Positions 1-64,000 of a stretch of 64,000 bases of DNA are shown piece after piece. This DNA is from Pelagibius litoralis (lineage in GTDB: Bacteria > Pseudomonadota > Alphaproteobacteria > Kiloniellales > Kiloniellaceae). The notes under the pieces were generated by a model that saw only the letters and a list, made by a program, of their open reading frames with translations, ran no database searches and was not told the DNA's origin. Location: assembly GCF_011683915.1 (NCBI RefSeq), contig NZ_JAAQPH010000011.1, forward strand, positions 62,001 to 126,000. Reading direction: 5' to 3'. The position numbers and the translations under genes were made by a program. Numbering within the stretch: the stretch's first letter is position 1; every line of letters starts with the position of its first letter.

Positions 1-2
1 AG

Positions 3-3000
3 ACGGGCCTGGGTGTGGCGTTCGCCGGTAACGACACCATCGTCACTGGCGATGGGGCCGATATCCTCTCCGGCGACGCCCTGGCGCGCGGCGATGGCGA
101 AGCCTTTGCAGCGGCGACCAATACCGCAGACGGTGACGGCAACGGCGCCGGCAACGATTCCATCCTATCTGGCGACGGTGGCGATATCATCGCCGGCGAT
201 GCTTTGGCGATCAGCGGCGCCGGCGAGGCTTCCGCCACGGCGACAAACACCGCCAGCGCCGGCGGCGTCGCCGGCAGTGACACCATCGAGGCCGGAGGCG
301 GCAACGACACCATTGCCGGCGATGCGCTGGCGATCGGCGCCAGCGGCACTGCGGTGGTCAACGGTGGCGGTAACGACTCAATCCTGGGCGGTGCCGGCGA
401 CGATCTGATCGCCGGCGACGTGCTGGCCCTGGGTGGCGCGACGGCGGAACTGAACATCGCCGGCGGCGACGACACGATTTACGGCGGCGCGGGCGACGAC
501 ACGATCTACGGCGATTCGAACACCCCCGGCGACAGCATCGGCGGCGACGATCTCCTTGACGGCGGCGACGGCAACGATACGATCATCGCCGGCGCCGGCA
601 CCGATACGATTGCCGGTGACGCCCTGGTGAGGGGCGAAGGCAGCGCTGCGGTGGTGAACAACAGAGCCTCGGCGGGTGCCAACGGCGCGGCCATCGCCGG
701 CAACGACAGCATCGATGCGACGATAGGTTCCCTGGGCGATCTGATCGCCGGTGAGGCCCTCAGCCTGGGCGGCGACGCAACGGTGGTGAACTACGGCGAG
801 GCCACGGGCAACGGTGTCGGGGCCGGCAACGACAGCATCACCAGCGGTAACGGCGACGACACCATCTCCGGCGGCGCCCTGGCGACTGCGTCCGGCGCGG
901 CGACGGCGACCAACACCAATGTGGCGGTCGGCGACGGAACTGCCGGAAACGATGTCATCTCCGCCGATGGCGACAGCGGCGGCAACGACGTGATCTCCGG
1001 CGATGCCTGGGCCAAGAGTATCGACAGCACTGCGCTGGCCCAGGCGACGAATGACGCGACCGGCGGCGGGTCGGCCGGCAATGATGAGATCCTCACCGGC
1101 GGCTTCGACGCGGCCGACGGCAGCGGCGACTTGGCGGCCGGCGACTCCCTGGCCACGGGGAAGAGAGTGCAAGCTTATGGCGACAACCTCGCCGAGGGCA
1201 GCGGCACGGCCGGCAACGACAGCATCACGGCCGGCGCGGGCAACGACACCCTTTCCGGCGGTGCGCTTGCGGTGGGGGTGAATTCGGCGCTGGCCGATCA
1301 GGCCAACACCGCGAACGATGGCGGTTCCGCCGGCAACGATGTTATCTTGGCGGATAACGATGCGAGCGGCGGTGACGACGAAGTCGCGGGCGATGCCATG
1401 GCGCGCTCGGACTTCGGGCGCACCCAGGCCGACGCGGTCAACCAGGCCGGGCTTCAAGGCGGCGGGGGCGAGGCCGGCAACGATCTTCTCCGCGTGGGCT
1501 CTGGCGCCAACAAGGTCGCCGGCGACGCCATGGCGGTCAGCCAGAACTCCTCTTTTGCGTTCGCGAATGTGACCAACGAAGCCCTGGATGGTGGTCTGGG
1601 CGGCAACGATACCATCGCAACGGGCGGCGATAACGGCGACATCATCAGCGGCGATGGCCAGGCCCTGGCGCCGCTGACGAACTTTGCCGTGGCGACCACC
1701 ACCAATGCGGCAAGGGGTGACTCGGCCTCTGCCGGCAATGACGAGATCAATGCCTACGGCGGCGCGGACACCATCGCTGGCGACGCCCAGGCATTCGCTT
1801 CCAGCAATTCCGTGGCGGCTCGCGGCAACAACTTCGCCGGCGACAGTGTCGTGGGCGGCCACAGCGGCAACCAGGCCGGCAATGACCGGATCGAGACCAC
1901 CGGCACCGGGGCGGCGGCGGGGGATGTCATCTCCGGCGATGCCCAGGCCATAGGCGCGTCAGGCGCTGATGCTGGTCAGACCAACCGGGCCGAGGGTGGC
2001 GAAGACGGCGGCAGTTTCAACAAGGCTGGTGACGACACCATCGTTGCTGCGGGCGGCGACAACAGGGTTGCCGGCGACGCGCAGAGCCTGGCGCTGAGCT
2101 TGGCGCCCGATAGACCTACCGCCGATGCGGTGAATGCCGCCGACGGGGGGCAAGGTAATACCGCCGGCAACGATATGATCTCCGCTCTTGAAGGTGCGGA
2201 CAGTATCGCCGGCGATGCTCAGGTTTTTGGCGACATGCTTGTCTTTGCCAACACCGGCAACACCGTGGGCAACGGCACAGGGCTCGGCTTCGGCAATCGG
2301 GCCGGCAACGACACCATAGAGGCCGGCAATGGCGAAAACCGTCTGGCCGGTGAGGCACAGGCCGTTTCCGCTTCCGCCAATGCACAAGCCACGGCCAGAA
2401 ACACCGCCGTCGGGAACAACGAAGCCGGCAACGACTCGATCACCGCCGGCAGCGGCGACGACATCATCTCCGGCGGCTCGCTGGGGGATGCTGCGACGGG
2501 CGTGAGTGTTGATCAGACCAACCAGGCCTCCTTGGGCGGCCGTGCCGGTGACGATACCATCGTGGCGGGCGCCGGCGACAACCGGCTGGCCGGCGATGCC
2601 ATGGCACTGGTATCGAACGCCGACGGTACGACGACGGCCTTCGGTATCAACAATGCCACGGACGACGGTTCTTCCGCGGGCAACGATTCTATCACCGCAG
2701 GCAATGGCAACGACCTGATAGCCGGTGACGCGCTGGCGGTCAGCGACGGAGAGACTTTCGCCTTGGCGAGGAACACCGCCAGCGAAGGCGGCGTCGCCGG
2801 CAGCGACACCATCGCGGCCGGGGATGGCGATGACACCATCTCCGGCGATGCGCTGGCGATCGGCGCCAACGGCGCTGCGGTGGTGAACGGCGGCGGTCAC
2901 GATTCGATCCTGGGCGGTGAAGGCAACGACCTGATCGCTGGCGATGTGCTGGCCCTGGGCGGCGCGACGGCGGAACTGAACATCGCCGGCGGCGACGACA

Positions 3001-6000
3001 CCATCACCGGCGGTGCCGGCGATGACACGATCTATGGCGATAGCAGCGATACCGCCGCCGCCATCGGCGGCAACGATACCCTCGACGGCGGCGATGGCAG
3101 CGATACCCTCTACGGCGGCGCGGGCGACGACACCGGTCTCTACATTGCCGATGCGGATGGGCAGGGTACGGGCAACCTCTACGACGGCGGCCTGGGCCTG
3201 GACAAGCTGGTGGTCACCTATGCGGCTGAGCCCAACGATACCGCGCTCAACGAATTACTGGAGATGGTGGCGCTGCTGGCTTCCTTCAGCGACCCGGCGG
3301 CGGACCGCGATCCGCTCGATTTCGGCGGTGCCTCCTGGGGCAACACCACCAACGGCTTTGCCGACAACAGCTTTGACCTGGATGGCGACGGTACTGACGA
3401 CATCACCGTGGCCGATTGGGAAGAAGTCGAGGTGGTGATCGACGGTGTGGTGATCGAGGATCTCTGCGAACTGGGTGCGGAGCGGATCGACGGCGACGAC
3501 ACCGGCGAAAGCCTGAATGGCGGCGCCGGCAACGACACCATCTTTGGCGAGGGCGGGAACGACAGCCTCTATGGCGGTTTCTGCAATGACGATCTCTATG
3601 GCGGCGAGGGGAACGACTTCCTCGACGGTGGGGTCGGCAACGACATGCTCTATGGGGACGGCGGTGTCGATACGCTGATCGGCGGTGAGGGCAGCCAGGA
3701 CACGCTCTACGGCGGCGCCGACGGTGACCTGATCTACGGCGACACCCCCGACGATGCCGACCCGCAGAGCGGCGATGACGATCTGCTCTATGGGGGCGAT
3801 GGGGACGACAGCCTCTTTGGCGGCGGCGGTGACGACACGCTCTATGGCGGCGACAGCGTTGCTCTCAAAGTTGATCACCTCGTCGGCGGGGCGGGCAATG
3901 ACGTGATCTACGGCGACGACGCATATTCTCTTGTCGCTGGTGAGGACTATGCGCCGGACGGTGATGTCGTGGCGATGAATACGGCCAAGACCAGCGATGG
4001 TCAGGCAGTGGCCGGTACCGGCAACGATCTTATCTTTGCTGGTAGCCCTGGTGAGGGCGGATTGGACGTTTCCGGTGGCAGCGTCGCGTATGACGGTAGC
4101 GCGACGCTTGTCAACTCTGCGGATGTGAGCGGGTTCGGCGGCGAGGCCAAGGCCGGCGACGACAGCATTACCGGCCTTGGCGATAACGGTGTGATTGCCG
4201 GAGATGCCCTGGCTCGTGAAGGCGGCACGGATGACGTGGTCGCCTTGGCGGTCAATTCCGCTACCGCTGCGGTTGGGGAGATTGTTGGCGGCCTGGCTTC
4301 GGCCGGCAACGACCGCATCGCTCTGGATTTGACGGGCGGGTTCGTTTTCGACGGGATGGTCGTCGCCGGTGACGCTTTTGGTTTTGGAATTAGCGGCCTC
4401 GGCAGTGAGCCGGGCATCGCAGCCATCGCACAGAACACGGCCGCTGCAAGCGCGAGTGGGCCAGGCTCTGCTGCTGCACGATCGGGTAGCGATGACATTA
4501 GTATTGGCACCGGAGAAGGCCTCGTCGCGGGTGATGCGCTAGCTCTCAACTTCGTCGGCGGTAATGCCAAAGCCATCAATACAGCGACAGTTGAAGGCGA
4601 TGGCGCCCCTTCGACGCGGGCGGAAGCCGGCAACGACACCATTCTGGGAGGCGACGGCGACAAGGTGATCTCCGGCGATGCCATGGCCTTTGATGGTCTG
4701 CTTGCCACCGTCCTGACCGAGAACATGGCCAGCGGGGCCGGCAGCCGGGCCGGCAACGACAGCATCACCGTCGGAAGTGGTAACGACCTTATAGCCGGCG
4801 ATGCTCTGGCCGGTGATGCCGGCATCGTGTCGGCCACGGTGACCAATACCGCCAGTGACGGCGGCGTTGCGGGCAGCGATACCATCGACGCAGGGGCCGG
4901 CAACGACACCATTTCCGGCGATGCGCTGGCAGACGGCGTCTCCGGTTCCGCGGTGGTGAACGGCGGCGGCGACGATTCGATCCGCGGCGGGGCGGGCGAC
5001 GACCTGATTGCTGGCGACGTGCTGGCGCTGGGCGGCGCGACGGCGGAACTGAACATCGCCGGCGGCAACGACACGCTCTATGGCGGTACCGGCAACGACA
5101 CGATCTATGGTGACAGCAGCGATACCGATGACAGCGTCGGCGGCGATGACGCGCTCTATGGCGGCGACGACAACGATCATCTCTACGGCGGCGCCGGTGA
5201 TGACACGCTATACGGCGGAACCGGGGATGATTTCCTCGACGGCGGCAGCGGCAACGACGCGCTCTATGGAGAGGCCGGGTCCAATACCTTGATCGGCGGC
5301 GAGGGCAGCCAAGACACGCTCTACGGCGGCGCCGACGGCGACCTGATCTACGGCGATACGCCGGATGATGACGACCCCTCGACCGGCGACGACGACCTGC
5401 TTTACGGCGCTGATGGTGACGACACGCTCTACGGCGGCGGCGGCAACGACAGCCTCTATGGCGGCGAGGGGGCCGATCTTCTCTACGGCGGCATGGGTGA
5501 CGATGCATTCTACGGCGTCGAAGGCGATGACGACGTCACCGACATCGGCGGCAACGACACGGTCTATAGCGCTTTCTCCGTGGTGCTGGGCGATGGCGTC
5601 GAAAACCTGGTGCAGACCGGGGACGGCGACGTCGACGGTACCGGCAACGATCAGGACAACAGCCTGACCGGCAACAGCGGCAATAACCGACTCAGCGGTC
5701 TGGAGGGCAACGACACCCTGATCGGCGGCGGCGGTGCGGATACCCTGGAAGGCGGCGCGGGCGATGACTGCTATGTCGTCGACAGCCTCGACGACGTGGT
5801 GACCGAAGACCCGGGCGAAGGCACCGATACGGTGAAAGCTTCGGTCACTTATATCCTGGGCGAAAACCTAGAGAACCTGGAGCTGACCGGCGAGGCCGAC
5901 ATCGACGGCAGCGGCAACGCCCTGAACAACAGCATTACCGGCAATGCCGGTGCTAACCTGCTTGACGGCGGTGCGGGCAGCGATTCAGTCCTGGCCGGTG

Positions 6001-9000
6001 CGGGTGACGATCAAGTGGCCCATCAGATCGTCGCTGGTAACGACCATGACACCCTTTCCGGCGGCAGCGGTTTGGACACTCTGGCGCTGACCTACGACAG
6101 CAGACCCGTGGGCCTGGCCCTGGAGCAACTCAATCTGTTGAAGGCCTTCATCGAGGCCAATGCCGGCGACAACGGTGCCGTGCAGAGCTTCGACCTGAAC
6201 GGCGATGGCAGCCCCGATGTCACCGTGCAGGACTTCGAGAACCTGACGGTCGTCATCGGCGGCATCGAAGATCCGCAGGCCGCCGACAACAGGGTGCTGA
6301 CCAACATCGCCGACCGCTCGCCCATCGATATCCCCTTTGCCGCCCTGCTGTCCAACGACAGCGAGACGCTGACGATCACCGGCCTCGGCGCCGTCACCGG
6401 CGGCACGGCGGAACTGGTCGATACTGACGGCGACAACGAGCCCGACGCGGTACGCTTCATCGCCAGCGACAGCGGCCGGGGTTTTGGCAGCGTTGAATAC
6501 ATCGCCTCCGACGGCTTCAACGAACGCAGCGCCACGATTGACATCGATATTCAAACCGGCAACTTCATCGACGCTTCATCGGCGGATGAGATCGTCATTG
6601 TCGACCCTGATATCTCCTCCAATCAGCAAGCGCTGGGGGGCAACGACTACGTTGTCGGCGCGACCAACGGTGAGAACACCCTGCAGGGCAACGAAGGCGA
6701 CGACACCCTCTATGGCGGCCTGGGTGATGACATCCTGTTCGGCGAAGAAGACGATGACCTGCTGTATGGCGGCGAGGGTAAAGACAGGCTGTCAGGTAGC
6801 GTAGGCGACGACACGCTGTACGGCGGCGCTGGGGATGACGACCTGGACGGTGATAGTAACAACACAAATCTGGGCGCCGATCTGATCTACGGGGGCGAGG
6901 GTAACGACGACATAACCGCGCGGGCCGGTAACGACACGCTCTATGGCGGTATCGGCGAAGACTTCCTGGATGGCGGTGGCGACAACGACCTGCTGTATGG
7001 CGGCGATGACAACGACGTACTGCTGGGACGAGAGGGCAATGACAGCCTGTTCGGCGAGGCCGGTGACGATGATCTGAGTGCCAGCGACGGCGACGATCTG
7101 CTGGACGGCGGCGACGGGAATGACAGCCTGTTTGGTAGTGACGGCAACGACACGCTCTACGGCGGTATCGGCGAAGACAACCTGGATGGCGGTGACGACA
7201 ACGACCTGCTGTATGGCGGCGATGACAACGACACGCTGCTCGGGCGGGCGGGCGACGACACGCTGGATGGCGGTGCAGGCGTTGACACTCTATGGGGTAG
7301 CACCGGCAACGATGTCTACATTGTGGACAGCGCAAGCGACGTAACGAACGAGAGGTCGGATGAGGGCCTCGACACGGTCAGAAGCTCAGTCAACCACACG
7401 CTCGACAGGAACTTGGAAAACCTTGAGCTGACCGGGGATGCGCAATACGGTGGCGGCAATTCGTCGGCCAACAAGGTTACCGGCAATGACAAGGACAATG
7501 TCCTCTATGGCGACTCCGGCGCCGACACGCTCTATGGCGGCCTCGGCGACGATACTCTTACCGGTGGCCGCAACTTCGACACGCTGTATGGCGGTGAGGG
7601 CGATGACAGCCTGGACGGCAGCAGCGGGAACGACTTCCTGGACGGTGGCATCGGCAACGATAACCTCTTTGGCAACATAGGTTCCGACATTCTCTATGGC
7701 GGTGCCGGCGACGACACCCTGGACGGCGGTACCAGTGGCGATACGCTGTATGGCGGCGAAGGCGACGACCGCGTGATCCAAGAGGTCCGAGTGGGCGGCG
7801 CGAACGGCCTGGTGGACAGGCTCGATGGCGGCAGCGGCACAGATACCCTGGAAATAAGCTTCGACAGTCCGCCCAGTGACGCGGTCAAAGATGAACTTCG
7901 CCGGCTGCAGGAATTTATCCAGAACAACGGTGACAACGATCAAGAAGGTAGTTTCGACCTGGACGGCGACGGCAATGTCGATACCATCGTCAAGAACTTC
8001 AATGCCCTGGTCGATGTTGACGGCGTTCTCCTGCCCCCGTCGATCCCCGGCAAGCCGGTGCTGACCAACATCTCAGACGGTTCGCCGATTGTGATTCCTT
8101 TCGCGGCCCTGCTGGCGGGCGGCAGTACCGGCCTTTCGATCACCGCCGTCTCGGCCGCCGTCGGTGGCACGGCCGAACTGGTCGATACCGACAACGACAC
8201 CGAATTCGACGCGGTGCGCTTCACACCCGGCGACGCCGTGTCAAGCGGCAGCTTTACCTATACTGTTCGCGACGGTTCCGGGCAGGAAAGCGATGTCGTC
8301 GTCGATGTCGGCATTGTCACGGACGCGGGTATCGGCGGTTCGGCGGAGGGGGATATCATCCTCGCCGCGCCGGGCGTAGCAGGCCTCCACGAAGGGGACG
8401 AGGGGAACGACTACATCGTCGGCGCGCTTGATGTCGGGAGCACGGTGGTAGGCGGCGCGGGTGATGACAGCCTCTATGGCGGTAACAGCGGTGACACCCT
8501 GGTCGGGGGCGACGGCACCGACACTTTGGCGGGAGACGACAACGACACGCTCTATGGCGGCGCCGGCAACGACGTCCTGCTCGGGGAAGCCGGCAACGAT
8601 CTTATTGAGGGTGGTGACGGTGCGGATACGCTGCTGGGCGGCGCCGGCAACGACACGCTGGCCGGTGGCCTTGGCCAGGACATCCTGACCGGTGGCCTGG
8701 GGAGCGATACTTTCAGCTTCGCGCCCCGGCCTGCCGTCGAATTCGACTTCATCACCGATTTCACCAACGGCGAAGGTGGCGATGTGCTGGACCTGACAGA
8801 CCTGCTGGAGGATGTGCCGGACGATGCGGATGGCGGGGATCTTGACGATTACCTGCAGTTCTCGCAATCCGGTTCCGGCACACTTGTCTTCATCGATTCC
8901 AGCGGCACCAGCACTTTTGATTTTCAGGTCAGTTCCTTCATTGCCATTACCAACATCGATCTGACAGGTGGCGGCGCACTATCGAGCCAGGCGATCATCG

Positions 9001-9035
9001 ACTCTATGCTGAGTAACGGCAATCTGGTGGTTTAG
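3..9035 (+). CDS. Giant RTX calcium-binding protein with type I secretion C-terminus (5' end outside window)
   Basis: The frame is open to the left edge, so the N-terminus is missing; at least 3010 residues are present. Almost the whole chain is built of glycine/aspartate-rich RTX nonapeptides (GGxGxDxLx), which bind calcium and fold as beta-rolls after secretion. The first 1000 or so residues are a variant in which RTX rungs alternate with a loop containing GDALA and an Asn-Thr-Ala stretch. Two cadherin/VCBS-like domains sit near nucleotides 6285-6550 and 8050-8310. The last 110 residues (LDLTDLLED, then YLQFSQSG, ending in IIDSMLSNGNLVV) match the VCA0849-type type I secretion target region. 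It should be exported by an ABC/MFP/TolC system, which is not in this window. An adhesin or matrix protein is the likely role; no enzymatic domain is visible. Confidence 0.9.
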   Translation, partial: TGLGVAFAGNDTIVTGDGADILSGDALARGDGEAFAAATNTADGDGNGAGNDSILSGDGGDIIAGDALAISGAGEASATATNTASAGGVAGSDTIEAGGGNDTIAGDALAIGASGTAVVNGGGNDSILGGAGDDLIAGDVLALGGATAELNIAGGDDTIYGGAGDDTIYGDSNTPGDSIGGDDLLDGGDGNDTIIAGAGTDTIAGDALVRGEGSAAVVNNRASAGANGAAIAGNDSIDATIGSLGDLIAGEALSLGGDATVVNYGEATGNGVGAGNDSITSGNGDDTISGGALATASGAATATNTNVAVGDGTAGNDVISADGDSGGNDVISGDAWAKSIDSTALAQATNDATGGGSAGNDEILTGGFDAADGSGDLAAGDSLATGKRVQAYGDNLAEGSGTAGNDSITAGAGNDTLSGGALAVGVNSALADQANTANDGGSAGNDVILADNDASGGDDEVAGDAMARSDFGRTQADAVNQAGLQGGGGEAGNDLLRVGSGANKVAGDAMAVSQNSSFAFANVTNEALDGGLGGNDTIATGGDNGDIISGDGQALAPLTNFAVATTTNAARGDSASAGNDEINAYGGADTIAGDAQAFASSNSVAARGNNFAGDSVVGGHSGNQAGNDRIETTGTGAAAGDVISGDAQAIGASGADAGQTNRAEGGEDGGSFNKAGDDTIVAAGGDNRVAGDAQSLALSLAPDRPTADAVNAADGGQGNTAGNDMISALEGADSIAGDAQVFGDMLVFANTGNTVGNGTGLGFGNRAGNDTIEAGNGENRLAGEAQAVSASANAQATARNTAVGNNEAGNDSITAGSGDDIISGGSLGDAATGVSVDQTNQASLGGRAGDDTIVAGAGDNRLAGDAMALVSNADGTTTAFGINNATDDGSSAGNDSITAGNGNDLIAGDALAVSDGETFALARNTASEGGVAGSDTIAAGDGDDTISGDALAIGANGAAVVNGGGHDSILGGEGNDLIAGDVLALGGATAELNIAGGDDTITGGAGDDTIYGDSSDTAAAIGGNDTLDGGDGSDTLYGGAGDDTGLYIADADGQGTGNLYDGGLGLDKLVVTYAAEPNDTALNELLEMVALLASFSDPAADRDPLDFGGASWGNTTNGFADNSFDLDGDGTDDITVADWEEVEVVIDGVVIEDLCELGAERIDGDDTGESLNGGAGNDTIFGEGGNDSLYGGFCNDDLYGGEGNDFLDGGVGNDMLYGDGGVDTLIGGEGSQDTLYGGADGDLIYGDTPDDADPQSGDDDLLYGGDGDDSLFGGGGDDTLYGGDSVALKVDHLVGGAGNDVIYGDDAYSLVAGEDYAPDGDVVAMNTAKTSDGQAVAGTGNDLIFAGSPGEGGLDVSGGSVAYDGSATLVNSADVSGFGGEAKAGDDSITGLGDNGVIAGDALAREGGTDDVVALAVNSATAAVGEIVGGLASAGNDRIALDLTGGFVFDGMVVAGDAFGFGISGLGSEPGIAAIAQNTAAASASGPGSAAARSGSDDISIGTGEGLVAGDALALNFVGGNAKAINTATVEGDGAPSTRAEAGNDTILGGDGDKVISGDAMAFDGLLATVLTENMASGAGSRAGNDSITVGSGNDLIAGDALAGDAGIVSATVTNTASDGGVAGSDTIDAGAGNDTISGDALADGVSGSAVVNGGGDDSIRGGAGDDLIAGDVLALGGATAELNIAGGNDTLYGGTGNDTIYGDSSDTDDSVGGDDALYGGDDNDHLYGGAGDDTLYGGTGDDFLDGGSGNDALYGEAGSNTLIGGEGSQDTLYGGADGDLIYGDTPDDDDPSTGDDDLLYGADGDDTLYGGGGNDSLYGGEGADLLYGGMGDDAFYGVEGDDDVTDIGGNDTVYSAFSVVLGDGVENLVQTGDGDVDGTGNDQDNSLTGNSGNNRLSGLEGNDTLIGGGGADTLEGGAGDDCYVVDSLDDVVTEDPGEGTDTVKASVTYILGENLENLELTGEADIDGSGNALNNSITGNAGANLLDGGAGSDSVLAGAGDDQVAHQIVAGNDHDTLSGGSGLDTLALTYDSRPVGLALEQLNLLKAFIEANAGDNGAVQSFDLNGDGSPDVTVQDFENLTVVIGGIEDPQAADNRVLTNIADRSPIDIPFAALLSNDSETLTITGLGAVTGGTAELVDTDGDNEPDAVRFIASDSGRGFGSVEYIASDGFNERSATIDIDIQTGNFIDASSADEIVIVDPDISSNQQALGGNDYVVGATNGENTLQGNEGDDTLYGGLGDDILFGEEDDDLLYGGEGKDRLSGSVGDDTLYGGAGDDDLDGDSNNTNLGADLIYGGEGNDDITARAGNDTLYGGIGEDFLDGGGDNDLLYGGDDNDVLLGREGNDSLFGEAGDDDLSASDGDDLLDGGDGNDSLFGSDGNDTLYGGIGEDNLDGGDDNDLLYGGDDNDTLLGRAGDDTLDGGAGVDTLWGSTGNDVYIVDSASDVTNERSDEGLDTVRSSVNHTLDRNLENLELTGDAQYGGGNSSANKVTGNDKDNVLYGDSGADTLYGGLGDDTLTGGRNFDTLYGGEGDDSLDGSSGNDFLDGGIGNDNLFGNIGSDILYGGAGDDTLDGGTSGDTLYGGEGDDRVIQEVRVGGANGLVDRLDGGSGTDTLEISFDSPPSDAVKDELRRLQEFIQNNGDNDQEGSFDLDGDGNVDTIVKNFNALVDVDGVLLPPSIPGKPVLTNISDGSPIVIPFAALLAGGSTGLSITAVSAAVGGTAELVDTDNDTEFDAVRFTPGDAVSSGSFTYTVRDGSGQESDVVVDVGIVTDAGIGGSAEGDIILAAPGVAGLHEGDEGNDYIVGALDVGSTVVGGAGDDSLYGGNSGDTLVGGDGTDTLAGDDNDTLYGGAGNDVLLGEAGNDLIEGGDGADTLLGGAGNDTLAGGLGQDILTGGLGSDTFSFAPRPAVEFDFITDFTNGEGGDVLDLTDLLEDVPDDADGGDLDDYLQFSQSGSGTLVFIDSSGTSTFDFQVSSFIAITNIDLTGGGALSSQAIIDSMLSNGNLVV
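246..518 (+). repeat. 91-codon RTX module, copy 1 of 3
   Basis: Module running from NTASAGGVAGSD to IYGDS. The same 273-nt unit recurs without indels at 2772-3044 and 4845-5117. The best conserved part encodes DVLALGGATAELNIAGG and is nearly identical in DNA in all three copies. Confidence 0.85.
2772..3044 (+). repeat. 91-codon RTX module, copy 2 of 3
   Basis: Second copy of the 273-nt module first seen at 246-518, in frame and of identical length. Most differences are synonymous. Confidence 0.85.
4845..5117 (+). repeat. 91-codon RTX module, copy 3 of 3
   Basis: Third copy of the 273-nt module, in frame and of identical length. As after copy 2, ordinary RTX nonapeptides follow, including a block of about 170 nt starting at 5295 that closely resembles the block starting at 3681. 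Confidence 0.85.
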
Positions 9036-9106
9036 CCCCCTTGGGAATACGAGAGGGCGGCGGCGGGTGATGTAAAGACCCGGTGAACTCTGTGGGGAGA
9101 GGGCAT

Positions 9107-11365
9107 GTGAGCCAGGCGCAGACACCTAAGGCGGGGTACGTCGCGGGACCCAAGGGTCCGGCGGCCGTGGCGACCGGCCTGCGCCCGCTGCTGGCCAGCC
9201 TGACCGCCGGGGTCATCTGCGGCCTGCTGGTGGTGGTCTTCTCGATCTCCGATGCGGCGCTGCTGTTCAACGGTGCGCTCAGCGGTTATGTCGCCGTCGG
9301 CATCGGGCTCTGTCTTTTCAGCAGCGCCGTCCTGGCCGCCATCATCGCCTGCAGTTCCTCCCATCCCGGCATGATCGGGCTGTCCCAGGAGGTGACGGTG
9401 GTGACCCTGGCGGTCATCGCCGCCTCCATGCATACGGCCATGGAGGGCCTCCGCAGCGAGCGCGAGATGCTGGTGACCATCGTGGTGGCGATCGGCCTGG
9501 CGACCTCCTTCACCGGGCTCTGCCTGCTGGCCCTGGGCGTCTTCCGCCTCGGCCGCCTGATCCGCTTCATTCCCTATCCGGTGATCGGCGGTTTTCTCGC
9601 CGGCATGGGCTGGCTGATCGTCCAGGGCGCCTTCGGCGTCATCCTGGGGGAGACGCCGACCCTGCAAAACCTCGCCATCCTGGTGGAGCCGGCCAACGTC
9701 GCGAAGTGGGCGCCGGCCACCCTTTTCGCCTGCATCCTGGCAGCCATTTCTCAGCGCGGCGGCAGTGCCTTTAGCCTGCCTGCCGCGATTGCCGCCGCCC
9801 TGCTGCTGTTTCATGCAACAACCTGGGTTCTGGCCCTGCCGCTGTCGCAGCTTCAGGCAGAGGGCTGGCTGTTCGACCTGCCGATGCAGGGCACGGTCTG
9901 GCCGCCCTTCACCGGCAACCCGTTGGACAGCATCGACTGGGGCGTGATCTGGGCGGAGGTGCCCAAGGTCATGGCCATGGTGGTGGTGACCGCGGCCTCG
10001 GTATTGCTGGCCTCCAGCGGGATCGAGCTGTCGCTGCGCCGCGATATCGACCTGGACCGCGAACTGCGCGCCGCCGGGCTCGCCAACTTCTTCGCCGGTA
10101 CCGGTGGCGGCGCGGCGGGCTTTCAGGGCCTCGGCCTCTCGCTGCTCGGCCACAAGCTGGGCGGCGACTTCCGCCTTGTCGGCCTGGTGGTGGCGGCGAT
10201 CTGCGTGGCGACGCTGTTCTTCGGCTCGGCGTTGCTGGCCTATATGCCGATCCCGCTGTTCGGCGGCCTGCTGCTGTGGATCGGCATCTCCCTGCTTTAC
10301 GACTGGCTGGTCGAGGCCTTTTTCAAGATGCCGCGCCGCGAGTACCTGATCATTCTGCTGATCCTGCTGGTGATCGGCTGGGTGGGATTCCTGGAAGGCG
10401 TTCTGGTCGGGGTGATTTCCGCCGTGGTGCTCTTCACCCTCGACTACAGCCGGGTCGAGATCGTGAAGTACGCCGCCACCGGCGACAACTTCCACAGCAG
10501 CGTGGAGCGCGCCGAAGAGGAACGCAGGATCCTTGTCACCCAGGGTCGGCAGATCCTGATCCTGAGGCTGCAAGGTTACGTCTTCTTCGGCACGGCACAT
10601 CGATTGCAAAAGCTTGTCCGGACCCGTATGCAGGACCGCAGCGAGCCGCGGCTGCGCTTCCTTCTGCTGGACTGCCGCAGTCTGACAGGCCTCGATTCTT
10701 CGGCGGTGCTCAGCTTCATCAAGATCGGCCAGCGCGCCGAACGCAACTGGGCGACGGTGGTCGTAACCAATATCCCGGATCGGATCGGCCGCCTGCTGAA
10801 CGACGGCGGCTTTGGGACCGAGAGCGGCCTGCCGGTCCGCTCGTTTCCGGAGTTCGACCGTGCCCTGGAGTGGTGTGAGGAGCGCTTGCTGGAGGCTGCG
10901 GCAGGTGGGCCGCGCTCGCGGCAGGATAATTCCATCGAGGGCCTCCTGACCCGCGCCCTTGGTGACCGGCGGGCCGCCGGCATCATGCAGCTTTATCTCG
11001 AAAAGATGACGCTTGGCCCGAAGGCCACGCTGATTCACCAGGGCGAGGTCTCAAGCGACCTGTTCTTTGTCGAGTCCGGCCGGGTCAGCGTTCAGATCGA
11101 GACGCCGGAGGGTATCGGCGTGCGCCTCAGGACCATGGGCATGGGCACCATCGTCGGCGAGATCGCCTTTTATCTGGACCAGTGCCGCTCCGCTTCCGTG
11201 GTCGCCGATACCGAAGCGGTCGTCTGGCGCCTCAGCCGGGACTCCCTGGCGCGGATGAAGGCCGAGGCGCCGGATATCGCCTCCGCCTTTCATGAGCACC
11301 TGGTCCGCATGCTGGCGGCCCGGGTGACCCAGACCACCGGTCTAATCAGATCGCTGGCTGACTAA
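9107..11365 (+). CDS. SulP-family anion transporter with STAS and cyclic-nucleotide-binding domains
   Basis: Inner-membrane SulP (SLC26-like) transporter of 752 residues. The N-terminal 430 or so residues are hydrophobic and hold the transport core; substrates in this family are sulfate, bicarbonate or other anions and cannot be told here. A STAS domain follows (DCRSLTGLDSSA near residue 530), and the last 120 residues form a cyclic-nucleotide-binding domain with an intact phosphate-binding cassette (GEIA with E685, then R694 in RSAS). The GTG at 9107 is preferred over GTGs at 9083 and 9092 because GGGGAG lies 8 nt upstream of it. Fusion of SulP with a cNMP-binding domain suggests transport gated by cAMP or cGMP, notable given the nucleotide cyclase gene 5 kb downstream. 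Confidence 0.88.
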   Translation: MSQAQTPKAGYVAGPKGPAAVATGLRPLLASLTAGVICGLLVVVFSISDAALLFNGALSGYVAVGIGLCLFSSAVLAAIIACSSSHPGMIGLSQEVTVVTLAVIAASMHTAMEGLRSEREMLVTIVVAIGLATSFTGLCLLALGVFRLGRLIRFIPYPVIGGFLAGMGWLIVQGAFGVILGETPTLQNLAILVEPANVAKWAPATLFACILAAISQRGGSAFSLPAAIAAALLLFHATTWVLALPLSQLQAEGWLFDLPMQGTVWPPFTGNPLDSIDWGVIWAEVPKVMAMVVVTAASVLLASSGIELSLRRDIDLDRELRAAGLANFFAGTGGGAAGFQGLGLSLLGHKLGGDFRLVGLVVAAICVATLFFGSALLAYMPIPLFGGLLLWIGISLLYDWLVEAFFKMPRREYLIILLILLVIGWVGFLEGVLVGVISAVVLFTLDYSRVEIVKYAATGDNFHSSVERAEEERRILVTQGRQILILRLQGYVFFGTAHRLQKLVRTRMQDRSEPRLRFLLLDCRSLTGLDSSAVLSFIKIGQRAERNWATVVVTNIPDRIGRLLNDGGFGTESGLPVRSFPEFDRALEWCEERLLEAAAGGPRSRQDNSIEGLLTRALGDRRAAGIMQLYLEKMTLGPKATLIHQGEVSSDLFFVESGRVSVQIETPEGIGVRLRTMGMGTIVGEIAFYLDQCRSASVVADTEAVVWRLSRDSLARMKAEAPDIASAFHEHLVRMLAARVTQTTGLIRSLAD

Positions 11366-11639
11366 AGGGCCGGTTGCTGGCTGTGTTCCACTTTAGATTG
11401 TGTTGCCGATTTATTACAGGACAGAGTTAAAGTCCTGAAATGACGGTCTGGAGGGCCGCCTCTAATACTGATGTGACGCCCGGGATACCCTTTTTGACTC
11501 CCGCGGCGCCTTGAAATCTGATAGAAATCGCCTGGGGCTTGGGAGAGCACGCCATTGATATTCCTTGTGTTTGGTCGTCGCGTTATATGCGAAGCGACTT
11601 GGCCACCCCGATATATTTTTATGATTCGGGGACGGCCTG
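11366..11639 (+). other. Intergenic region upstream of the FecR/cadherin-like giant gene
   Basis: This 274-nt gap is less GC-rich than its flanks and presumably holds the promoter of the next gene. It contains a short inverted repeat, CAGGAC-N9-GTCCTG (11417-11437), with no T-tract after it, so it looks more like a protein site or RNA hairpin than a terminator. No convincing -35/-10 pair was found. Confidence 0.4.
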
Positions 11640-14600
11640 ATGTCGAAGACAGTTGATTCATTTCAACAGGTAACGACCAGCAACCTCGACGAGACTCAGG
11701 GCCTCGGCGAGGCTGGTATCGTCGTCGATTCGGACCTGCTGTTCGCCGCCGAATTCGTTCGGCTTGGCGACGACCTTCTGCTGCGCGGCCCCGACGGCGA
11801 AGAACTTCTGCTGACGGACTACTTCGCGCAGAATCCGCCGCCGGCCTTGGAGACGGCGGAAGGCGCGCGGATGTCGCCGGAAACCGTCGATGCGCTTGCG
11901 GGTCCCGAATTTCCGACCGCCTATGCCCAGCTCGGCGGGGCGCAGCTCGGTCAGCCGATCGGCGAGGTCAGCAACCTGGACGGCATCGCCCGGGTGCAGC
12001 GGGCGGACGGCAGCCGCGCCGACCTGGAAGAAGGCGATCCCGTCTTTCAGGGCGACGTGGTCTCCACCGGCGTCGGTTCCGAACTCGGCATCCTCTTCAT
12101 CGACGATACCGTATTTGCGTTGTCGGCCAACTCGCGGATGCTCATCGACGAGCTGATCTACAACCCCGGCAGCACCGTGAATTCCATGGGGATCTCCCTG
12201 ATCCAGGGAACCTTTGTCTTCGTCACCGGCCAGATCGCGCCGAGCGGCGGCATCGAGGTGGAAACCCCGGTGGGCACCATCGGTATCCGCGGGACGACCG
12301 TGGGCGTGCAGGTCGGCACCTTCGGCGGGGCGACGCGGATCGCCAATCTGGTCAATCCGGAAACCGGCGAACTCGGCAGCTTCGTTTTCTCCAACAGCGC
12401 CGGCGACGCGCTGTTCACCCTGTCCAACCACTTCCTCGACGTGCGCAGCGCCAACACCGATCCCGGTGTGCCCACCGTGATCTCGGGCCAGGACATCGTC
12501 AACGCTTTCGGCCGCGCCCTGAACCGGGCGGTGGAGATCCAACGCAGCCTCAGCCAGGATCAGACCGAGGAACCGCCGAACGAGCCCCAGGACGAGCAGG
12601 AGAGCGGGCTTGACGCCGAGCAGCTTCAGGCTCTGGAAGAGGCGGGCCTGACGCCGGAGCAGATCGAGGCGCTGTTGAACGAACCGGTCATCGAGACTGC
12701 GGCCGGGCCGCCCCAGAACCCGCTGCCGGGCCAGCCCTTGGGCGAAGGCAGCGGTTTCAGCGGCGGCCTGACGCCGCCGGGGGCCGGTAGCGGCGGCGGT
12801 ACGGGCGCCGGCGGCGGCACGGACATTGAGACCTCCAGCCCGCCGCCCAGCCCCTCCGACGGCAACGTTGTGCCGCCCACGCTGGGCGGTGGCGGCGGCG
12901 ATGACGACGACCCGCCCGGCAATACGGTGCCGACGGTCTCGGGCCCGGGCACCGGAACCGACGAAGGCGACCTCGTCCAGATCGGCCCGGCGGCTCTGAG
13001 CGCCAGCGATGCGGAAACCAGCGACCCGTCTTTGTTGGTTTACACCGTTACGGGGACTTCGAACGGCCTCGTCGTTCTTATCGCCGGCGGGGTTCCCCAG
13101 GTCGTCTTCAGCTTTACCCAGGCGGATATCGACAATGGTCTGGTGTTCTTCGCCCACGACGGCAGCGAGACGGTCCAGGGGTCATTCACCGTCACCGTTG
13201 CGGACCCCAACGGCGGCGTCTCGGCGCCCACCGTGGTGCCCATCGGTGTGACCCCCGTCGACGATGCGCCGGTCCTGGTGACCAACAGCCTGACTGTGAC
13301 CGAGGGCGGAGAGGTGGTGCTGAGCAGCGATAACCTCAGCGCCAGCGACGCCGACACGAGCGACGCCGACCTGATCTTTGTGGTCAGCGACGTGACCGGT
13401 GGTGAGTTCCGGTTGGTGAGTGTCAGCCCGGCCCCCTTTGCAGCGGCCGCCGTACAGCAGCAAGCAGCTGTGACCACCTTCACCCAGCAGCAGATCGCCA
13501 ACGGTCAAGTGATCTTCGTGCACTACGGCGAGAAGCCGCCGAGCTACAGCGTCGCGGTGAGTGATGACGGCACCAATTTCAGCCCGCCGCAGGTGGTGAG
13601 CGTGAATTTCACGCCGGTCAACGATGCGCCGGAGGCCGAAGATGATGCCTTTGCCACGGACGAGGACAGCAGCCTGTCCGACGATCTTTTCGCCGACAAC
13701 GGCAACGGCGCGGACAGCGATGCCGAGGGCGACGACCTGACGGTGACGGCGGTGAACGGCAATCCCTTCACGCCGGGTGAAACAATCGAGCTGGACTCGG
13801 GTGCGGAACTGACTGTCAATGCAGACGGCAGCTTCGACTACGAGACCTTTGGGCAGTTCGGGTCGCTGGGGGCGGGCGAGAGCGCCGAGGAGACCTTCAT
13901 CTACACGATTGACGACGGGAACGGCGGTAGCGACACGGCGACCGTTACCATCACCATCAACGGCGTGAACGACGCCCCGGATGCAGTGGATGATGTTTTC
14001 ACGATCCAAGAGAACGACAATCTTGAGGCCAACGTTCTTGACGACAACAGTATCATCTACGGCGGCGATTCCGACGTCGATGAAAATGACGAGTTGTCGG
14101 TTACCGAAGTAAACGGCAATGCCGCTGCGGTTGGCGGCCAGATCACTCTGACGTCCGGTGCGCTGCTGCTGCTGAATGCCGATGGGACGTTCAGCTACGA
14201 GCCAGGCACTGCGTTCGACAGCCTGGGCGACGGCGAAAGCAGACAGGAAACCTTCACCTACACTATTGACGACGGCAATGGCGGTACGGACACCGCGACC
14301 GTGACCATCACTATAGAAGGTCAGAACGACGCGCCGGAGCTGCTGGCCAACAGCCTGAACGTTTCCGAAGGCGAGACCGTCACCCTGAGCAGCGACAATC
14401 TCAGCGCCGGCGATGTCGATGGCGATAACGCGGCCCTGTTCTTCACGGTCAGCAATTTAGCCGGAGGACGCTTCGTACGCAGGCTTGACGACCAGCAGGA
14501 ACAAACCGTTACCGCCTTCACCCAACAGCAGATTGACAACGAAGAAATCGCTTTCGTGCATGACGGTGGCGAGCTACCGCCGAGCTACGATGTTTCGGTG

Positions 14601-16493
14601 AGCGACGGCGACCTTTCGAGCGACCCGGTGGCGGCGGAGATCGATTTCACGCCGGTGAATGACCCGCCGGTGCTCGGCAATAACAGCCTGAACGTTTCCG
14701 AAGGTGAGACCGTCACCCTGAGCAGCGATAACCTCAGCGTTAGCGATTCTGACAATGATCCTGTGTCGTTGGTTTTCACGGTCAGTGGCGTAACGGGTGG
14801 GCAGTTCGAACTGACCAGCGCCCCTGACGAGCCCATTACCAGTTTTACCCAGCAGCAGATTACGGATGGCGAAGTAGTTTTCGTCGACAATGGCGACGAA
14901 GAAGCGCCGAGCTACAGCGTCTCGGTGAGCGACGGCGACCTCTCGACGGAGCCGGCGGCGGCGGAGATCGACTTCACGCCGGTGAACGACGCACCGATGC
15001 TGGGCAACAACAGCCTGAGCGTTGAGGAAGGCGGGACCGTAACGCTGAGCAGTGAGAACCTCAGCGCCGATGACATCGACAGCAGTAATGCCGGGCTCCT
15101 CTTCACGGTGAGCAACGTGACCGGCGGCCAGTTCATACTGTGGTTGCCGGGTGAGGATGTGGGCCAGGTCGTCACCTCTTTCACGCAGCAGCAAATTGCC
15201 CAGGAAGCCGTCTCTTTCGTGCATGACGGGGGCGAGGACGCGCCGAGCTACAACGTCTCAGTGAGCGACGGCGACCTCTCGACCGACCCGGTGGCGGCGG
15301 ACATCGACTTCACCGCGGTGAACGATCCGCCGGTGCTCGGAAACAACAGCCTGAACGTTTCCGAAGGTGAGGCCGTCACCCTGAGCAGCGACAACCTCAG
15401 CGTCAGCGACGTCGATAATGATCCTACGGAGTTGGTTTTTACGGTCAGTGGCGTAACCGGTGGGCAGTTCGAGCTGGCCAGCGTCCCTGAAGAGCCCATT
15501 ACCAGTTTTACCCAGCAGCAGGTTACGGATGGCGAAATAGTTTTCGTCGACAACGGCGATGAAGAAGCGCCGAGCTACAGCGTCTCGGTAAGTGACGGTG
15601 ATTTGTCGACGGAGCCGGCGGCGGCGGAGATCGATTTCGTGCTGATGAACGACGCGCCGGTTCTGGCAACCAACAGCCTGAGTGTCACCCAAGGTGGTCA
15701 GGTGGAGCTAAGTTTCGAGAATCTCAGCGCCAGCGATATCGATAATGACGACGCGGCTCTGGTGTTTACGGTCAGTAACGTCACCGGCGGATGGTTCGCG
15801 CTGAGAAGCAATGTTGAGGAAACCGTTACCTCCTTCACCCAGCAGCAGATCACCGAAGAGGAAGTGCTTTTCTTCCACGACGGCGGTGAGGATGCGCCGA
15901 GTTACGATGTCTCGGTGAGCGATAGCGATCTGTCGACCGATCCGGTGGCCGCGGAGATCGAGTTCACGCCGGGTTCCAGTTTCACGTCTTCTTTCTCGAC
16001 CGTTGTTCAGGATATCGCTGACGATGAGGAGCCGGTTGTGGATGACTTCACCCTGGTCACCAACAGCGAGGACGGCAGGCTGACGGGAACCGAGGGTAAC
16101 GACCTTATCCTGGGCGAGTCTTCGCTCACCGGTTTGGCGCTTGACGGCCTTGACGGCGACGACGTTCTGCGCGGCGGCCCTGGCGACGATACCCTGGACG
16201 GCGGCGCGGGCAGCGACAGCCTGTTCGGCGGCGGTGGCGCGGACCTCTTCGTTCTGCGGGCGGCGGACGCCGCCGAAACCCTGGAACTGACCGACGTCAT
16301 CGGGGACTTTGAGGTCGGCATCGACAGCCTGGTACTCGTCGACGGCCTGACGGGCGACGATTTGACGGTCAGCGAAACCCCAGAGGGCGACGCGGTGATC
16401 GCCCTGCAGTCGACGGGCGCCTTCCTGGCCGTGGTTCAGGGCGTTTCCGCCGCGGATATCAGCCCTGACAATATCGATACCGCAATGTCGTGA
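11640..16493 (+). CDS. Giant surface protein: FecR domain, cadherin-like (CSPG) and VCBS repeats, RTX tail
   Basis: 1617 residues with a modular layout. Residues 1-100 are an acidic N-terminal region without a Sec signal. Residues 115-230 form a FecR-type domain (from GEVSNLDGIARVQ to TPVGTIGIRGT). A Pro/Gly-rich linker spans 340-440. There is then one degenerate cadherin-like (CSPG-type) repeat (438-545), a clear one (546-660), two VCBS-like repeats (665-895, ending FIYTIDDGNGG-type), and five more CSPG-type repeats (902-1450) marked by VSEGETVTLSSDNLS and SFTQQQI. RTX nonapeptides (1502-1535) and an acidic tail close the protein. Type I secretion and an adhesive or matrix role are inferred; FecR domains of this class occur in large secreted repeat proteins. 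GGGGACGG lies upstream of the ATG. Confidence 0.85.
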   Translation: MSKTVDSFQQVTTSNLDETQGLGEAGIVVDSDLLFAAEFVRLGDDLLLRGPDGEELLLTDYFAQNPPPALETAEGARMSPETVDALAGPEFPTAYAQLGGAQLGQPIGEVSNLDGIARVQRADGSRADLEEGDPVFQGDVVSTGVGSELGILFIDDTVFALSANSRMLIDELIYNPGSTVNSMGISLIQGTFVFVTGQIAPSGGIEVETPVGTIGIRGTTVGVQVGTFGGATRIANLVNPETGELGSFVFSNSAGDALFTLSNHFLDVRSANTDPGVPTVISGQDIVNAFGRALNRAVEIQRSLSQDQTEEPPNEPQDEQESGLDAEQLQALEEAGLTPEQIEALLNEPVIETAAGPPQNPLPGQPLGEGSGFSGGLTPPGAGSGGGTGAGGGTDIETSSPPPSPSDGNVVPPTLGGGGGDDDDPPGNTVPTVSGPGTGTDEGDLVQIGPAALSASDAETSDPSLLVYTVTGTSNGLVVLIAGGVPQVVFSFTQADIDNGLVFFAHDGSETVQGSFTVTVADPNGGVSAPTVVPIGVTPVDDAPVLVTNSLTVTEGGEVVLSSDNLSASDADTSDADLIFVVSDVTGGEFRLVSVSPAPFAAAAVQQQAAVTTFTQQQIANGQVIFVHYGEKPPSYSVAVSDDGTNFSPPQVVSVNFTPVNDAPEAEDDAFATDEDSSLSDDLFADNGNGADSDAEGDDLTVTAVNGNPFTPGETIELDSGAELTVNADGSFDYETFGQFGSLGAGESAEETFIYTIDDGNGGSDTATVTITINGVNDAPDAVDDVFTIQENDNLEANVLDDNSIIYGGDSDVDENDELSVTEVNGNAAAVGGQITLTSGALLLLNADGTFSYEPGTAFDSLGDGESRQETFTYTIDDGNGGTDTATVTITIEGQNDAPELLANSLNVSEGETVTLSSDNLSAGDVDGDNAALFFTVSNLAGGRFVRRLDDQQEQTVTAFTQQQIDNEEIAFVHDGGELPPSYDVSVSDGDLSSDPVAAEIDFTPVNDPPVLGNNSLNVSEGETVTLSSDNLSVSDSDNDPVSLVFTVSGVTGGQFELTSAPDEPITSFTQQQITDGEVVFVDNGDEEAPSYSVSVSDGDLSTEPAAAEIDFTPVNDAPMLGNNSLSVEEGGTVTLSSENLSADDIDSSNAGLLFTVSNVTGGQFILWLPGEDVGQVVTSFTQQQIAQEAVSFVHDGGEDAPSYNVSVSDGDLSTDPVAADIDFTAVNDPPVLGNNSLNVSEGEAVTLSSDNLSVSDVDNDPTELVFTVSGVTGGQFELASVPEEPITSFTQQQVTDGEIVFVDNGDEEAPSYSVSVSDGDLSTEPAAAEIDFVLMNDAPVLATNSLSVTQGGQVELSFENLSASDIDNDDAALVFTVSNVTGGWFALRSNVEETVTSFTQQQITEEEVLFFHDGGEDAPSYDVSVSDSDLSTDPVAAEIEFTPGSSFTSSFSTVVQDIADDEEPVVDDFTLVTNSEDGRLTGTEGNDLILGESSLTGLALDGLDGDDVLRGGPGDDTLDGGAGSDSLFGGGGADLFVLRAADAAETLELTDVIGDFEVGIDSLVLVDGLTGDDLTVSETPEGDAVIALQSTGAFLAVVQGVSAADISPDNIDTAMS
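14673..15990 (+). repeat. Tandem duplication of a two-repeat cadherin-like block
   Basis: Repeats starting at 14673 and 15000 are copied as a pair at 15336 and 15663, an offset of exactly 663 nt. The first and third units are nearly the same in DNA over their 327-nt length, much closer to each other than to their direct neighbours, which indicates a recent in-frame duplication. Confidence 0.8.
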
Positions 16494-16576
16494 AGTTTGG
16501 GCTATCCTAGGTTCCGGGATATCGTGATGCCGGCCGCCCATAAGATGTCGGCCGAGGTGGAAAGGGAATCCAGGAC

Positions 16577-18856
16577 GTGAGTGGGGAGGCTTTGTCCGGC
16601 GCGGCCGCGGCCAAGCGGCGCTTGCTTGCCCTGCTGCGGCGTTTCGGTTTCAGCCGGGTCCTGGGACTGTCCCTGCTGCTGCCCCTGCTGGCCCTCAGGG
16701 TCTGGGACCCGGCGCCGCTTGAGATTCTTCGCCTGAAGATTTTCGATCTCTATCAGATCGCCCAGCCGCGCGAGCCGACGATGCAGCCGGCGATCATTGT
16801 CGACATCGATGAAGAGAGTCTCGCCGAGATCGGCCAGTGGCCCTGGCCGCGCACCGAAGTTGCGCGCATGGTCGCGCAGCTGCGCGAGGCCGGTGCGGTG
16901 GCCATCGCTTTCGATGTGGTCTTCGCCGAACCGGACCGAACCTCGCCCGCCCTTTATGCGGAGTCTCTCGGCGGGCTCGAACCTGAGGTGGCCGCGGCCC
17001 TGCGCGCCCTGCCCAGCAATGACGAGGTCCTGGCCCGCGAACTCGCGCAGACCCGCCTGGTGCTTGGCCAGTCCGGCTACCACCGTAATGTGACCGGCAA
17101 AGAAAGCGCGCCGCAGCCGAAAGTTCCGCTGGCCACCATCGGCGGTGACCCGCGGCCCTATCTCTTTCGCTTCCCGGCCCTGGTGCGCAACACCCCGGTG
17201 CTGGATGAAGCGGCGCCCGGGCGGGCGGTCTTCAACCTGGTGCCCGGCAGTGATGGCGTGGTGCGGCGCGTGCCGGCCTTTGTGGTGGCCGCGGGTGAGA
17301 TCGTGCCGAGCCTGACCGTCGAACTTCTGCGGCTCGCCACCGGCGGCAACGCCTTTGCCATCAAGACCAATGAGGCCGGGATCAGCGCCTTTGTGGTCGG
17401 CGGGGTGGAGGTGCCGACGGACCGCCACGGCCGCCTCTGGATGTACTATGCCAAGTCGCGTCCGGAACTCTATGTCTCGGCCCGGGAGCTGTTGGCGGGC
17501 AGCGTGCCGACGGAACGCCTGGCCGGAAAGCTGGTGCTGATCGGAACCTCCGCCGCCGGGCTCTTCGACATCAAGGCGACGCCGCTGCAGGACCGTGTGC
17601 CCGGGGTCGAGGTGCATGCCCAGATGCTTGAGATGATCCTTTCCGGGCAGCTTCTGCTGCGCCCGAACTATGCGCTGGGGGCGGAGCTTTTGATGTTGGC
17701 CGCCGTGGCCCTGACGATGATCGCCCTGGTGCCGGTTCTCGGTGCCGCCCTGACCCTGCTGCTGGGCGCGCTGGTTGCGGCGGCGCTGTGGACGGCGTCC
17801 TGGTTCCTGTTCACCGGCGAGGGGCTGTTGATCGACGTCGCCTATCCGCTGATCGGCTCCTTCGCGGTCTTCACCCTGCTGGTCTTTACCAACTACCTGC
17901 GCGAGGAGGGCCGACGGCAAAGGGTGCGCAGTGCATTTCGTCAGTACCTGTCGCCGACCCTGGTCGATCAACTGGCCAACGAGCCGGACCGGCTGGTTCT
18001 GGGCGGCGAGAGCCGGGAGATGACGGTGCTGTTCAGCGACGTGCGCGGTTTCACGTCGATCTCGGAGCGTCTGCAGGACCGGCCACAGGAGCTGACCCGC
18101 CTGATGAACCGCCTGCTGACGCCGCTGACGGCGGAGATCATGGAGAACAACGGCACCATCGACAAATACATGGGCGATGCCGTCATGGCCTTCTGGAATG
18201 CGCCCCTGCCGGATGCCGATCACGTTTTCAATGCCTGCAAGGCGGCCCTTGCAATGCTGGAAGCCCTTGAACGGTTGAACGAGGCGCTGGTGCAGGAAGC
18301 CCGGGAGGCCGGGGGCGGTGAGGCAATGTGCATGAATGTGGGTATCGGCATCAACACCGGGACCTGTGTCGTTGGCAACATGGGGTCGGAACAGCGCTTC
18401 GATTACTCGGTGCTTGGCGATGCGGTGAACCTTGCCTCCCGCCTGGAAGGGCAGTGCAAGACCTATGGGGCGTCGATCATTCTGGGGGAGGCGACGGCCG
18501 CTGTCCTGGGTACGGAGGGTGTGCTTGTGGAACTCGATATGATCCGGGTGAAAGGCAAGCGCGAGCCGCAGCGCATCTTCGCCCTGCTCGGCGGAGCGGC
18601 GCTGCCGGATGCCCCCGCTCTGATGGATGGCAACGATGTTCGTGCTACGACAGGCGGGATAGCCGAAGTTCTGGCCGCCTATCGCGCGCAGGATTGGGAC
18701 AGGGCGCTTCAGATGATCGATGGGCTGGCCGGCCGCCGGCTGGCGCTGCTGGACCTGGACGTCTTCCTGCCGATGTACCGCAGGCGCATCGAGAATTTCC
18801 GCCGCCGCCCGCCGCCCGCGGATTGGGACGGTGTTTTCACGGCTGAGACGAAGTAA
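16577..18856 (+). CDS. CHASE2-domain class III adenylate/guanylate cyclase
   Basis: Membrane-bound nucleotide cyclase of 759 residues. It has one N-terminal transmembrane segment (about 25-45), an extracytoplasmic CHASE2 sensor (about 50-340), three closely spaced transmembrane segments (about 360-440) and a C-terminal class III catalytic domain. Catalytic residues are present: metal-binding D488 (FSDVRGFT) and D534 (KYMGDAV), K530 as candidate purine-contacting lysine, and N618/R622 (NLASR) for transition-state binding. It is therefore expected to be active; cAMP is more likely than cGMP but not proven. The GTG start is preceded by AAAGGGA. It lies 83 nt after the FecR-domain protein; FecR/CHASE2-cyclase neighbours suggest the cyclase senses something about the envelope or surface protein. 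Confidence 0.88.
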   Translation: MSGEALSGAAAAKRRLLALLRRFGFSRVLGLSLLLPLLALRVWDPAPLEILRLKIFDLYQIAQPREPTMQPAIIVDIDEESLAEIGQWPWPRTEVARMVAQLREAGAVAIAFDVVFAEPDRTSPALYAESLGGLEPEVAAALRALPSNDEVLARELAQTRLVLGQSGYHRNVTGKESAPQPKVPLATIGGDPRPYLFRFPALVRNTPVLDEAAPGRAVFNLVPGSDGVVRRVPAFVVAAGEIVPSLTVELLRLATGGNAFAIKTNEAGISAFVVGGVEVPTDRHGRLWMYYAKSRPELYVSARELLAGSVPTERLAGKLVLIGTSAAGLFDIKATPLQDRVPGVEVHAQMLEMILSGQLLLRPNYALGAELLMLAAVALTMIALVPVLGAALTLLLGALVAAALWTASWFLFTGEGLLIDVAYPLIGSFAVFTLLVFTNYLREEGRRQRVRSAFRQYLSPTLVDQLANEPDRLVLGGESREMTVLFSDVRGFTSISERLQDRPQELTRLMNRLLTPLTAEIMENNGTIDKYMGDAVMAFWNAPLPDADHVFNACKAALAMLEALERLNEALVQEAREAGGGEAMCMNVGIGINTGTCVVGNMGSEQRFDYSVLGDAVNLASRLEGQCKTYGASIILGEATAAVLGTEGVLVELDMIRVKGKREPQRIFALLGGAALPDAPALMDGNDVRATTGGIAEVLAAYRAQDWDRALQMIDGLAGRRLALLDLDVFLPMYRRRIENFRRRPPPADWDGVFTAETK

Positions 18857-18862
18857 ACGCGA

Positions 18863-19585
18863 TCAGCTGCGGCGGGTGGACTGTCTTGGGCGTCCGCCGT
18901 TTGCGAGGCGGCGCATTGAGGGAATATCGGCGAGGAAGACCTGATCCTGTTCGGGGATCCCGATAAGCCTTTCCCGCTCCAGCCGCCTGATCGCCCGGCT
19001 CACGGTCTCAGGCTTTACACCGATATAATCGGCGACATCGCCGCGCGGGATCGGTATGCGCACGGTGCTGCCGCCCGGGTTGCCGGAATCCGCTCCGGGC
19101 CAGCGCCGGAATTCGAACAAGACCGAGGCCAGGCTTTCGAAGGGTGTCTTGAAGGCCAGATCGGTGGCGTGATCGCGCATGCGGGCCAGGTGGTCGCCGA
19201 GCTGGACGATGAAAGCCCTGGCGACGTCGGCATGTTCGGAAGTGCAGATTTCAGCCCGACTTTCATCGAGCGCCAGGAACTCGGACTCCTTCAACGCGAT
19301 GAGATCTCCCTGGCGCGCACGCTCGGTCCGGCGGAGGTCGACCAGATCGCCCTCGTGAAACAAAGCGCAGAGAATCCGTCGTCCATCGGACAATTCCCGC
19401 TCCACCGCCAAGGCGCCGGAGATCACGATACCCAGGCCGGCGCCGGCATCGTCGCCGCGGGTCAGGCTGATCATCGTTGCGGCATCCAACAGATCGCTCA
19501 CGCTCGGCGCTGTCAGTCTGTTCCAGGGTGGATAGTCGGGAAGAAACGGCGCCCGCCCGTCAGCGACCCTCTGAAGCTCTTGCAT
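18863..19585 (-). CDS. Crp/Fnr-family transcriptional regulator
   Basis: 240-residue regulator with an N-terminal cyclic-nucleotide-binding-like barrel and a C-terminal winged helix (about 176-215). The recognition helix carries ETVSR (E193, S196, R197), the E-x2-S-R pattern by which FNR/FixK proteins read TTGA half-sites. The N-terminal cysteines of oxygen-sensing FNR are absent; the only cysteines are C73 and C114, so another signal is likely. The start has a strong GGGGGAGA upstream. It diverges from the iodate-reductase-like operon, and two perfect TTGAT-N4-ATCAA boxes lie between them, so it is the likely regulator of that operon and possibly of itself. Its stop lies 6 nt from the end of the convergent cyclase gene. 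Confidence 0.9.
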   Translation of the reverse strand: MQELQRVADGRAPFLPDYPPWNRLTAPSVSDLLDAATMISLTRGDDAGAGLGIVISGALAVERELSDGRRILCALFHEGDLVDLRRTERARQGDLIALKESEFLALDESRAEICTSEHADVARAFIVQLGDHLARMRDHATDLAFKTPFESLASVLFEFRRWPGADSGNPGGSTVRIPIPRGDVADYIGVKPETVSRAIRRLERERLIGIPEQDQVFLADIPSMRRLANGGRPRQSTRRS

Positions 19586-19643
19586 GATGTCTCCCCCTTC
19601 CTTTTGTTGTGCACCTGCGTAATGAGATGAGGGTTACGCTTCG

Positions 19644-19657
19644 TTGATCTACATCAA
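19644..19657. promoter_or_regulatory. FNR-type box, proximal to the regulator gene
   Basis: TTGATCTACATCAA is a perfect 14-nt FNR/FixK-type palindrome. Its centre is 65 nt upstream of the Crp/Fnr start codon and 160 nt upstream of the first peroxidase start. Confidence 0.85.
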
Positions 19658-19720
19658 ATTCCTGTGAATTGGGGGATGGCTGTTGCACGGAGGCCTCATT
19701 TTCGGTTTTTGCGGCGCACA

Positions 19721-19734
19721 TTGATTGCAATCAA
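19721..19734. promoter_or_regulatory. FNR-type box, proximal to the peroxidase/Rieske/Mo operon
   Basis: TTGATTGCAATCAA is a second perfect FNR/FixK-type palindrome, fully self-complementary. Its centre is 83 nt before the ATG at 19810. A class II promoter would start transcription near 19769, although no strong -10 is visible there. Confidence 0.85.
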
Positions 19735-19809
19735 AGGAGAGTCGGAGGGATATCGCCTAGGGTCCCGTCGAAGGCTGCGCGACCGATGCTGCCTGACGGG
19801 AGGACTCCG

Positions 19810-20892
19810 ATGCGATTGCTACTTACCCTTGTTGTCACCGCTTTTGCCGGCCTTGCCGGCGCCGCGGCCCTGGCCCAGGACAAGGGGCCGATCAAGCCGA
19901 TGGACGTGAAACCCGCGCTGGCCGAACTCGGCAAGCGCATGTTCTACGATGCCAGATTATCAGGCGACACGACGCTCGCCTGCGCCTCTTGCCATCAGCC
20001 GGACAAGGCTTTCACCGACGGCGAAGCACTCTCTGCAGCCTATACCGGCGCGGGGCACTTCCGCAATTCGCCAACGCTGGCCAACGTGGGTTACCGGGCC
20101 GCCTGGATGCACGACGGCCGCCTGGGCACGAACCTGAACGACGTCGCGCGGGAGATGATCACCGAGACCTATCTGATGAACATGGACATGCGGATCATGC
20201 AGGAACGCATGAAACAGGACCCGGTCTATGTGGAGATGTTCAAGGCCGCGGGAATGAGCGAACCTTCCAACGGCGGCGCCCGCAACGCGTTGCAGGCCTT
20301 CATGCAGACCATTGTTTCCAGAGGGGCGCCAATCGATAGCGGCGCGTTGTCGCCGGCGGCTGAGCGCGGCCAGGATCTCTTCGAAGGCAAAGCCGGTTGC
20401 GCGGCCTGCCATTCCGGTGAGCGCTTCACAGACGACCTGCCCCATAACACTGCGGTGCCGAACAATCCGGATATCTGGGCAGAGCCGGAGCGGCACTCGG
20501 CCTTTGTCACCTACGCCAAGTTCATGGGCGTCGAAAACTACATGAACCTGCGCGAGGATCTCGGCGCCTACATCCGCACGCGCGACTGGCGGACCAAGCG
20601 CAGCTTCCTCACCCCGACACTGCGGGAGCTCACCTGGACCGCGCCCTACATGCACAACGGCTCCATGGCGACCCTTGCTGAGGTTGTGGATTTCTATAAC
20701 GCCGGCGGTGGAGACGACCCCTTGAAGGACCCGCGGGTCCGTCCTCTGGGTCTGTCGCCGGAAGAGAAGGCCGATCTGGTGGCCTTCCTCGAGGCGCTCA
20801 GCGGCGAGTCTTTCGACACCGACGCCTATGTCTGGCGCGCCGACGACTACGACTACGTTTTGATCGAAAACTGGCGCGAAACGACCAATTGA
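19810..20892 (+). CDS. idrP: Di-heme cytochrome c peroxidase, IdrP-like (first copy)
   Basis: Periplasmic di-heme c-type cytochrome of the MauG/CcpA peroxidase family, 360 residues. A Sec signal peptide (MRLLLTLVVTAFAG to ALAQ) is followed by two heme-binding motifs, CASCH (C58-H62) and CAACH (C197-H201), and the family signatures HFRNSPTLANVGYR and TAPYMHNGSMATL. An in-frame ATG at 19669 is rejected because the 19810 ATG has GGGAGGA upstream and begins the signal peptide. It is first in an operon with a second peroxidase, a Rieske protein and an arsenite-oxidase-like Mo subunit, which is the gene content of iodate reductase. There such peroxidases are proposed to remove peroxide made during iodate reduction. 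Which copy corresponds to IdrP1 or IdrP2 is not decided here. Confidence 0.82.
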   Translation: MRLLLTLVVTAFAGLAGAAALAQDKGPIKPMDVKPALAELGKRMFYDARLSGDTTLACASCHQPDKAFTDGEALSAAYTGAGHFRNSPTLANVGYRAAWMHDGRLGTNLNDVAREMITETYLMNMDMRIMQERMKQDPVYVEMFKAAGMSEPSNGGARNALQAFMQTIVSRGAPIDSGALSPAAERGQDLFEGKAGCAACHSGERFTDDLPHNTAVPNNPDIWAEPERHSAFVTYAKFMGVENYMNLREDLGAYIRTRDWRTKRSFLTPTLRELTWTAPYMHNGSMATLAEVVDFYNAGGGDDPLKDPRVRPLGLSPEEKADLVAFLEALSGESFDTDAYVWRADDYDYVLIENWRETTN

Positions 20893-20903
20893 GGGAGGCG
20901 ACA

Positions 20904-22052
20904 ATGACCGCATACAAATCCATCGGCGCTGTCATGCTCGCCGCCGTTTTGACCGCTCCGGTGATGTCCGGTCCGGCGCTGGCCGACAATCCGCGCCCGG
21001 AGGGCCTGGCCGCGCTGGGTCCGCCGCCGATCCCGGCCGACAATCCGATGACGGAGGCAAAGATCGAACTCGGCAAGATGCTGTTCTTCGATCCACTCAT
21101 TTCCGGCAACAACGCGATGCCTTGTTCGGCCTGCCATCTGCCGGACGCCGGCTGGGCAGTCCAGGACCGGATCAGCTTCGGCTATCCCGGCACGACCCAC
21201 TGGCGCAACAGCCAGACCATCATAAACTCGGCCTATTACTCCAAGCTGTTCTGGGCCGGCTCTTCCAAGTCGCTTGAAGCGCAGGCCCGTTCGGCGGCGC
21301 GCGGCGGCGTCGCCGGCAACGGCGAAGACGACATGATGGAAGCGCGTCTGGCTTTCGTGCCCACCTACCGCGAGCGCTTCGCCGAGGTGTTCGGCGACGA
21401 TTGGCCCAACATCCGCCATGCCTACATGGCAATCGCCGCTTTCCAGCGCACCCTCGTGCAGACCGACACGCCTTTCGACAACTATATGCGCGGCGACGAC
21501 TCGGCACTGAGCGACCAGCAGAAGCGGGGCCTGGATCTCTTTGCCGGCAAAGCCAATTGCATCGCCTGCCACAGCGGACCGCTGTTGAGCGACGAGCAGT
21601 ACTACAACCTGGGTGTGCCGCCCTACGAAGGCTGGGAAGACGACGAGCTGGCGCAGATCACCTTCCGCTTCGAGCTTTACGCCAAGGGCTCGACGGAGGA
21701 GCTCTATCGTCACACGAAAGACGACCCGGGCCTCTACTTCCGCAGCAAGGACAAGCGACATAAGGGCAAGTTCCGCACGCCGAGCCTGCGCTACACGAAG
21801 TACACCTTCCCCTACATGCACAACGGCATGCTGGAGACGCTGCGTGACGTCGTGGTCTTCTACAACGACGGCGGCGGCGAGAACGAGTTCGCCGAAACCA
21901 AGAGCCCGCTCATGCAGCCCCTGGGGCTCAGCGACAGCGAGGTCGACGATCTCGTGGCCTTTCTTGAGAGCCTTTCAGGCGATGAGATTTTGATGGACGA
22001 ACCGGCCCTGCCGGTCATGGAGCCGTTGCCAGCAGCAACGGCCCAGAACTAA
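20904..22052 (+). CDS. idrP: Di-heme cytochrome c peroxidase, IdrP-like (second copy)
   Basis: Second periplasmic di-heme peroxidase, 382 residues, 11 nt after the first. It has a signal peptide (MTAYKSIGAVMLAAV to PALAD) and heme motifs CSACH (C74-H78) and CIACH (C219-H223). It ends with the family block around TFPYMHNGMLETLRDVV and a tail rich in Pro/Ala. It differs clearly from the first copy: where that one has MHDGR after the first heme, this has WAGSSK. The two are therefore divergent paralogues, not a recent duplication, and may do different jobs. GGGAGG precedes the ATG by 5 nt; the upstream in-frame TTG is rejected. Confidence 0.82.
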   Translation: MTAYKSIGAVMLAAVLTAPVMSGPALADNPRPEGLAALGPPPIPADNPMTEAKIELGKMLFFDPLISGNNAMPCSACHLPDAGWAVQDRISFGYPGTTHWRNSQTIINSAYYSKLFWAGSSKSLEAQARSAARGGVAGNGEDDMMEARLAFVPTYRERFAEVFGDDWPNIRHAYMAIAAFQRTLVQTDTPFDNYMRGDDSALSDQQKRGLDLFAGKANCIACHSGPLLSDEQYYNLGVPPYEGWEDDELAQITFRFELYAKGSTEELYRHTKDDPGLYFRSKDKRHKGKFRTPSLRYTKYTFPYMHNGMLETLRDVVVFYNDGGGENEFAETKSPLMQPLGLSDSEVDDLVAFLESLSGDEILMDEPALPVMEPLPAATAQN

Positions 22053-22067
22053 GAGGAGTCGGAGATC

Positions 22068-22652
22068 ATGACTATCGACCCCCGCATCGCCGCCGCCGTG
22101 AACGGCGAGAACGGCGAGGCTGAGAAGGCCGGAACCCGGTCCTGCCTGATGAACCGGCGCTCTTTCCTGCTGACCGGCGGTATCGCGACAACGGTGATGA
22201 TGATCGGCATTCCGGGGCTCGCCGCTGCCCAGACCCCGGCCGTCGTCGCCACCTATCCGCGGAAGTTCATTACCAAGCTTTCCGACCTCAAGGTCGATGA
22301 GCCGTTCGACTTCGAATATCCGGACGAAGGTCAGTATGCGGAATCGATTCTGGTAAAACTGGGCAAGGAAGCAGGTGGCGGCCTCGGTCCCGACAAGGAC
22401 GTTGTCGCCTTCAACTATACCTGTACGCACCAGGGCGGCCCGCTGCAGGGCACCTATCAGGCAGCGGACAAGGCGCTCGGGCCCTGCCCGTTACATCTGA
22501 CGACCTTCGATCTGACGCGCCACGGCATCTTCATATCGGGCCAGGCTTACCAGTCGCTGCCGCAGGTGCTGATGGAGCTGGATGGCGACGACATCTACGC
22601 CGTCGGCATGTTCGGCCTGATCTACGGCCGCTTCGACAATCTTCAGGGCTAA
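22068..22652 (+). CDS. idrB: Rieske [2Fe-2S] small subunit with Tat signal, IdrB/AioB-like
   Basis: 194-residue Rieske protein of the arsenite oxidase small-subunit family. A Tat signal (NRRSFLLTGG) follows a 27-residue N-terminal extension and should export the folded complex. Cluster ligands are C119/H121 (CTHQGG) and C140/H143 (CPLH). The extra cysteines that form the disulfide in bc1-type Rieske proteins are replaced by Gly and Leu. The C-terminal FGLIYGRFDN resembles the AioB ending. It passes electrons between the Mo subunit encoded 12 nt downstream and periplasmic cytochromes. ATG at 22148 is a possible alternative start, but GGAG before 22068 favours the longer form. Assignment to IdrB rather than AioB rests on the two adjacent peroxidases. 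Confidence 0.8.
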   Translation: MTIDPRIAAAVNGENGEAEKAGTRSCLMNRRSFLLTGGIATTVMMIGIPGLAAAQTPAVVATYPRKFITKLSDLKVDEPFDFEYPDEGQYAESILVKLGKEAGGGLGPDKDVVAFNYTCTHQGGPLQGTYQAADKALGPCPLHLTTFDLTRHGIFISGQAYQSLPQVLMELDGDDIYAVGMFGLIYGRFDNLQG

Positions 22653-22664
22653 GGAGAGATAACC

Positions 22665-25340
22665 ATGTCTACCCCGTACTATGTCCCCGAAGAGTCCGTG
22701 CCGCTGCCGCCGCCCGATGCGGATGTTATCCCCACCGCCTGCGACTACTGCATCGTCGCCTGCGGCTACAAGGTCTATCGCTGGCCGGTGCGCGGCGGAA
22801 AAGTCGGCGGCCCGGCAGCCGATCAGAATGCTTTCGGCGAGGATTTTCCGGTCAGCCCGCTGGGTGCCTGGATCGCGCCGAACCAGCACAACATCGTGCT
22901 GCACAACGGCGAACCGCACCACGTCGTCATCATTCCGGACAAGGACACGGAATACGTCAATCCGAACGGCAATTCGTCGATCCGCGGCGGTGCTATCGCG
23001 CAGAAGGTCTATAATCCGCAGAGCCCGACGCGCGATCGTCTGAAGTCGCCGATGGTGCGCATGTTCGGCGTTCTGATGCCGGTGACCTGGGACTTCGCCC
23101 TCGACATCGCGGCAGAGGTCGGCCGTCATGTTCTCGACAAGCACGGCACCAATGCCTACGGCGTGAAGACCTTCTCCTACGGCTACATGGAGAACACCTA
23201 CGCGATCACGAAGTACGCCCTGGGCAATGTCCGGACCGCGAACTTCACCTTCCACGATACGCCCTCGGACGTGACCTCGACGCCCGGTTTCCGGGACGCC
23301 GGCTTCGACAACTTCGGGCCGAGCTACGAGGACTGGCGCGACGCCGAAACTCTGCTGATCTGCGGCACGGACCCCTACGAGACCAAGACGATCCTTTTCA
23401 CCGACTGGATCATGCCGGCCATCCAGAACGGCCAGAAGGCGATCTTCATGGTTCCGCGCCGCACCGGCGGCGTTGCCTATGCCGAGAAGAACGGCGGCAT
23501 GCTGCTCGACATTCAGCCGGGCACCGACCTGCCGGTGGTGCTCGCCATCGCCCGGGTGATCGTGGAGAACGGCTGGGAGGACAAGGAGTGGATCCAGAAC
23601 TGGGTCAACTCCAAGTGGGAAAGCTCTTCGGGCTTCGGCCAGGGCACCCGCAACACGCCCTGGCAGTGGCGCACGACCTGGGGCAAGTTCCAGACCGACG
23701 GTTTCGAAGACTGGAAGAAGTGGCTGACGGCGCAGGACTACGCGGTGCCTGAGAAAGCCGCCGAAATCGCCCAGATCGACGTGAAGAAGATCTATACCGC
23801 GGCCGAGTGGATGGCCAAGCCCAGGGATGACGGGTCACGCCCCAAAACCTCGATCATGATCGAGAAGGGCTTCTACTGGTCCAACAACACCGGCAATACC
23901 AATGCGATCTCCTCGCTGGGTATCATCGCCGGCTGTGGCGGCCGTCCGGGGCAGGTGATCGCGCGTGCCGGCGGGCACCAGCGCGGCGGGCTGCGCGGCG
24001 GCTCCTACCCGCGCAACAAGAGCCCGGAAAAGCTGCCGGGGCGCCGTCGCCGGGCGATGGATACCGACCGCTATCTGATGTCGGGCCATACCCGGCTGGC
24101 CCATGTCATCGGCACCACCTGGGTTCAGGCGATGTGCGGCACCCAGTCGCTGCAGGCCAAGTTCGACGAGCTGACCACCCGCAATCCGCATCAGGTGCAG
24201 TCCTTCGACAAGGCCGAGATTATCGAGACGCTGAAGAAGCGGGCGGATTCCGGCGGCATGGTGGTGTGGGACCAGGACATCTACCTGGTCGACCCCATCG
24301 GTGCGCGCTATGCCGACATCGTTTTCCCCGCCGCCGGTTGGGGGGAGGACGACTTCACCCGCGCCAACGGCGAGCGGCGTATCCGGCTGTATCCGAAGTT
24401 CTACGATGCGCCGGGCGAAGCCAAGCCGGACTGGTGGATCGTCGCCCAGCTCTCCAAGAAGATGGGTTTCGAGGGCTTCGACTGGAAGAACTCCAACGAG
24501 GTTCTGGAGGAGGGCTCGCGCTTCTCCCGCGGTTCGCGCAAGGACTTCCACATGGTGAAGGTCGCGGCCCATCGCGAGGGCAAGACGCTGCATCAAAAGC
24601 TCGGCGAATTCGGCACCAACGGTATTCAGGGCCCGGTCCTGATGCTGGCCGACGGCAGTCTGGAGGAAACCAAACGGTTGCACGACGTGAACCGGGTTTT
24701 GCCCGAGAACGGGCCGGCCGGCGGCACCGTGTTCAACAAGAAGCTCACCCACTTCAACACCCAGACCGGAAAGTGCAACCTGCAGAAAGCGCCCTGGGAC
24801 CTGTTCTCCAGTTACTGGGAGTGGCTGAAGCCGCGCGAGGGTGAGATCTGGATGACCTCGGGGCGCATCAACGAGCGCTGGCAGTCCGGCTACGACGACC
24901 GCCGCCGCCCCTATATCGTCCAGCGCTGGCCGGAGAACTGGATCGAGCTGCATCCGGATGATGCGGCCGCCTATGGCGTGGAGTCGGGCGACTATGTGAT
25001 GGTCTTTTCTGATCGCATACCGGTGCAGAAAGACACCATCGTCGGCGTGGAGGGCGATGACTTCGACTTTGCCTCGTTGCTGAAGAACGGGCACATCGAG
25101 TTGACCAAAGCCTCGATCACCGCCGTGGCGATCGTGACGCCGGCGGTGAAGAAGGGTGTCGGTTACATGGATTTCCTCCATACCAGCCAGCCGGCCAACG
25201 CGCTTTCCGGCCGGGTCGTCGACTGGATCAGCGGCAACTACAACTACAAGATGGGTGTCGGCCAGGTGCAGCGTCTGGGTGAGAGCCCGTACAAGCACCA
25301 GTACCGTTCGATGTCCTTCGCGCGTCGCGACATCGCCTGA
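22665..25340 (+). CDS. idrA: Molybdopterin oxidoreductase of the arsenite oxidase clade, candidate iodate reductase catalytic subunit
   Basis: 891-residue DMSO-reductase-superfamily catalytic subunit. The N-terminal C26-x2-C29-x3-C33 with Ser near 105 (NSSIRGG) is the AioA-type [3Fe-4S] pattern. AioA-like blocks include CGYKVYRW, NGERRIRLYPKF and GFEGFDWK. The R434/H438 pair in RAGGH matches the active-site Arg/His pair of arsenite oxidase, but the upstream segment that carries the other As-site His and Glu has neither here (residues 198-220). There is no signal peptide, so export on the Tat signal of the Rieske partner is expected. Together with IdrB- and IdrP-like neighbours, iodate reduction is the best call; arsenite oxidase or an undescribed sister enzyme remain possible. 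AAGGAGA precedes the ATG. Confidence 0.75.
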   Translation: MSTPYYVPEESVPLPPPDADVIPTACDYCIVACGYKVYRWPVRGGKVGGPAADQNAFGEDFPVSPLGAWIAPNQHNIVLHNGEPHHVVIIPDKDTEYVNPNGNSSIRGGAIAQKVYNPQSPTRDRLKSPMVRMFGVLMPVTWDFALDIAAEVGRHVLDKHGTNAYGVKTFSYGYMENTYAITKYALGNVRTANFTFHDTPSDVTSTPGFRDAGFDNFGPSYEDWRDAETLLICGTDPYETKTILFTDWIMPAIQNGQKAIFMVPRRTGGVAYAEKNGGMLLDIQPGTDLPVVLAIARVIVENGWEDKEWIQNWVNSKWESSSGFGQGTRNTPWQWRTTWGKFQTDGFEDWKKWLTAQDYAVPEKAAEIAQIDVKKIYTAAEWMAKPRDDGSRPKTSIMIEKGFYWSNNTGNTNAISSLGIIAGCGGRPGQVIARAGGHQRGGLRGGSYPRNKSPEKLPGRRRRAMDTDRYLMSGHTRLAHVIGTTWVQAMCGTQSLQAKFDELTTRNPHQVQSFDKAEIIETLKKRADSGGMVVWDQDIYLVDPIGARYADIVFPAAGWGEDDFTRANGERRIRLYPKFYDAPGEAKPDWWIVAQLSKKMGFEGFDWKNSNEVLEEGSRFSRGSRKDFHMVKVAAHREGKTLHQKLGEFGTNGIQGPVLMLADGSLEETKRLHDVNRVLPENGPAGGTVFNKKLTHFNTQTGKCNLQKAPWDLFSSYWEWLKPREGEIWMTSGRINERWQSGYDDRRRPYIVQRWPENWIELHPDDAAAYGVESGDYVMVFSDRIPVQKDTIVGVEGDDFDFASLLKNGHIELTKASITAVAIVTPAVKKGVGYMDFLHTSQPANALSGRVVDWISGNYNYKMGVGQVQRLGESPYKHQYRSMSFARRDIA

Positions 25341-25398
25341 TTCGCCAGGGTCGGCGCGGCTGGCGCTGCGCCGACTGTCTTTCCGGGAGAAGATCGCC

Positions 25399-27609
25399 AT
25401 GATGAGTGCAGTGAGCCTCCCGCCGACAGGGCCTCTCGACCCCGTCGGCGTTGTCTTGCGACATCTGCGCGAGGGCGAGGATGTGGTTCGCTGTGCGGCG
25501 GCCCGCGCCCTCGCTGCCCTGGGGGACAGCAAGGCGGCGCCGGCGCTCGTCGAAGCCTTGCTTGACGAGGATCCGGACGTGCGGATCGATGTCATGGCGG
25601 CCCTCGTGCAGTGTGCGCGGGCCGAAGATGCCGACGCGATCCGCCGCTCCCTGATGGGTGATCCGGTCAAGGAAGTGAAAGTCTTTGCGATCGAAGCCCT
25701 GGGCCGTTTGGCGGACGGGGCATCGGTGCCGTTGCTCTGTGCCCTGGCGAAGGATCGTTGCGGTCATGACGTCGCCTGGGAAGACGATACCGGCATGTGG
25801 GATGAGTGGCTGGATGTGCAGGTTGCGGCGATAGCGGCCTTGGGCGCGATGGGCGCCGGTGATGCGATCGAGACTCTTCTCGAAGCCCGCTCCGACGAGC
25901 TGGGGCAGGAACTCGATGCCGCGGTTTTCAACGCGCTGGCGGAGATTTCCGAGGGCGGCGTTGCCGTTCTGGCCGGCCTGCTGCGCGATAGAAGTGCAGC
26001 GGTGCGGGCCGGGGCTTTTCGGGCGCTGTCGAAAGCCCGTAAAGACGTTCTGATGCCGCTAAGCGGGCTCTTTGCAAAGGATGCGAATGCCGAGATCCGG
26101 CAGCTTGCGATCGGTTGCCTCGATGCGGGGGATCCGCTGGCATCGCGTCTCGCCCTTGCCGATCCGGATGCCGCTGTTCGCCGTGCCGGCGTCGCGGCCT
26201 TTGCTGCGTCGCGTCCGGAAATCGCACAGGCCGCGCTTGGCGACCCCGACGAAGAAGTGAAGGCTATTGCGCTGGAAGCTCTGGTGTCGGGCCCGGAACC
26301 GCTCATCACCGACGACCTGGCCGCCAACACCACGGCCTGGATGGCAAGCGGCGGTCTTCGCCTGGCGACGGCCTGCGCGACGCTGCTGCCGGCGATTGCC
26401 GGGCTTGAGGCCGAGGGTCCGCTTTGCGAAGTCGCTGTCGACGTTCAGCGGCCCCAGGAACTGCGTATCGCCGCCTTGCGTTCGCTTGGCGGCTTTGCCT
26501 CCGACACCACTGTCGAGGTTTTGCGCCGCGCGGCCACGGACCCCGTCAGGCAGGTGCGGGCAGTGGCGCTTGCGTCCCTGGCGGTGCTGTCGAAGGCACC
26601 TGAAAACCCGATGCGCCCGGCAGCGGCAGATCTGCTGATCGCGGCCATAGACGGGCGTCTTTCAGAGCCTGACCCTGAGGCCCGGGGTGCGGACCCGGAG
26701 CAACAGGGCGTGCTGGGCGCGCTGGGCGCTTCGAAGATTGAAGAGGGCGGGGCCGGGCGCATCGTCATATCGCGGGACGGCGAAATTCTTCCGGCAGATG
26801 GGCCGTCAGGTGGCGGGCAGGAAGATGCGCCGGAGAGCAACGTCGTCGAAGGCCGTTTCCCGCGGTCGACATTGGACGCCATTCAAGGCCCTGAGCCCGT
26901 TTCTTCCGAAGCTGAGGGTGAAGCGGCGCCGGATGATGCCGAGGATCTCGCCGCCGGCTACACCAAAAGCCGCCGCCGGCGGGTGGCCGTCGACGGTCCG
27001 GACGACATCGGCGACGATCTTCGTCTGATCGCTTTGGGTGTTGCAGCCGATTGTCCCGGAGAAGGGATCGAGGGGGCTCTGGTGGAGTCGCTCGGATCGG
27101 GCGATTCGGTCCTGCGCATCGCCGCCTTCAAGGCCCTGGCACAGCGCGGTGAGAGCCTGCCGCTGTCGCCGGCGACGGAAGCTGCTCTGGTGACAGCCCT
27201 CGGCGATGTCGAACCGGTGGTCAGGGGCTATGCGGCGCAGGCCGTTGCCGGTTGTTCTGCCGATGCAGCCGACAAACTGCTGGCTTTTCTTGACGATCCC
27301 GATGCGATTGTCCGCGCTGTCGCTTTGCGGCATGCCGCCGCGACGGCGCCTGAGCGGGCTTTTGACGGTCTGCGCGATGACTCGCTCCTCGTCAGGCGCG
27401 CGGCTTTGGAGAGCGTGATTGCGTCCGGTCGTGCCGCCGATCTGGAAAAGGCCATGACGATCTGTCTGGAGGAAGGGCGGGCCGATAGCCTGACCGAGGC
27501 CTGCCGGCAGAGCGTTGCAGCCCATGGCATTCTGCTGTCCATCCTGAATGCCGAGCAGACCGCGCGGCGGCGAACCCAGGCCGCGCTGGAGGCTATTGCC
27601 TCGGCCTGA
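25399..27609 (+). CDS. HEAT-repeat protein, last gene of the iodate-reductase-like operon
   Basis: 736-residue cytoplasmic protein without signal peptide or membrane segment. Residues 20-430 and 530-720 are made of helical HEAT/PBS-lyase-type repeats (such as VRCAAARALAALGD and VRAVALASLAVLS). An acidic, low-complexity linker (about 430-530) separates the two solenoids. GGGAGAAG precedes the ATG at 25399; the longer in-frame ORF starting inside the Mo subunit gene is rejected. The gene follows the Mo subunit by 58 nt with no terminator, so it is probably co-transcribed. It is not one of the four known iodate reductase genes. A scaffold or maturation role for the Mo or Rieske subunit is a guess based only on position and fold. 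Confidence 0.75.
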   Translation: MMSAVSLPPTGPLDPVGVVLRHLREGEDVVRCAAARALAALGDSKAAPALVEALLDEDPDVRIDVMAALVQCARAEDADAIRRSLMGDPVKEVKVFAIEALGRLADGASVPLLCALAKDRCGHDVAWEDDTGMWDEWLDVQVAAIAALGAMGAGDAIETLLEARSDELGQELDAAVFNALAEISEGGVAVLAGLLRDRSAAVRAGAFRALSKARKDVLMPLSGLFAKDANAEIRQLAIGCLDAGDPLASRLALADPDAAVRRAGVAAFAASRPEIAQAALGDPDEEVKAIALEALVSGPEPLITDDLAANTTAWMASGGLRLATACATLLPAIAGLEAEGPLCEVAVDVQRPQELRIAALRSLGGFASDTTVEVLRRAATDPVRQVRAVALASLAVLSKAPENPMRPAAADLLIAAIDGRLSEPDPEARGADPEQQGVLGALGASKIEEGGAGRIVISRDGEILPADGPSGGGQEDAPESNVVEGRFPRSTLDAIQGPEPVSSEAEGEAAPDDAEDLAAGYTKSRRRRVAVDGPDDIGDDLRLIALGVAADCPGEGIEGALVESLGSGDSVLRIAAFKALAQRGESLPLSPATEAALVTALGDVEPVVRGYAAQAVAGCSADAADKLLAFLDDPDAIVRAVALRHAAATAPERAFDGLRDDSLLVRRAALESVIASGRAADLEKAMTICLEEGRADSLTEACRQSVAAHGILLSILNAEQTARRRTQAALEAIASA

Positions 27610-27737
27610 GCGGCTGTTCAGGCAAACTGCCGGACGCTCCACCTTTCCTGTTCGATCCCTGCTCTATTCGATTCTGCCTAATTCCATCCCTCTGTCGTTT
27701 CTCAGGGGCTGCCGCGTGGCGCGGTCTTCGAACCCGA

Positions 27738-27766
27738 TTGACTTAATGGTATAATGGCATATCATT
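27738..27766 (+). promoter_or_regulatory. Promoter with overlapping GntR-type operator
   Basis: TTGACT (27738-27743) and TATCAT (27760-27765) are separated by 16 nt, a plausible sigma70-type promoter for the GntR gene and the island behind it. An inverted repeat AATGGTAT-N6-ATATCATT (27745-27766, 7 of 8 pairs) covers the spacer and -10, as expected for an autorepressed GntR operator. The rest of the 27610-27788 gap shows nothing else of note. Confidence 0.55.
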
Positions 27767-27788
27767 AAAAAAACAGGGATCGGGGATA

Positions 27789-28703
27789 ATGGGCGACAGC
27801 AGCCTCAAGACGGGGGAAAAAACCGACGGCGATGCCGGCCGGCGTTACAGCCGCCTCGACCCCGAGGCCCGGGTCCCGCTTTACCACCAGATTTTCATCA
27901 TCCTGAGAAACCGCATTTATGGCGGTGAGATAACGCCGGGCGATCTGGTTCCGGGCGAGCAGGAACTCTGCCATGAGTTCGGTGTGTCGCGGATCACCGC
28001 GAAACGGGCCCTCAATGAACTGGCGGACGCCGGTTTGGTGGTGCGCGAAAGGGGCCGTGGAACGCGGGTGATCAAGCGCCCGCCGGCACCGGCCGTGACC
28101 GCCTCCATCGAAGGCTGGCTTGAGAATATTTCGCTGATGGGGCTTGCGACCGAGGCCCGGGTTTTGGACTTCGGCTATGTTCCGGCGAACGAGGATATTG
28201 CCACTGCGCTGGGGGTTGAGCAGGGCGCGCAGGTTCAGCGGGCGGTGCGGGTGCGCATCCTTGATGATGAGCCGATGTCGTTTCTGGTCACCTACGTGCC
28301 TGCCGATATCGGGCGCCACTATGATCGCGACGACCTCAACACCACGCCGCTGCTGCATCTGTTGGAGCGGGCGGGCGTCGACGTGGCCTCGGCGCGCCAG
28401 ACGATTTCCGCCACCATTGCCGATGGGGAGGTTGCCGCTGCGCTTTCCGTCCATGCCGGCGCACCGCTGATCGAGGTTCGCCGGGTGGTGCGCGACGGCG
28501 CCGAGCGCCCGGTGGAGTACATCAGGGTGCTCTATCGTCCGGACCTCTATCGTTTCGAGATGTCCATGCGCCGGGTGCAGGAAGAAGAGGGCATGCGCTG
28601 GACAACGCAGGGCGCTGCGCCCTCTGCGGCGGGCGGTCGGTCCAGGAAAGCGCAGGACGATAGCGATCTTCAGCCGCTGGCGGGTGGTGGGCTACATGAC
28701 TGA
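27789..28703 (+). CDS. GntR/HutC-family regulator with UTRA ligand-binding domain
   Basis: 304 residues: an N-terminal winged helix (about 30-94; PLYHQIFIILRNRI, then FGVSRITAKRALNELADAG) and a C-terminal UTRA domain (about 105-250) of the type that binds small metabolites. It starts the catabolic island, overlaps the next gene by 8 nt and has a palindromic candidate operator over its own promoter, so it is the likely local repressor responding to the imported substrate or an intermediate. The last 45 residues are a low-complexity tail (AAPSAAGGRSRKAQDD) beyond the usual HutC length. Confidence 0.88.
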   Translation: MGDSSLKTGEKTDGDAGRRYSRLDPEARVPLYHQIFIILRNRIYGGEITPGDLVPGEQELCHEFGVSRITAKRALNELADAGLVVRERGRGTRVIKRPPAPAVTASIEGWLENISLMGLATEARVLDFGYVPANEDIATALGVEQGAQVQRAVRVRILDDEPMSFLVTYVPADIGRHYDRDDLNTTPLLHLLERAGVDVASARQTISATIADGEVAAALSVHAGAPLIEVRRVVRDGAERPVEYIRVLYRPDLYRFEMSMRRVQEEEGMRWTTQGAAPSAAGGRSRKAQDDSDLQPLAGGGLHD

Positions 28704-30096
28704 GCGGGCGACAGCGGCTGTGCAGGCCGCAGGCAGAGGTTACCTCGACGTCCTGGCCGGGTTTCTTGCAGACCTGCGCTTCGACGACCTGCCGCCTGAA
28801 GTGGTTGAGCGTGCAAGCTGGGTCTATGCCGACTGTCTCGGTGCGATTGCCGCAGGCGCGCAGGAAGAGGAAATGCGCAGCCTGACCCGCAGGCTGGTGA
28901 AAGAAAGCGGTTCCGGCCCGGCCGGCGTCCTGGGCAGCGGCATGACGGCGCCGGCGATGACGGCAGCCTTCCTGAATGGAACGGCCGGTACATTCCTGGA
29001 ACTCGACGAGGGCAATCAGTTCGCCAGGGGGCATCCGGGCATGCATGTCGTGCCCGCACTGGCCGCGTTGTCCCAGCAGGTTGATGTATCGGGGCGTGAC
29101 TTGGTGACGGCCCTGGTTGCCGGTTATGAGGTGGGGTCGCGCATCGGCATTGCATCCAAACTGCGTATGACCATGCATCCCCATGGCACCTGGGGTACGG
29201 TCGGCGCGGCGGTCGCGGTGGGCAAGCTCATGGGCTACGACGCGGCCCGGCTGCGGGAGATCATTTCTCTCTCGACCAGCCTCGGCCTCACCACCAGCCG
29301 CAAGACGATGCTGGAGGGCGGCACGGTCCGCAACACCTTCACGGGTTTTTCCAATCACATCGGCATTCTGGCGCATCACTTGATCCAGGCGGGCTTCAGC
29401 GGCGAAGCGGACGGCCTTGCGACGGTTTACGGCACGGTGATCGCCGAAGACTACCGGCCCGAAGAAATGGTGGCGGACCTCGGCCGGCGTTATGAAATCG
29501 CCCGCAACTATTTCAAGCGCCACGCCTGCTGCCGCTACACCCATGGCACCCTGGATGCGCTGGAGCAGATCGTCCGGCAGCGCGGCGGCCGTCTGCGGCC
29601 TGATGAGATCGAGCGGATCGAGGTTCGAACCTACTCGCTTGCGGCCCAATTGGAGGACCGCGATCCGCGCAACACGCTGGCCGGTAAGTTCTCGGTCCCC
29701 TTTGCCGTGGCGACCACGATCATCAACGGGTCCTCCGGCGTCGACAGTTTCCGCATGGCCAAGATCGGCGATGAAGAGATTCGCAGTCTGGCGCAGCGGG
29801 TCACCCTCAGCGAGGACGCGGCCCTGACTGCGATGATGCCCGAATTTCGGCCCGCCCGCGTCAAGGTCTACCTCCGCGACGGCGCCCTGCTTGAGGGCGC
29901 GACCGATATCAATCGCGGCGACACCGAAGATCCCTACGGTCCCGCAGACCTGACCGACAAGTTCCGCGAAATGGTCGCGCCGCTTCTGGGGGCGGGGCCG
30001 AGCGATGCAGTTCTGCAAAGCTGCCTGCGCTTGGCGGAAGCGGAAAATGCGGGAGACCTGTTGGGGCCTTTTAAAGCCGTTGTGCCGATAGACTGA
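28696..30096 (+). CDS. MmgE/PrpD-family protein (dehydratase/isomerase fold)
   Basis: 466-residue member of the MmgE/PrpD family, which includes 2-methylcitrate dehydratase, cis-aconitate decarboxylase and iminodisuccinate epimerase. Family landmarks include an all-helical N-terminal domain (LPPEVVERASWVYADCLG), the GHPGMHVVPALAAL segment and a C-terminal KVYLRDG strand. The ATG at 28696 overlaps the end of the GntR gene; a GTG at 28684 is an alternative. With an aconitase-like hydratase and a PrpB-like lyase in the same operon, dehydration of an alkylcitrate-like or malate-like acid is a reasonable inference, but the substrate is unknown. Confidence 0.82.
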   Translation: MTERATAAVQAAGRGYLDVLAGFLADLRFDDLPPEVVERASWVYADCLGAIAAGAQEEEMRSLTRRLVKESGSGPAGVLGSGMTAPAMTAAFLNGTAGTFLELDEGNQFARGHPGMHVVPALAALSQQVDVSGRDLVTALVAGYEVGSRIGIASKLRMTMHPHGTWGTVGAAVAVGKLMGYDAARLREIISLSTSLGLTTSRKTMLEGGTVRNTFTGFSNHIGILAHHLIQAGFSGEADGLATVYGTVIAEDYRPEEMVADLGRRYEIARNYFKRHACCRYTHGTLDALEQIVRQRGGRLRPDEIERIEVRTYSLAAQLEDRDPRNTLAGKFSVPFAVATTIINGSSGVDSFRMAKIGDEEIRSLAQRVTLSEDAALTAMMPEFRPARVKVYLRDGALLEGATDINRGDTEDPYGPADLTDKFREMVAPLLGAGPSDAVLQSCLRLAEAENAGDLLGPFKAVVPID

Positions 30097-30135
30097 GCAA
30101 ACAAATCAAAACCTGAAGAACAGGGGGAATAGAAA

Positions 30136-31386
30136 ATGACTAAGGCAAAGCACCCGCTAGGGCGGGGCGTATCGCGTCGCAGGATCATCAAAGGTACGGC
30201 CTCCGTTGCCGCTCTGACCGCCCTTGGCGGATTTCCCAACGTCTTGCGGGCCCAGGGCGCGACGGTCAAGGTCGGCGTCCTTCATCCGGTAACCGGCGCC
30301 ATCGCTTTTGCCGGAACCCAGGCGCGCATCGGTGCGGAGATGGCGATTGAGGAGATCAACAAGGCCGGCGGCATCAAGTCGCTGGGCGGCGCGAAGCTGG
30401 AGCCGGTATTCGGCGACACCCAGGGCAAGCCCGAAGTCGCCGCCACGGAAGTGGACCGCATGGCGCGCGAGGAGATCGTCGCGCTGATCGGCTCTTTTGC
30501 CAGTTCCAATACTTTGGCGACCACCCAGGCCGCCGCGAAACACGGTATCCCCTGCATCGTCGACGTGGCGGTTTCCGACAAGATCGTCGGTCGCGGATTG
30601 GATAATGTCTTTCGCTTCAGCCCGGGCTTCGGCAAGTGTTCCGAGGATGCGCTGAACAACCTCGTCAACATCAACGCCTCAGCCGGCAACTTGGCGAAGA
30701 CGGTCACCATCATCCACGAGGACTCGCTCTTCGGTTCGGGCTTGGCGGGGCTTTTGAACAAGCGCCTGCCGGACTTCGGTTTCGAAGTCATCGAGACCAT
30801 TGCCCATGCAACGCCGACGCGCGACTTCAGCAATGTGGTGACCAAACTCAGGTCGACAAAACCCGATCTCATCGTTCCGGCCAACTACTACAACGAATAT
30901 GTGCTGCTGGCGCGCACCATGCTGCAGCAGAGGATTCAGCCCAAGGCGATTTACTCCGTCCTCGGCGGCGCGGCGTCGAACTACCGCTTCGTCAAAGAAC
31001 ATCCCAAGGCGGCGCAGTACATCATGGATTGCAACCACTGGCCCGACCCGCGCAAGGACGGTACCCAGGCGCTGCGTCAGAAGGTTGAGGCCACCGGCAA
31101 GTTCTTTACCTACGAAGTGCCGATGAACTACGACTGCGTGCGTCTTTTTGCGGACGCTCTGGAACGCGCCGCCTCGGCCGAACGCGGCGCAGTGAAAGCG
31201 GCGCTGTCGTCGGCCAACTGGAAGGGCATGATCATGCCCTATGCGGCTGTCGAGTTCGACGAAAAGGGCCAGAACAAGCACGCGCGGCCGGTCAACACCC
31301 AGATCATTGGCGACGATATCGAGATCATCTTCCCCGATGAGCTGGCCTCGGCCAAGGTTGTCTATCCCATGCCGTCGCGCGGCTGA
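30136..31386 (+). CDS. ABC transporter substrate-binding protein, branched-chain amino acid/amide type
   Basis: 416-residue periplasmic binding protein of the LivJ/AmiC type. The N-terminus has a Tat-like signal (SRRRIIKGTA) followed by a hydrophobic stretch ending at LRAQG. The mature part begins TVKVGVLHPVTGAIAFAGTQ, typical of this family, and shows the two-lobed pattern with FGDTQGKPEVA and IIHEDSLFGSG. A strong CAGGGGGAA precedes the ATG. It feeds the permease and ATPase genes that follow. This family takes amino acids, urea, amides and aromatic or dicarboxylic acids, so the true ligand is best predicted from the catabolic genes downstream. Confidence 0.88.
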   Translation: MTKAKHPLGRGVSRRRIIKGTASVAALTALGGFPNVLRAQGATVKVGVLHPVTGAIAFAGTQARIGAEMAIEEINKAGGIKSLGGAKLEPVFGDTQGKPEVAATEVDRMAREEIVALIGSFASSNTLATTQAAAKHGIPCIVDVAVSDKIVGRGLDNVFRFSPGFGKCSEDALNNLVNINASAGNLAKTVTIIHEDSLFGSGLAGLLNKRLPDFGFEVIETIAHATPTRDFSNVVTKLRSTKPDLIVPANYYNEYVLLARTMLQQRIQPKAIYSVLGGAASNYRFVKEHPKAAQYIMDCNHWPDPRKDGTQALRQKVEATGKFFTYEVPMNYDCVRLFADALERAASAERGAVKAALSSANWKGMIMPYAAVEFDEKGQNKHARPVNTQIIGDDIEIIFPDELASAKVVYPMPSRG

Positions 31387-31451
31387 CGGATGGAAAAGCC
31401 GGACCGGCTGCCGTTGCGGGGCGCCGGTCCGGCTGCTGTGGGAAAAACAAC

Positions 31452-32324
31452 GTGCTAGACCCCATTCTGCTCTGGTCGGGCCTCGTCAACGGGCTGCTGC
31501 AAGGGGCGATCTACGCCCTTGTCGCCCTGGGGCTGACGTTGATCTATGGCGTGCTGCACATCATAAACTTTGCCCACGGCAGCCTGCTGATGCTGGCGAT
31601 GTACGGGGTATTCCTGCTGTTCTCGCAGTTCGGTATCGATCCCTATGCCGCCTTGCCGATCATGGTGGTCGGCATGTTCGTGCTGGGCTATGGCCTGCAG
31701 CGCGGCCTGATCAGCCGGGCCAGTCACGGAAGGGACGAGAACATTCTTCTGGTCACCCTCGGTATCTCCATCGTGATCGAAAATCTCGCCCTCTTCTTCT
31801 TCCAGGGCGACACCCGGACGATCGATGTGCCTTACGCCTTCGACTCGCTTGAGGTCTTCGGGGTCTTTATCGCCATTCCCCGTTTGATTGCTTTTGCTGC
31901 GGCCCTGCTCATTGCCGGGCTGCTGTGGCTGATGATCCAGCGCAGCGACGTCGGCCGGGCGATCCGCGCCGTGGCAAAGGAAAAGCAGGGTGCGCGGCTT
32001 GTCGGCATCAACGTGGAACACATCTACGCCGTCAGCTATGGGGTCGGTATCGCCTGCCTGGGGGCCGCGGCCTGCCTGCTGATGCCGACCTATCTGGTCT
32101 ACCCGACGGTCGGCCATGCCTTCGTTCTGATCGCTTTCACGGTTGTGGTGCTCGGCGGCATGGGCAGCTTCCCCGGGGCCTTGCTGGGCGGCTTGCTGAT
32201 CGGCCTCTGTGAAAGTTTCGGCGGCCTGTTTCTGGGCGAGAGCTTCGGGCAGATCGGCATCTTTCTGGTCTTTATCGTCGTTCTGCTGTTCCGGCCCAGC
32301 GGCCTGTTGGGGAGCAGGGTCTAG
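31452..32324 (+). CDS. Branched-chain-type ABC transporter permease, LivH-like
   Basis: 290-residue inner-membrane permease with about eight hydrophobic segments. The N-terminal GLVNGLLQGAIYALVALGLTLIYG-type start (GLTLIYGVLHIINFAHG) and the GGMGSFPGALLGGLLIG block are hallmarks of LivH. The GTG start has only a weak ribosome site. Its stop codon overlaps the GTG of the next permease by one base, consistent with coupled translation. Confidence 0.9.
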   Translation: MLDPILLWSGLVNGLLQGAIYALVALGLTLIYGVLHIINFAHGSLLMLAMYGVFLLFSQFGIDPYAALPIMVVGMFVLGYGLQRGLISRASHGRDENILLVTLGISIVIENLALFFFQGDTRTIDVPYAFDSLEVFGVFIAIPRLIAFAAALLIAGLLWLMIQRSDVGRAIRAVAKEKQGARLVGINVEHIYAVSYGVGIACLGAAACLLMPTYLVYPTVGHAFVLIAFTVVVLGGMGSFPGALLGGLLIGLCESFGGLFLGESFGQIGIFLVFIVVLLFRPSGLLGSRV

Positions 32325-33286
32325 TGCGCACCCTCGCGGCGATAGCAGTTTTCGGTTTCGCGATGGCGGTGCTGCCGGCCTTCGGGCCCACCGATTTCAT
32401 GTTGTCGTTTCTGACGCTGATGCTGCTCTTCGCCTATCTCGGCCAGGGTTGGAACATCCTCGGCGGCTATGGCGGCCAGTTCTCCTTCGGCAACACCGTG
32501 TTCTTCGGCGCCGGGCTTTATGTGACGGTGATTACCCAGGTGCAGTTCGGGCTCGGGCCCTGGGCGGGCTTGGCCGCGGCCTTGCTGGCCGGGGCTGCCG
32601 TCGCCTTTGCCATCGGCTGGCTCAGTTTCCGCTACGGTCTGCGGGGGTCCTACTTCGCCCTGATCACCCTGGCCTTCGCCGAGGTCTTCCGCATCGTCGC
32701 TAACTCCATTGCCATCACCGGGGCCGGGGCGGGCCTGCAGGTGCCGCTCGATCCTTCTCCCGCGAACCTGCAGTTCGTCGGGCGCGAGGGATTCTACTGG
32801 ATCATTCTGGCGCTGACCGTCGGCTCGCTGCTGCTCGCCTGGCAGCTGGAGCGCTCGCGCTTCGGGGTCTATCTCATCGCCATCCGCGACGACGAAGACG
32901 CCGCCCGCGCCCTTGGCGTCGATATCTTTCGGACGAAGCTTCGGGCGATTGTTCTGGTCGGGGCCATGACCGCGCTTGGCGGGGCTTTCTACGGCCAGAT
33001 GTTCCTCTACGTCGACCCGCATATCGCCTTCGGGGTCTCGGTCTCGGTCGAGGTGTTGCTGGTCTCCATCGTCGGGGGTATGGGGACCGTGTTCGGCCCC
33101 TTGCTGGGGGCCGCCGCCCTTCATACCCTCAGTGAAGTGGCGCGTGAGACCATGGGTGATACGCCGGGCCTCAACCTGGCCCTCTACGGGGCCTTGCTGG
33201 TGGTAATGGTGATGTTCCTGCCCAAGGGCCTTTTCGGCCTTGCCAGCTTTTCGGCCCGGCGCCTGCTCAAGGGGTGGCGTTCGTGA
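32324..33286 (+). CDS. Branched-chain-type ABC transporter permease, LivM-like
   Basis: 320-residue second permease subunit. It carries LivM landmarks (GQGWNILGGYGGQFSFGN, ALITLAFAEVFRIVANS, SIVGGMGTVFGPLLGA). The GTG start shares a base with the preceding stop, and the end overlaps the ATPase gene. It pairs with the LivH-like subunit to form the membrane channel. Confidence 0.9.
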   Translation: MRTLAAIAVFGFAMAVLPAFGPTDFMLSFLTLMLLFAYLGQGWNILGGYGGQFSFGNTVFFGAGLYVTVITQVQFGLGPWAGLAAALLAGAAVAFAIGWLSFRYGLRGSYFALITLAFAEVFRIVANSIAITGAGAGLQVPLDPSPANLQFVGREGFYWIILALTVGSLLLAWQLERSRFGVYLIAIRDDEDAARALGVDIFRTKLRAIVLVGAMTALGGAFYGQMFLYVDPHIAFGVSVSVEVLLVSIVGGMGTVFGPLLGAAALHTLSEVARETMGDTPGLNLALYGALLVVMVMFLPKGLFGLASFSARRLLKGWRS

Positions 33287-34032
33287 TGCTCGAACTAAGA
33301 TCCCTGTCCAAGAGTTTCGGAGGGCTGCTGGCGACCGCGGATGTCAGTCTCGCCGTGCCGGAAGGGCGTATCGTTTCGCTGATCGGCCCGAATGGCGCGG
33401 GAAAGACGACGCTCTTTGCCATAGCCTCCGGCTTTCTGACGCCGGATTCCGGCTCCATCCACTTCCTGGGGCAGGACGTCACCGGCCTGCCGCCCCATGA
33501 AATATGCCGTCTGGGCCTCGTGCGGACCTTTCAGGTGGTGAAGCCCTTTGCCGAGCAGAGCGTGCGCGAAAACATACTGGTCGGCGCTCATCTGCGCCGG
33601 GCTGGGCACCGCGATGCGGCCGAGAAGGCCGATGAGGTGGCGGAACTGGTCGGGATGACCGGGCGGATGGACGATCTTGCGGGCAGCCTGACGATTGCCG
33701 GGCGTAAACGCCTTGAGTTGGCCAAGGCGCTGGCCACCGAACCCAAACTGTTGTTGCTGGATGAAGTTATGGCAGGGCTCAATCCCACTGAGATCGAGGA
33801 GATCATCCCCGTCATCCATCGGCTGCGCGACAGCGGCCTGACCATCATGCTGATCGAACATGTGATGCAGGCGGTCATGAAGCTGTCGGAATACACCTGG
33901 GTGCTCAATCAGGGGCGTCTCATCGCTGAAGGATCCCCACAACAGATCGCCCGCGATCCGGCGGTGATCGAAGCCTATCTCGGCCACGGCCTGGCGGCGC
34001 GCATTGAGGCGGAGAATCGTGCAAATGCTTGA
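33286..34032 (+). CDS. Branched-chain-type ABC transporter ATPase, LivG-like
   Basis: 248-residue nucleotide-binding subunit. Walker A is GPNGAGKTT and Walker B is LLLLDEVMAGLNP. The ABC signature is unusual: the segment reads LTIAGRKRLELAKAL where LivG proteins more often have LSYG or LSGG, a variant seen in part of the family. ATG at 33286, overlapping the LivM stop as TGATG, is chosen over GTGs at 33274 and 33283. Confidence 0.88.
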   Translation: MLELRSLSKSFGGLLATADVSLAVPEGRIVSLIGPNGAGKTTLFAIASGFLTPDSGSIHFLGQDVTGLPPHEICRLGLVRTFQVVKPFAEQSVRENILVGAHLRRAGHRDAAEKADEVAELVGMTGRMDDLAGSLTIAGRKRLELAKALATEPKLLLLDEVMAGLNPTEIEEIIPVIHRLRDSGLTIMLIEHVMQAVMKLSEYTWVLNQGRLIAEGSPQQIARDPAVIEAYLGHGLAARIEAENRANA

Positions 34033-34729
34033 GATATCGTCGCTAAGAGCCGGCTACGGTGCCCTGGAGGTGCTGCGGGGTATCGACCTCAGCATCTCGG
34101 CCGGAGAGATCGTTGCCGTTCTGGGTTCGAACGGTGCCGGCAAGACCACGCTGAATGCGAACATCAGCGGACTCTACCGGCTGTTCGGCGGGTCAATCCG
34201 TTTCGAGGGTGAAGAGATCTCCAAACACACGCCCGAGCGGATCGTCGCTGCCGGCGTCATCCATGTGCCTGAGGGCCGGCGGGTCTTTCCCAACCTGACG
34301 GTGCGCGAAAACCTGGAGCTTGGCGCCTATCGCCGCGCGCGGGCGAGGCGCAGCGCGAACCTGGACCGGGTCGTGGCGACTTTCCCCCGTCTCTCGGAAC
34401 GTTTCGACCAGAAAGCCGGCACCCTGTCGGGCGGCGAGCAGCAGATGCTCGCCATCGGCCGCGGGCTGATGGCGGAGCCGCGCCTGCTCATTCTCGATGA
34501 GCCGTCGCTCGGCCTGTCGCCGCTGTTGGTGGAGGAAATGTTCGAACTGATCCGCCGGCTGAACGATGACGGACTGTCCGTCCTTCTGGTCGAGCAGAAC
34601 GTGGTGCAATCGCTGGAGATCGCCGACCGCGCTTATGTACTTGAAAACGGAGCGATTGCCATGCAGGGCGCCGCAGAAGCATTGATCGAAGATGAAGGGC
34701 TCCGGCGTTCTTACCTGGGGTTGGCATGA
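34025..34729 (+). CDS. Branched-chain-type ABC transporter ATPase, LivF-like
   Basis: 234-residue second ATPase. It shows Walker A (GSNGAGKTT), a canonical signature (LSGGEQQMLAIGRGL), Walker B (LLILDEPSLGLSP) and the LivF landmark VPEGRRVFPNLTVRENLELG. It overlaps LivG by 8 nt, and its stop overlaps the next ATG. With this gene the importer is complete: one binding protein, two permeases, two ATPases. Confidence 0.9.
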   Translation: MLEISSLRAGYGALEVLRGIDLSISAGEIVAVLGSNGAGKTTLNANISGLYRLFGGSIRFEGEEISKHTPERIVAAGVIHVPEGRRVFPNLTVRENLELGAYRRARARRSANLDRVVATFPRLSERFDQKAGTLSGGEQQMLAIGRGLMAEPRLLILDEPSLGLSPLLVEEMFELIRRLNDDGLSVLLVEQNVVQSLEIADRAYVLENGAIAMQGAAEALIEDEGLRRSYLGLA

Positions 34730-36033
34730 TGGCGCAGACTCCGGATCGGACTGTAAACCAGACGCTGGCGCAGAAAATCATAGCCCGGGCGGCGGGGCGG
34801 ACGGCGGTTCAGCCGGGCGAAGTCGTCACCGCCAAGGTCGATCTCGCGATGATTCATGATTCCGGCGGGCCGCGCCGTGTCGAGCCGATCCTGAAGGAGT
34901 TGGGGGTCGGGCTCTTCGATGCCGACAAGGTGGTGCTGATCGCCGATCACTTCGTGCCCGGCGATACGCAGGAGGGCTCGGACATCCTCGACTTCACCCG
35001 CGCCTGGGCGCAGCAACGCGAGGTCACGTTCTACGACGGTGAAGGCATCTGTCATGTGGTGCTGCCCGAGCGCGGCCATCTGCGGCCCGGGATGTTCGTC
35101 GTCGGCGGCGACAGCCATTCGCCGACCGGTGGTGCCTTCGGGACCTATATGTTCGGTATCGGCGCCACCGAGATGGCGGGTGTTCTGGCGACCGGCGAAA
35201 TCTGGCTGAAGGTGCCGGGCACGATCCTGATCGACTGGCAGAACCGTCTGAGCCGGGGCGTGACCGCCAAGGACATCATGTTGGCGCTCTGCGGCAAACT
35301 CGGCATGGATGGCGGCCAGTACCAGGCCGTCGAGTACACGGGCACGGCGATTGCCGCGCTTTCCATGCAGGACCGCATGACGCTTTCCAACATGGCGGCG
35401 GAGCTTGGCGCGCAGGCCGGGCTTATCGCGCCTGATGAGACCACGTCGGCCTATTTGAACAGCGTTGGCGGCGACCCGGGCGACTGGCGGGATTGGAGGA
35501 CCGATGGCGGTGCGGAGCTGCTTGCCCATTATCAATTCGATGCCGCGGCCCTGGAGCCACAGGCGGCTGCGCCGCACTCCCCCGCCAACGCGGCGCCGGT
35601 AAGCGCAATCCCGGAGACACCAATCGATGTCGCTTATATTGGCGCCTGCACCGGCGCGAAATACGACGACCTCAAGGGCGCTGCGGAGATCCTGCGCGGC
35701 CGCGTATTGGCGTCGGGTGTCGAGCTTCTGGTGGCGCCGGCGTCGAAACGCGATCAGGACCGCGCCGCCGAGGAGGGCATTATGCGGGTGTTCGAGAATG
35801 CCGGCGCGCGCATCCTCAGCAACGCCTGCGGCATCTGCGCGGGCTATGGTGCGGATCGCCTGGGCGCCGATGTGACCTGCATCTCCTCGACCGCACGTAA
35901 CTTCAAAGGGCGCATGGGCGCGGCCTCGTCGAAGGTCTGGCTGGGCTCGCCACTTACCGTTGCGGCCTCCGCCGTTGCCGGGCAGATTGCCGATCCACGC
36001 CATTTTCTGACGATCGAAATGAGCGCGATATGA
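34726..36033 (+). CDS. Aconitase/isopropylmalate dehydratase-family large subunit
   Basis: 435-residue [4Fe-4S] hydro-lyase subunit similar to LeuC and dimethylmaleate hydratase large subunit. Predicted cluster ligands are C308 (GACTG), C368 and C371 (NACGICAGYG). The GGDSHSPTGGAFGTYMFG motif is the family's substrate/cluster block. It starts within the LivF stop (ATGATGG; ATG at 34729 is an alternative) and overlaps the small-subunit gene by 4 nt. It probably hydrates an unsaturated di- or tricarboxylate made by the MmgE/PrpD protein, feeding the lyase two genes down. Being inside a catabolic operon with an importer argues against leucine synthesis. Confidence 0.82.
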   Translation: MMAQTPDRTVNQTLAQKIIARAAGRTAVQPGEVVTAKVDLAMIHDSGGPRRVEPILKELGVGLFDADKVVLIADHFVPGDTQEGSDILDFTRAWAQQREVTFYDGEGICHVVLPERGHLRPGMFVVGGDSHSPTGGAFGTYMFGIGATEMAGVLATGEIWLKVPGTILIDWQNRLSRGVTAKDIMLALCGKLGMDGGQYQAVEYTGTAIAALSMQDRMTLSNMAAELGAQAGLIAPDETTSAYLNSVGGDPGDWRDWRTDGGAELLAHYQFDAAALEPQAAAPHSPANAAPVSAIPETPIDVAYIGACTGAKYDDLKGAAEILRGRVLASGVELLVAPASKRDQDRAAEEGIMRVFENAGARILSNACGICAGYGADRLGADVTCISSTARNFKGRMGAASSKVWLGSPLTVAASAVAGQIADPRHFLTIEMSAI

Positions 36034-36536
36034 GCGGGCGCGTTTTTCTCTTCGGCGATGATGTCGACACCGACCAACTGGCGCCCGGCGCTTTCATGAG
36101 CGGCGGGATCGCCAGCCTGGCAGCGCACTGCCTGGAAGATCTGCGGCCGGACTTCGCAAGTACCGTCAAGGCCGGCGACCTTGTCGTCGCGGGCAAAAAC
36201 TTCGGGATAGGGTCTTCGCGCGAACAGGCGGCCGAGGCGCTCAGGCATCTCGGCGTTGCCGGTGTCGTTGCGCGATCTTTTGCGGGCATCTTTTATCGCA
36301 ACGCCATCAACCTCGGGCTCCCGGTCATGGTCGCCGAGGACCTGGGTGACCTTGCCGATGGTGACGCGGCAGAGCTTGACATGGAAGCGGCCGTACTTCG
36401 GTTGACCGGAAAGGAAACGGTGGTGCGCCTTGAGCCTTTGCCGGAGAACCTGAAGCGGCTGCTGGCCGATGGCGGGCTGGTGGCGCACCTGAAGGAACGC
36501 TTTGCCGAGAAACGCCTGGAGGAATCCGGTCCATGA
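36030..36536 (+). CDS. Aconitase/isopropylmalate dehydratase-family small subunit
   Basis: 168-residue swivelling-domain subunit (LeuD-like) that completes the active site of the large subunit. Landmarks: DDVDTDQLAPG at the N-terminus and NFGIGSSREQA followed by VARSFAGIFYRNAINLG. It overlaps both neighbours by 4 nt, so the two subunits are probably made in equal amounts. Confidence 0.85.
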   Translation: MSGRVFLFGDDVDTDQLAPGAFMSGGIASLAAHCLEDLRPDFASTVKAGDLVVAGKNFGIGSSREQAAEALRHLGVAGVVARSFAGIFYRNAINLGLPVMVAEDLGDLADGDAAELDMEAAVLRLTGKETVVRLEPLPENLKRLLADGGLVAHLKERFAEKRLEESGP

Positions 36537-37402
36537 GCCTGAAAAAAAGATTGGCGGACGATCGCATCCTGCTTGCGCCGGGTGTCTATGATGCGCTGAC
36601 GGCGCTGTTGGCGGAACAGGCAGGTGCGGAGGCGGTCTATCTGTCCGGCGCCTCGATTGCCTACACGCGATTTGGGCGGCCCGATATCGGCTTGGTCTCG
36701 ATGAGCGAGGTCGCCGATACCATTGCCGTGCTGCGCGACCGCGTCGCTGTGCCCATCGTGGTCGATGCCGACAATGGCTTCGGCAATGCACTGAACGTTC
36801 AGCGCACCGTGCGCCTGTTCGAGCGGATGGGGGCCGCTGCGCTGCAGCTTGAAGACCAGACCATGCCGAAGCGCTGCGGCCATCTGGACGGCAAGTCGCT
36901 GATTACCCAAGCTGAAATGGCGGGCAAGATCCGGGCCGCCTGTGATGCGCGCGCCTCGCAGGAAACCTTGATTATCGGCCGCAGCGACGCGGTCGCCGTT
37001 GAAGGGTTTGAGGCGGCGCTTGAGCGTGGTGAAGCCTATCTGGAGGCCGGCGCCGACATGCTTTTCATCGAGGCACCGCAGTCGATGGCGGAGATCGAAG
37101 CTGTTGTGAAGCGCTTCGCGGGCCGTGCGCCGCTGATGGCGAACATGGTGGAGGGCGGCAAGACGCCGGCCGTCGATGCGGCCGGATTGGAGCGGCTCGG
37201 TTTCAGTTTCGTCATCTTCCCCGGTGGTGTCGTGCGCGCCCTTGCGGCGACGGCGCAGGACTATTACGGGAATCTGGTTGCCAGCGGTTCGAACGCGGCT
37301 TTTCGCGACCGCATGTTCGATTTGGGCGGTCTCAACGAAATCATCGGCACAAGCGAACTGCTTGCCAGGGGCAAGCGTTACGATGATGGGGGGGCGGCCT
37401 GA
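36533..37402 (+). CDS. Isocitrate lyase/PEP mutase-family lyase, PrpB- or dimethylmalate-lyase-like
   Basis: 289-residue TIM-barrel lyase. The KRCGH active-site motif, YLSGASIAYTRFG, metal-binding VDADNGFGN and LQLEDQ are conserved as in methylisocitrate lyase (PrpB) and 2,3-dimethylmalate lyase. The reaction would split a 2-hydroxy-acid with a carboxylated neighbour carbon into pyruvate or glyoxylate plus a second acid. It follows the hydratase genes directly (4-nt overlap) and is the obvious last step of a dehydratase-hydratase-lyase sequence. Exact substrate unknown; oxaloacetate decarboxylase-like activity also exists in this family. Confidence 0.82.
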   Translation: MSLKKRLADDRILLAPGVYDALTALLAEQAGAEAVYLSGASIAYTRFGRPDIGLVSMSEVADTIAVLRDRVAVPIVVDADNGFGNALNVQRTVRLFERMGAAALQLEDQTMPKRCGHLDGKSLITQAEMAGKIRAACDARASQETLIIGRSDAVAVEGFEAALERGEAYLEAGADMLFIEAPQSMAEIEAVVKRFAGRAPLMANMVEGGKTPAVDAAGLERLGFSFVIFPGGVVRALAATAQDYYGNLVASGSNAAFRDRMFDLGGLNEIIGTSELLARGKRYDDGGAA

Positions 37403-39138
37403 TGGCCATCGATCCGATCACCCTCGCGATCCTGAAGGGGCGCCTGGAGCAGATCGCCGATGAGATGGACGCGACGCTGTTCCGTTCGGCCTTCAACCCG
37501 ATCATTGCAGAAGCCCATGACGCCTCCCACGGAATCTACGATGCGGTATCAGGCGACACCCTGGTGCAGGGCAAGTCGGGGCTGCCGGTTTTCGTCGGCG
37601 TCATGGCCTTCGCCGTGAAAGCGGTAATCGACAAGGCTGCACAACAGGGCGGTCCCCGGGAAGGCGATGTCTGGATCTTCAACGACCCCTATGACGGCGG
37701 CACTCATCTTTCCGACTTCCGCCTGGTAAAACCGATCTTTCGTAAGGGAGAACTCTTCTGCTACCTCGCCTCCGTCGGTCATTGGCATGATGTCGGCGGC
37801 AACGTGCCGGGCAACTATAATCCGGTGGCCACCGAATGTTTTCAGGAAGGCATGCTGATCCCGCCGGTGAAGCTGTTCGACCGCGGGGCGTTTCGCCAGG
37901 ATATCGTTGATATTCTCTCTGCGAATTCGCGCCAGCCGGGCTCGCTCTACGGCGATCTCAATGGCCAGCTCAATGCGCTGGAACTGGGCGAGAAGCGGAT
38001 GGCGGCCCTGCTCGACGACTATGGCGAGGCTGTGGTCGCCGACTGCCTTGTGGAACTGAAGCGGCGGGCGGCGCAGATGATGCGGGCGCAGATCGCCGGG
38101 CTGCCTTCCGCTACCGTCTCGGCTGAGGACTTTCTGGACAACGATGGCATTGTCGATGAGCCGTTGAAGATCGCCCTCGACCTCACCATCGAAGGCGAGC
38201 GGATGGTGATGGACTTCACACGTTCCTCGCCGGCCTGTGCCGGACCGGTGAACATCTCACGCGCCACCACCGTTGCCGCCTGCTACGTTGCGCTGAAACA
38301 CATCTTCGGCGACGTGCCGGCCAACGCCGGGGTGCTGGAACCGGTAGAGTTCCGCATCGATGAAGACTCGCTTCTCGCGGTGAAGGCACCCAAGCCCGTC
38401 GGCGGCTATACGGAGACTATCCTTCGGTTGATTGACGTTGTTTTCCAGGCGGTTGCACAGATTGCGCCTGAAGCGGCGATGGCCTGCGCCTATGGCACCA
38501 TCAACGCGCTGTCCCTGGCGGGACACCGCGCCGACGGCCGGCGCTGGGTGATGTTCTCCTTCTTTGGCGGCGGGCATGGCGCACACAGCGCGGGTGATGG
38601 GCTCAATCACGGCAATGCGCCGATTTCCACGGCGACGATTCCGCCGCTTGAGATCCTGGAGGCGGCCTATCCGGTGCGCTTTACCCAGTGGGCCTTGCGG
38701 CCGGATTCCGGCGGTCCGGGTGAACACCGCGGCGGCCTTGGCGCGGTCTATGAGATCGAACTGCTCGAGGAACAGGCCGACGTCTTCCTGTTCGGCGAGC
38801 GCGGCAAGGTGGCGCCGCGCGGTATTCTGGGTGGGCATTCGGCTGCCGCGAACCGTTTCACCTACGAGCAGAGCGACGGACTGCACGAACCGCCGATGCT
38901 GTCGAAGATGGTCGACATCCACATTGAACGGGGACAGAAGCTGCGCCTGGAAACGCCGGGCGGTGGCGGCTACGGCGAACCCTTTGCCCGTCCCGTCGAA
39001 AGCGTCGACCGGGATCATCGGCTTGGCTATGTGAGCCGGGAACAGGCCAGGGCGGCGTTCGGGGTTGTGATCGGGCCCGACGGCAGCATCGATTATGCGG
39101 CGACCAGCGAGCTGCGCGCGCGGGAGGCTGCGCAATGA
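37402..39138 (+). CDS. Hydantoinase/oxoprolinase-family subunit B (HyuB-like)
   Basis: 578-residue HyuB protein. Landmarks include an early DPITLAILKGRLEQIADEM, NDPYDGGTHLSDF, GHWHDVGGN and a C-terminal RPDSGGPGEHRGGLG, typical of hydantoinase B/5-oxoprolinase C-terminal halves. With HyuA it forms ATP-dependent enzymes that open cyclic amides (hydantoins, 5-oxoproline, lactams) or, in some relatives, carboxylate ketones. The ATG shares a base with the lyase stop, and the end overlaps the HyuA gene by 4 nt. Confidence 0.88.
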   Translation: MAIDPITLAILKGRLEQIADEMDATLFRSAFNPIIAEAHDASHGIYDAVSGDTLVQGKSGLPVFVGVMAFAVKAVIDKAAQQGGPREGDVWIFNDPYDGGTHLSDFRLVKPIFRKGELFCYLASVGHWHDVGGNVPGNYNPVATECFQEGMLIPPVKLFDRGAFRQDIVDILSANSRQPGSLYGDLNGQLNALELGEKRMAALLDDYGEAVVADCLVELKRRAAQMMRAQIAGLPSATVSAEDFLDNDGIVDEPLKIALDLTIEGERMVMDFTRSSPACAGPVNISRATTVAACYVALKHIFGDVPANAGVLEPVEFRIDEDSLLAVKAPKPVGGYTETILRLIDVVFQAVAQIAPEAAMACAYGTINALSLAGHRADGRRWVMFSFFGGGHGAHSAGDGLNHGNAPISTATIPPLEILEAAYPVRFTQWALRPDSGGPGEHRGGLGAVYEIELLEEQADVFLFGERGKVAPRGILGGHSAAANRFTYEQSDGLHEPPMLSKMVDIHIERGQKLRLETPGGGGYGEPFARPVESVDRDHRLGYVSREQARAAFGVVIGPDGSIDYAATSELRAREAAQ

Positions 39139-41189
39139 TCAAGCCGGGCTATGTGATTGGCGTCGATGTCGGTGGTACTTTCACCGATGTCTTCATCCTC
39201 GACGAGGTCAGCGGCAGAGTATCCACCGCCAAGGTGCCCTCCACGCGGGGCGATCAATCCAAAGGGTTTGTCGAAGGCATAGCCAGCAGGATCGGCGACT
39301 TTGCCGAGATCGGCACCGTGGTGCACGGCACGACCGTTGGCACCAACGCATTGCTGGAGCGCAAGGGTGCGCGCACCGGCATCATCACGACCGAGGGTTT
39401 TCGCGATGTCCTGGAGATGCGCCGCCGCGACCGGCCGACAACCTGGGGGCTGAAGGGCAGCTTCACGCCGGTGGTCGCGCGTACCGATAGGGTGGAGGTG
39501 GGTGAAAGAGTGCTGGCCGACGGCTCCGTGTTGCGGGTGGTGGCAGAGGACGAGGTGCGCGCCCAGGCCAGCGCGCTTGCCGAGCGCGGCTGCGAGGCGG
39601 TCTGCGTCTTTTTCATCAATGGTTACGCCAACAACGACAACGAGATGCGGGCGGTAGCGGCGGTGCGTTCGGTCTGGCCGAACGCCTATGTGACGGCGGC
39701 GACAGAGATCCTGCCTGAGATCCGCGAGTTCGAGCGGCTGTCGACGGCAACCCTGAACGCCTATCTGCAACCTGTCGTCTCTTCCTATCTTGACCGCCTG
39801 GAAACCGGGCTCCGCGGCAAGGGATTTCACGGCGACATTCTGATCGTCCAGTCGAACGGCGGCGTCATGTCGGTCGATACCGCCAAGCGCTATCCGGTGC
39901 GCACGGCGCTTTCCGGTCCTGCCGCCGGGGTCATTGCCGCCACCGCCATCGCCAAGGCGGCGGGCTTCGACAACATCATCACCTGCGACATGGGGGGAAC
40001 GTCGTTCGATGTGTCCCTGGTGGCTGAGGGCGAGGCGGCTTTGGCGGCCCAGACCGCCATCGACTTCGGCATGGTCGTCCGCACGCCGATGATCGAGATC
40101 ACTACCATCGGCGCGGGCGGCGGCTCCATCGCCTCGGTCGATCCCAGCGGCTTGCTCCAGGTCGGGCCTGAGTCTGCGGGCTCCGACCCCGGCCCGGTGT
40201 GCTACGGGCTCGGCAGCGAGCGCCCCACGGTCACCGACGCCAACCTGGTGTTGGGCCGCATCAACCCCGACCGGCCGATCGGCGGCAAGCTGGCAAAGCT
40301 CGATATTGCCGCGGCCCGGCGGGCAATCGAACGGCACATCGCGAATCCGCTCGGGCTGGAGATCGAGGAAGCGGCGGAGGCGGTGCTGAGGCTCGCCAAC
40401 GCAAAGATGGCCGGTGCGATCCGTCTCGTCTCCATCGAGAAGGGACACGATCCCGCGAAGTTTGCCGCCATGCCGTTTGGCGGTGGCGGCGCGCTTCATA
40501 CCGGTGCGCTGATCAAGGAGGTCGGCTTGGGATCGGCCCTTGTGCCGCGCTTCCCGGGCGTCACCTCGGCGCTGGGCTGCGTGGTCGCGGACATGCGCCA
40601 CGACCGGGTACAGACCGTCAACCGCCCTCTTGATCAGATCGACGCGGAGGCGCTGGGCCGGGAGATGATCCAGGTTGCCGAGGAAACCGAGGCCTTGCTT
40701 ACCGGCGCCGGCGTGACCTTCAGCGGCATCGACCGGGTCTACGAATTCGACATGCTCTACCTCGGTCAGACCCACACCGTCGGCGTCGCCATCGTGATGC
40801 CTGAGACGGGCCTGACGCGCGAAGCGATCGGCGGTGCTTTCGAGGTTGCTTATCGTGCGGCCTATGGGCGCTTGCTGGAGAACATACCGATGCGGGTGAT
40901 GAACTATCGCATCGCGGTGATCGGCCGGCGGGCCGAGCTCGATATGGCGGTCTTCGCGCCGCAGGGCGGCAAGTCGGCCGAGGCCTGCCGCAGCGGAACC
41001 CGGCAGATCTATGCCGAGGGGCGGCAACACGAAGCCGCTGTCTATGAACGCCTGGAACTGGCGGTTGGCGCGGTTCTGCCGGGGCCGGCGCTTCTCGAGC
41101 AGCCGGATGCCACGATCTTCGTCGATCCGGGTCTGCAGGCCGAAGTCGATGCTTTCGGCAATCTTGTCATCACGGCTGTGGAGAGCTGA
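39135..41189 (+). CDS. Hydantoinase/oxoprolinase-family subunit A (HyuA-like)
   Basis: 684-residue ATP-binding subunit. It opens with IGVDVGGTFTDVF, the ASKHA-type phosphate loop of this family, and has GTTVGTNALLERKGA, LSGPAAGVIA and CDMGGTSFDVSLV. Partner of the preceding HyuB gene. Order B then A is the reverse of many hyu loci. The likely job is ATP-driven opening of a cyclic amide or imide taken up by the ABC importer, but this family cannot be assigned a substrate from sequence alone. Confidence 0.88.
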   Translation: MIKPGYVIGVDVGGTFTDVFILDEVSGRVSTAKVPSTRGDQSKGFVEGIASRIGDFAEIGTVVHGTTVGTNALLERKGARTGIITTEGFRDVLEMRRRDRPTTWGLKGSFTPVVARTDRVEVGERVLADGSVLRVVAEDEVRAQASALAERGCEAVCVFFINGYANNDNEMRAVAAVRSVWPNAYVTAATEILPEIREFERLSTATLNAYLQPVVSSYLDRLETGLRGKGFHGDILIVQSNGGVMSVDTAKRYPVRTALSGPAAGVIAATAIAKAAGFDNIITCDMGGTSFDVSLVAEGEAALAAQTAIDFGMVVRTPMIEITTIGAGGGSIASVDPSGLLQVGPESAGSDPGPVCYGLGSERPTVTDANLVLGRINPDRPIGGKLAKLDIAAARRAIERHIANPLGLEIEEAAEAVLRLANAKMAGAIRLVSIEKGHDPAKFAAMPFGGGGALHTGALIKEVGLGSALVPRFPGVTSALGCVVADMRHDRVQTVNRPLDQIDAEALGREMIQVAEETEALLTGAGVTFSGIDRVYEFDMLYLGQTHTVGVAIVMPETGLTREAIGGAFEVAYRAAYGRLLENIPMRVMNYRIAVIGRRAELDMAVFAPQGGKSAEACRSGTRQIYAEGRQHEAAVYERLELAVGAVLPGPALLEQPDATIFVDPGLQAEVDAFGNLVITAVES

Positions 41190-41191
41190 TC

Positions 41192-41806
41192 TTGAATCCC
41201 GGCATTGTCGACCCTGCCAAGACCGCTCTGTTGATCGTCGATCTGCAGAACGACTTTCTGCACCCTGAAGGCGCTTACGCCCGCGGCGGCCAGAAAAGCG
41301 TTGACATCGCCGCTCTGCCGGGCCGGGTCCTGCCGCTTGCCAGGGCGCTGCGCGACAAGGGTGGCTGGATCGTTTCGGCACAGTTCACGCTGGTGCCCGG
41401 CAAGGGGGGCGAACCCTTCATCTCGCCGCACCTGAAAGACCTTCGCCCGTTCCTGGGAAAAGGCGACTTCTCACCCGGAAGCTGGGGCCACAGCCTGGTC
41501 GACGAACTGCAGCCGGCGGATCTCGTCGTGGAGAAGGTGGCCTATTCGGCCTTCTACATGACGCGGATGGAATGGGTTTTGAAAAAGGCGGACATCGAGA
41601 CGCTTCTGGTCTGCGGTATCGTGACCAACGGCGGTGTCGCCTCGACGGTCCGCGATGCCCATCTGCGCGATTTCCGGACAACCGTGTTGTCGGACGGCTG
41701 TGCCGCCTTCTCCCTGGAAGTTCACGAGCGGGCGGTCGGCGATCTTTCCACGGTCGCCGGGGTGACGACCTGTGCCGCCGCGACAAGCCTGATCGCCGGT
41801 CTGTAA
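41192..41806 (+). CDS. Isochorismatase-fold hydrolase lacking the catalytic cysteine
   Basis: 204-residue protein of the isochorismatase/cysteine hydrolase family. D17 (IVDLQND) and K115 (VVEKVAYSAF) of the catalytic triad are present. At the nucleophile position of the motif, where amidases have Cys before Val, this protein has Gly (G148 in TNGGVAST). Amide hydrolysis like that of carbamoylsarcosine amidase therefore looks unlikely; true isochorismatases that split vinyl ethers also lack the Cys. The start is a TTG at 41192, 2 nt after HyuA, with weak Shine-Dalgarno support. It is part of the same operon. Confidence 0.8.
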   Translation: MNPGIVDPAKTALLIVDLQNDFLHPEGAYARGGQKSVDIAALPGRVLPLARALRDKGGWIVSAQFTLVPGKGGEPFISPHLKDLRPFLGKGDFSPGSWGHSLVDELQPADLVVEKVAYSAFYMTRMEWVLKKADIETLLVCGIVTNGGVASTVRDAHLRDFRTTVLSDGCAAFSLEVHERAVGDLSTVAGVTTCAAATSLIAGL

Positions 41807-41809
41807 AGC

Positions 41810-43222
41810 ATGGCGTCCGGCGAGGTTTCCCGAGAAGTGCCCGCCGATATCGGCACGACGGCGGATGTCGTGGTTATCGGGGCGGGGGCCTGCGGGCTGG
41901 TCGCCGCCCTGCGTGCCAAGGCCGCCGGTGCAGAGGTGATCGTGCTGGAGCGCGATGCTTCGCCCTCTGGCTCCACCGCCATGTCGTCCGGTTTCGTGCC
42001 GGCGCCGGCGACGCGGTTCCAGCTTGCGCGGGGTATCGACGACGATACCCCGCAACGCCTTGCGGCCGATATCATGGCGAAATCGCAAGGCAAATCTGAG
42101 TCGCATCTCGTCAAGCTTGCCAGCGAGACGATAGGTCCGGCGCTTGAGTGGTTGGCGGACAGATTCGGTATCGACTGGATCGTGCTCGACGATTTTCTCT
42201 ATCCCGGCCATTCTCGTCACCGCATGCATGCCGTACCGGAGAAGACGGGGGAAGCCCTGCTTGCCCGCTTTCTTGCGGCATCACAGGCTGCGGAGATTCC
42301 TGTCGTCACCGATGCCTGCGTGATCCGCCTTTTCGAAGGCAAGGGACGGCGTATCGATGCCGTTGAAGTCGAGCGTCCCGACGGCGCGCGGGAGGTCATC
42401 GGTTGCGGGGCGCTGGTGCTGGCCTGCAACGGTTATGGTGGCAATCCGGATCTCGTGCGCCGCTACATTCCTGAGATCGCCGGGGGGCCGTACTTCGGCC
42501 ATGCCGGCAATCAAGGCGACGCCGTGCTTTGGGGTGAGGCGCTGGGCGCCCGTTTGGAGCATCTGTCGGGGTATCAGGGGCATGGCTCGCTCGCCCACCC
42601 TCAGGGCATCCTCATCTCCTGGGCGCTGATGATGGAGGGCGGCATCCAGGTCAACACCGAAGGGCGGCGCTTTTCCAATGAGAACGGTGGCTATTCGGAA
42701 CAAGCGGTGGAGATCCTGGCCCAGCCCGGCGGTGTTGCCTGGAACCTCTATGACCGGCGTATCCACGACTTTGCGCTGTCCTTTCCGGACTACCGGCAAG
42801 CGGTGCAGGCCGGGGCGATCCGCGAAACCGCCGATGTTGCCGGCCTTGCAAAGGTGACGGGCCTGCCGGAGAGGGCCCTGGCTGAAACGCTGAGCGAGGC
42901 CGCCGAGCTGCAGGCGGGCCGGGCTGTAGACCGTTTTGGCCGCGACTTTACGGTCAAGCCGGCTCTGGCGCCGCCTTTTCACGCCGTGAAGGTAACCGGC
43001 GCGCTGTTCCATACCCAGGGGGGATTGATGATCGACGAAGGCGCCCGCGTCGTCGATCAGGCGGGGCTGGCCTTTCCGAACCTCTTTGCCGGTGGCGGGG
43101 CCGCTTGCGGCGTGTCCGGGCCATCGGTCTCCGGATACCTGTCTGGCAACGGCCTGCTGACGGCCATCGCCTTCGGGTTCATCGCCGGGGCCTCTGCGGG
43201 TGTCACTGCCAGTGAGCGTTAA
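41810..43222 (+). CDS. FAD-dependent oxidoreductase of the fumarate reductase/KstD flavoprotein family
   Basis: 470-residue flavoprotein. The dinucleotide fold is VVVIGAGACGLVAALRA followed by VIVLERD; a second FAD block is LFAGGGAACG near the C-terminus. Relatives include fumarate and urocanate reductases, 3-ketosteroid dehydrogenases and tricarballylate dehydrogenase, which add or remove a double bond next to a carbonyl or carboxylate. As the last gene of the catabolic island (3 nt after the isochorismatase-fold gene) it may oxidise or reduce a dicarboxylate intermediate. It ends 18 nt from the convergent glgB end, with no clear terminator between. Confidence 0.82.
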   Translation: MASGEVSREVPADIGTTADVVVIGAGACGLVAALRAKAAGAEVIVLERDASPSGSTAMSSGFVPAPATRFQLARGIDDDTPQRLAADIMAKSQGKSESHLVKLASETIGPALEWLADRFGIDWIVLDDFLYPGHSRHRMHAVPEKTGEALLARFLAASQAAEIPVVTDACVIRLFEGKGRRIDAVEVERPDGAREVIGCGALVLACNGYGGNPDLVRRYIPEIAGGPYFGHAGNQGDAVLWGEALGARLEHLSGYQGHGSLAHPQGILISWALMMEGGIQVNTEGRRFSNENGGYSEQAVEILAQPGGVAWNLYDRRIHDFALSFPDYRQAVQAGAIRETADVAGLAKVTGLPERALAETLSEAAELQAGRAVDRFGRDFTVKPALAPPFHAVKVTGALFHTQGGLMIDEGARVVDQAGLAFPNLFAGGGAACGVSGPSVSGYLSGNGLLTAIAFGFIAGASAGVTASER

Positions 43223-43240
43223 CGGCAGCCTGGTGGTGGA

Positions 43241-45436
<2,196 letters not shown>

Positions 45437-45442
45437 GGGTTC

Positions 45443-47857
45443 TCAGTAGGCCGTTCCGGCGTTCCAGATGTCGCGGGCATAGCCGCGAATGGTCCGGTCT
45501 GAGGAGAACCAGCCCATGCGCGCCGTGTTGAGAACCGCGCTGCGGTGCCAGCCGTCGCGATCGTGCCAGGCTTCGTCGATTTTGCTTTGGATATCCCAGT
45601 AGCTGCTGAAATCCGCCGCCACCATGAACCAGTCGTGCTCGCGCAGGTTGGTAACCAGGTCTGTGTAGCGGCCCGGGTCGTCGGGCGAAAAGGCGCCAGA
45701 AGCAATCTGCTCCAGGATCTCGGCGAGGCGCGGTTCGGCGGCGATATGACTGGCCGGGTCGTAGCCCGCGGCGCGGGTGGCCGCCACTTCCGCTGCCGTC
45801 AAACCGAAGATGAAAATGTTGTCGCTGCCGACCGCCTCGCCGATCTCGATATTGGCGCCGTCCAGGGTGCCGACGGTCAGGGCGCCGTTCACCGAGAGTT
45901 TCATGTTGCCGGTGCCCGAGGCCTCCATGCCGGCGGTGGAGATCTGCTCGGACAGATCGGCGGCGGGGATCAGCAGCTCGGCCATGGAAACGTTGTAGTT
46001 CGGCGGATAGACGATCTGAAGGCGCCCGGCCATGGCCGGGTCTTTGTTGATCGTCGCGCCGATGTCGTTGATCAGCTTGATCGCCAGCTTTGCCATGACG
46101 TAGCCCGGTGCCGCCTTGCCACCGAAGATCTTGATGCGCGGCGCCCAGTTTTTTTCCGGATTCTGGCGGATGGCGTTCCACAGCGCCGCCGCGTGAAGGA
46201 TGTTCATCAGCTGGCGTTTGTACTCGTGGATACGCTTGATCTGGATATCGAACATCGCCGTGGGGTCAAGCGTTATACCCATGCTGTGTTTCAGATGGTC
46301 GGCGAGGCGGCGCTTGTTGGTGTCCTTGGCGGCGGCGAAGCGGGCGCGAAAGGCCGTATCGTCGGCCAGCGGCAACAAGGCTTCGAGCCTGTCCAGGTCG
46401 GTGACCCATGTCTCCCCGATGGTATCGTTCAGCAGACTGCGCAGAGCGGGGTTACAGTTGTAGAGCCAGCGCCGCGGCGTGACGCCGTTGGTCTGGTTGA
46501 CCACGCGCTCTGGGTGCAGTTCGTGCAGATCCTTGAAGACGGTCTGCTTCATCAGCTCGGTGTGCAGTGCCGAGACGCCGTTCACCCGGCGCGCGCCGAT
46601 GAAGGCGAGGTCGCCCATGCGCACCTCGCCGCCGTCGAGAATTTTCACGCTCTCCGGCCGCTTCACCGATTTGGCGTGATGATCGTCGATCCGCTCGATC
46701 AATGCCATGTGCCGGGGCAAGACTCGGCCCATCAGATCGGTCGGCCAGCGTTCCAGGGCCTCCGGCATCAGGGTGTGGTTGGTGTAGTGCAGGCAGCCGC
46801 GGGCGATCTCAAAGGCGGTCTCGAAGGGCTGGCCGTGATGGTCCATCAGCAGCCGCACCAGTTCCGGGCAGGCGATGGCGGGATGGGTGTCGTTCAGTTG
46901 GATGGCGATGGACTGCGGCAGCTTTGCCACGTCGTCGTGGTGGGCGAGAAAGCGCCTGACGATGTCGGCCAGAGAGGCGGCCGTGAAGAAGTATTCCTGC
47001 TTCAGCCGCAGCTCTTTTCCCTGTGCGGTGGTGTCGTCGGGATAGAGCACCCGGCTGATGGTCTCGGCCAGGACGGAGGGGGCGGCCGCCGCCATGTAGT
47101 CGCCCCTGTTGAAGGGCTCCAGGTCGAACTCGCGCTCCGGCTTGGCCGACCAGAGACGCAGGGTGTTGGACCAGCGCCCGCGCCAGCCGGGCACCGGTGT
47201 GTCGTAGCCGACGGCCAGGACCGTCTCCGCCGGGGTCCAGGTGGCCTTGGCGCCGTCGACGCTGACCGCGCCGCCGAAGCCGATGGGGTAATGGGCTTCC
47301 GGCCGTTCGAATTCCCAGGGATGGGTCTGGCGCAGCCAGTCCTCGGCCTCTTCGGCCTGCCAGCCGTTCTCGAAAGACTGGCGGAACAGGCCGTGATTGT
47401 AGCGGATGCCATAGCCATAGGCGGCCAGGCCGACGGTGGACATCGAATCCATGAAACAGGCAGCCAGCCGTCCCAGGCCGCCGTTGCCGAGCGCCGCATC
47501 CGGCTCGTCGGTCAGCAGGGCCGCATAGTCGACATCGAAGTTGCCGACGATCGAACGCAGCTTGTCATCGAGGCCCAGGTTCAGGATCGCGTCTTCGAGA
47601 AGCCGGCCGATGAGGAACTCCATCGACAGGTAGTAGACCCGCTTTTGGTCCTCGGTGTAGACGCGCTGGGTGGTCTCGAACCAGGGGGCGATCACCAGGT
47701 CGCGCACGGCCCGCGATACGGCGAGCCGCCAATCGGTCAGCGTAGCTGCCGAGGGGTCCTTGCCCGTCGTATACTTCAGATGATACTCGATCGAACGGCG
47801 CAGGGCCGCTGCATCGGGTTCCGGGACAAGATCTTGGATTTTTGCTTCGCTCAACAT
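45443..47857 (-). CDS. glgP: Glycogen phosphorylase
   Basis: 804-residue PLP-dependent phosphorylase that releases glucose-1-phosphate from glycogen. The PLP lysine lies in EASGTGNMKLSVNGAL, and the N-terminal YYLSMEFLIGRLL and ALGNGGLGRLAACF blocks are typical. Full length. Together with GlgB and the downstream phosphoglucomutase product it allows reversible glycogen storage and use. A spacer of 68 nt separates it from the ROK gene upstream, the largest gap in the operon. Confidence 0.95.
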   Translation of the reverse strand: MLSEAKIQDLVPEPDAAALRRSIEYHLKYTTGKDPSAATLTDWRLAVSRAVRDLVIAPWFETTQRVYTEDQKRVYYLSMEFLIGRLLEDAILNLGLDDKLRSIVGNFDVDYAALLTDEPDAALGNGGLGRLAACFMDSMSTVGLAAYGYGIRYNHGLFRQSFENGWQAEEAEDWLRQTHPWEFERPEAHYPIGFGGAVSVDGAKATWTPAETVLAVGYDTPVPGWRGRWSNTLRLWSAKPEREFDLEPFNRGDYMAAAAPSVLAETISRVLYPDDTTAQGKELRLKQEYFFTAASLADIVRRFLAHHDDVAKLPQSIAIQLNDTHPAIACPELVRLLMDHHGQPFETAFEIARGCLHYTNHTLMPEALERWPTDLMGRVLPRHMALIERIDDHHAKSVKRPESVKILDGGEVRMGDLAFIGARRVNGVSALHTELMKQTVFKDLHELHPERVVNQTNGVTPRRWLYNCNPALRSLLNDTIGETWVTDLDRLEALLPLADDTAFRARFAAAKDTNKRRLADHLKHSMGITLDPTAMFDIQIKRIHEYKRQLMNILHAAALWNAIRQNPEKNWAPRIKIFGGKAAPGYVMAKLAIKLINDIGATINKDPAMAGRLQIVYPPNYNVSMAELLIPAADLSEQISTAGMEASGTGNMKLSVNGALTVGTLDGANIEIGEAVGSDNIFIFGLTAAEVAATRAAGYDPASHIAAEPRLAEILEQIASGAFSPDDPGRYTDLVTNLREHDWFMVAADFSSYWDIQSKIDEAWHDRDGWHRSAVLNTARMGWFSSDRTIRGYARDIWNAGTAY

Positions 47858-47925
47858 TCGAACCTTTTGGGCGCTTCACCGCCTGCAGGGCGGCAAAGCA
47901 TAAAACGTGCTGTGATCAATGGTCG

Positions 47926-49197
47926 TCAGGCGGCGGCAACCGCCTTTTTGACCAACAATTCCTGATCGGGCGAGAACTGGCGGATCAGCGGCAGCAGGGC
48001 CGCCCCTGTGACACGGGCTTTCGGACCGATACTGCCATGGCGCAGCACCATGGGGCTCGTGCCGGTCATGTCAATCCTCAGAAGGGCGTCGCGCACATCC
48101 TGAACGAAGGCCTCGACTTCAGGGGGGTGCAGCATCGCATCGATGACCACGCCTTCGAAGTCGATGACGCTGAGGGCGGCGGCGATGGCCTGGGCGACCG
48201 GCGCGGCGGCGGATTGCCGCCACTGGCCAAAGGCGTCCTTGGCGCGAGGGTCCTGGACCAGGTCGGCGATCATTCCGGCTTCGCGGATGCCGGCCTCGCG
48301 GAGCGTCCTTTCCAGGCGGAAAAGCGAGCCCTGGCGGATCAGTTGCTCGCGCCCGCCGCCCGCGGTTGCGACCGGCATGGAGCCCAGGGCGCCGGCGTTG
48401 TGCTGTGCCCCTTCGAACAACTGTCCGTTGATGACCACGCCGCCGCCGATAAAGGTGCCGACGTAGAGATAAAGCGCGTTGGAGAAGGTGAGGGCGCCCC
48501 CCAGAACCATTTCCGCGGCACAGGCCGCCGTGGCGTCGTTGTGGATTTCCACCGGCAGGCCGGTCTGCTCGGCAATGAAAGCAACGATGTCGATCTGGTC
48601 CCAGTCCATCAGTTCCGCAGGGTCGAGCCCCATGACATCGGTCCAGGCCGAGATCTGACCGGGCATGGCCACGCCGACGCCGATGATGCGATCGCGCAGT
48701 GTTTCGTCGACGCCCGCCAGAAGGTTCGCCAGCTCCTGCCGCAGCAGCGCGGCCACCGCGCGTTGGCGCGGCGCGGCGTAGGGGAACTGTTGGTAGACGA
48801 TTGCTTCGCCGTGAAAGTTGACCAGCATCAGCTCCAGGCTGCGCCGCCCGATCTTGACGCCGACCGACAACACGCCGTTGGCGTTCAGCGCGATCGGCGT
48901 ATGGGGCTGTCCGACCTTGCCGCGCACCTTCTTTTCCTTGCGGACGAGCTTTTCCTTCAGTAGCGCGTTGACGATGACGGAAACGGCCTGGGCGCTCAGC
49001 CCGGTCAGGCGGGCGATCTCGGCCTTCGGCAGGGCGCCGGCCTGACGGATCAGGTTGAGGATCATCCGCTTGTTGTAGGCGCGCAGGCCAAGCTGGTCGC
49101 CGCCGCGGATCTGGTTGTCGCCTTGCATGCTGGTCAGCGCCGTTCGTGCCGGGGTTGGGTGCCGTTGCCTGTCAGACATATCTGCTTGGCCCAGCAT
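47926..49197 (-). CDS. ROK-family transcriptional regulator inside the glycogen operon
   Basis: 423-residue XylR/NagC/FrcR-type regulator. Residues about 40-95 form a winged helix (RQAGALPKAEIARLTGLSAQ), and the rest is a ROK sugar-kinase-like domain (VGVGVAMPGQI, EIHNDATAACAAE, GTFIGGGVVINGQL). The CxCGxxGC zinc motif of many ROK proteins is not evident. The ATG at 49197, with AGGAGA upstream, is preferred over a TTG at 49221. In rhizobia a ROK regulator accompanies the fructose genes, and here frcBCAK starts 9 kb away on the far side of this operon, so fructose or a phosphosugar is a plausible ligand. Confidence 0.88.
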   Translation of the reverse strand: MLGQADMSDRQRHPTPARTALTSMQGDNQIRGGDQLGLRAYNKRMILNLIRQAGALPKAEIARLTGLSAQAVSVIVNALLKEKLVRKEKKVRGKVGQPHTPIALNANGVLSVGVKIGRRSLELMLVNFHGEAIVYQQFPYAAPRQRAVAALLRQELANLLAGVDETLRDRIIGVGVAMPGQISAWTDVMGLDPAELMDWDQIDIVAFIAEQTGLPVEIHNDATAACAAEMVLGGALTFSNALYLYVGTFIGGGVVINGQLFEGAQHNAGALGSMPVATAGGGREQLIRQGSLFRLERTLREAGIREAGMIADLVQDPRAKDAFGQWRQSAAAPVAQAIAAALSVIDFEGVVIDAMLHPPEVEAFVQDVRDALLRIDMTGTSPMVLRHGSIGPKARVTGAALLPLIRQFSPDQELLVKKAVAAA

Positions 49198-49220
49198 GCT
49201 GATTTCTCCTGTCCCAGGCA

Positions 49221-49244
49221 AATAATTCCTGGTGATTTATTATT
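49221..49244. promoter_or_regulatory. AT-rich inverted repeat upstream of the ROK gene, candidate operator
   Basis: AATAAT-N12-ATTATT lies in the 33-nt gap between pgm and the ROK start, an AT-rich island in otherwise GC-rich DNA. The right arm belongs to GATTTATTATT, which resembles GATTTATTTATT at 57979-57990 beside the frcB promoter. Confidence 0.35.
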
Positions 49245-49254
49245 CCGGTCAAGG

Positions 49255-52972
<3,718 letters not shown>

Positions 52973-52976
<4 letters not shown>

Positions 52977-55072
52977 AGCAGCAACCCGGTTTCAAAAGCC
53001 ACCAGGCTTCGCGCCGGGATGTCCTGCGAGGTGTTTTTGCAGACTGCTTTCGGCGCTTCCGGTTGGGCGGTATCCAGCGCGCGCAGCCAGATCTGTTTGC
53101 CCGGCAGGCCGGGCAGGCGGGTCGATACCGGCTTGTCCGATCCGTTGAAGACGACGGCCACGACATCGCCGTCGGTCGCATAGGCCGGCGCCTCGGCCGA
53201 TTCCCTGAGCAGCAGGCAGAACCCCGCGAGTGCCGGGTCATCCCAGTCGACCGCCCCGCCGTCGAGGCCGAGCCAGCTCACGTCCGCTTCGCCGTCTTCG
53301 CTGCGTTCGCGGCCGTGCAGGAACCAGCTTTGCCTGACGCAGGGATGGGCCTTGCGAAAGGCGATCAGGCGGCGGGTAAAGCCGAGGAAGGCGTTGTCGG
53401 CGGCCGACCAGTCGATCCAGGAGATTTCGTTGTCTTGGCAGTAGGCATTGTTGTTGCCCTGCTGGCTGGCACCGATTTCGTCGCCGGCCAGCAGCATGGG
53501 TGTACCCTGAGCCAGGAACACCGTGGCCAGCAGGTTGCGGCGGCGCTGTGCCCGGCGCAGGCGGATCTCCGGGTCCTGGGTCTCGCCTTCTGCGCCGCAG
53601 TTGTCGCTGTAGTTCTCCTGGTGGCCGTCCTGATTGTCTTCGCCGTTGGCCTGGTTATGCTTTTCGCTGTAGGCCGTGGTGTCGGCGAGCGTGAAGCCGT
53701 CGTGGCAGGCGACGAAGTTCACGGAGGACCAACTGCGGCGTCCGCTGTGGTCGAAGCTTGCCGCCGAACCCAGCAGGCGCTCGGCCATTTCCTGGGCGCT
53801 GTGGGCGTCGCCGCGCCAGAACTTGCGCAGGCCGTCGCGGAATCCGTCGTTCCATTCCGCGAAGCCGGGCGGAAACTCACCGAGACGGTAGCCACCGGGC
53901 CCCAGGTCCCAGGGTTCGGCAATCAGTTTCACCTTGGACAGCAGCGGGTCCTGGCGCAACGCGTCGAAAAATCCGCCCGCCGGATCGAAGCCCTGGGCTT
54001 CGCGTCCCAGGGTGGTTGCCAGGTCGAAGCGGAAGCCGTCGACGCCCATGGCCTCGACCCACCAGCGCAGGCTGTCCAGCACCAGGCGCAGAACATGGGG
54101 ATGGGCGACGTTCAGGGTGTTGCCGCAGCCGGTCTCGTTCACGTAGTAGCGCGGCTGGTCGTCCTGCAGGCGATAGTAAGCGGCGTTGTCGAGACCACGG
54201 AACGACAGGGTCGGGCCGCTTTGGTCGCCTTCGGCCGTGTGGTTGTAGACCACGTCCAGAATGACCTCGATCCCGGCGCCGTGAAGCCGGCGGACCGTTT
54301 CTCGAAACCCCGCCGCTCCCTTGGGTCCGAAGTAGCGCGGCTCGGCCATGAAAAAGCCGATGGAGTTATAGCCCCAGTAGTTGACCAGGCCCTTCTGCAC
54401 CAGCCATCGGTCATCGACGAAGGCCTGTACCGGCATCAGCTCCACCGCCGTGACGCCGAGTGCGGTGAGGTGTTCCAGGACGGGCGCGCAGGCCAGCGCC
54501 TCATAGCTGCCGCGCAAGGCCTCGGGCACCGCCGGCCAGAGCCGGGTCAGGCCTTTGGGATGGGCTTCGTAGAGGATGCTGTCGGCCCAGGCGATGTCGG
54601 GCCGCTCGTCGTCGGGTACCGGCGCCATCGCCTCGGTGACCACACACTTGGACATCTCTGCGGCGCTGTCGCTGGTGGAGAACGACAGATCGGCTTCCGC
54701 CGCGGTGGGGTCGTAGCCCAGTGTTGTCTCGCCGGTGCTAAAGGCGCCGTGCAGCGCGCGGGCATAGGGGTCAAGCAGCAGCTTGTGGGGGTTGAAGCGG
54801 TGTCCCTGTTCGGGCGCGTAGGGGCCATGGGCGCGCAGGCCGTAGAGACTTCCCGGCGTCAGGCCGGGCAGATAGCCGTGCCAGACCGCCCCGGTTTTCT
54901 CCGGCAGGCTCAGCCGCTCGATCTCCCGTTTGCCGTCCTCTGAAAACACGCAAAGCTCGATCCTTGTGGCGTTTTCCGAGAACACCGCGATGTTGGCACC
55001 GCGACCGTCCCAGTGGACGCCCAGCGGATCTGGCCGTCCGGCGCGCAGGCTGCGTTCTCCAGCCATCTTCAT
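52973..55072 (-). CDS. glgX: Glycogen debranching enzyme
   Basis: 699-residue GH13 debranching enzyme that removes short alpha-1,6 side chains left by phosphorylase. It has an N-terminal CBM48-like domain and GH13 motifs: VILDVVYNHTAEG, VDGFRFDLATTLG with the nucleophile Asp, LIAEPWDLGPGGY with the acid/base Glu, and FVACHDGFTLAD. Length fits GlgX. The start overlaps the glgA stop by 4 nt. Confidence 0.94.
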
Positions 55073-56529
55073 ATTCCGGCCCCGTTACGTCCCGGCCCGG
55101 TCATTTCGCGGTAGATCCTCGCGTAGGCTGCGGCGGAGGTCTCCCAACCGACCGGATGTTTCATCGCCCGCCGCACCATTGCGGTCCATAGCTTTTTGTC
55201 GGCAAAAACATCGCAGGCCCGGTCGACGGCATCGGCCAGGGGCGCCGCGGCGACGGGCGCGAACTGAAAGCCGGTTGCCACGCCCGCCTGCAGGGCTGCT
55301 TCGTTGGCGTCGATCACGGTGTCTGCCAGGCCGCCGGTGCGCGCGACCACCGGCAGCGTGCCGTAGCGCAGGCCGTAAAGCTGGGTCAGGCCGCAGGGCT
55401 CGAACCGCGAGGGTACGAGAATGGCGTCGGCGCCGGCCTGCATGAGATGGGACAGCGCCTCGTCATAGCCGATGACGACCCCGACCCGGCCCGGGTTGTC
55501 GCGCGCCGCCTTTACATAGGCGGCCTCCATATCGGCGTCGCCGGAGCCGAGGATCGCCAGGCTGGCGCCGCGCGCCAGCAGGCGCGGCAGCGTCTCCAGC
55601 AACAGGTCGAGGCCCTTTTGGCGGGTGAGCCGGCTGACCACGCAGAACAGCGGCGCGGGGGTATCAGGGGCCAGTCCGAAACGCTCGGCCAGGACCCTCC
55701 GGTTCTCTGCCTTGGGCACGAGCCCTCTGGCCGAGTAGCCTGCCGCGATCTCTTTATCGGTTTCGGGGTTCCAGGTGTCGAGGTCGATACCGTTCAGGAT
55801 ACCGCTGACCTCGGCCCGCCGCGCGGCGATCACGCCCTCCAGCCCCATGCCGAACTCGGGGCTGGTCAGCTCGCGGGCATAGGTCGGGCTGACGGTGGTG
55901 ATCCTGTCGGCATAGACCAGACCGGCCTTCAGGAAACCGATCTTGCCGAAGTACTCGAAGCCTTCCAGCTGGAACCCAGATTTCGGCAGGCCGAGCGGGG
56001 CCAGGGTCGCGGGCGGAAACAGGCCCTGGAACGCGATGTTGTGGATCGTGATCATGCACGGCGGCGCCGGGCGTCGGCCCAGTTTCAGGTAGGCCGCGGT
56101 GAGGCCCGCCTGCCAGTCGTGCAGATGGATCAGGTCGGGTTGCCAGCCGTCGCAGCCCTCCGTCGCGATGCGCGCGGCGACACGGCAGAGCGCGCCGTAG
56201 CGCAGATGATTGTCGGGCCAGTCCTTGCCGTTCGGGCCGAGGTAGGGATTGCCGGGCCGGTCGTAGAGATGGGGCGCGTCCAGCGCGAGTACGTCGAGCC
56301 CTTGCGCCGGTCCGGCAATGAGCTGTCCGCGCCCGCCGAAGGACTTCGGAAACTGCCGCAGGACCGCCGGATCGGACAGGGCCGCCTTGACCGGGGGATA
56401 GGCCGGCAGCAGCACGCGAACCTCGACGCCTTCTGTGGCCAGGGCTGCGGGCAGCGCCCCGACGACATCGGCGAGCCCACCGGTCTTCACGAAGGGCACG
56501 CACTCCGAAGCGACGAACAAAACCTTCAT
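55069..56529 (-). CDS. glgA: Glycogen synthase (ADP-glucose dependent)
   Basis: 486-residue GT5 glycogen synthase extending alpha-1,4 chains from ADP-glucose. The N-terminal KTGGLADVVGALP loop binds ADP-glucose, and the C-terminal part has ILVPSRFEPCGLTQLYGLRYG and the VARTGGLADTV repeat typical of GlgA. Full length, 38 nt after glgC. Confidence 0.95.
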   Translation of the reverse strand: MKVLFVASECVPFVKTGGLADVVGALPAALATEGVEVRVLLPAYPPVKAALSDPAVLRQFPKSFGGRGQLIAGPAQGLDVLALDAPHLYDRPGNPYLGPNGKDWPDNHLRYGALCRVAARIATEGCDGWQPDLIHLHDWQAGLTAAYLKLGRRPAPPCMITIHNIAFQGLFPPATLAPLGLPKSGFQLEGFEYFGKIGFLKAGLVYADRITTVSPTYARELTSPEFGMGLEGVIAARRAEVSGILNGIDLDTWNPETDKEIAAGYSARGLVPKAENRRVLAERFGLAPDTPAPLFCVVSRLTRQKGLDLLLETLPRLLARGASLAILGSGDADMEAAYVKAARDNPGRVGVVIGYDEALSHLMQAGADAILVPSRFEPCGLTQLYGLRYGTLPVVARTGGLADTVIDANEAALQAGVATGFQFAPVAAAPLADAVDRACDVFADKKLWTAMVRRAMKHPVGWETSAAAYARIYREMTGPGRNGAGI

Positions 56530-56567
56530 GCAGTCAAAATTCCAAAGCAGGCGAGAGTTCGCAGTGT

Positions 56568-57836
56568 CTACGAATCCAGGGCGTCGATCATTTTCTGGGT
56601 CACCAGGGTTACGCCGTTGGCCGTAACCCTGAAATGACGCGCATCTTCCTCCGGGTCCTCGCCGACGACAAGACCTTCGGGAACGATAACGCCACGATCC
56701 AGGACGACGTTGGACAGCCGGGCATTGCGATTGATGACGCAGTGGGGCAGGGCGACCACCTTTTCCAGTTGGCTGAAGGAATGACAGTGAACCCCGGTGA
56801 AGAGCAAGCTTTCGGAAACGTTGGACCCTGAAATGATACAGCCGCCCGAAACCATGGAGGAAACGGCGGAGCCGCGCCGGTCGGCTTCGTCATGAATGAA
56901 CTTGGCCGGTGGTGTCACTTCGCCGTAGGTCCAGATCGGCCAGTCTGTTGAATAGATATCGAGCTCGGGCTCGAAGTCGGTCAGGTCGATGTTGGCGCGC
57001 CAGAAGGAATCGACGGTGCCGACGTCGCGCCAGTAGGGGTGCTTTTCCGTACCGGTGATCACGCAGGAATCGGAGAACTTATGGGCGATCGCCTTGCCGT
57101 TCTTGACGATATGGGGGATGAGGTTCCTGCCGAAGTCGTGGTCGGAAGCCGGGTCTGCGGCGTCCTTGCGCAGCAGGTTGATCAGGAAACCGGTGTCGAA
57201 GACATAGATGCCCATCGATGCCAGGGCCTGGTCGGGGTTGCCGGGAATTGCCGGCGGGTCGGCGGGCTTTTCGAAGAACTCGATGATGCGGGCGGTCTCA
57301 TCCACGTGCATGACGCCGAATCCCGTCGCCTCCATGCGCGGCACCTCGATGCAGCCGACGGTTACGTCGGCGCCGGAATCGACGTGCTGGGCGAGCATCA
57401 CGCCATAATCCATCTTGTAGACGTGATCGCCGGCCAGCACGACGATGTAATTCACGCCGTAACTCTCGATGATATCGATATTCTGGGTCACCGCGTCCGC
57501 CGTGCCGAGGTACCAATGCCCTTCGTCGACGCGCTGGGAGGCGGGCAGGATATCCAGCATTTCGTTGCGCTCGGCCCTAAAGAAGTTCCAGCCGCGCTGC
57601 AAATGGCGGATTAGGCTATGGGCCTTGTACTGGGTCGCCACGCCGATCCGTCGGATTCCGGAATTCACTGCGTTGGAGAGGGCGAAATCGATGATCCGGC
57701 TTTTGCCGCCGAAGTAGACCGCCGGCTTTGCCCGGCGGTCGGTCAGTTCCTCCAGGCGGCTGCCCCGTCCGCCGGCCAGGACGAAAGCCATCGACTGACG
57801 GGTCAGGGTGCCGGTGCCTCCTTGGATTGTCTTCAT
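56568..57836 (-). CDS. glgC: Glucose-1-phosphate adenylyltransferase
   Basis: 422-residue enzyme making ADP-glucose, the committed step of glycogen synthesis. It has [20 protein letters not shown] for nucleotide binding, [19 protein letters not shown], and a C-terminal left-handed beta-helix. The start at 57836 is chosen because GGGAGGA lies just upstream; an in-frame extension of 34 residues (to 57938) reads as unrelated sequence. It is the first gene of the glycogen operon and diverges from frcB. Confidence 0.95.
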
Positions 57837-57987
57837 CGTCTTCCTCCCTTGGTGACGCCAGCGGCCCTTTTTCGGGCCTGTTCCGCCCAATATAGAGGGC
57901 GGGGGCCCTCGGCGGTGCTGTTTATTCGAGAACATCATGCCTTATCCCGGAGTCGCTGCCAATAAGAAACTCAATTTGATTTATTTA

Positions 57988-58016
57988 TTGACATACCACA
58001 CGGCCAGCGTTTAAAT
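57988..58016 (+). promoter_or_regulatory. Sigma70-like promoter of the fructose operon
   Basis: TTGACA (57988-57993) and TTAAAT (58011-58016) are spaced by 17 nt, a near-ideal promoter about 100 nt before frcB. GATTTATTTATT (57979-57990) overlaps the -35 and is a candidate ROK site. The glgC promoter must lie in the same 282-nt gap (57837-58118) on the other strand, but no clear hexamers were found for it. Confidence 0.65.
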
Positions 58017-58118
58017 CGGAGGATAAGGAGCGGCCGGTCCGGTGTTCGGTCAGGCCATTGAAGCTCCGGAAAAACGAAACGTTAAAATTCGTCACGCCCC
58101 TTAAGGGAGGATACCGCC

Positions 58119-59144
58119 ATGAAACCCAGAGTTACCGCCGCTTTGACGGCTTTCAGCCTGCTTGCGATGAGCAGCCTTACGACCCCCGTTCTGGCTGACG
58201 ACGTCATCGTCGGCCTGATCACCAAGACCAACACCAACCCCTTCTTCGTGAAGATGCGCCAGGGTGCCGAAGCCAAGGCCAAGGAAATGGGCGTTGAGCT
58301 GCGCACCTTCGCCGGCAAGTACGACGGCGACAACGAAGCCCAGATTGAAGCCATCGAAAGCCTTGTCGCCGCTGGCGCCAAGGGCATCCTGATTACGCCC
58401 TCCGACCCCGCCGGCCTGGCTGATACGGTGAAGCGGGCACGCGAGGCCGGTCTTCTGGTCATTGCCCTGGACACCCCCTTCGACCCGGCTGAATCGGCTG
58501 ATGCGACCTTCGCGACCGATAACTTCAAGGCCGGTGAGTTGATCGGCCAGTGGGCGGCGGCGAAGATGGGCGACACGGCGACGGCCAAGATCGCCACCCT
58601 GGACCTATCGGAGGCGCAGATCACCGTCGACGTGCTGCGCAATCAGGGTTTCCTGAAGGGCTTCGGCGTCGATGTGAAAAACATCGACAAGATGTACGAC
58701 GAAGACGATCCGCGTATCGTCGGTGGCGATTCCACGCAGGGCTCGGAAGAAGGCGGACGCACCGCCATCGAGAACCTTCTGCAGAAGGATCCGGGGATCA
58801 ACATCATTCACACCATCAACGAGCCCGCGGCGGCGGGTGCCTATGAAGGGCTGAAGTCTTTCGGCCTTGCCGACAAGGTGTTGATTGTTTCCGTCGACGG
58901 CGGCTGCCCCGGCGTTCAGAACGTGAAGGACGGCGTCATCGGCGCAACCTCCATGCAGTTTCCGTTGCTGATGGCCTCTCTCGGTGTCGAAGCGGTGGCG
59001 GAGTTCGCCAAGACCGGCAAGAAGCCGGCGAATTCCGAAGGTCTCAGCTTCTACAACACCGGTGTCGAGCTGGTCACCGACCAGCCTGTCGAGGGCATTC
59101 CTTCCATCACGTCGGAAGAAGCGCTGAAGAAGTGCTGGGGCTGA
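58119..59144 (+). CDS. frcB: Fructose ABC transporter substrate-binding protein
   Basis: 341-residue periplasmic sugar-binding protein (ribose/fructose type). A Sec signal ([16 protein letters not shown] to VLADD) is followed by [32 protein letters not shown] and [14 protein letters not shown], which closely resemble rhizobial FrcB, as does the C-terminal KKCWG. Aggregate similarity and the frcB-frcC-frcA-frcK order support fructose as ligand. AGGGAGG precedes the ATG. Confidence 0.9.
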
Positions 59145-59185
59145 TCGGCATCTAGCCGAAGCACTGCACCGGGAGGTGCAGAAGC

Positions 59186-59215
59186 TTGGGGAGGCGTTTT
59201 CAAGCGCCTCCCCAA
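59186..59215 (+). terminator. Stem-loop between frcB and frcC
   Basis: TTGGGGAGGCG pairs with CGCCTCCCCAA around an 8-nt loop, an 11-bp perfect stem without a T-tract. Such hairpins after binding-protein genes usually stabilise the upstream message or stop part of the transcription, giving more binding protein than permease. Confidence 0.7.
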
Positions 59216-59255
59216 CCAGAAAACTCGGCATAGAAAAAATTTGGGAGGAATCGCT

Positions 59256-60479
59256 ATGGCCGACGATCAGGCGGTGCCGCCGCGCGGACCTCAGGATTTC
59301 GAGAAAGTTCTTGAGCAAAGCTCCACTGAGGCTGCCTCGTTCGAGGTGCACGACAATTCGCCGCTCGCCAGATTTCATCACTTCCTGCACGCCAATCCGA
59401 CCGCCGCGCCGGTGGTGGTGCTGATTCTCAGTTGCCTGGTGTTCGGACTGATCGCCAACAATTTCTTCTCGGCTTTCAATCTCTCGCTGATCATTCAGCA
59501 GGTCACCGTCATCGGCATTCTGGGCGCTGCCCAGACCCTGGTGATCCTGACCGCCGGCATCGACCTCAGCGTCGCGGCGATTATGGTGTTGAGTTACATG
59601 GTAATGGGGCGGCTGGCGGTTCAGGGCGACGTTCCCTCGATCCTGGCGGTCGTTATCGGCCTGGGGGTCGGGCTGGCCTGCGGCCTGTTCAACGGCAGCC
59701 TGGCAACGCGCGCGCGTCTGGTGCCGATCGCCGTGACCGTCCTTGCCTGGGTGTTTCTGCTCAGCCTCGACCTGCCGCTGATCTACGTCGTTCCGATCGG
59801 GATCATCGGGGGGCTGGTTGTCGGTTGGCTCAATTTCGGGCCGGCTCTGGAGCTGCGCTTGCCGCCCTTCATCGTTACCCTGGGGGCCTGGTCGATCTTC
59901 TTTGCCCTGAACCTCTGGTACTCGGAATCCGAGACGATCCGCAGCCAGGATATCGACGCCACGGCGCCGCTGCTGAAGATCTTCGGCCTCCGGGTGGAGC
60001 TGCTCGGCGCCCAGTTTACTCTGGGCTCTTTCCTGATGGTCGGTATCTTCATCGTGCTTTGGTATGCGCTGAACTGGACCGCCTGGGGGCGCGCGGTCTA
60101 TGCCGTCGGCGATGACCGGGAGGCGGCGGAGCTTTCCGGCATCCGCACCGACCGCGTGCTGTTGTCTGTCTATGGCGCTGCCGGTTTTCTCTGTGCGCTC
60201 GGCGGCTGGGCGGCCATCGGCCGCGTCGGTTCGGCCTCGCCGCAATCCTTTTACGAAGGCAACCTGGATGCCATTACTGCGGTGGTCATTGGCGGCACGT
60301 CGCTGTTCGGTGGCAGGGGCGCGATCTTCGGGACGCTCTTCGGCGCCTTGATCGTCGGCGTGTTCCGCTCCGGCCTCAAACTCGGCGGCGTCGACGTGCT
60401 GTGGCAGACCTTTGCGGTGGGCCTGCTCATCATCGTTGCCGTGGCTATGGACCAGTGGATCAGGAGGGTCAGCGCATGA
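59256..60479 (+). CDS. frcC: Fructose ABC transporter permease
   Basis: 407-residue RbsC-type inner-membrane permease. A hydrophilic N-terminal stretch of about 50 residues precedes about ten hydrophobic segments, with landmarks ILTAGIDLSVAAIMVLSYMV and VIGGTSLFGGRGAIFGTLFG. The ATG at 59256 has GGGAGGAA upstream; an in-frame TTG at 59241 is rejected. It overlaps frcA by 4 nt. Confidence 0.9.
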   Translation: MADDQAVPPRGPQDFEKVLEQSSTEAASFEVHDNSPLARFHHFLHANPTAAPVVVLILSCLVFGLIANNFFSAFNLSLIIQQVTVIGILGAAQTLVILTAGIDLSVAAIMVLSYMVMGRLAVQGDVPSILAVVIGLGVGLACGLFNGSLATRARLVPIAVTVLAWVFLLSLDLPLIYVVPIGIIGGLVVGWLNFGPALELRLPPFIVTLGAWSIFFALNLWYSESETIRSQDIDATAPLLKIFGLRVELLGAQFTLGSFLMVGIFIVLWYALNWTAWGRAVYAVGDDREAAELSGIRTDRVLLSVYGAAGFLCALGGWAAIGRVGSASPQSFYEGNLDAITAVVIGGTSLFGGRGAIFGTLFGALIVGVFRSGLKLGGVDVLWQTFAVGLLIIVAVAMDQWIRRVSA

Positions 60480-61276
60480 GCCTGCAACCAGTCATGACCG
60501 GACGTGGTCTCACCAAGCGCTATGGCCGCGTGACCGCCATGGACGGCGCGGACTTTGAAGTCTTTCCCGGCGAAGTCCTCGCCATCATCGGCGATAACGG
60601 TGCCGGCAAGTCGACCCTGGTGAAGGCGCTTTGCGGCGCGGTTCAGATCGACGAAGGCGAAATCCGGCTCGATGGCGAGGCGATCAGTTTCTCCTCACCG
60701 ATGGAGGCCCGGGATGCCGGTATCGAAACCGTCTATCAGAACCTTGCGCTTTCACCGGCGTTGTCCATCGCGGACAACATGTTTCTTGGGCGGGAGATCT
60801 ATAAAGATGGCATCGCCGGCTCGGTTTTCAGAATGCTCGACAAAAAGCAGATGCGCGATTTCGCCCGCGATAAGCTGACGGAACTCGGCCTGATGACGGT
60901 GCAGTCCATCACCCAGGCGGTGGAGACCCTCTCCGGCGGCCAGCGCCAGGGTGTCGCCGTTGCCCGGGCCGCTGCCTTCGCCACAAAGTTCGTCATCATG
61001 GACGAGCCGACGGCGGCGCTGGGTGTGAAGGAAAGCCGGCGCGTTCTGGAATTGATCCAGGATGTGAAGTCGCGGGGCATGCCGATTGTCCTGATCTCGC
61101 ACAACATGCCCCATGTCTTCGAGGTCGCCGACCGCATTCATATCCACCGGCTGAGCCGGCGTCATGCGGTTATTCGTCCCAAGGATTTTTCGATGTCGGA
61201 TGCCGTGGCGATCATGACCGGCGCGATGGAACCACCGGCGGACATTGCTTTGCCCGAAGGTGCGGTTTTGAACTAA
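60476..61276 (+). CDS. frcA: Fructose ABC transporter ATPase
   Basis: 266-residue single-domain ATPase; many sugar importers of this class have a double-length RbsA-type ATPase, whereas FrcA is short. Walker A is GDNGAGKST, the signature LSGGQRQGVAVARA and Walker B FVIMDEPTAAL. The start overlaps the frcC stop (ATGA), so an in-frame start inside frcC is rejected. An intrinsic terminator follows 48 nt later. Confidence 0.9.
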   Translation: MSLQPVMTGRGLTKRYGRVTAMDGADFEVFPGEVLAIIGDNGAGKSTLVKALCGAVQIDEGEIRLDGEAISFSSPMEARDAGIETVYQNLALSPALSIADNMFLGREIYKDGIAGSVFRMLDKKQMRDFARDKLTELGLMTVQSITQAVETLSGGQRQGVAVARAAAFATKFVIMDEPTAALGVKESRRVLELIQDVKSRGMPIVLISHNMPHVFEVADRIHIHRLSRRHAVIRPKDFSMSDAVAIMTGAMEPPADIALPEGAVLN

Positions 61277-61323
61277 GGAAGTCTCCCTGCGGCGGTCCGG
61301 CCATGGTGGGCCGCCGACTTGCC

Positions 61324-61366
61324 TGGGGCGCGATATGAGCAAGCAGCTTCGCGCCCCATTTTTTTT
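61324..61366 (+). terminator. Intrinsic terminator after frcA
   Basis: TGGGGCGCG pairs perfectly with CGCGCCCCA across a 17-nt loop and is followed at once by eight T. It ends or attenuates the frcBCA transcript just before frcK, 23 nt upstream of that start codon. Confidence 0.85.
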
Positions 61367-61388
61367 CAATGGTTTGGGTTAGAACGAG

Positions 61389-62321
61389 ATGTTTCTGATT
61401 TGCGGCGAGGCCCTCTACGATGTCTTTCTCTCGGAAGAGACGGCGACAGGCTTCAGCCTTGATGCGCGCATTGGCGGCTCACCCTTTAATGTCGCCATCG
61501 GCCTTTCGCGGCTTGGGCGCGCGGCGGCCCTGTTCGGCGGAATCTCAAGCGATCCGCTGGGCCGGCGTCTGGAAGGGGTGCTGCGTGAAGAGGGTGTCGA
61601 TACCCGCTTTGTCGTCAGCAAGGTCAATCCGACAACCTTGGCGCTCGTCGGTCTGGATGAGAGCGGTGTTCCGCAATACAGCTTCTATGGCCATGAGGCG
61701 GCAGACCGGGCGCTGGGCCCGGCTGATCTCCCCTCACTCTCCGAAGACATCACGGGGCTGCATTTCGGTTCTTATTCGCTGGTGGTTGAGCCGACCGGCA
61801 GCACCTTGTTGGCGCTTGCGCGTCAGCAGACCGGCCAAAGCCTTATCTCTCTCGATCCCAACGTGCGCTTGAACGTCGAACCGGACACCTTGCGCTGGCG
61901 CGAGCGGATCGAGGCCTTTGCTAGGGCGGCCGATCTCATAAAGGTAAGCGACGAAGACCTTGAGACGCTTTTCCCAGCCACTGGCCCCTGCGAAGTCGCG
62001 ACTGCCTGGCATCGCCAGGGTGTGCAGCTTGTGGTGATAACCAGAGGTGCCGAGGGAGCCCTGGTCTCCCTGCGCGGTGAGGTGTTCGAGACGCCCGGCC
62101 GCCAGGTCGATACCGTTGATACCGTGGGGGCCGGCGATACCTTTCAGGCGGCATTGCTTTGCGGCCTGCAGGAACTTGGCAGGGCAACGCGGGAAGGTCT
62201 GGTCAACCTGCCGCTCGACGATTGTCGCCGTATCGTCGCTTTCGCTGTCGAAGCGGCTGGTGTGACCTGCGGGCGGCGTGGCGCTGATCTGCCGCGCCGG
62301 GAAGAGCTGCCGACGCTCTAA
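61389..62321 (+). CDS. frcK: Fructokinase, PfkB family
   Basis: 310-residue PfkB-type sugar kinase, predicted to convert imported fructose to fructose-6-phosphate. The N-terminal substrate block is GGSPFNVAIGLSRLG, and the C-terminal ATP/anion-hole signature is DTVGAGDTFQAALL with the catalytic Asp. Its position after frcBCA matches rhizobial frcK. The terminator directly upstream means it may be expressed at a lower level than the transporter or from its own weak promoter. Confidence 0.9.
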   Translation: MFLICGEALYDVFLSEETATGFSLDARIGGSPFNVAIGLSRLGRAAALFGGISSDPLGRRLEGVLREEGVDTRFVVSKVNPTTLALVGLDESGVPQYSFYGHEAADRALGPADLPSLSEDITGLHFGSYSLVVEPTGSTLLALARQQTGQSLISLDPNVRLNVEPDTLRWRERIEAFARAADLIKVSDEDLETLFPATGPCEVATAWHRQGVQLVVITRGAEGALVSLRGEVFETPGRQVDTVDTVGAGDTFQAALLCGLQELGRATREGLVNLPLDDCRRIVAFAVEAAGVTCGRRGADLPRREELPTL

Positions 62322-62420
62322 CCGCGCCGAATCGGTTTCTGTGCGCCGGCCCCCTGCGAAGCGGGCATGCCCATCCTGTCGGATGTCCAGGAATCTTTGA
62401 GGATCGTTTCTCCCAGGAAC

Positions 62421-62438
62421 CCGGGACAGATGTCCCGG
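62421..62438. promoter_or_regulatory. Perfect palindrome upstream of an exported protein gene
   Basis: CCGGGACAGATGTCCCGG has 8-nt arms around a 2-nt centre, too tight for a good hairpin and so more like a protein site. The half-site CCGGGACA recurs at 62463-62470. The gap 62322-62553 otherwise holds only a TAGGAGA ribosome site. Confidence 0.45.
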
Positions 62439-62553
62439 ATCGCGGACGCAAAATGCACATGGCCGGGACAATTGCCCGATTTTCAGCAGCCCGCCGATCG
62501 GCGATACCTCATGGCCGCCGCTTCGCTTTTTGCCGCATTCTAGGAGACGTATA

Positions 62554-63294
62554 ATGCACCTGAAGCACCTTCTCATTACCACTTGCGCAGCGATGGCCCT
62601 GGGCGCCGGCGCTGCTATGGCTGACAGCAGCGTCAGCCAACCCATCACTCAGATCGCCTATGACGCACCGGTTAATGTGTCTTTGAGCTTTAAACGGCAT
62701 GTCGATGATAATCTGGCGGAGCAGGATGTGTTCATTGAGCGCGAAGCAGGTTCCGGCAAGGTCTATCGGCCGACCAAGGGTGACCAAGACCTCAAGTTGC
62801 CGCTCTATGCGGCGGCGCGGCAGTTGGATCACAACCCTTTCGACGAGACCGCCGAGGGCCCTTGGCCCAAAGGCCGGCCCCTCGGGCTCACTCTGGGTGA
62901 ATGGTTGAACGCCAAGGGCGAGGCGCGCTATAGCTGCCAGGACGGCGCCGGGACCTTGACGGCCGACTTCAGCGGACTCATTCCCGACGGCGTCTACACC
63001 ATGTGGCACTTCTTCATGGCTTCGCCGCCGACGGATCCCTTTATCGGGACCTACGACCTGCCGTTGGGGACGCGTGACGGCAGTCAATCTGTCTTCGCTG
63101 CCGACAAGGCGGGCGTGGCAAGGTTCGAGGCCACCTTCAAACCCTGCCTGCAGCTCACCGGTGAACATCTCGCCGCCGGCCTGGCGATCGCCTGGCACAG
63201 CGACGGCAAGACCTATGGCGTCGTGCCCGGAGCCTTCGCCACCTATTCGCACGTTCATCTCTATGCCGGTCTGCCCAAGCGCGGCGGAAACTAG
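62554..63294 (+). CDS. Exported protein of unknown function
   Basis: 246 residues with a clear Sec signal peptide (MHLKHLLITTCAAMALGAG, cleaved near AAMADS). I do not recognise the family. The mature part looks like a compact beta-rich domain: paired cysteines (SCQDGAG and KPCLQL) could form a disulfide, and conserved-looking Trp/His residues sit in GVYTMWHFFMA, GLAIAWHSDG and YSHVHLYAGLP. Two histidines near the end could bind a metal, but this is speculation. The ATG at 62554 has TAGGAGA 6 nt upstream; an in-frame ATG at 62530 is rejected. The promoter region carries a perfect palindrome. Confidence 0.75.
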   Translation: MHLKHLLITTCAAMALGAGAAMADSSVSQPITQIAYDAPVNVSLSFKRHVDDNLAEQDVFIEREAGSGKVYRPTKGDQDLKLPLYAAARQLDHNPFDETAEGPWPKGRPLGLTLGEWLNAKGEARYSCQDGAGTLTADFSGLIPDGVYTMWHFFMASPPTDPFIGTYDLPLGTRDGSQSVFAADKAGVARFEATFKPCLQLTGEHLAAGLAIAWHSDGKTYGVVPGAFATYSHVHLYAGLPKRGGN

Positions 63295-63301
63295 CGCAAA
63301 T

Positions 63302-63357
63302 CCGGGGCGCATGGCACCGCCGGCAGCGATCCCCCGTGTGATCCAGCGCCCCGGTTT
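63302..63357 (+). terminator. Possible terminator between convergent genes
   Basis: CCGGGGCGC (63302-63310) pairs with GCGCCCCGG (63346-63354) across a long 35-nt loop, followed by only three T. It could end the exported-protein transcript, and the opposing one is 46 nt away. Confidence 0.4.
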
Positions 63358-63402
63358 GTCCGACCTCGCCGAGCATTCGGTCAGGCTGGTAGCAGTTGTG
63401 AC

Positions 63403-63756
63403 TTAGTTGAAGGAGTTGTAGATCGACCGGGCGATTTCGCCTTCCAGCGGAAACGACAACATGCCCATGACCGAGTAGCCCAGCAGCCAGGGCATCAGAT
63501 AGAAGCGGATCATGAAGAAGAACCAGGCGACGTAGAGCGGCACCAGCGGGTCGAGCAGGAAGCTTGGCGTCACTGGCCGGAACACGCGAATGATCGGGTT
63601 GGTCGCTTTGACGAAGAACTTCATGAAAAAGAAGTCGGAGTTCTCCGGCAGGAACATGTTCATGGCGACGCGGCCGATCAGCGTCCACATGATCACGCCC
63701 AGCGTATAGTCGATGGCGATGATCCAGATCGGGAAGATGGCAAGAGGATCAGTCAT
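63403..63756 (-). CDS. Small membrane protein, YggT-like in appearance
   Basis: 117-residue protein with two or three hydrophobic segments (PIWIIAIDYTLGVIMW near the start; LVPLYVAWFFFMIRFYLMPW in the second half) separated by a segment KATNPIIRVFRPVTP that resembles the loop of YggT proteins. It lies downstream of, and in the same direction as, a sodium:solute symporter gene, though a hairpin separates them. Function unknown; a role linked to the symporter is only a positional guess. Confidence 0.65.
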   Translation of the reverse strand: MTDPLAIFPIWIIAIDYTLGVIMWTLIGRVAMNMFLPENSDFFFMKFFVKATNPIIRVFRPVTPSFLLDPLVPLYVAWFFFMIRFYLMPWLLGYSVMGMLSFPLEGEIARSIYNSFN

Positions 63757-63788
63757 CTAGGCTTGTCCGGCTCTATCGGAATAAGGAA

Positions 63789-63813
63789 GGGGGGCGGAAA
63801 ATCTCCGCCCCCC
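63789..63813 (-). terminator. Hairpin downstream of the symporter gene
   Basis: GGGGGGCGGA pairs with TCCGCCCCCC around a 5-nt loop, a 10-bp perfect stem. Read on the minus strand it is followed by TTCCTTATTCC, moderately T-rich, so it can act as a terminator for the symporter with some read-through. Confidence 0.7.
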
Positions 63814-63839
63814 GAAGTTTAGATCCTGTAACTGCAGGC

Positions 63840-64000
63840 TTAGTGCTTGGCACCGAGGATCGTCTCGCCCGAAGGGATGCGAACCTCGTCGACCATCGCC
63901 TGGGTCTCGGCATCCGGTGCCGGGGTCATCAGGCTGACCACCACCATGGCAACCAGGCTGACCGGCATGCCGATGATGGCAAACCGCAGACCGTCAATCG
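63840..64000 (-). CDS. C-terminal end of a sodium:solute symporter (5' part outside window)
   Basis: Only the last 53 codons are present. They encode one membrane segment (FAIIGMPVSLVAMVVVSLM) followed by PAPDAETQAMVDEVRIPSG and a short tail ending GAKH. This ending fits the cation/acetate-type SSS symporters of proteobacteria, whose C-termini carry a similar MVDEIR-like segment. Substrate cannot be named from this fragment. Confidence 0.55.
   Translation of the reverse strand, partial: IDGLRFAIIGMPVSLVAMVVVSLMTPAPDAETQAMVDEVRIPSGETILGAKH

Follow-up and report, generated by a model that had tools for sequence, protein, structure and literature searches.

A probable Idr-type iodate reductase operon with a linked HEAT-repeat gene in an alphaproteobacterium

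The locus described here is best explained, with a probability of about 0.8, as an Idr-type iodate reductase operon, in which two peroxidase genes precede those of the Rieske and molybdopterin subunits (order P-P-B-A), carried by an alphaproteobacterium near Denitrobaculum and Pelagibius, placed under oxygen control and provided with a probable lineage-specific assembly factor. The operon was found in a window of 64,000 nucleotides, the term being used for the whole stretch of DNA analysed, and its parts are listed in Table 1. The four idr genes belong to a set already known, and the fifth gene, which codes for a HEAT-repeat protein, is the new part of the system.

Layout of the operon and gene order

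The five genes are co-oriented from 19810 to 27609, with gaps of 11, 15, 12 and 58 nt, and the ATG at 19810 is the most likely start of the first one. Both peroxidases, named P1 and P2 by their position here (the upstream one may be P2 in the published numbering), show two CxxCH motifs, at residues 58 and 197 in P1 and at residues 74 and 219 in P2, and a Sec-type signal recognised by eye. IdrB contains the motif NRRSFLL at residue 29 and the Rieske signature CxH...CxxH at residue 119, while in IdrA no signal peptide was seen by eye and the cysteine motif is C26-X2-C29-X3-C33 (CX2CX3C). The locus therefore combines, on motif evidence and inspection, a Tat signal on IdrB and none on IdrA, the CX2CX3C motif, and two di-heme peroxidases directly 5' of idrB-idrA, as an Idr operon does. 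The initial annotation had described the two di-heme peroxidases, the Tat-type Rieske protein, the arsenite-oxidase-like Mo subunit and the first three gaps, all of which were borne out by the open reading frames, the Pfam matches and the motifs. Its span of 19644 to 27609 held in part: the left edge is where an FNR/FixK box begins and not a gene start, and the right edge is the stop of the HEAT gene, which lies inside these limits and had been left out of the description.

Table 1. Features of the operon and its upstream region (window coordinates)
Feature	Coordinates	Strand	Remarks
Divergent Crp/Fnr-family regulator, 240 aa	18863..19585	-	Pfam HTH_Crp_2; NCBIfam FixK model below cut-off
FNR/FixK box TTGATCTACATCAA	19644..19657	+	166 nt 5' of the P1 ATG
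FNR/FixK box TTGATTGCAATCAA, full palindrome	19721..19734	+	89 nt 5' of the P1 ATG
idrP, upstream ("P1"), di-heme cytochrome c peroxidase, 360 aa	19810..20892	+	Pfam CCP_MauG
idrP, second ("P2"), di-heme cytochrome c peroxidase, 382 aa	20904..22052	+	Pfam CCP_MauG
idrB, Rieske [2Fe-2S] subunit, 194 aa, twin-arginine motif	22068..22652	+	Pfam Rieske
idrA, molybdopterin catalytic subunit, 891 aa	22665..25340	+	Pfam Rieske_3, Molybdopterin and Molydop_binding
HEAT-repeat protein (fifth gene), 736 aa	25399..27609	+	Pfam HEAT models

The P-P-B-A order was recognised by eye in 73 of the 80 loci that make up the best 80 of 291 relatives, the other seven being on contigs that begin too late to show it. 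It had at first been regarded as a departure from a published A-B-P-P arrangement, which is wrong, and gene order was rejected as a novelty. In fact, peroxidases-first is the published order: the available sections of PMC10989891 give idrP2, P1, B, A for Ca. M. iodofontis and the same for Pseudomonas sp. SCT and Denitromonas sp. IR-12, and those of PMC8801600 state that idrAB is "always preceded" by two peroxidases. The peroxidases also precede idrB-idrA in the annotated Azonexus locus, so that idrABP1P2 is a name and not a gene map. Compared with the idrABP1P2 clusters or iodate reduction islands of SCT, IR-12, Azoarcus DN11 and Aromatoleum TC-10, the window has the same four genes, the Tat motif on IdrB with none seen on IdrA, the CX2CX3C motif and the di-heme peroxidases; it differs in that no cytochrome c, moaA or AtoSC-type pair is directly adjacent and in the addition of the HEAT gene and the FNR-family regulator. 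Its IdrA is about 50% identical to those of Azonexus and Thiothrix; the accessory genes of these two are similar to the ones reported for SCT and TC-10. The operon is of the same class as the idr genes of Roseovarius azorensis, Notoacmeibacter marinus and Aliiroseovarius sediminilitoris, as these are presented in the available part of PMC11445184.

Other neighbourhoods were inspected as well. In the window, a 3006-aa frame with calcium-binding (RTX-like) GGxGxD-type repeats occupies 15-9035, and 27789-43222 holds a likely catabolic group with a GntR regulator, MmgE/PrpD-like, aconitase-like (a pair), isocitrate-lyase-like, hydantoinase A/B-like and isochorismatase-like genes and a branched-chain-type ABC transporter, all assigned by eye. 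Genes for cytochrome c and cytochrome-bd-I-like domains lie beside idr in two other genomes, G653 (L136, 3333-15651) and G506 (L137, 3385-5994), the former with ethylbenzene-dehydrogenase-like domains too, and a dedicated electron supply is a possible role for these cytochromes.

The catalytic subunit and arsenite oxidase

In a scan of named GTDB genomes, the best 80 of 291 relatives shared 76-95% identity with IdrA, against about 27-31% over long stretches for AioA-like proteins. This argues against the reading of the locus as an arsenite oxidase (Aio), or some other oxidase of the Aio-like kind in an unusual gene neighbourhood, which we consider very improbable even though the NCBIfam models TIGR02693 and TIGR02694, both arsenite-oxidase models, score above cut-off for the Mo and Rieske subunits, and AioA provides the closest solved structures to the Mo subunit. 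These two models cannot tell Idr from Aio, and their family names are not diagnostic. By their titles, the best 80 of 291 relatives are all alphaproteobacterial except L013, labelled Proteobacteria only, and L070, a metagenome-assembled genome (MAG) labelled Anaerolineae; the latter has an IdrA of the alphaproteobacterial type (77%) and neighbours like those of L062, and is perhaps a mis-binned contig. Thalassovita taeanensis is among the same 80, and Litorimicrobium taeanense, which resolves to that name, is listed among organisms with iodate-reduction genes in the accessible text of PMC8692401. On plasmids, IdrA matches were obtained in 19 records: Vibrio sp. THAF190c (65%), Azonexus (50%), Thiothrix (49%) and 16 others at 27-30%, NT-26 and pSinA being among these 16.

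A phylogeny of the idrA product had been put forward in the initial annotation as a check on its assignment. In a quick tree of 62 rows, 42 Idr-type rows including the window (labelled so by an identity of at least 49%) fell on one branch with a support of 96, apart from 18 AioA-like rows on another with a support of 100, although the tree tool warned of long branches meeting, those of L102_aio with the window and 43 more. Among the 80 loci, 49 have no row in the tree; also omitted are other close copies, the idrA of G569, which is split into two pieces, the incomplete L128 and AioA hits from plasmids. The IdrA of the window belongs to a supported set of five, together with a Pelagibius MAG, a Kiloniellaceae bacterium, Denitrobaculum and Sulfitobacter algicola, and those of Azonexus, Thiothrix, G022 and G235 group on a single branch.

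The fixed residues separate the two groups as well. In all 42 Idr-type rows the D169-H170 of AioA is replaced by S171-Y172 and N200 by D; E453 is R in 41 of 42; and E207 is never E, being S in 37 of 42. The window protein thus lies outside the AioA clade and is devoid of the AioA-fixed D169, H170, N200, E207 and E453 (NT-26 count), and arsenite oxidase identity was rejected on the tree and these residues. The arsenite site of AioA is presumably formed by H199, E207, R447 and H451, an assignment that comes from the Alcaligenes structure and was transferred by residue spacing; H199, R447 and H451 (NT-26 count) are kept in the Idr rows, so that three of these four residues (H197, R434 and H438) speak for an arsenite oxidase, and the missing Glu, in 42 of 42 rows, speaks against it.

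The surroundings agree with this assignment. By eye, no aioX, aioS, aioR or ars genes were seen among the larger flanking frames, and the source genome has no second Mo-subunit match above 34 bits. No P1 or P2 match was found at AioA-like loci, many of which reach only about 1.5 kb to each side, in line with the earlier claim that arsenite oxidase loci have no paired peroxidases; the same contrast between idr and arsenite oxidase loci is drawn in the portion of PMC8692401 available. The AioAB enzymes of NT-26 and Sinorhizobium M14, which we take to be active arsenite oxidases, share with the window the enzyme family, the Rieske small subunit and the three site residues, but are about 27% identical, differ at the five fixed positions, and show no P1, P2 or HEAT match in the surrounding DNA examined. 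Idr-type and AioA-like enzymes occur together in two genomes, G528 (L134 and L118) and G653 (L135 and L121). The gene set was first proposed to be that of IdrP1, IdrP2, IdrB and IdrA, and the identities to the best 80 of 291, the split from AioA in the tree and the fixed-site differences all support this. The link to the IdrA of the proven iodate reducers SCT, IR-12 and R. azorensis is made through published descriptions and synteny.

Regulation and physiology

The pattern TTGAT-N4-ATCAA has two perfect matches in the 64 kb of the window, both 5' of P1, against a mean of 0.02 in shuffled sequences, which never gave two. The adjacent, divergent FNR-family gene codes for a recognition helix of the ExxSR form (ETVSR) and for no cysteine in the first 45 residues, which is FixK-like. 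To judge from the boxes 5' of the first gene and this neighbour, an FNR/FixK-family regulator probably activates the operon at low oxygen through the two candidate boxes. A cysteine-bearing N-terminus is a trait of oxygen-sensing FNR, and the divergent regulator of four Stappiaceae loci (L051, L049, L038 and L040) has one, such as CGF..ECIC, absent from the copy in the window.

In the 71 loci with enough upstream DNA, a perfect box was present in 13 and a box with at most one mismatch in 30, the background being 0.0026 and 0.015 per 340 nt, respectively. The cluster of the window's regulator comprises 21 loci, the window counted as one, and boxes were found in 18 of these Crp/Fnr-type loci (three of 21 being without) versus 12 of the 50 others, relatedness being ignored; in many of the Crp/Fnr-type loci the boxes lie about 88 to 121 nt 5' of P1, whose starts were estimated. 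Two-component-type loci, with a response regulator and a sensor kinase, had a perfect box in none of 31 cases and one with at most one mismatch in six of 31. Such a pair is mostly what stands upstream in the Rhodobacterales relatives examined, whereas the window has a Crp/Fnr gene. Sulfitobacter algicola (L011), of the Roseobacteraceae, is unlike most of the Rhodobacterales examined: its IdrA belongs to the window's set, and its locus also has a Crp/Fnr gene and two perfect boxes. A likely explanation is transfer of the entire idr cassette between families. In the available portions of the literature searched, FNR appeared alongside idrA and iodate only in a mention about nitrate reductase. 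Low-oxygen control, expected for the window operon, was measured in R. azorensis (PMC11445184, in part), and the boxes offer a direct way to test the oxygen response observed in cultured strains.

By homology with the published model, electrons would pass from periplasmic cytochrome c to the Rieske centre of IdrB and on to IdrA, whose Mo centre would reduce iodate to hypoiodous acid, which disproportionates, while the two peroxidases would remove oxidants made along the pathway; the FNR/FixK-family regulator, bound to its two boxes, would induce the operon at low oxygen. Periplasmic iodate reduction by IdrAB, oxidant removal by the peroxidases and low-oxygen induction are what we infer for this organism. 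The available text of PMC8692401 reports idrA deletion evidence in Denitromonas together with the disproportionation model for HIO. The label "dissimilatory", meaning growth-supporting, is unproven for the window operon, because three aerobic marine alphaproteobacteria that carry idr reduced iodate in static or low-oxygen culture but, in the sections of PMC11445184 available, did not grow anaerobically on it; iodate induced the idr genes in one of the three (same source). Those strains, and the FNR-type boxes, which are consistent with low-oxygen induction, favour the possibility that the operon serves as a low-oxygen electron sink or in detoxification rather than in growth-supporting respiration, while the Denitromonas-type Idr, which supports growth (PMC8692401, in part), speaks against it, and we give this possibility an even chance.

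A HEAT-repeat gene linked to idr in one lineage

The HEAT gene is linked to idr in one lineage of the operon. Among the best 80 of 291 relatives, a HEAT frame lies 3' of idrA in all 78 loci whose DNA continues for at least 300 nt beyond it, two other loci ending too early. The spacing over the 78 loci is -3 to 304 nt, with a median of 84 (start codons estimated), and 69 frames are complete (480-827 aa, median 735) and nine run off the contig. The window HEAT protein matches 77 of the 78 loci by tblastn, and L083 aligns with the HEAT family. In 385 alphaproteobacterial genomes, HEAT was present in 11 of the 12 with an IdrA of at least 57% identity and in none of the 373 others, absences which are not exhaustive, as mostly the two best candidates were scored per genome; the Fisher p for co-occurrence is 2e-20 with kinship ignored, and the IdrA and HEAT scans apparently covered the same draw, since the handles agree. 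Seven of the 373 carry only AioA-like hits. The sole exception among the 12 is G449, in which a contig end truncates idrA and the rest of the genome gave no HEAT match. In G653 the HEAT gene is separated from idrA by 13.5 kb that include cytochrome genes. In G506 and G569, the remote HEAT proteins have STL-type linkers and, by eye, do not have the strict W loop.

Outside this lineage, no HEAT match was found in the whole genomes of G235, an alphaproteobacterium (IdrA 52%), and G022 (IdrA 51%), nor in the locus DNA examined of the Azonexus and Thiothrix plasmid idr loci, and a plasmid search for a HEAT homologue gave no match at E 1e-5. The gene is therefore a feature of one Idr type and is not needed for Idr chemistry generally. 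G014 (IdrA 67%) gave one weak HEAT hit of 24 bits, in a longer frame away from idrA. In Vibrio sp. THAF190c a divergent 677-aa HEAT-like frame (L095:4028-6061, minus strand) lies just upstream of the idr genes and carries NPTSTLAAL, a W-rich loop and a basic stretch that recall the alphaproteobacterial protein; with Pfam HEAT_2 below cut-off, an hhalign probability of 5% and a best hmmsearch domain of 11.8 bits, its kinship to the family is suggestive only.

The protein shows by eye no signal peptide, and has an STLDAI linker motif and a WEDDTGMWDEWLDVQ loop. An alignment of 37 sequences has 14 invariant columns besides the start Met, including W127, W134, W137, Q141 and Q170, and of the 69 complete proteins all have the W..W..W motif and 65 an STLxxI-like linker. 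The fold model (pLDDT 86.8, the linker mostly <50) shows a simple solenoid in two parts and a linker that is disordered, and a fold search with it returned generic HEAT solenoids only and no functional lead. The gene is single copy in the source genome, where all 27 candidates were scored. It is likely, from the arrangement of the sequence, to be co-transcribed with idrA across a weak terminator-like match of 5 pairs at 25361-25373, the region having 10 such matches versus 5.9 in shuffles. The texts searched contain no mention of a HEAT gene with idrA or iodate, although figures and supplements may show it, and nothing linking HEAT repeat, molybdoenzyme and chaperone.

NarJ/TorD-type chaperones are dedicated cytoplasmic helpers of Tat-exported molybdoenzymes. 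The HEAT protein may do the same job, as a cytoplasmic factor dedicated to the assembly or export of IdrA-IdrB, and would keep hold of the complex, once cofactor is loaded, until its export through Tat by way of IdrB, a role which we hold tentatively, at somewhat short of even odds. It differs from those chaperones in being a long solenoid outside their sequence family, matched by Pfam HEAT models only and by no NCBIfam model above cut-off. More doubtful is the wider proposal that it is the first of a new class of molybdoenzyme maturation or export factors, binding IdrA-IdrB through the W..W..W..Q loop and the STLxAI linker, and marking a second iodate reductase type, alphaproteobacterial and perhaps also of Vibrio, distinct from that of SCT and Denitromonas.

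Its fast evolution (mean distance 0.70 versus 0.17 for IdrA), the idr loci that have no such gene and the terminator-like match before it would suit a mere neighbour, kept by descent or shared transfer and without a role in iodate reduction. Nevertheless, the gene is constant in the 78 loci, across several orders, while the genes beyond it and the upstream regulators vary; the 373 genomes without such an IdrA do not match it; and G653 retains it at a distance from idrA, so that we regard a mere neighbour as quite unlikely. Distances between HEAT proteins follow those between IdrAs with r 0.81 over 37 representatives, none of 1000 permutations being as high, the corresponding values being 0.44 for P1, 0.90 for P2 and 0.92 for IdrB. 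A part as regulator or sensor adaptor of the operon, instead of assembly factor, also seems unlikely: HEAT solenoids are general protein-binding scaffolds, as the generic fold hits recall, and the STLxAI linker resembles a docking peptide, but the gene is present with either a Crp/Fnr regulator or a two-component pair.

Should the HEAT protein be required, the four-gene description in the literature leaves out a component in many alphaproteobacteria, and idrABP1P2 from such hosts could fail when expressed elsewhere without it. Moreover, the presence or absence of the gene may split Idr systems into two types and give a handle on why some carriers respire iodate while others only reduce it at low oxygen. 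Bacterial iodate reduction is a source of iodide in sea water and, through it, bears on ozone chemistry.
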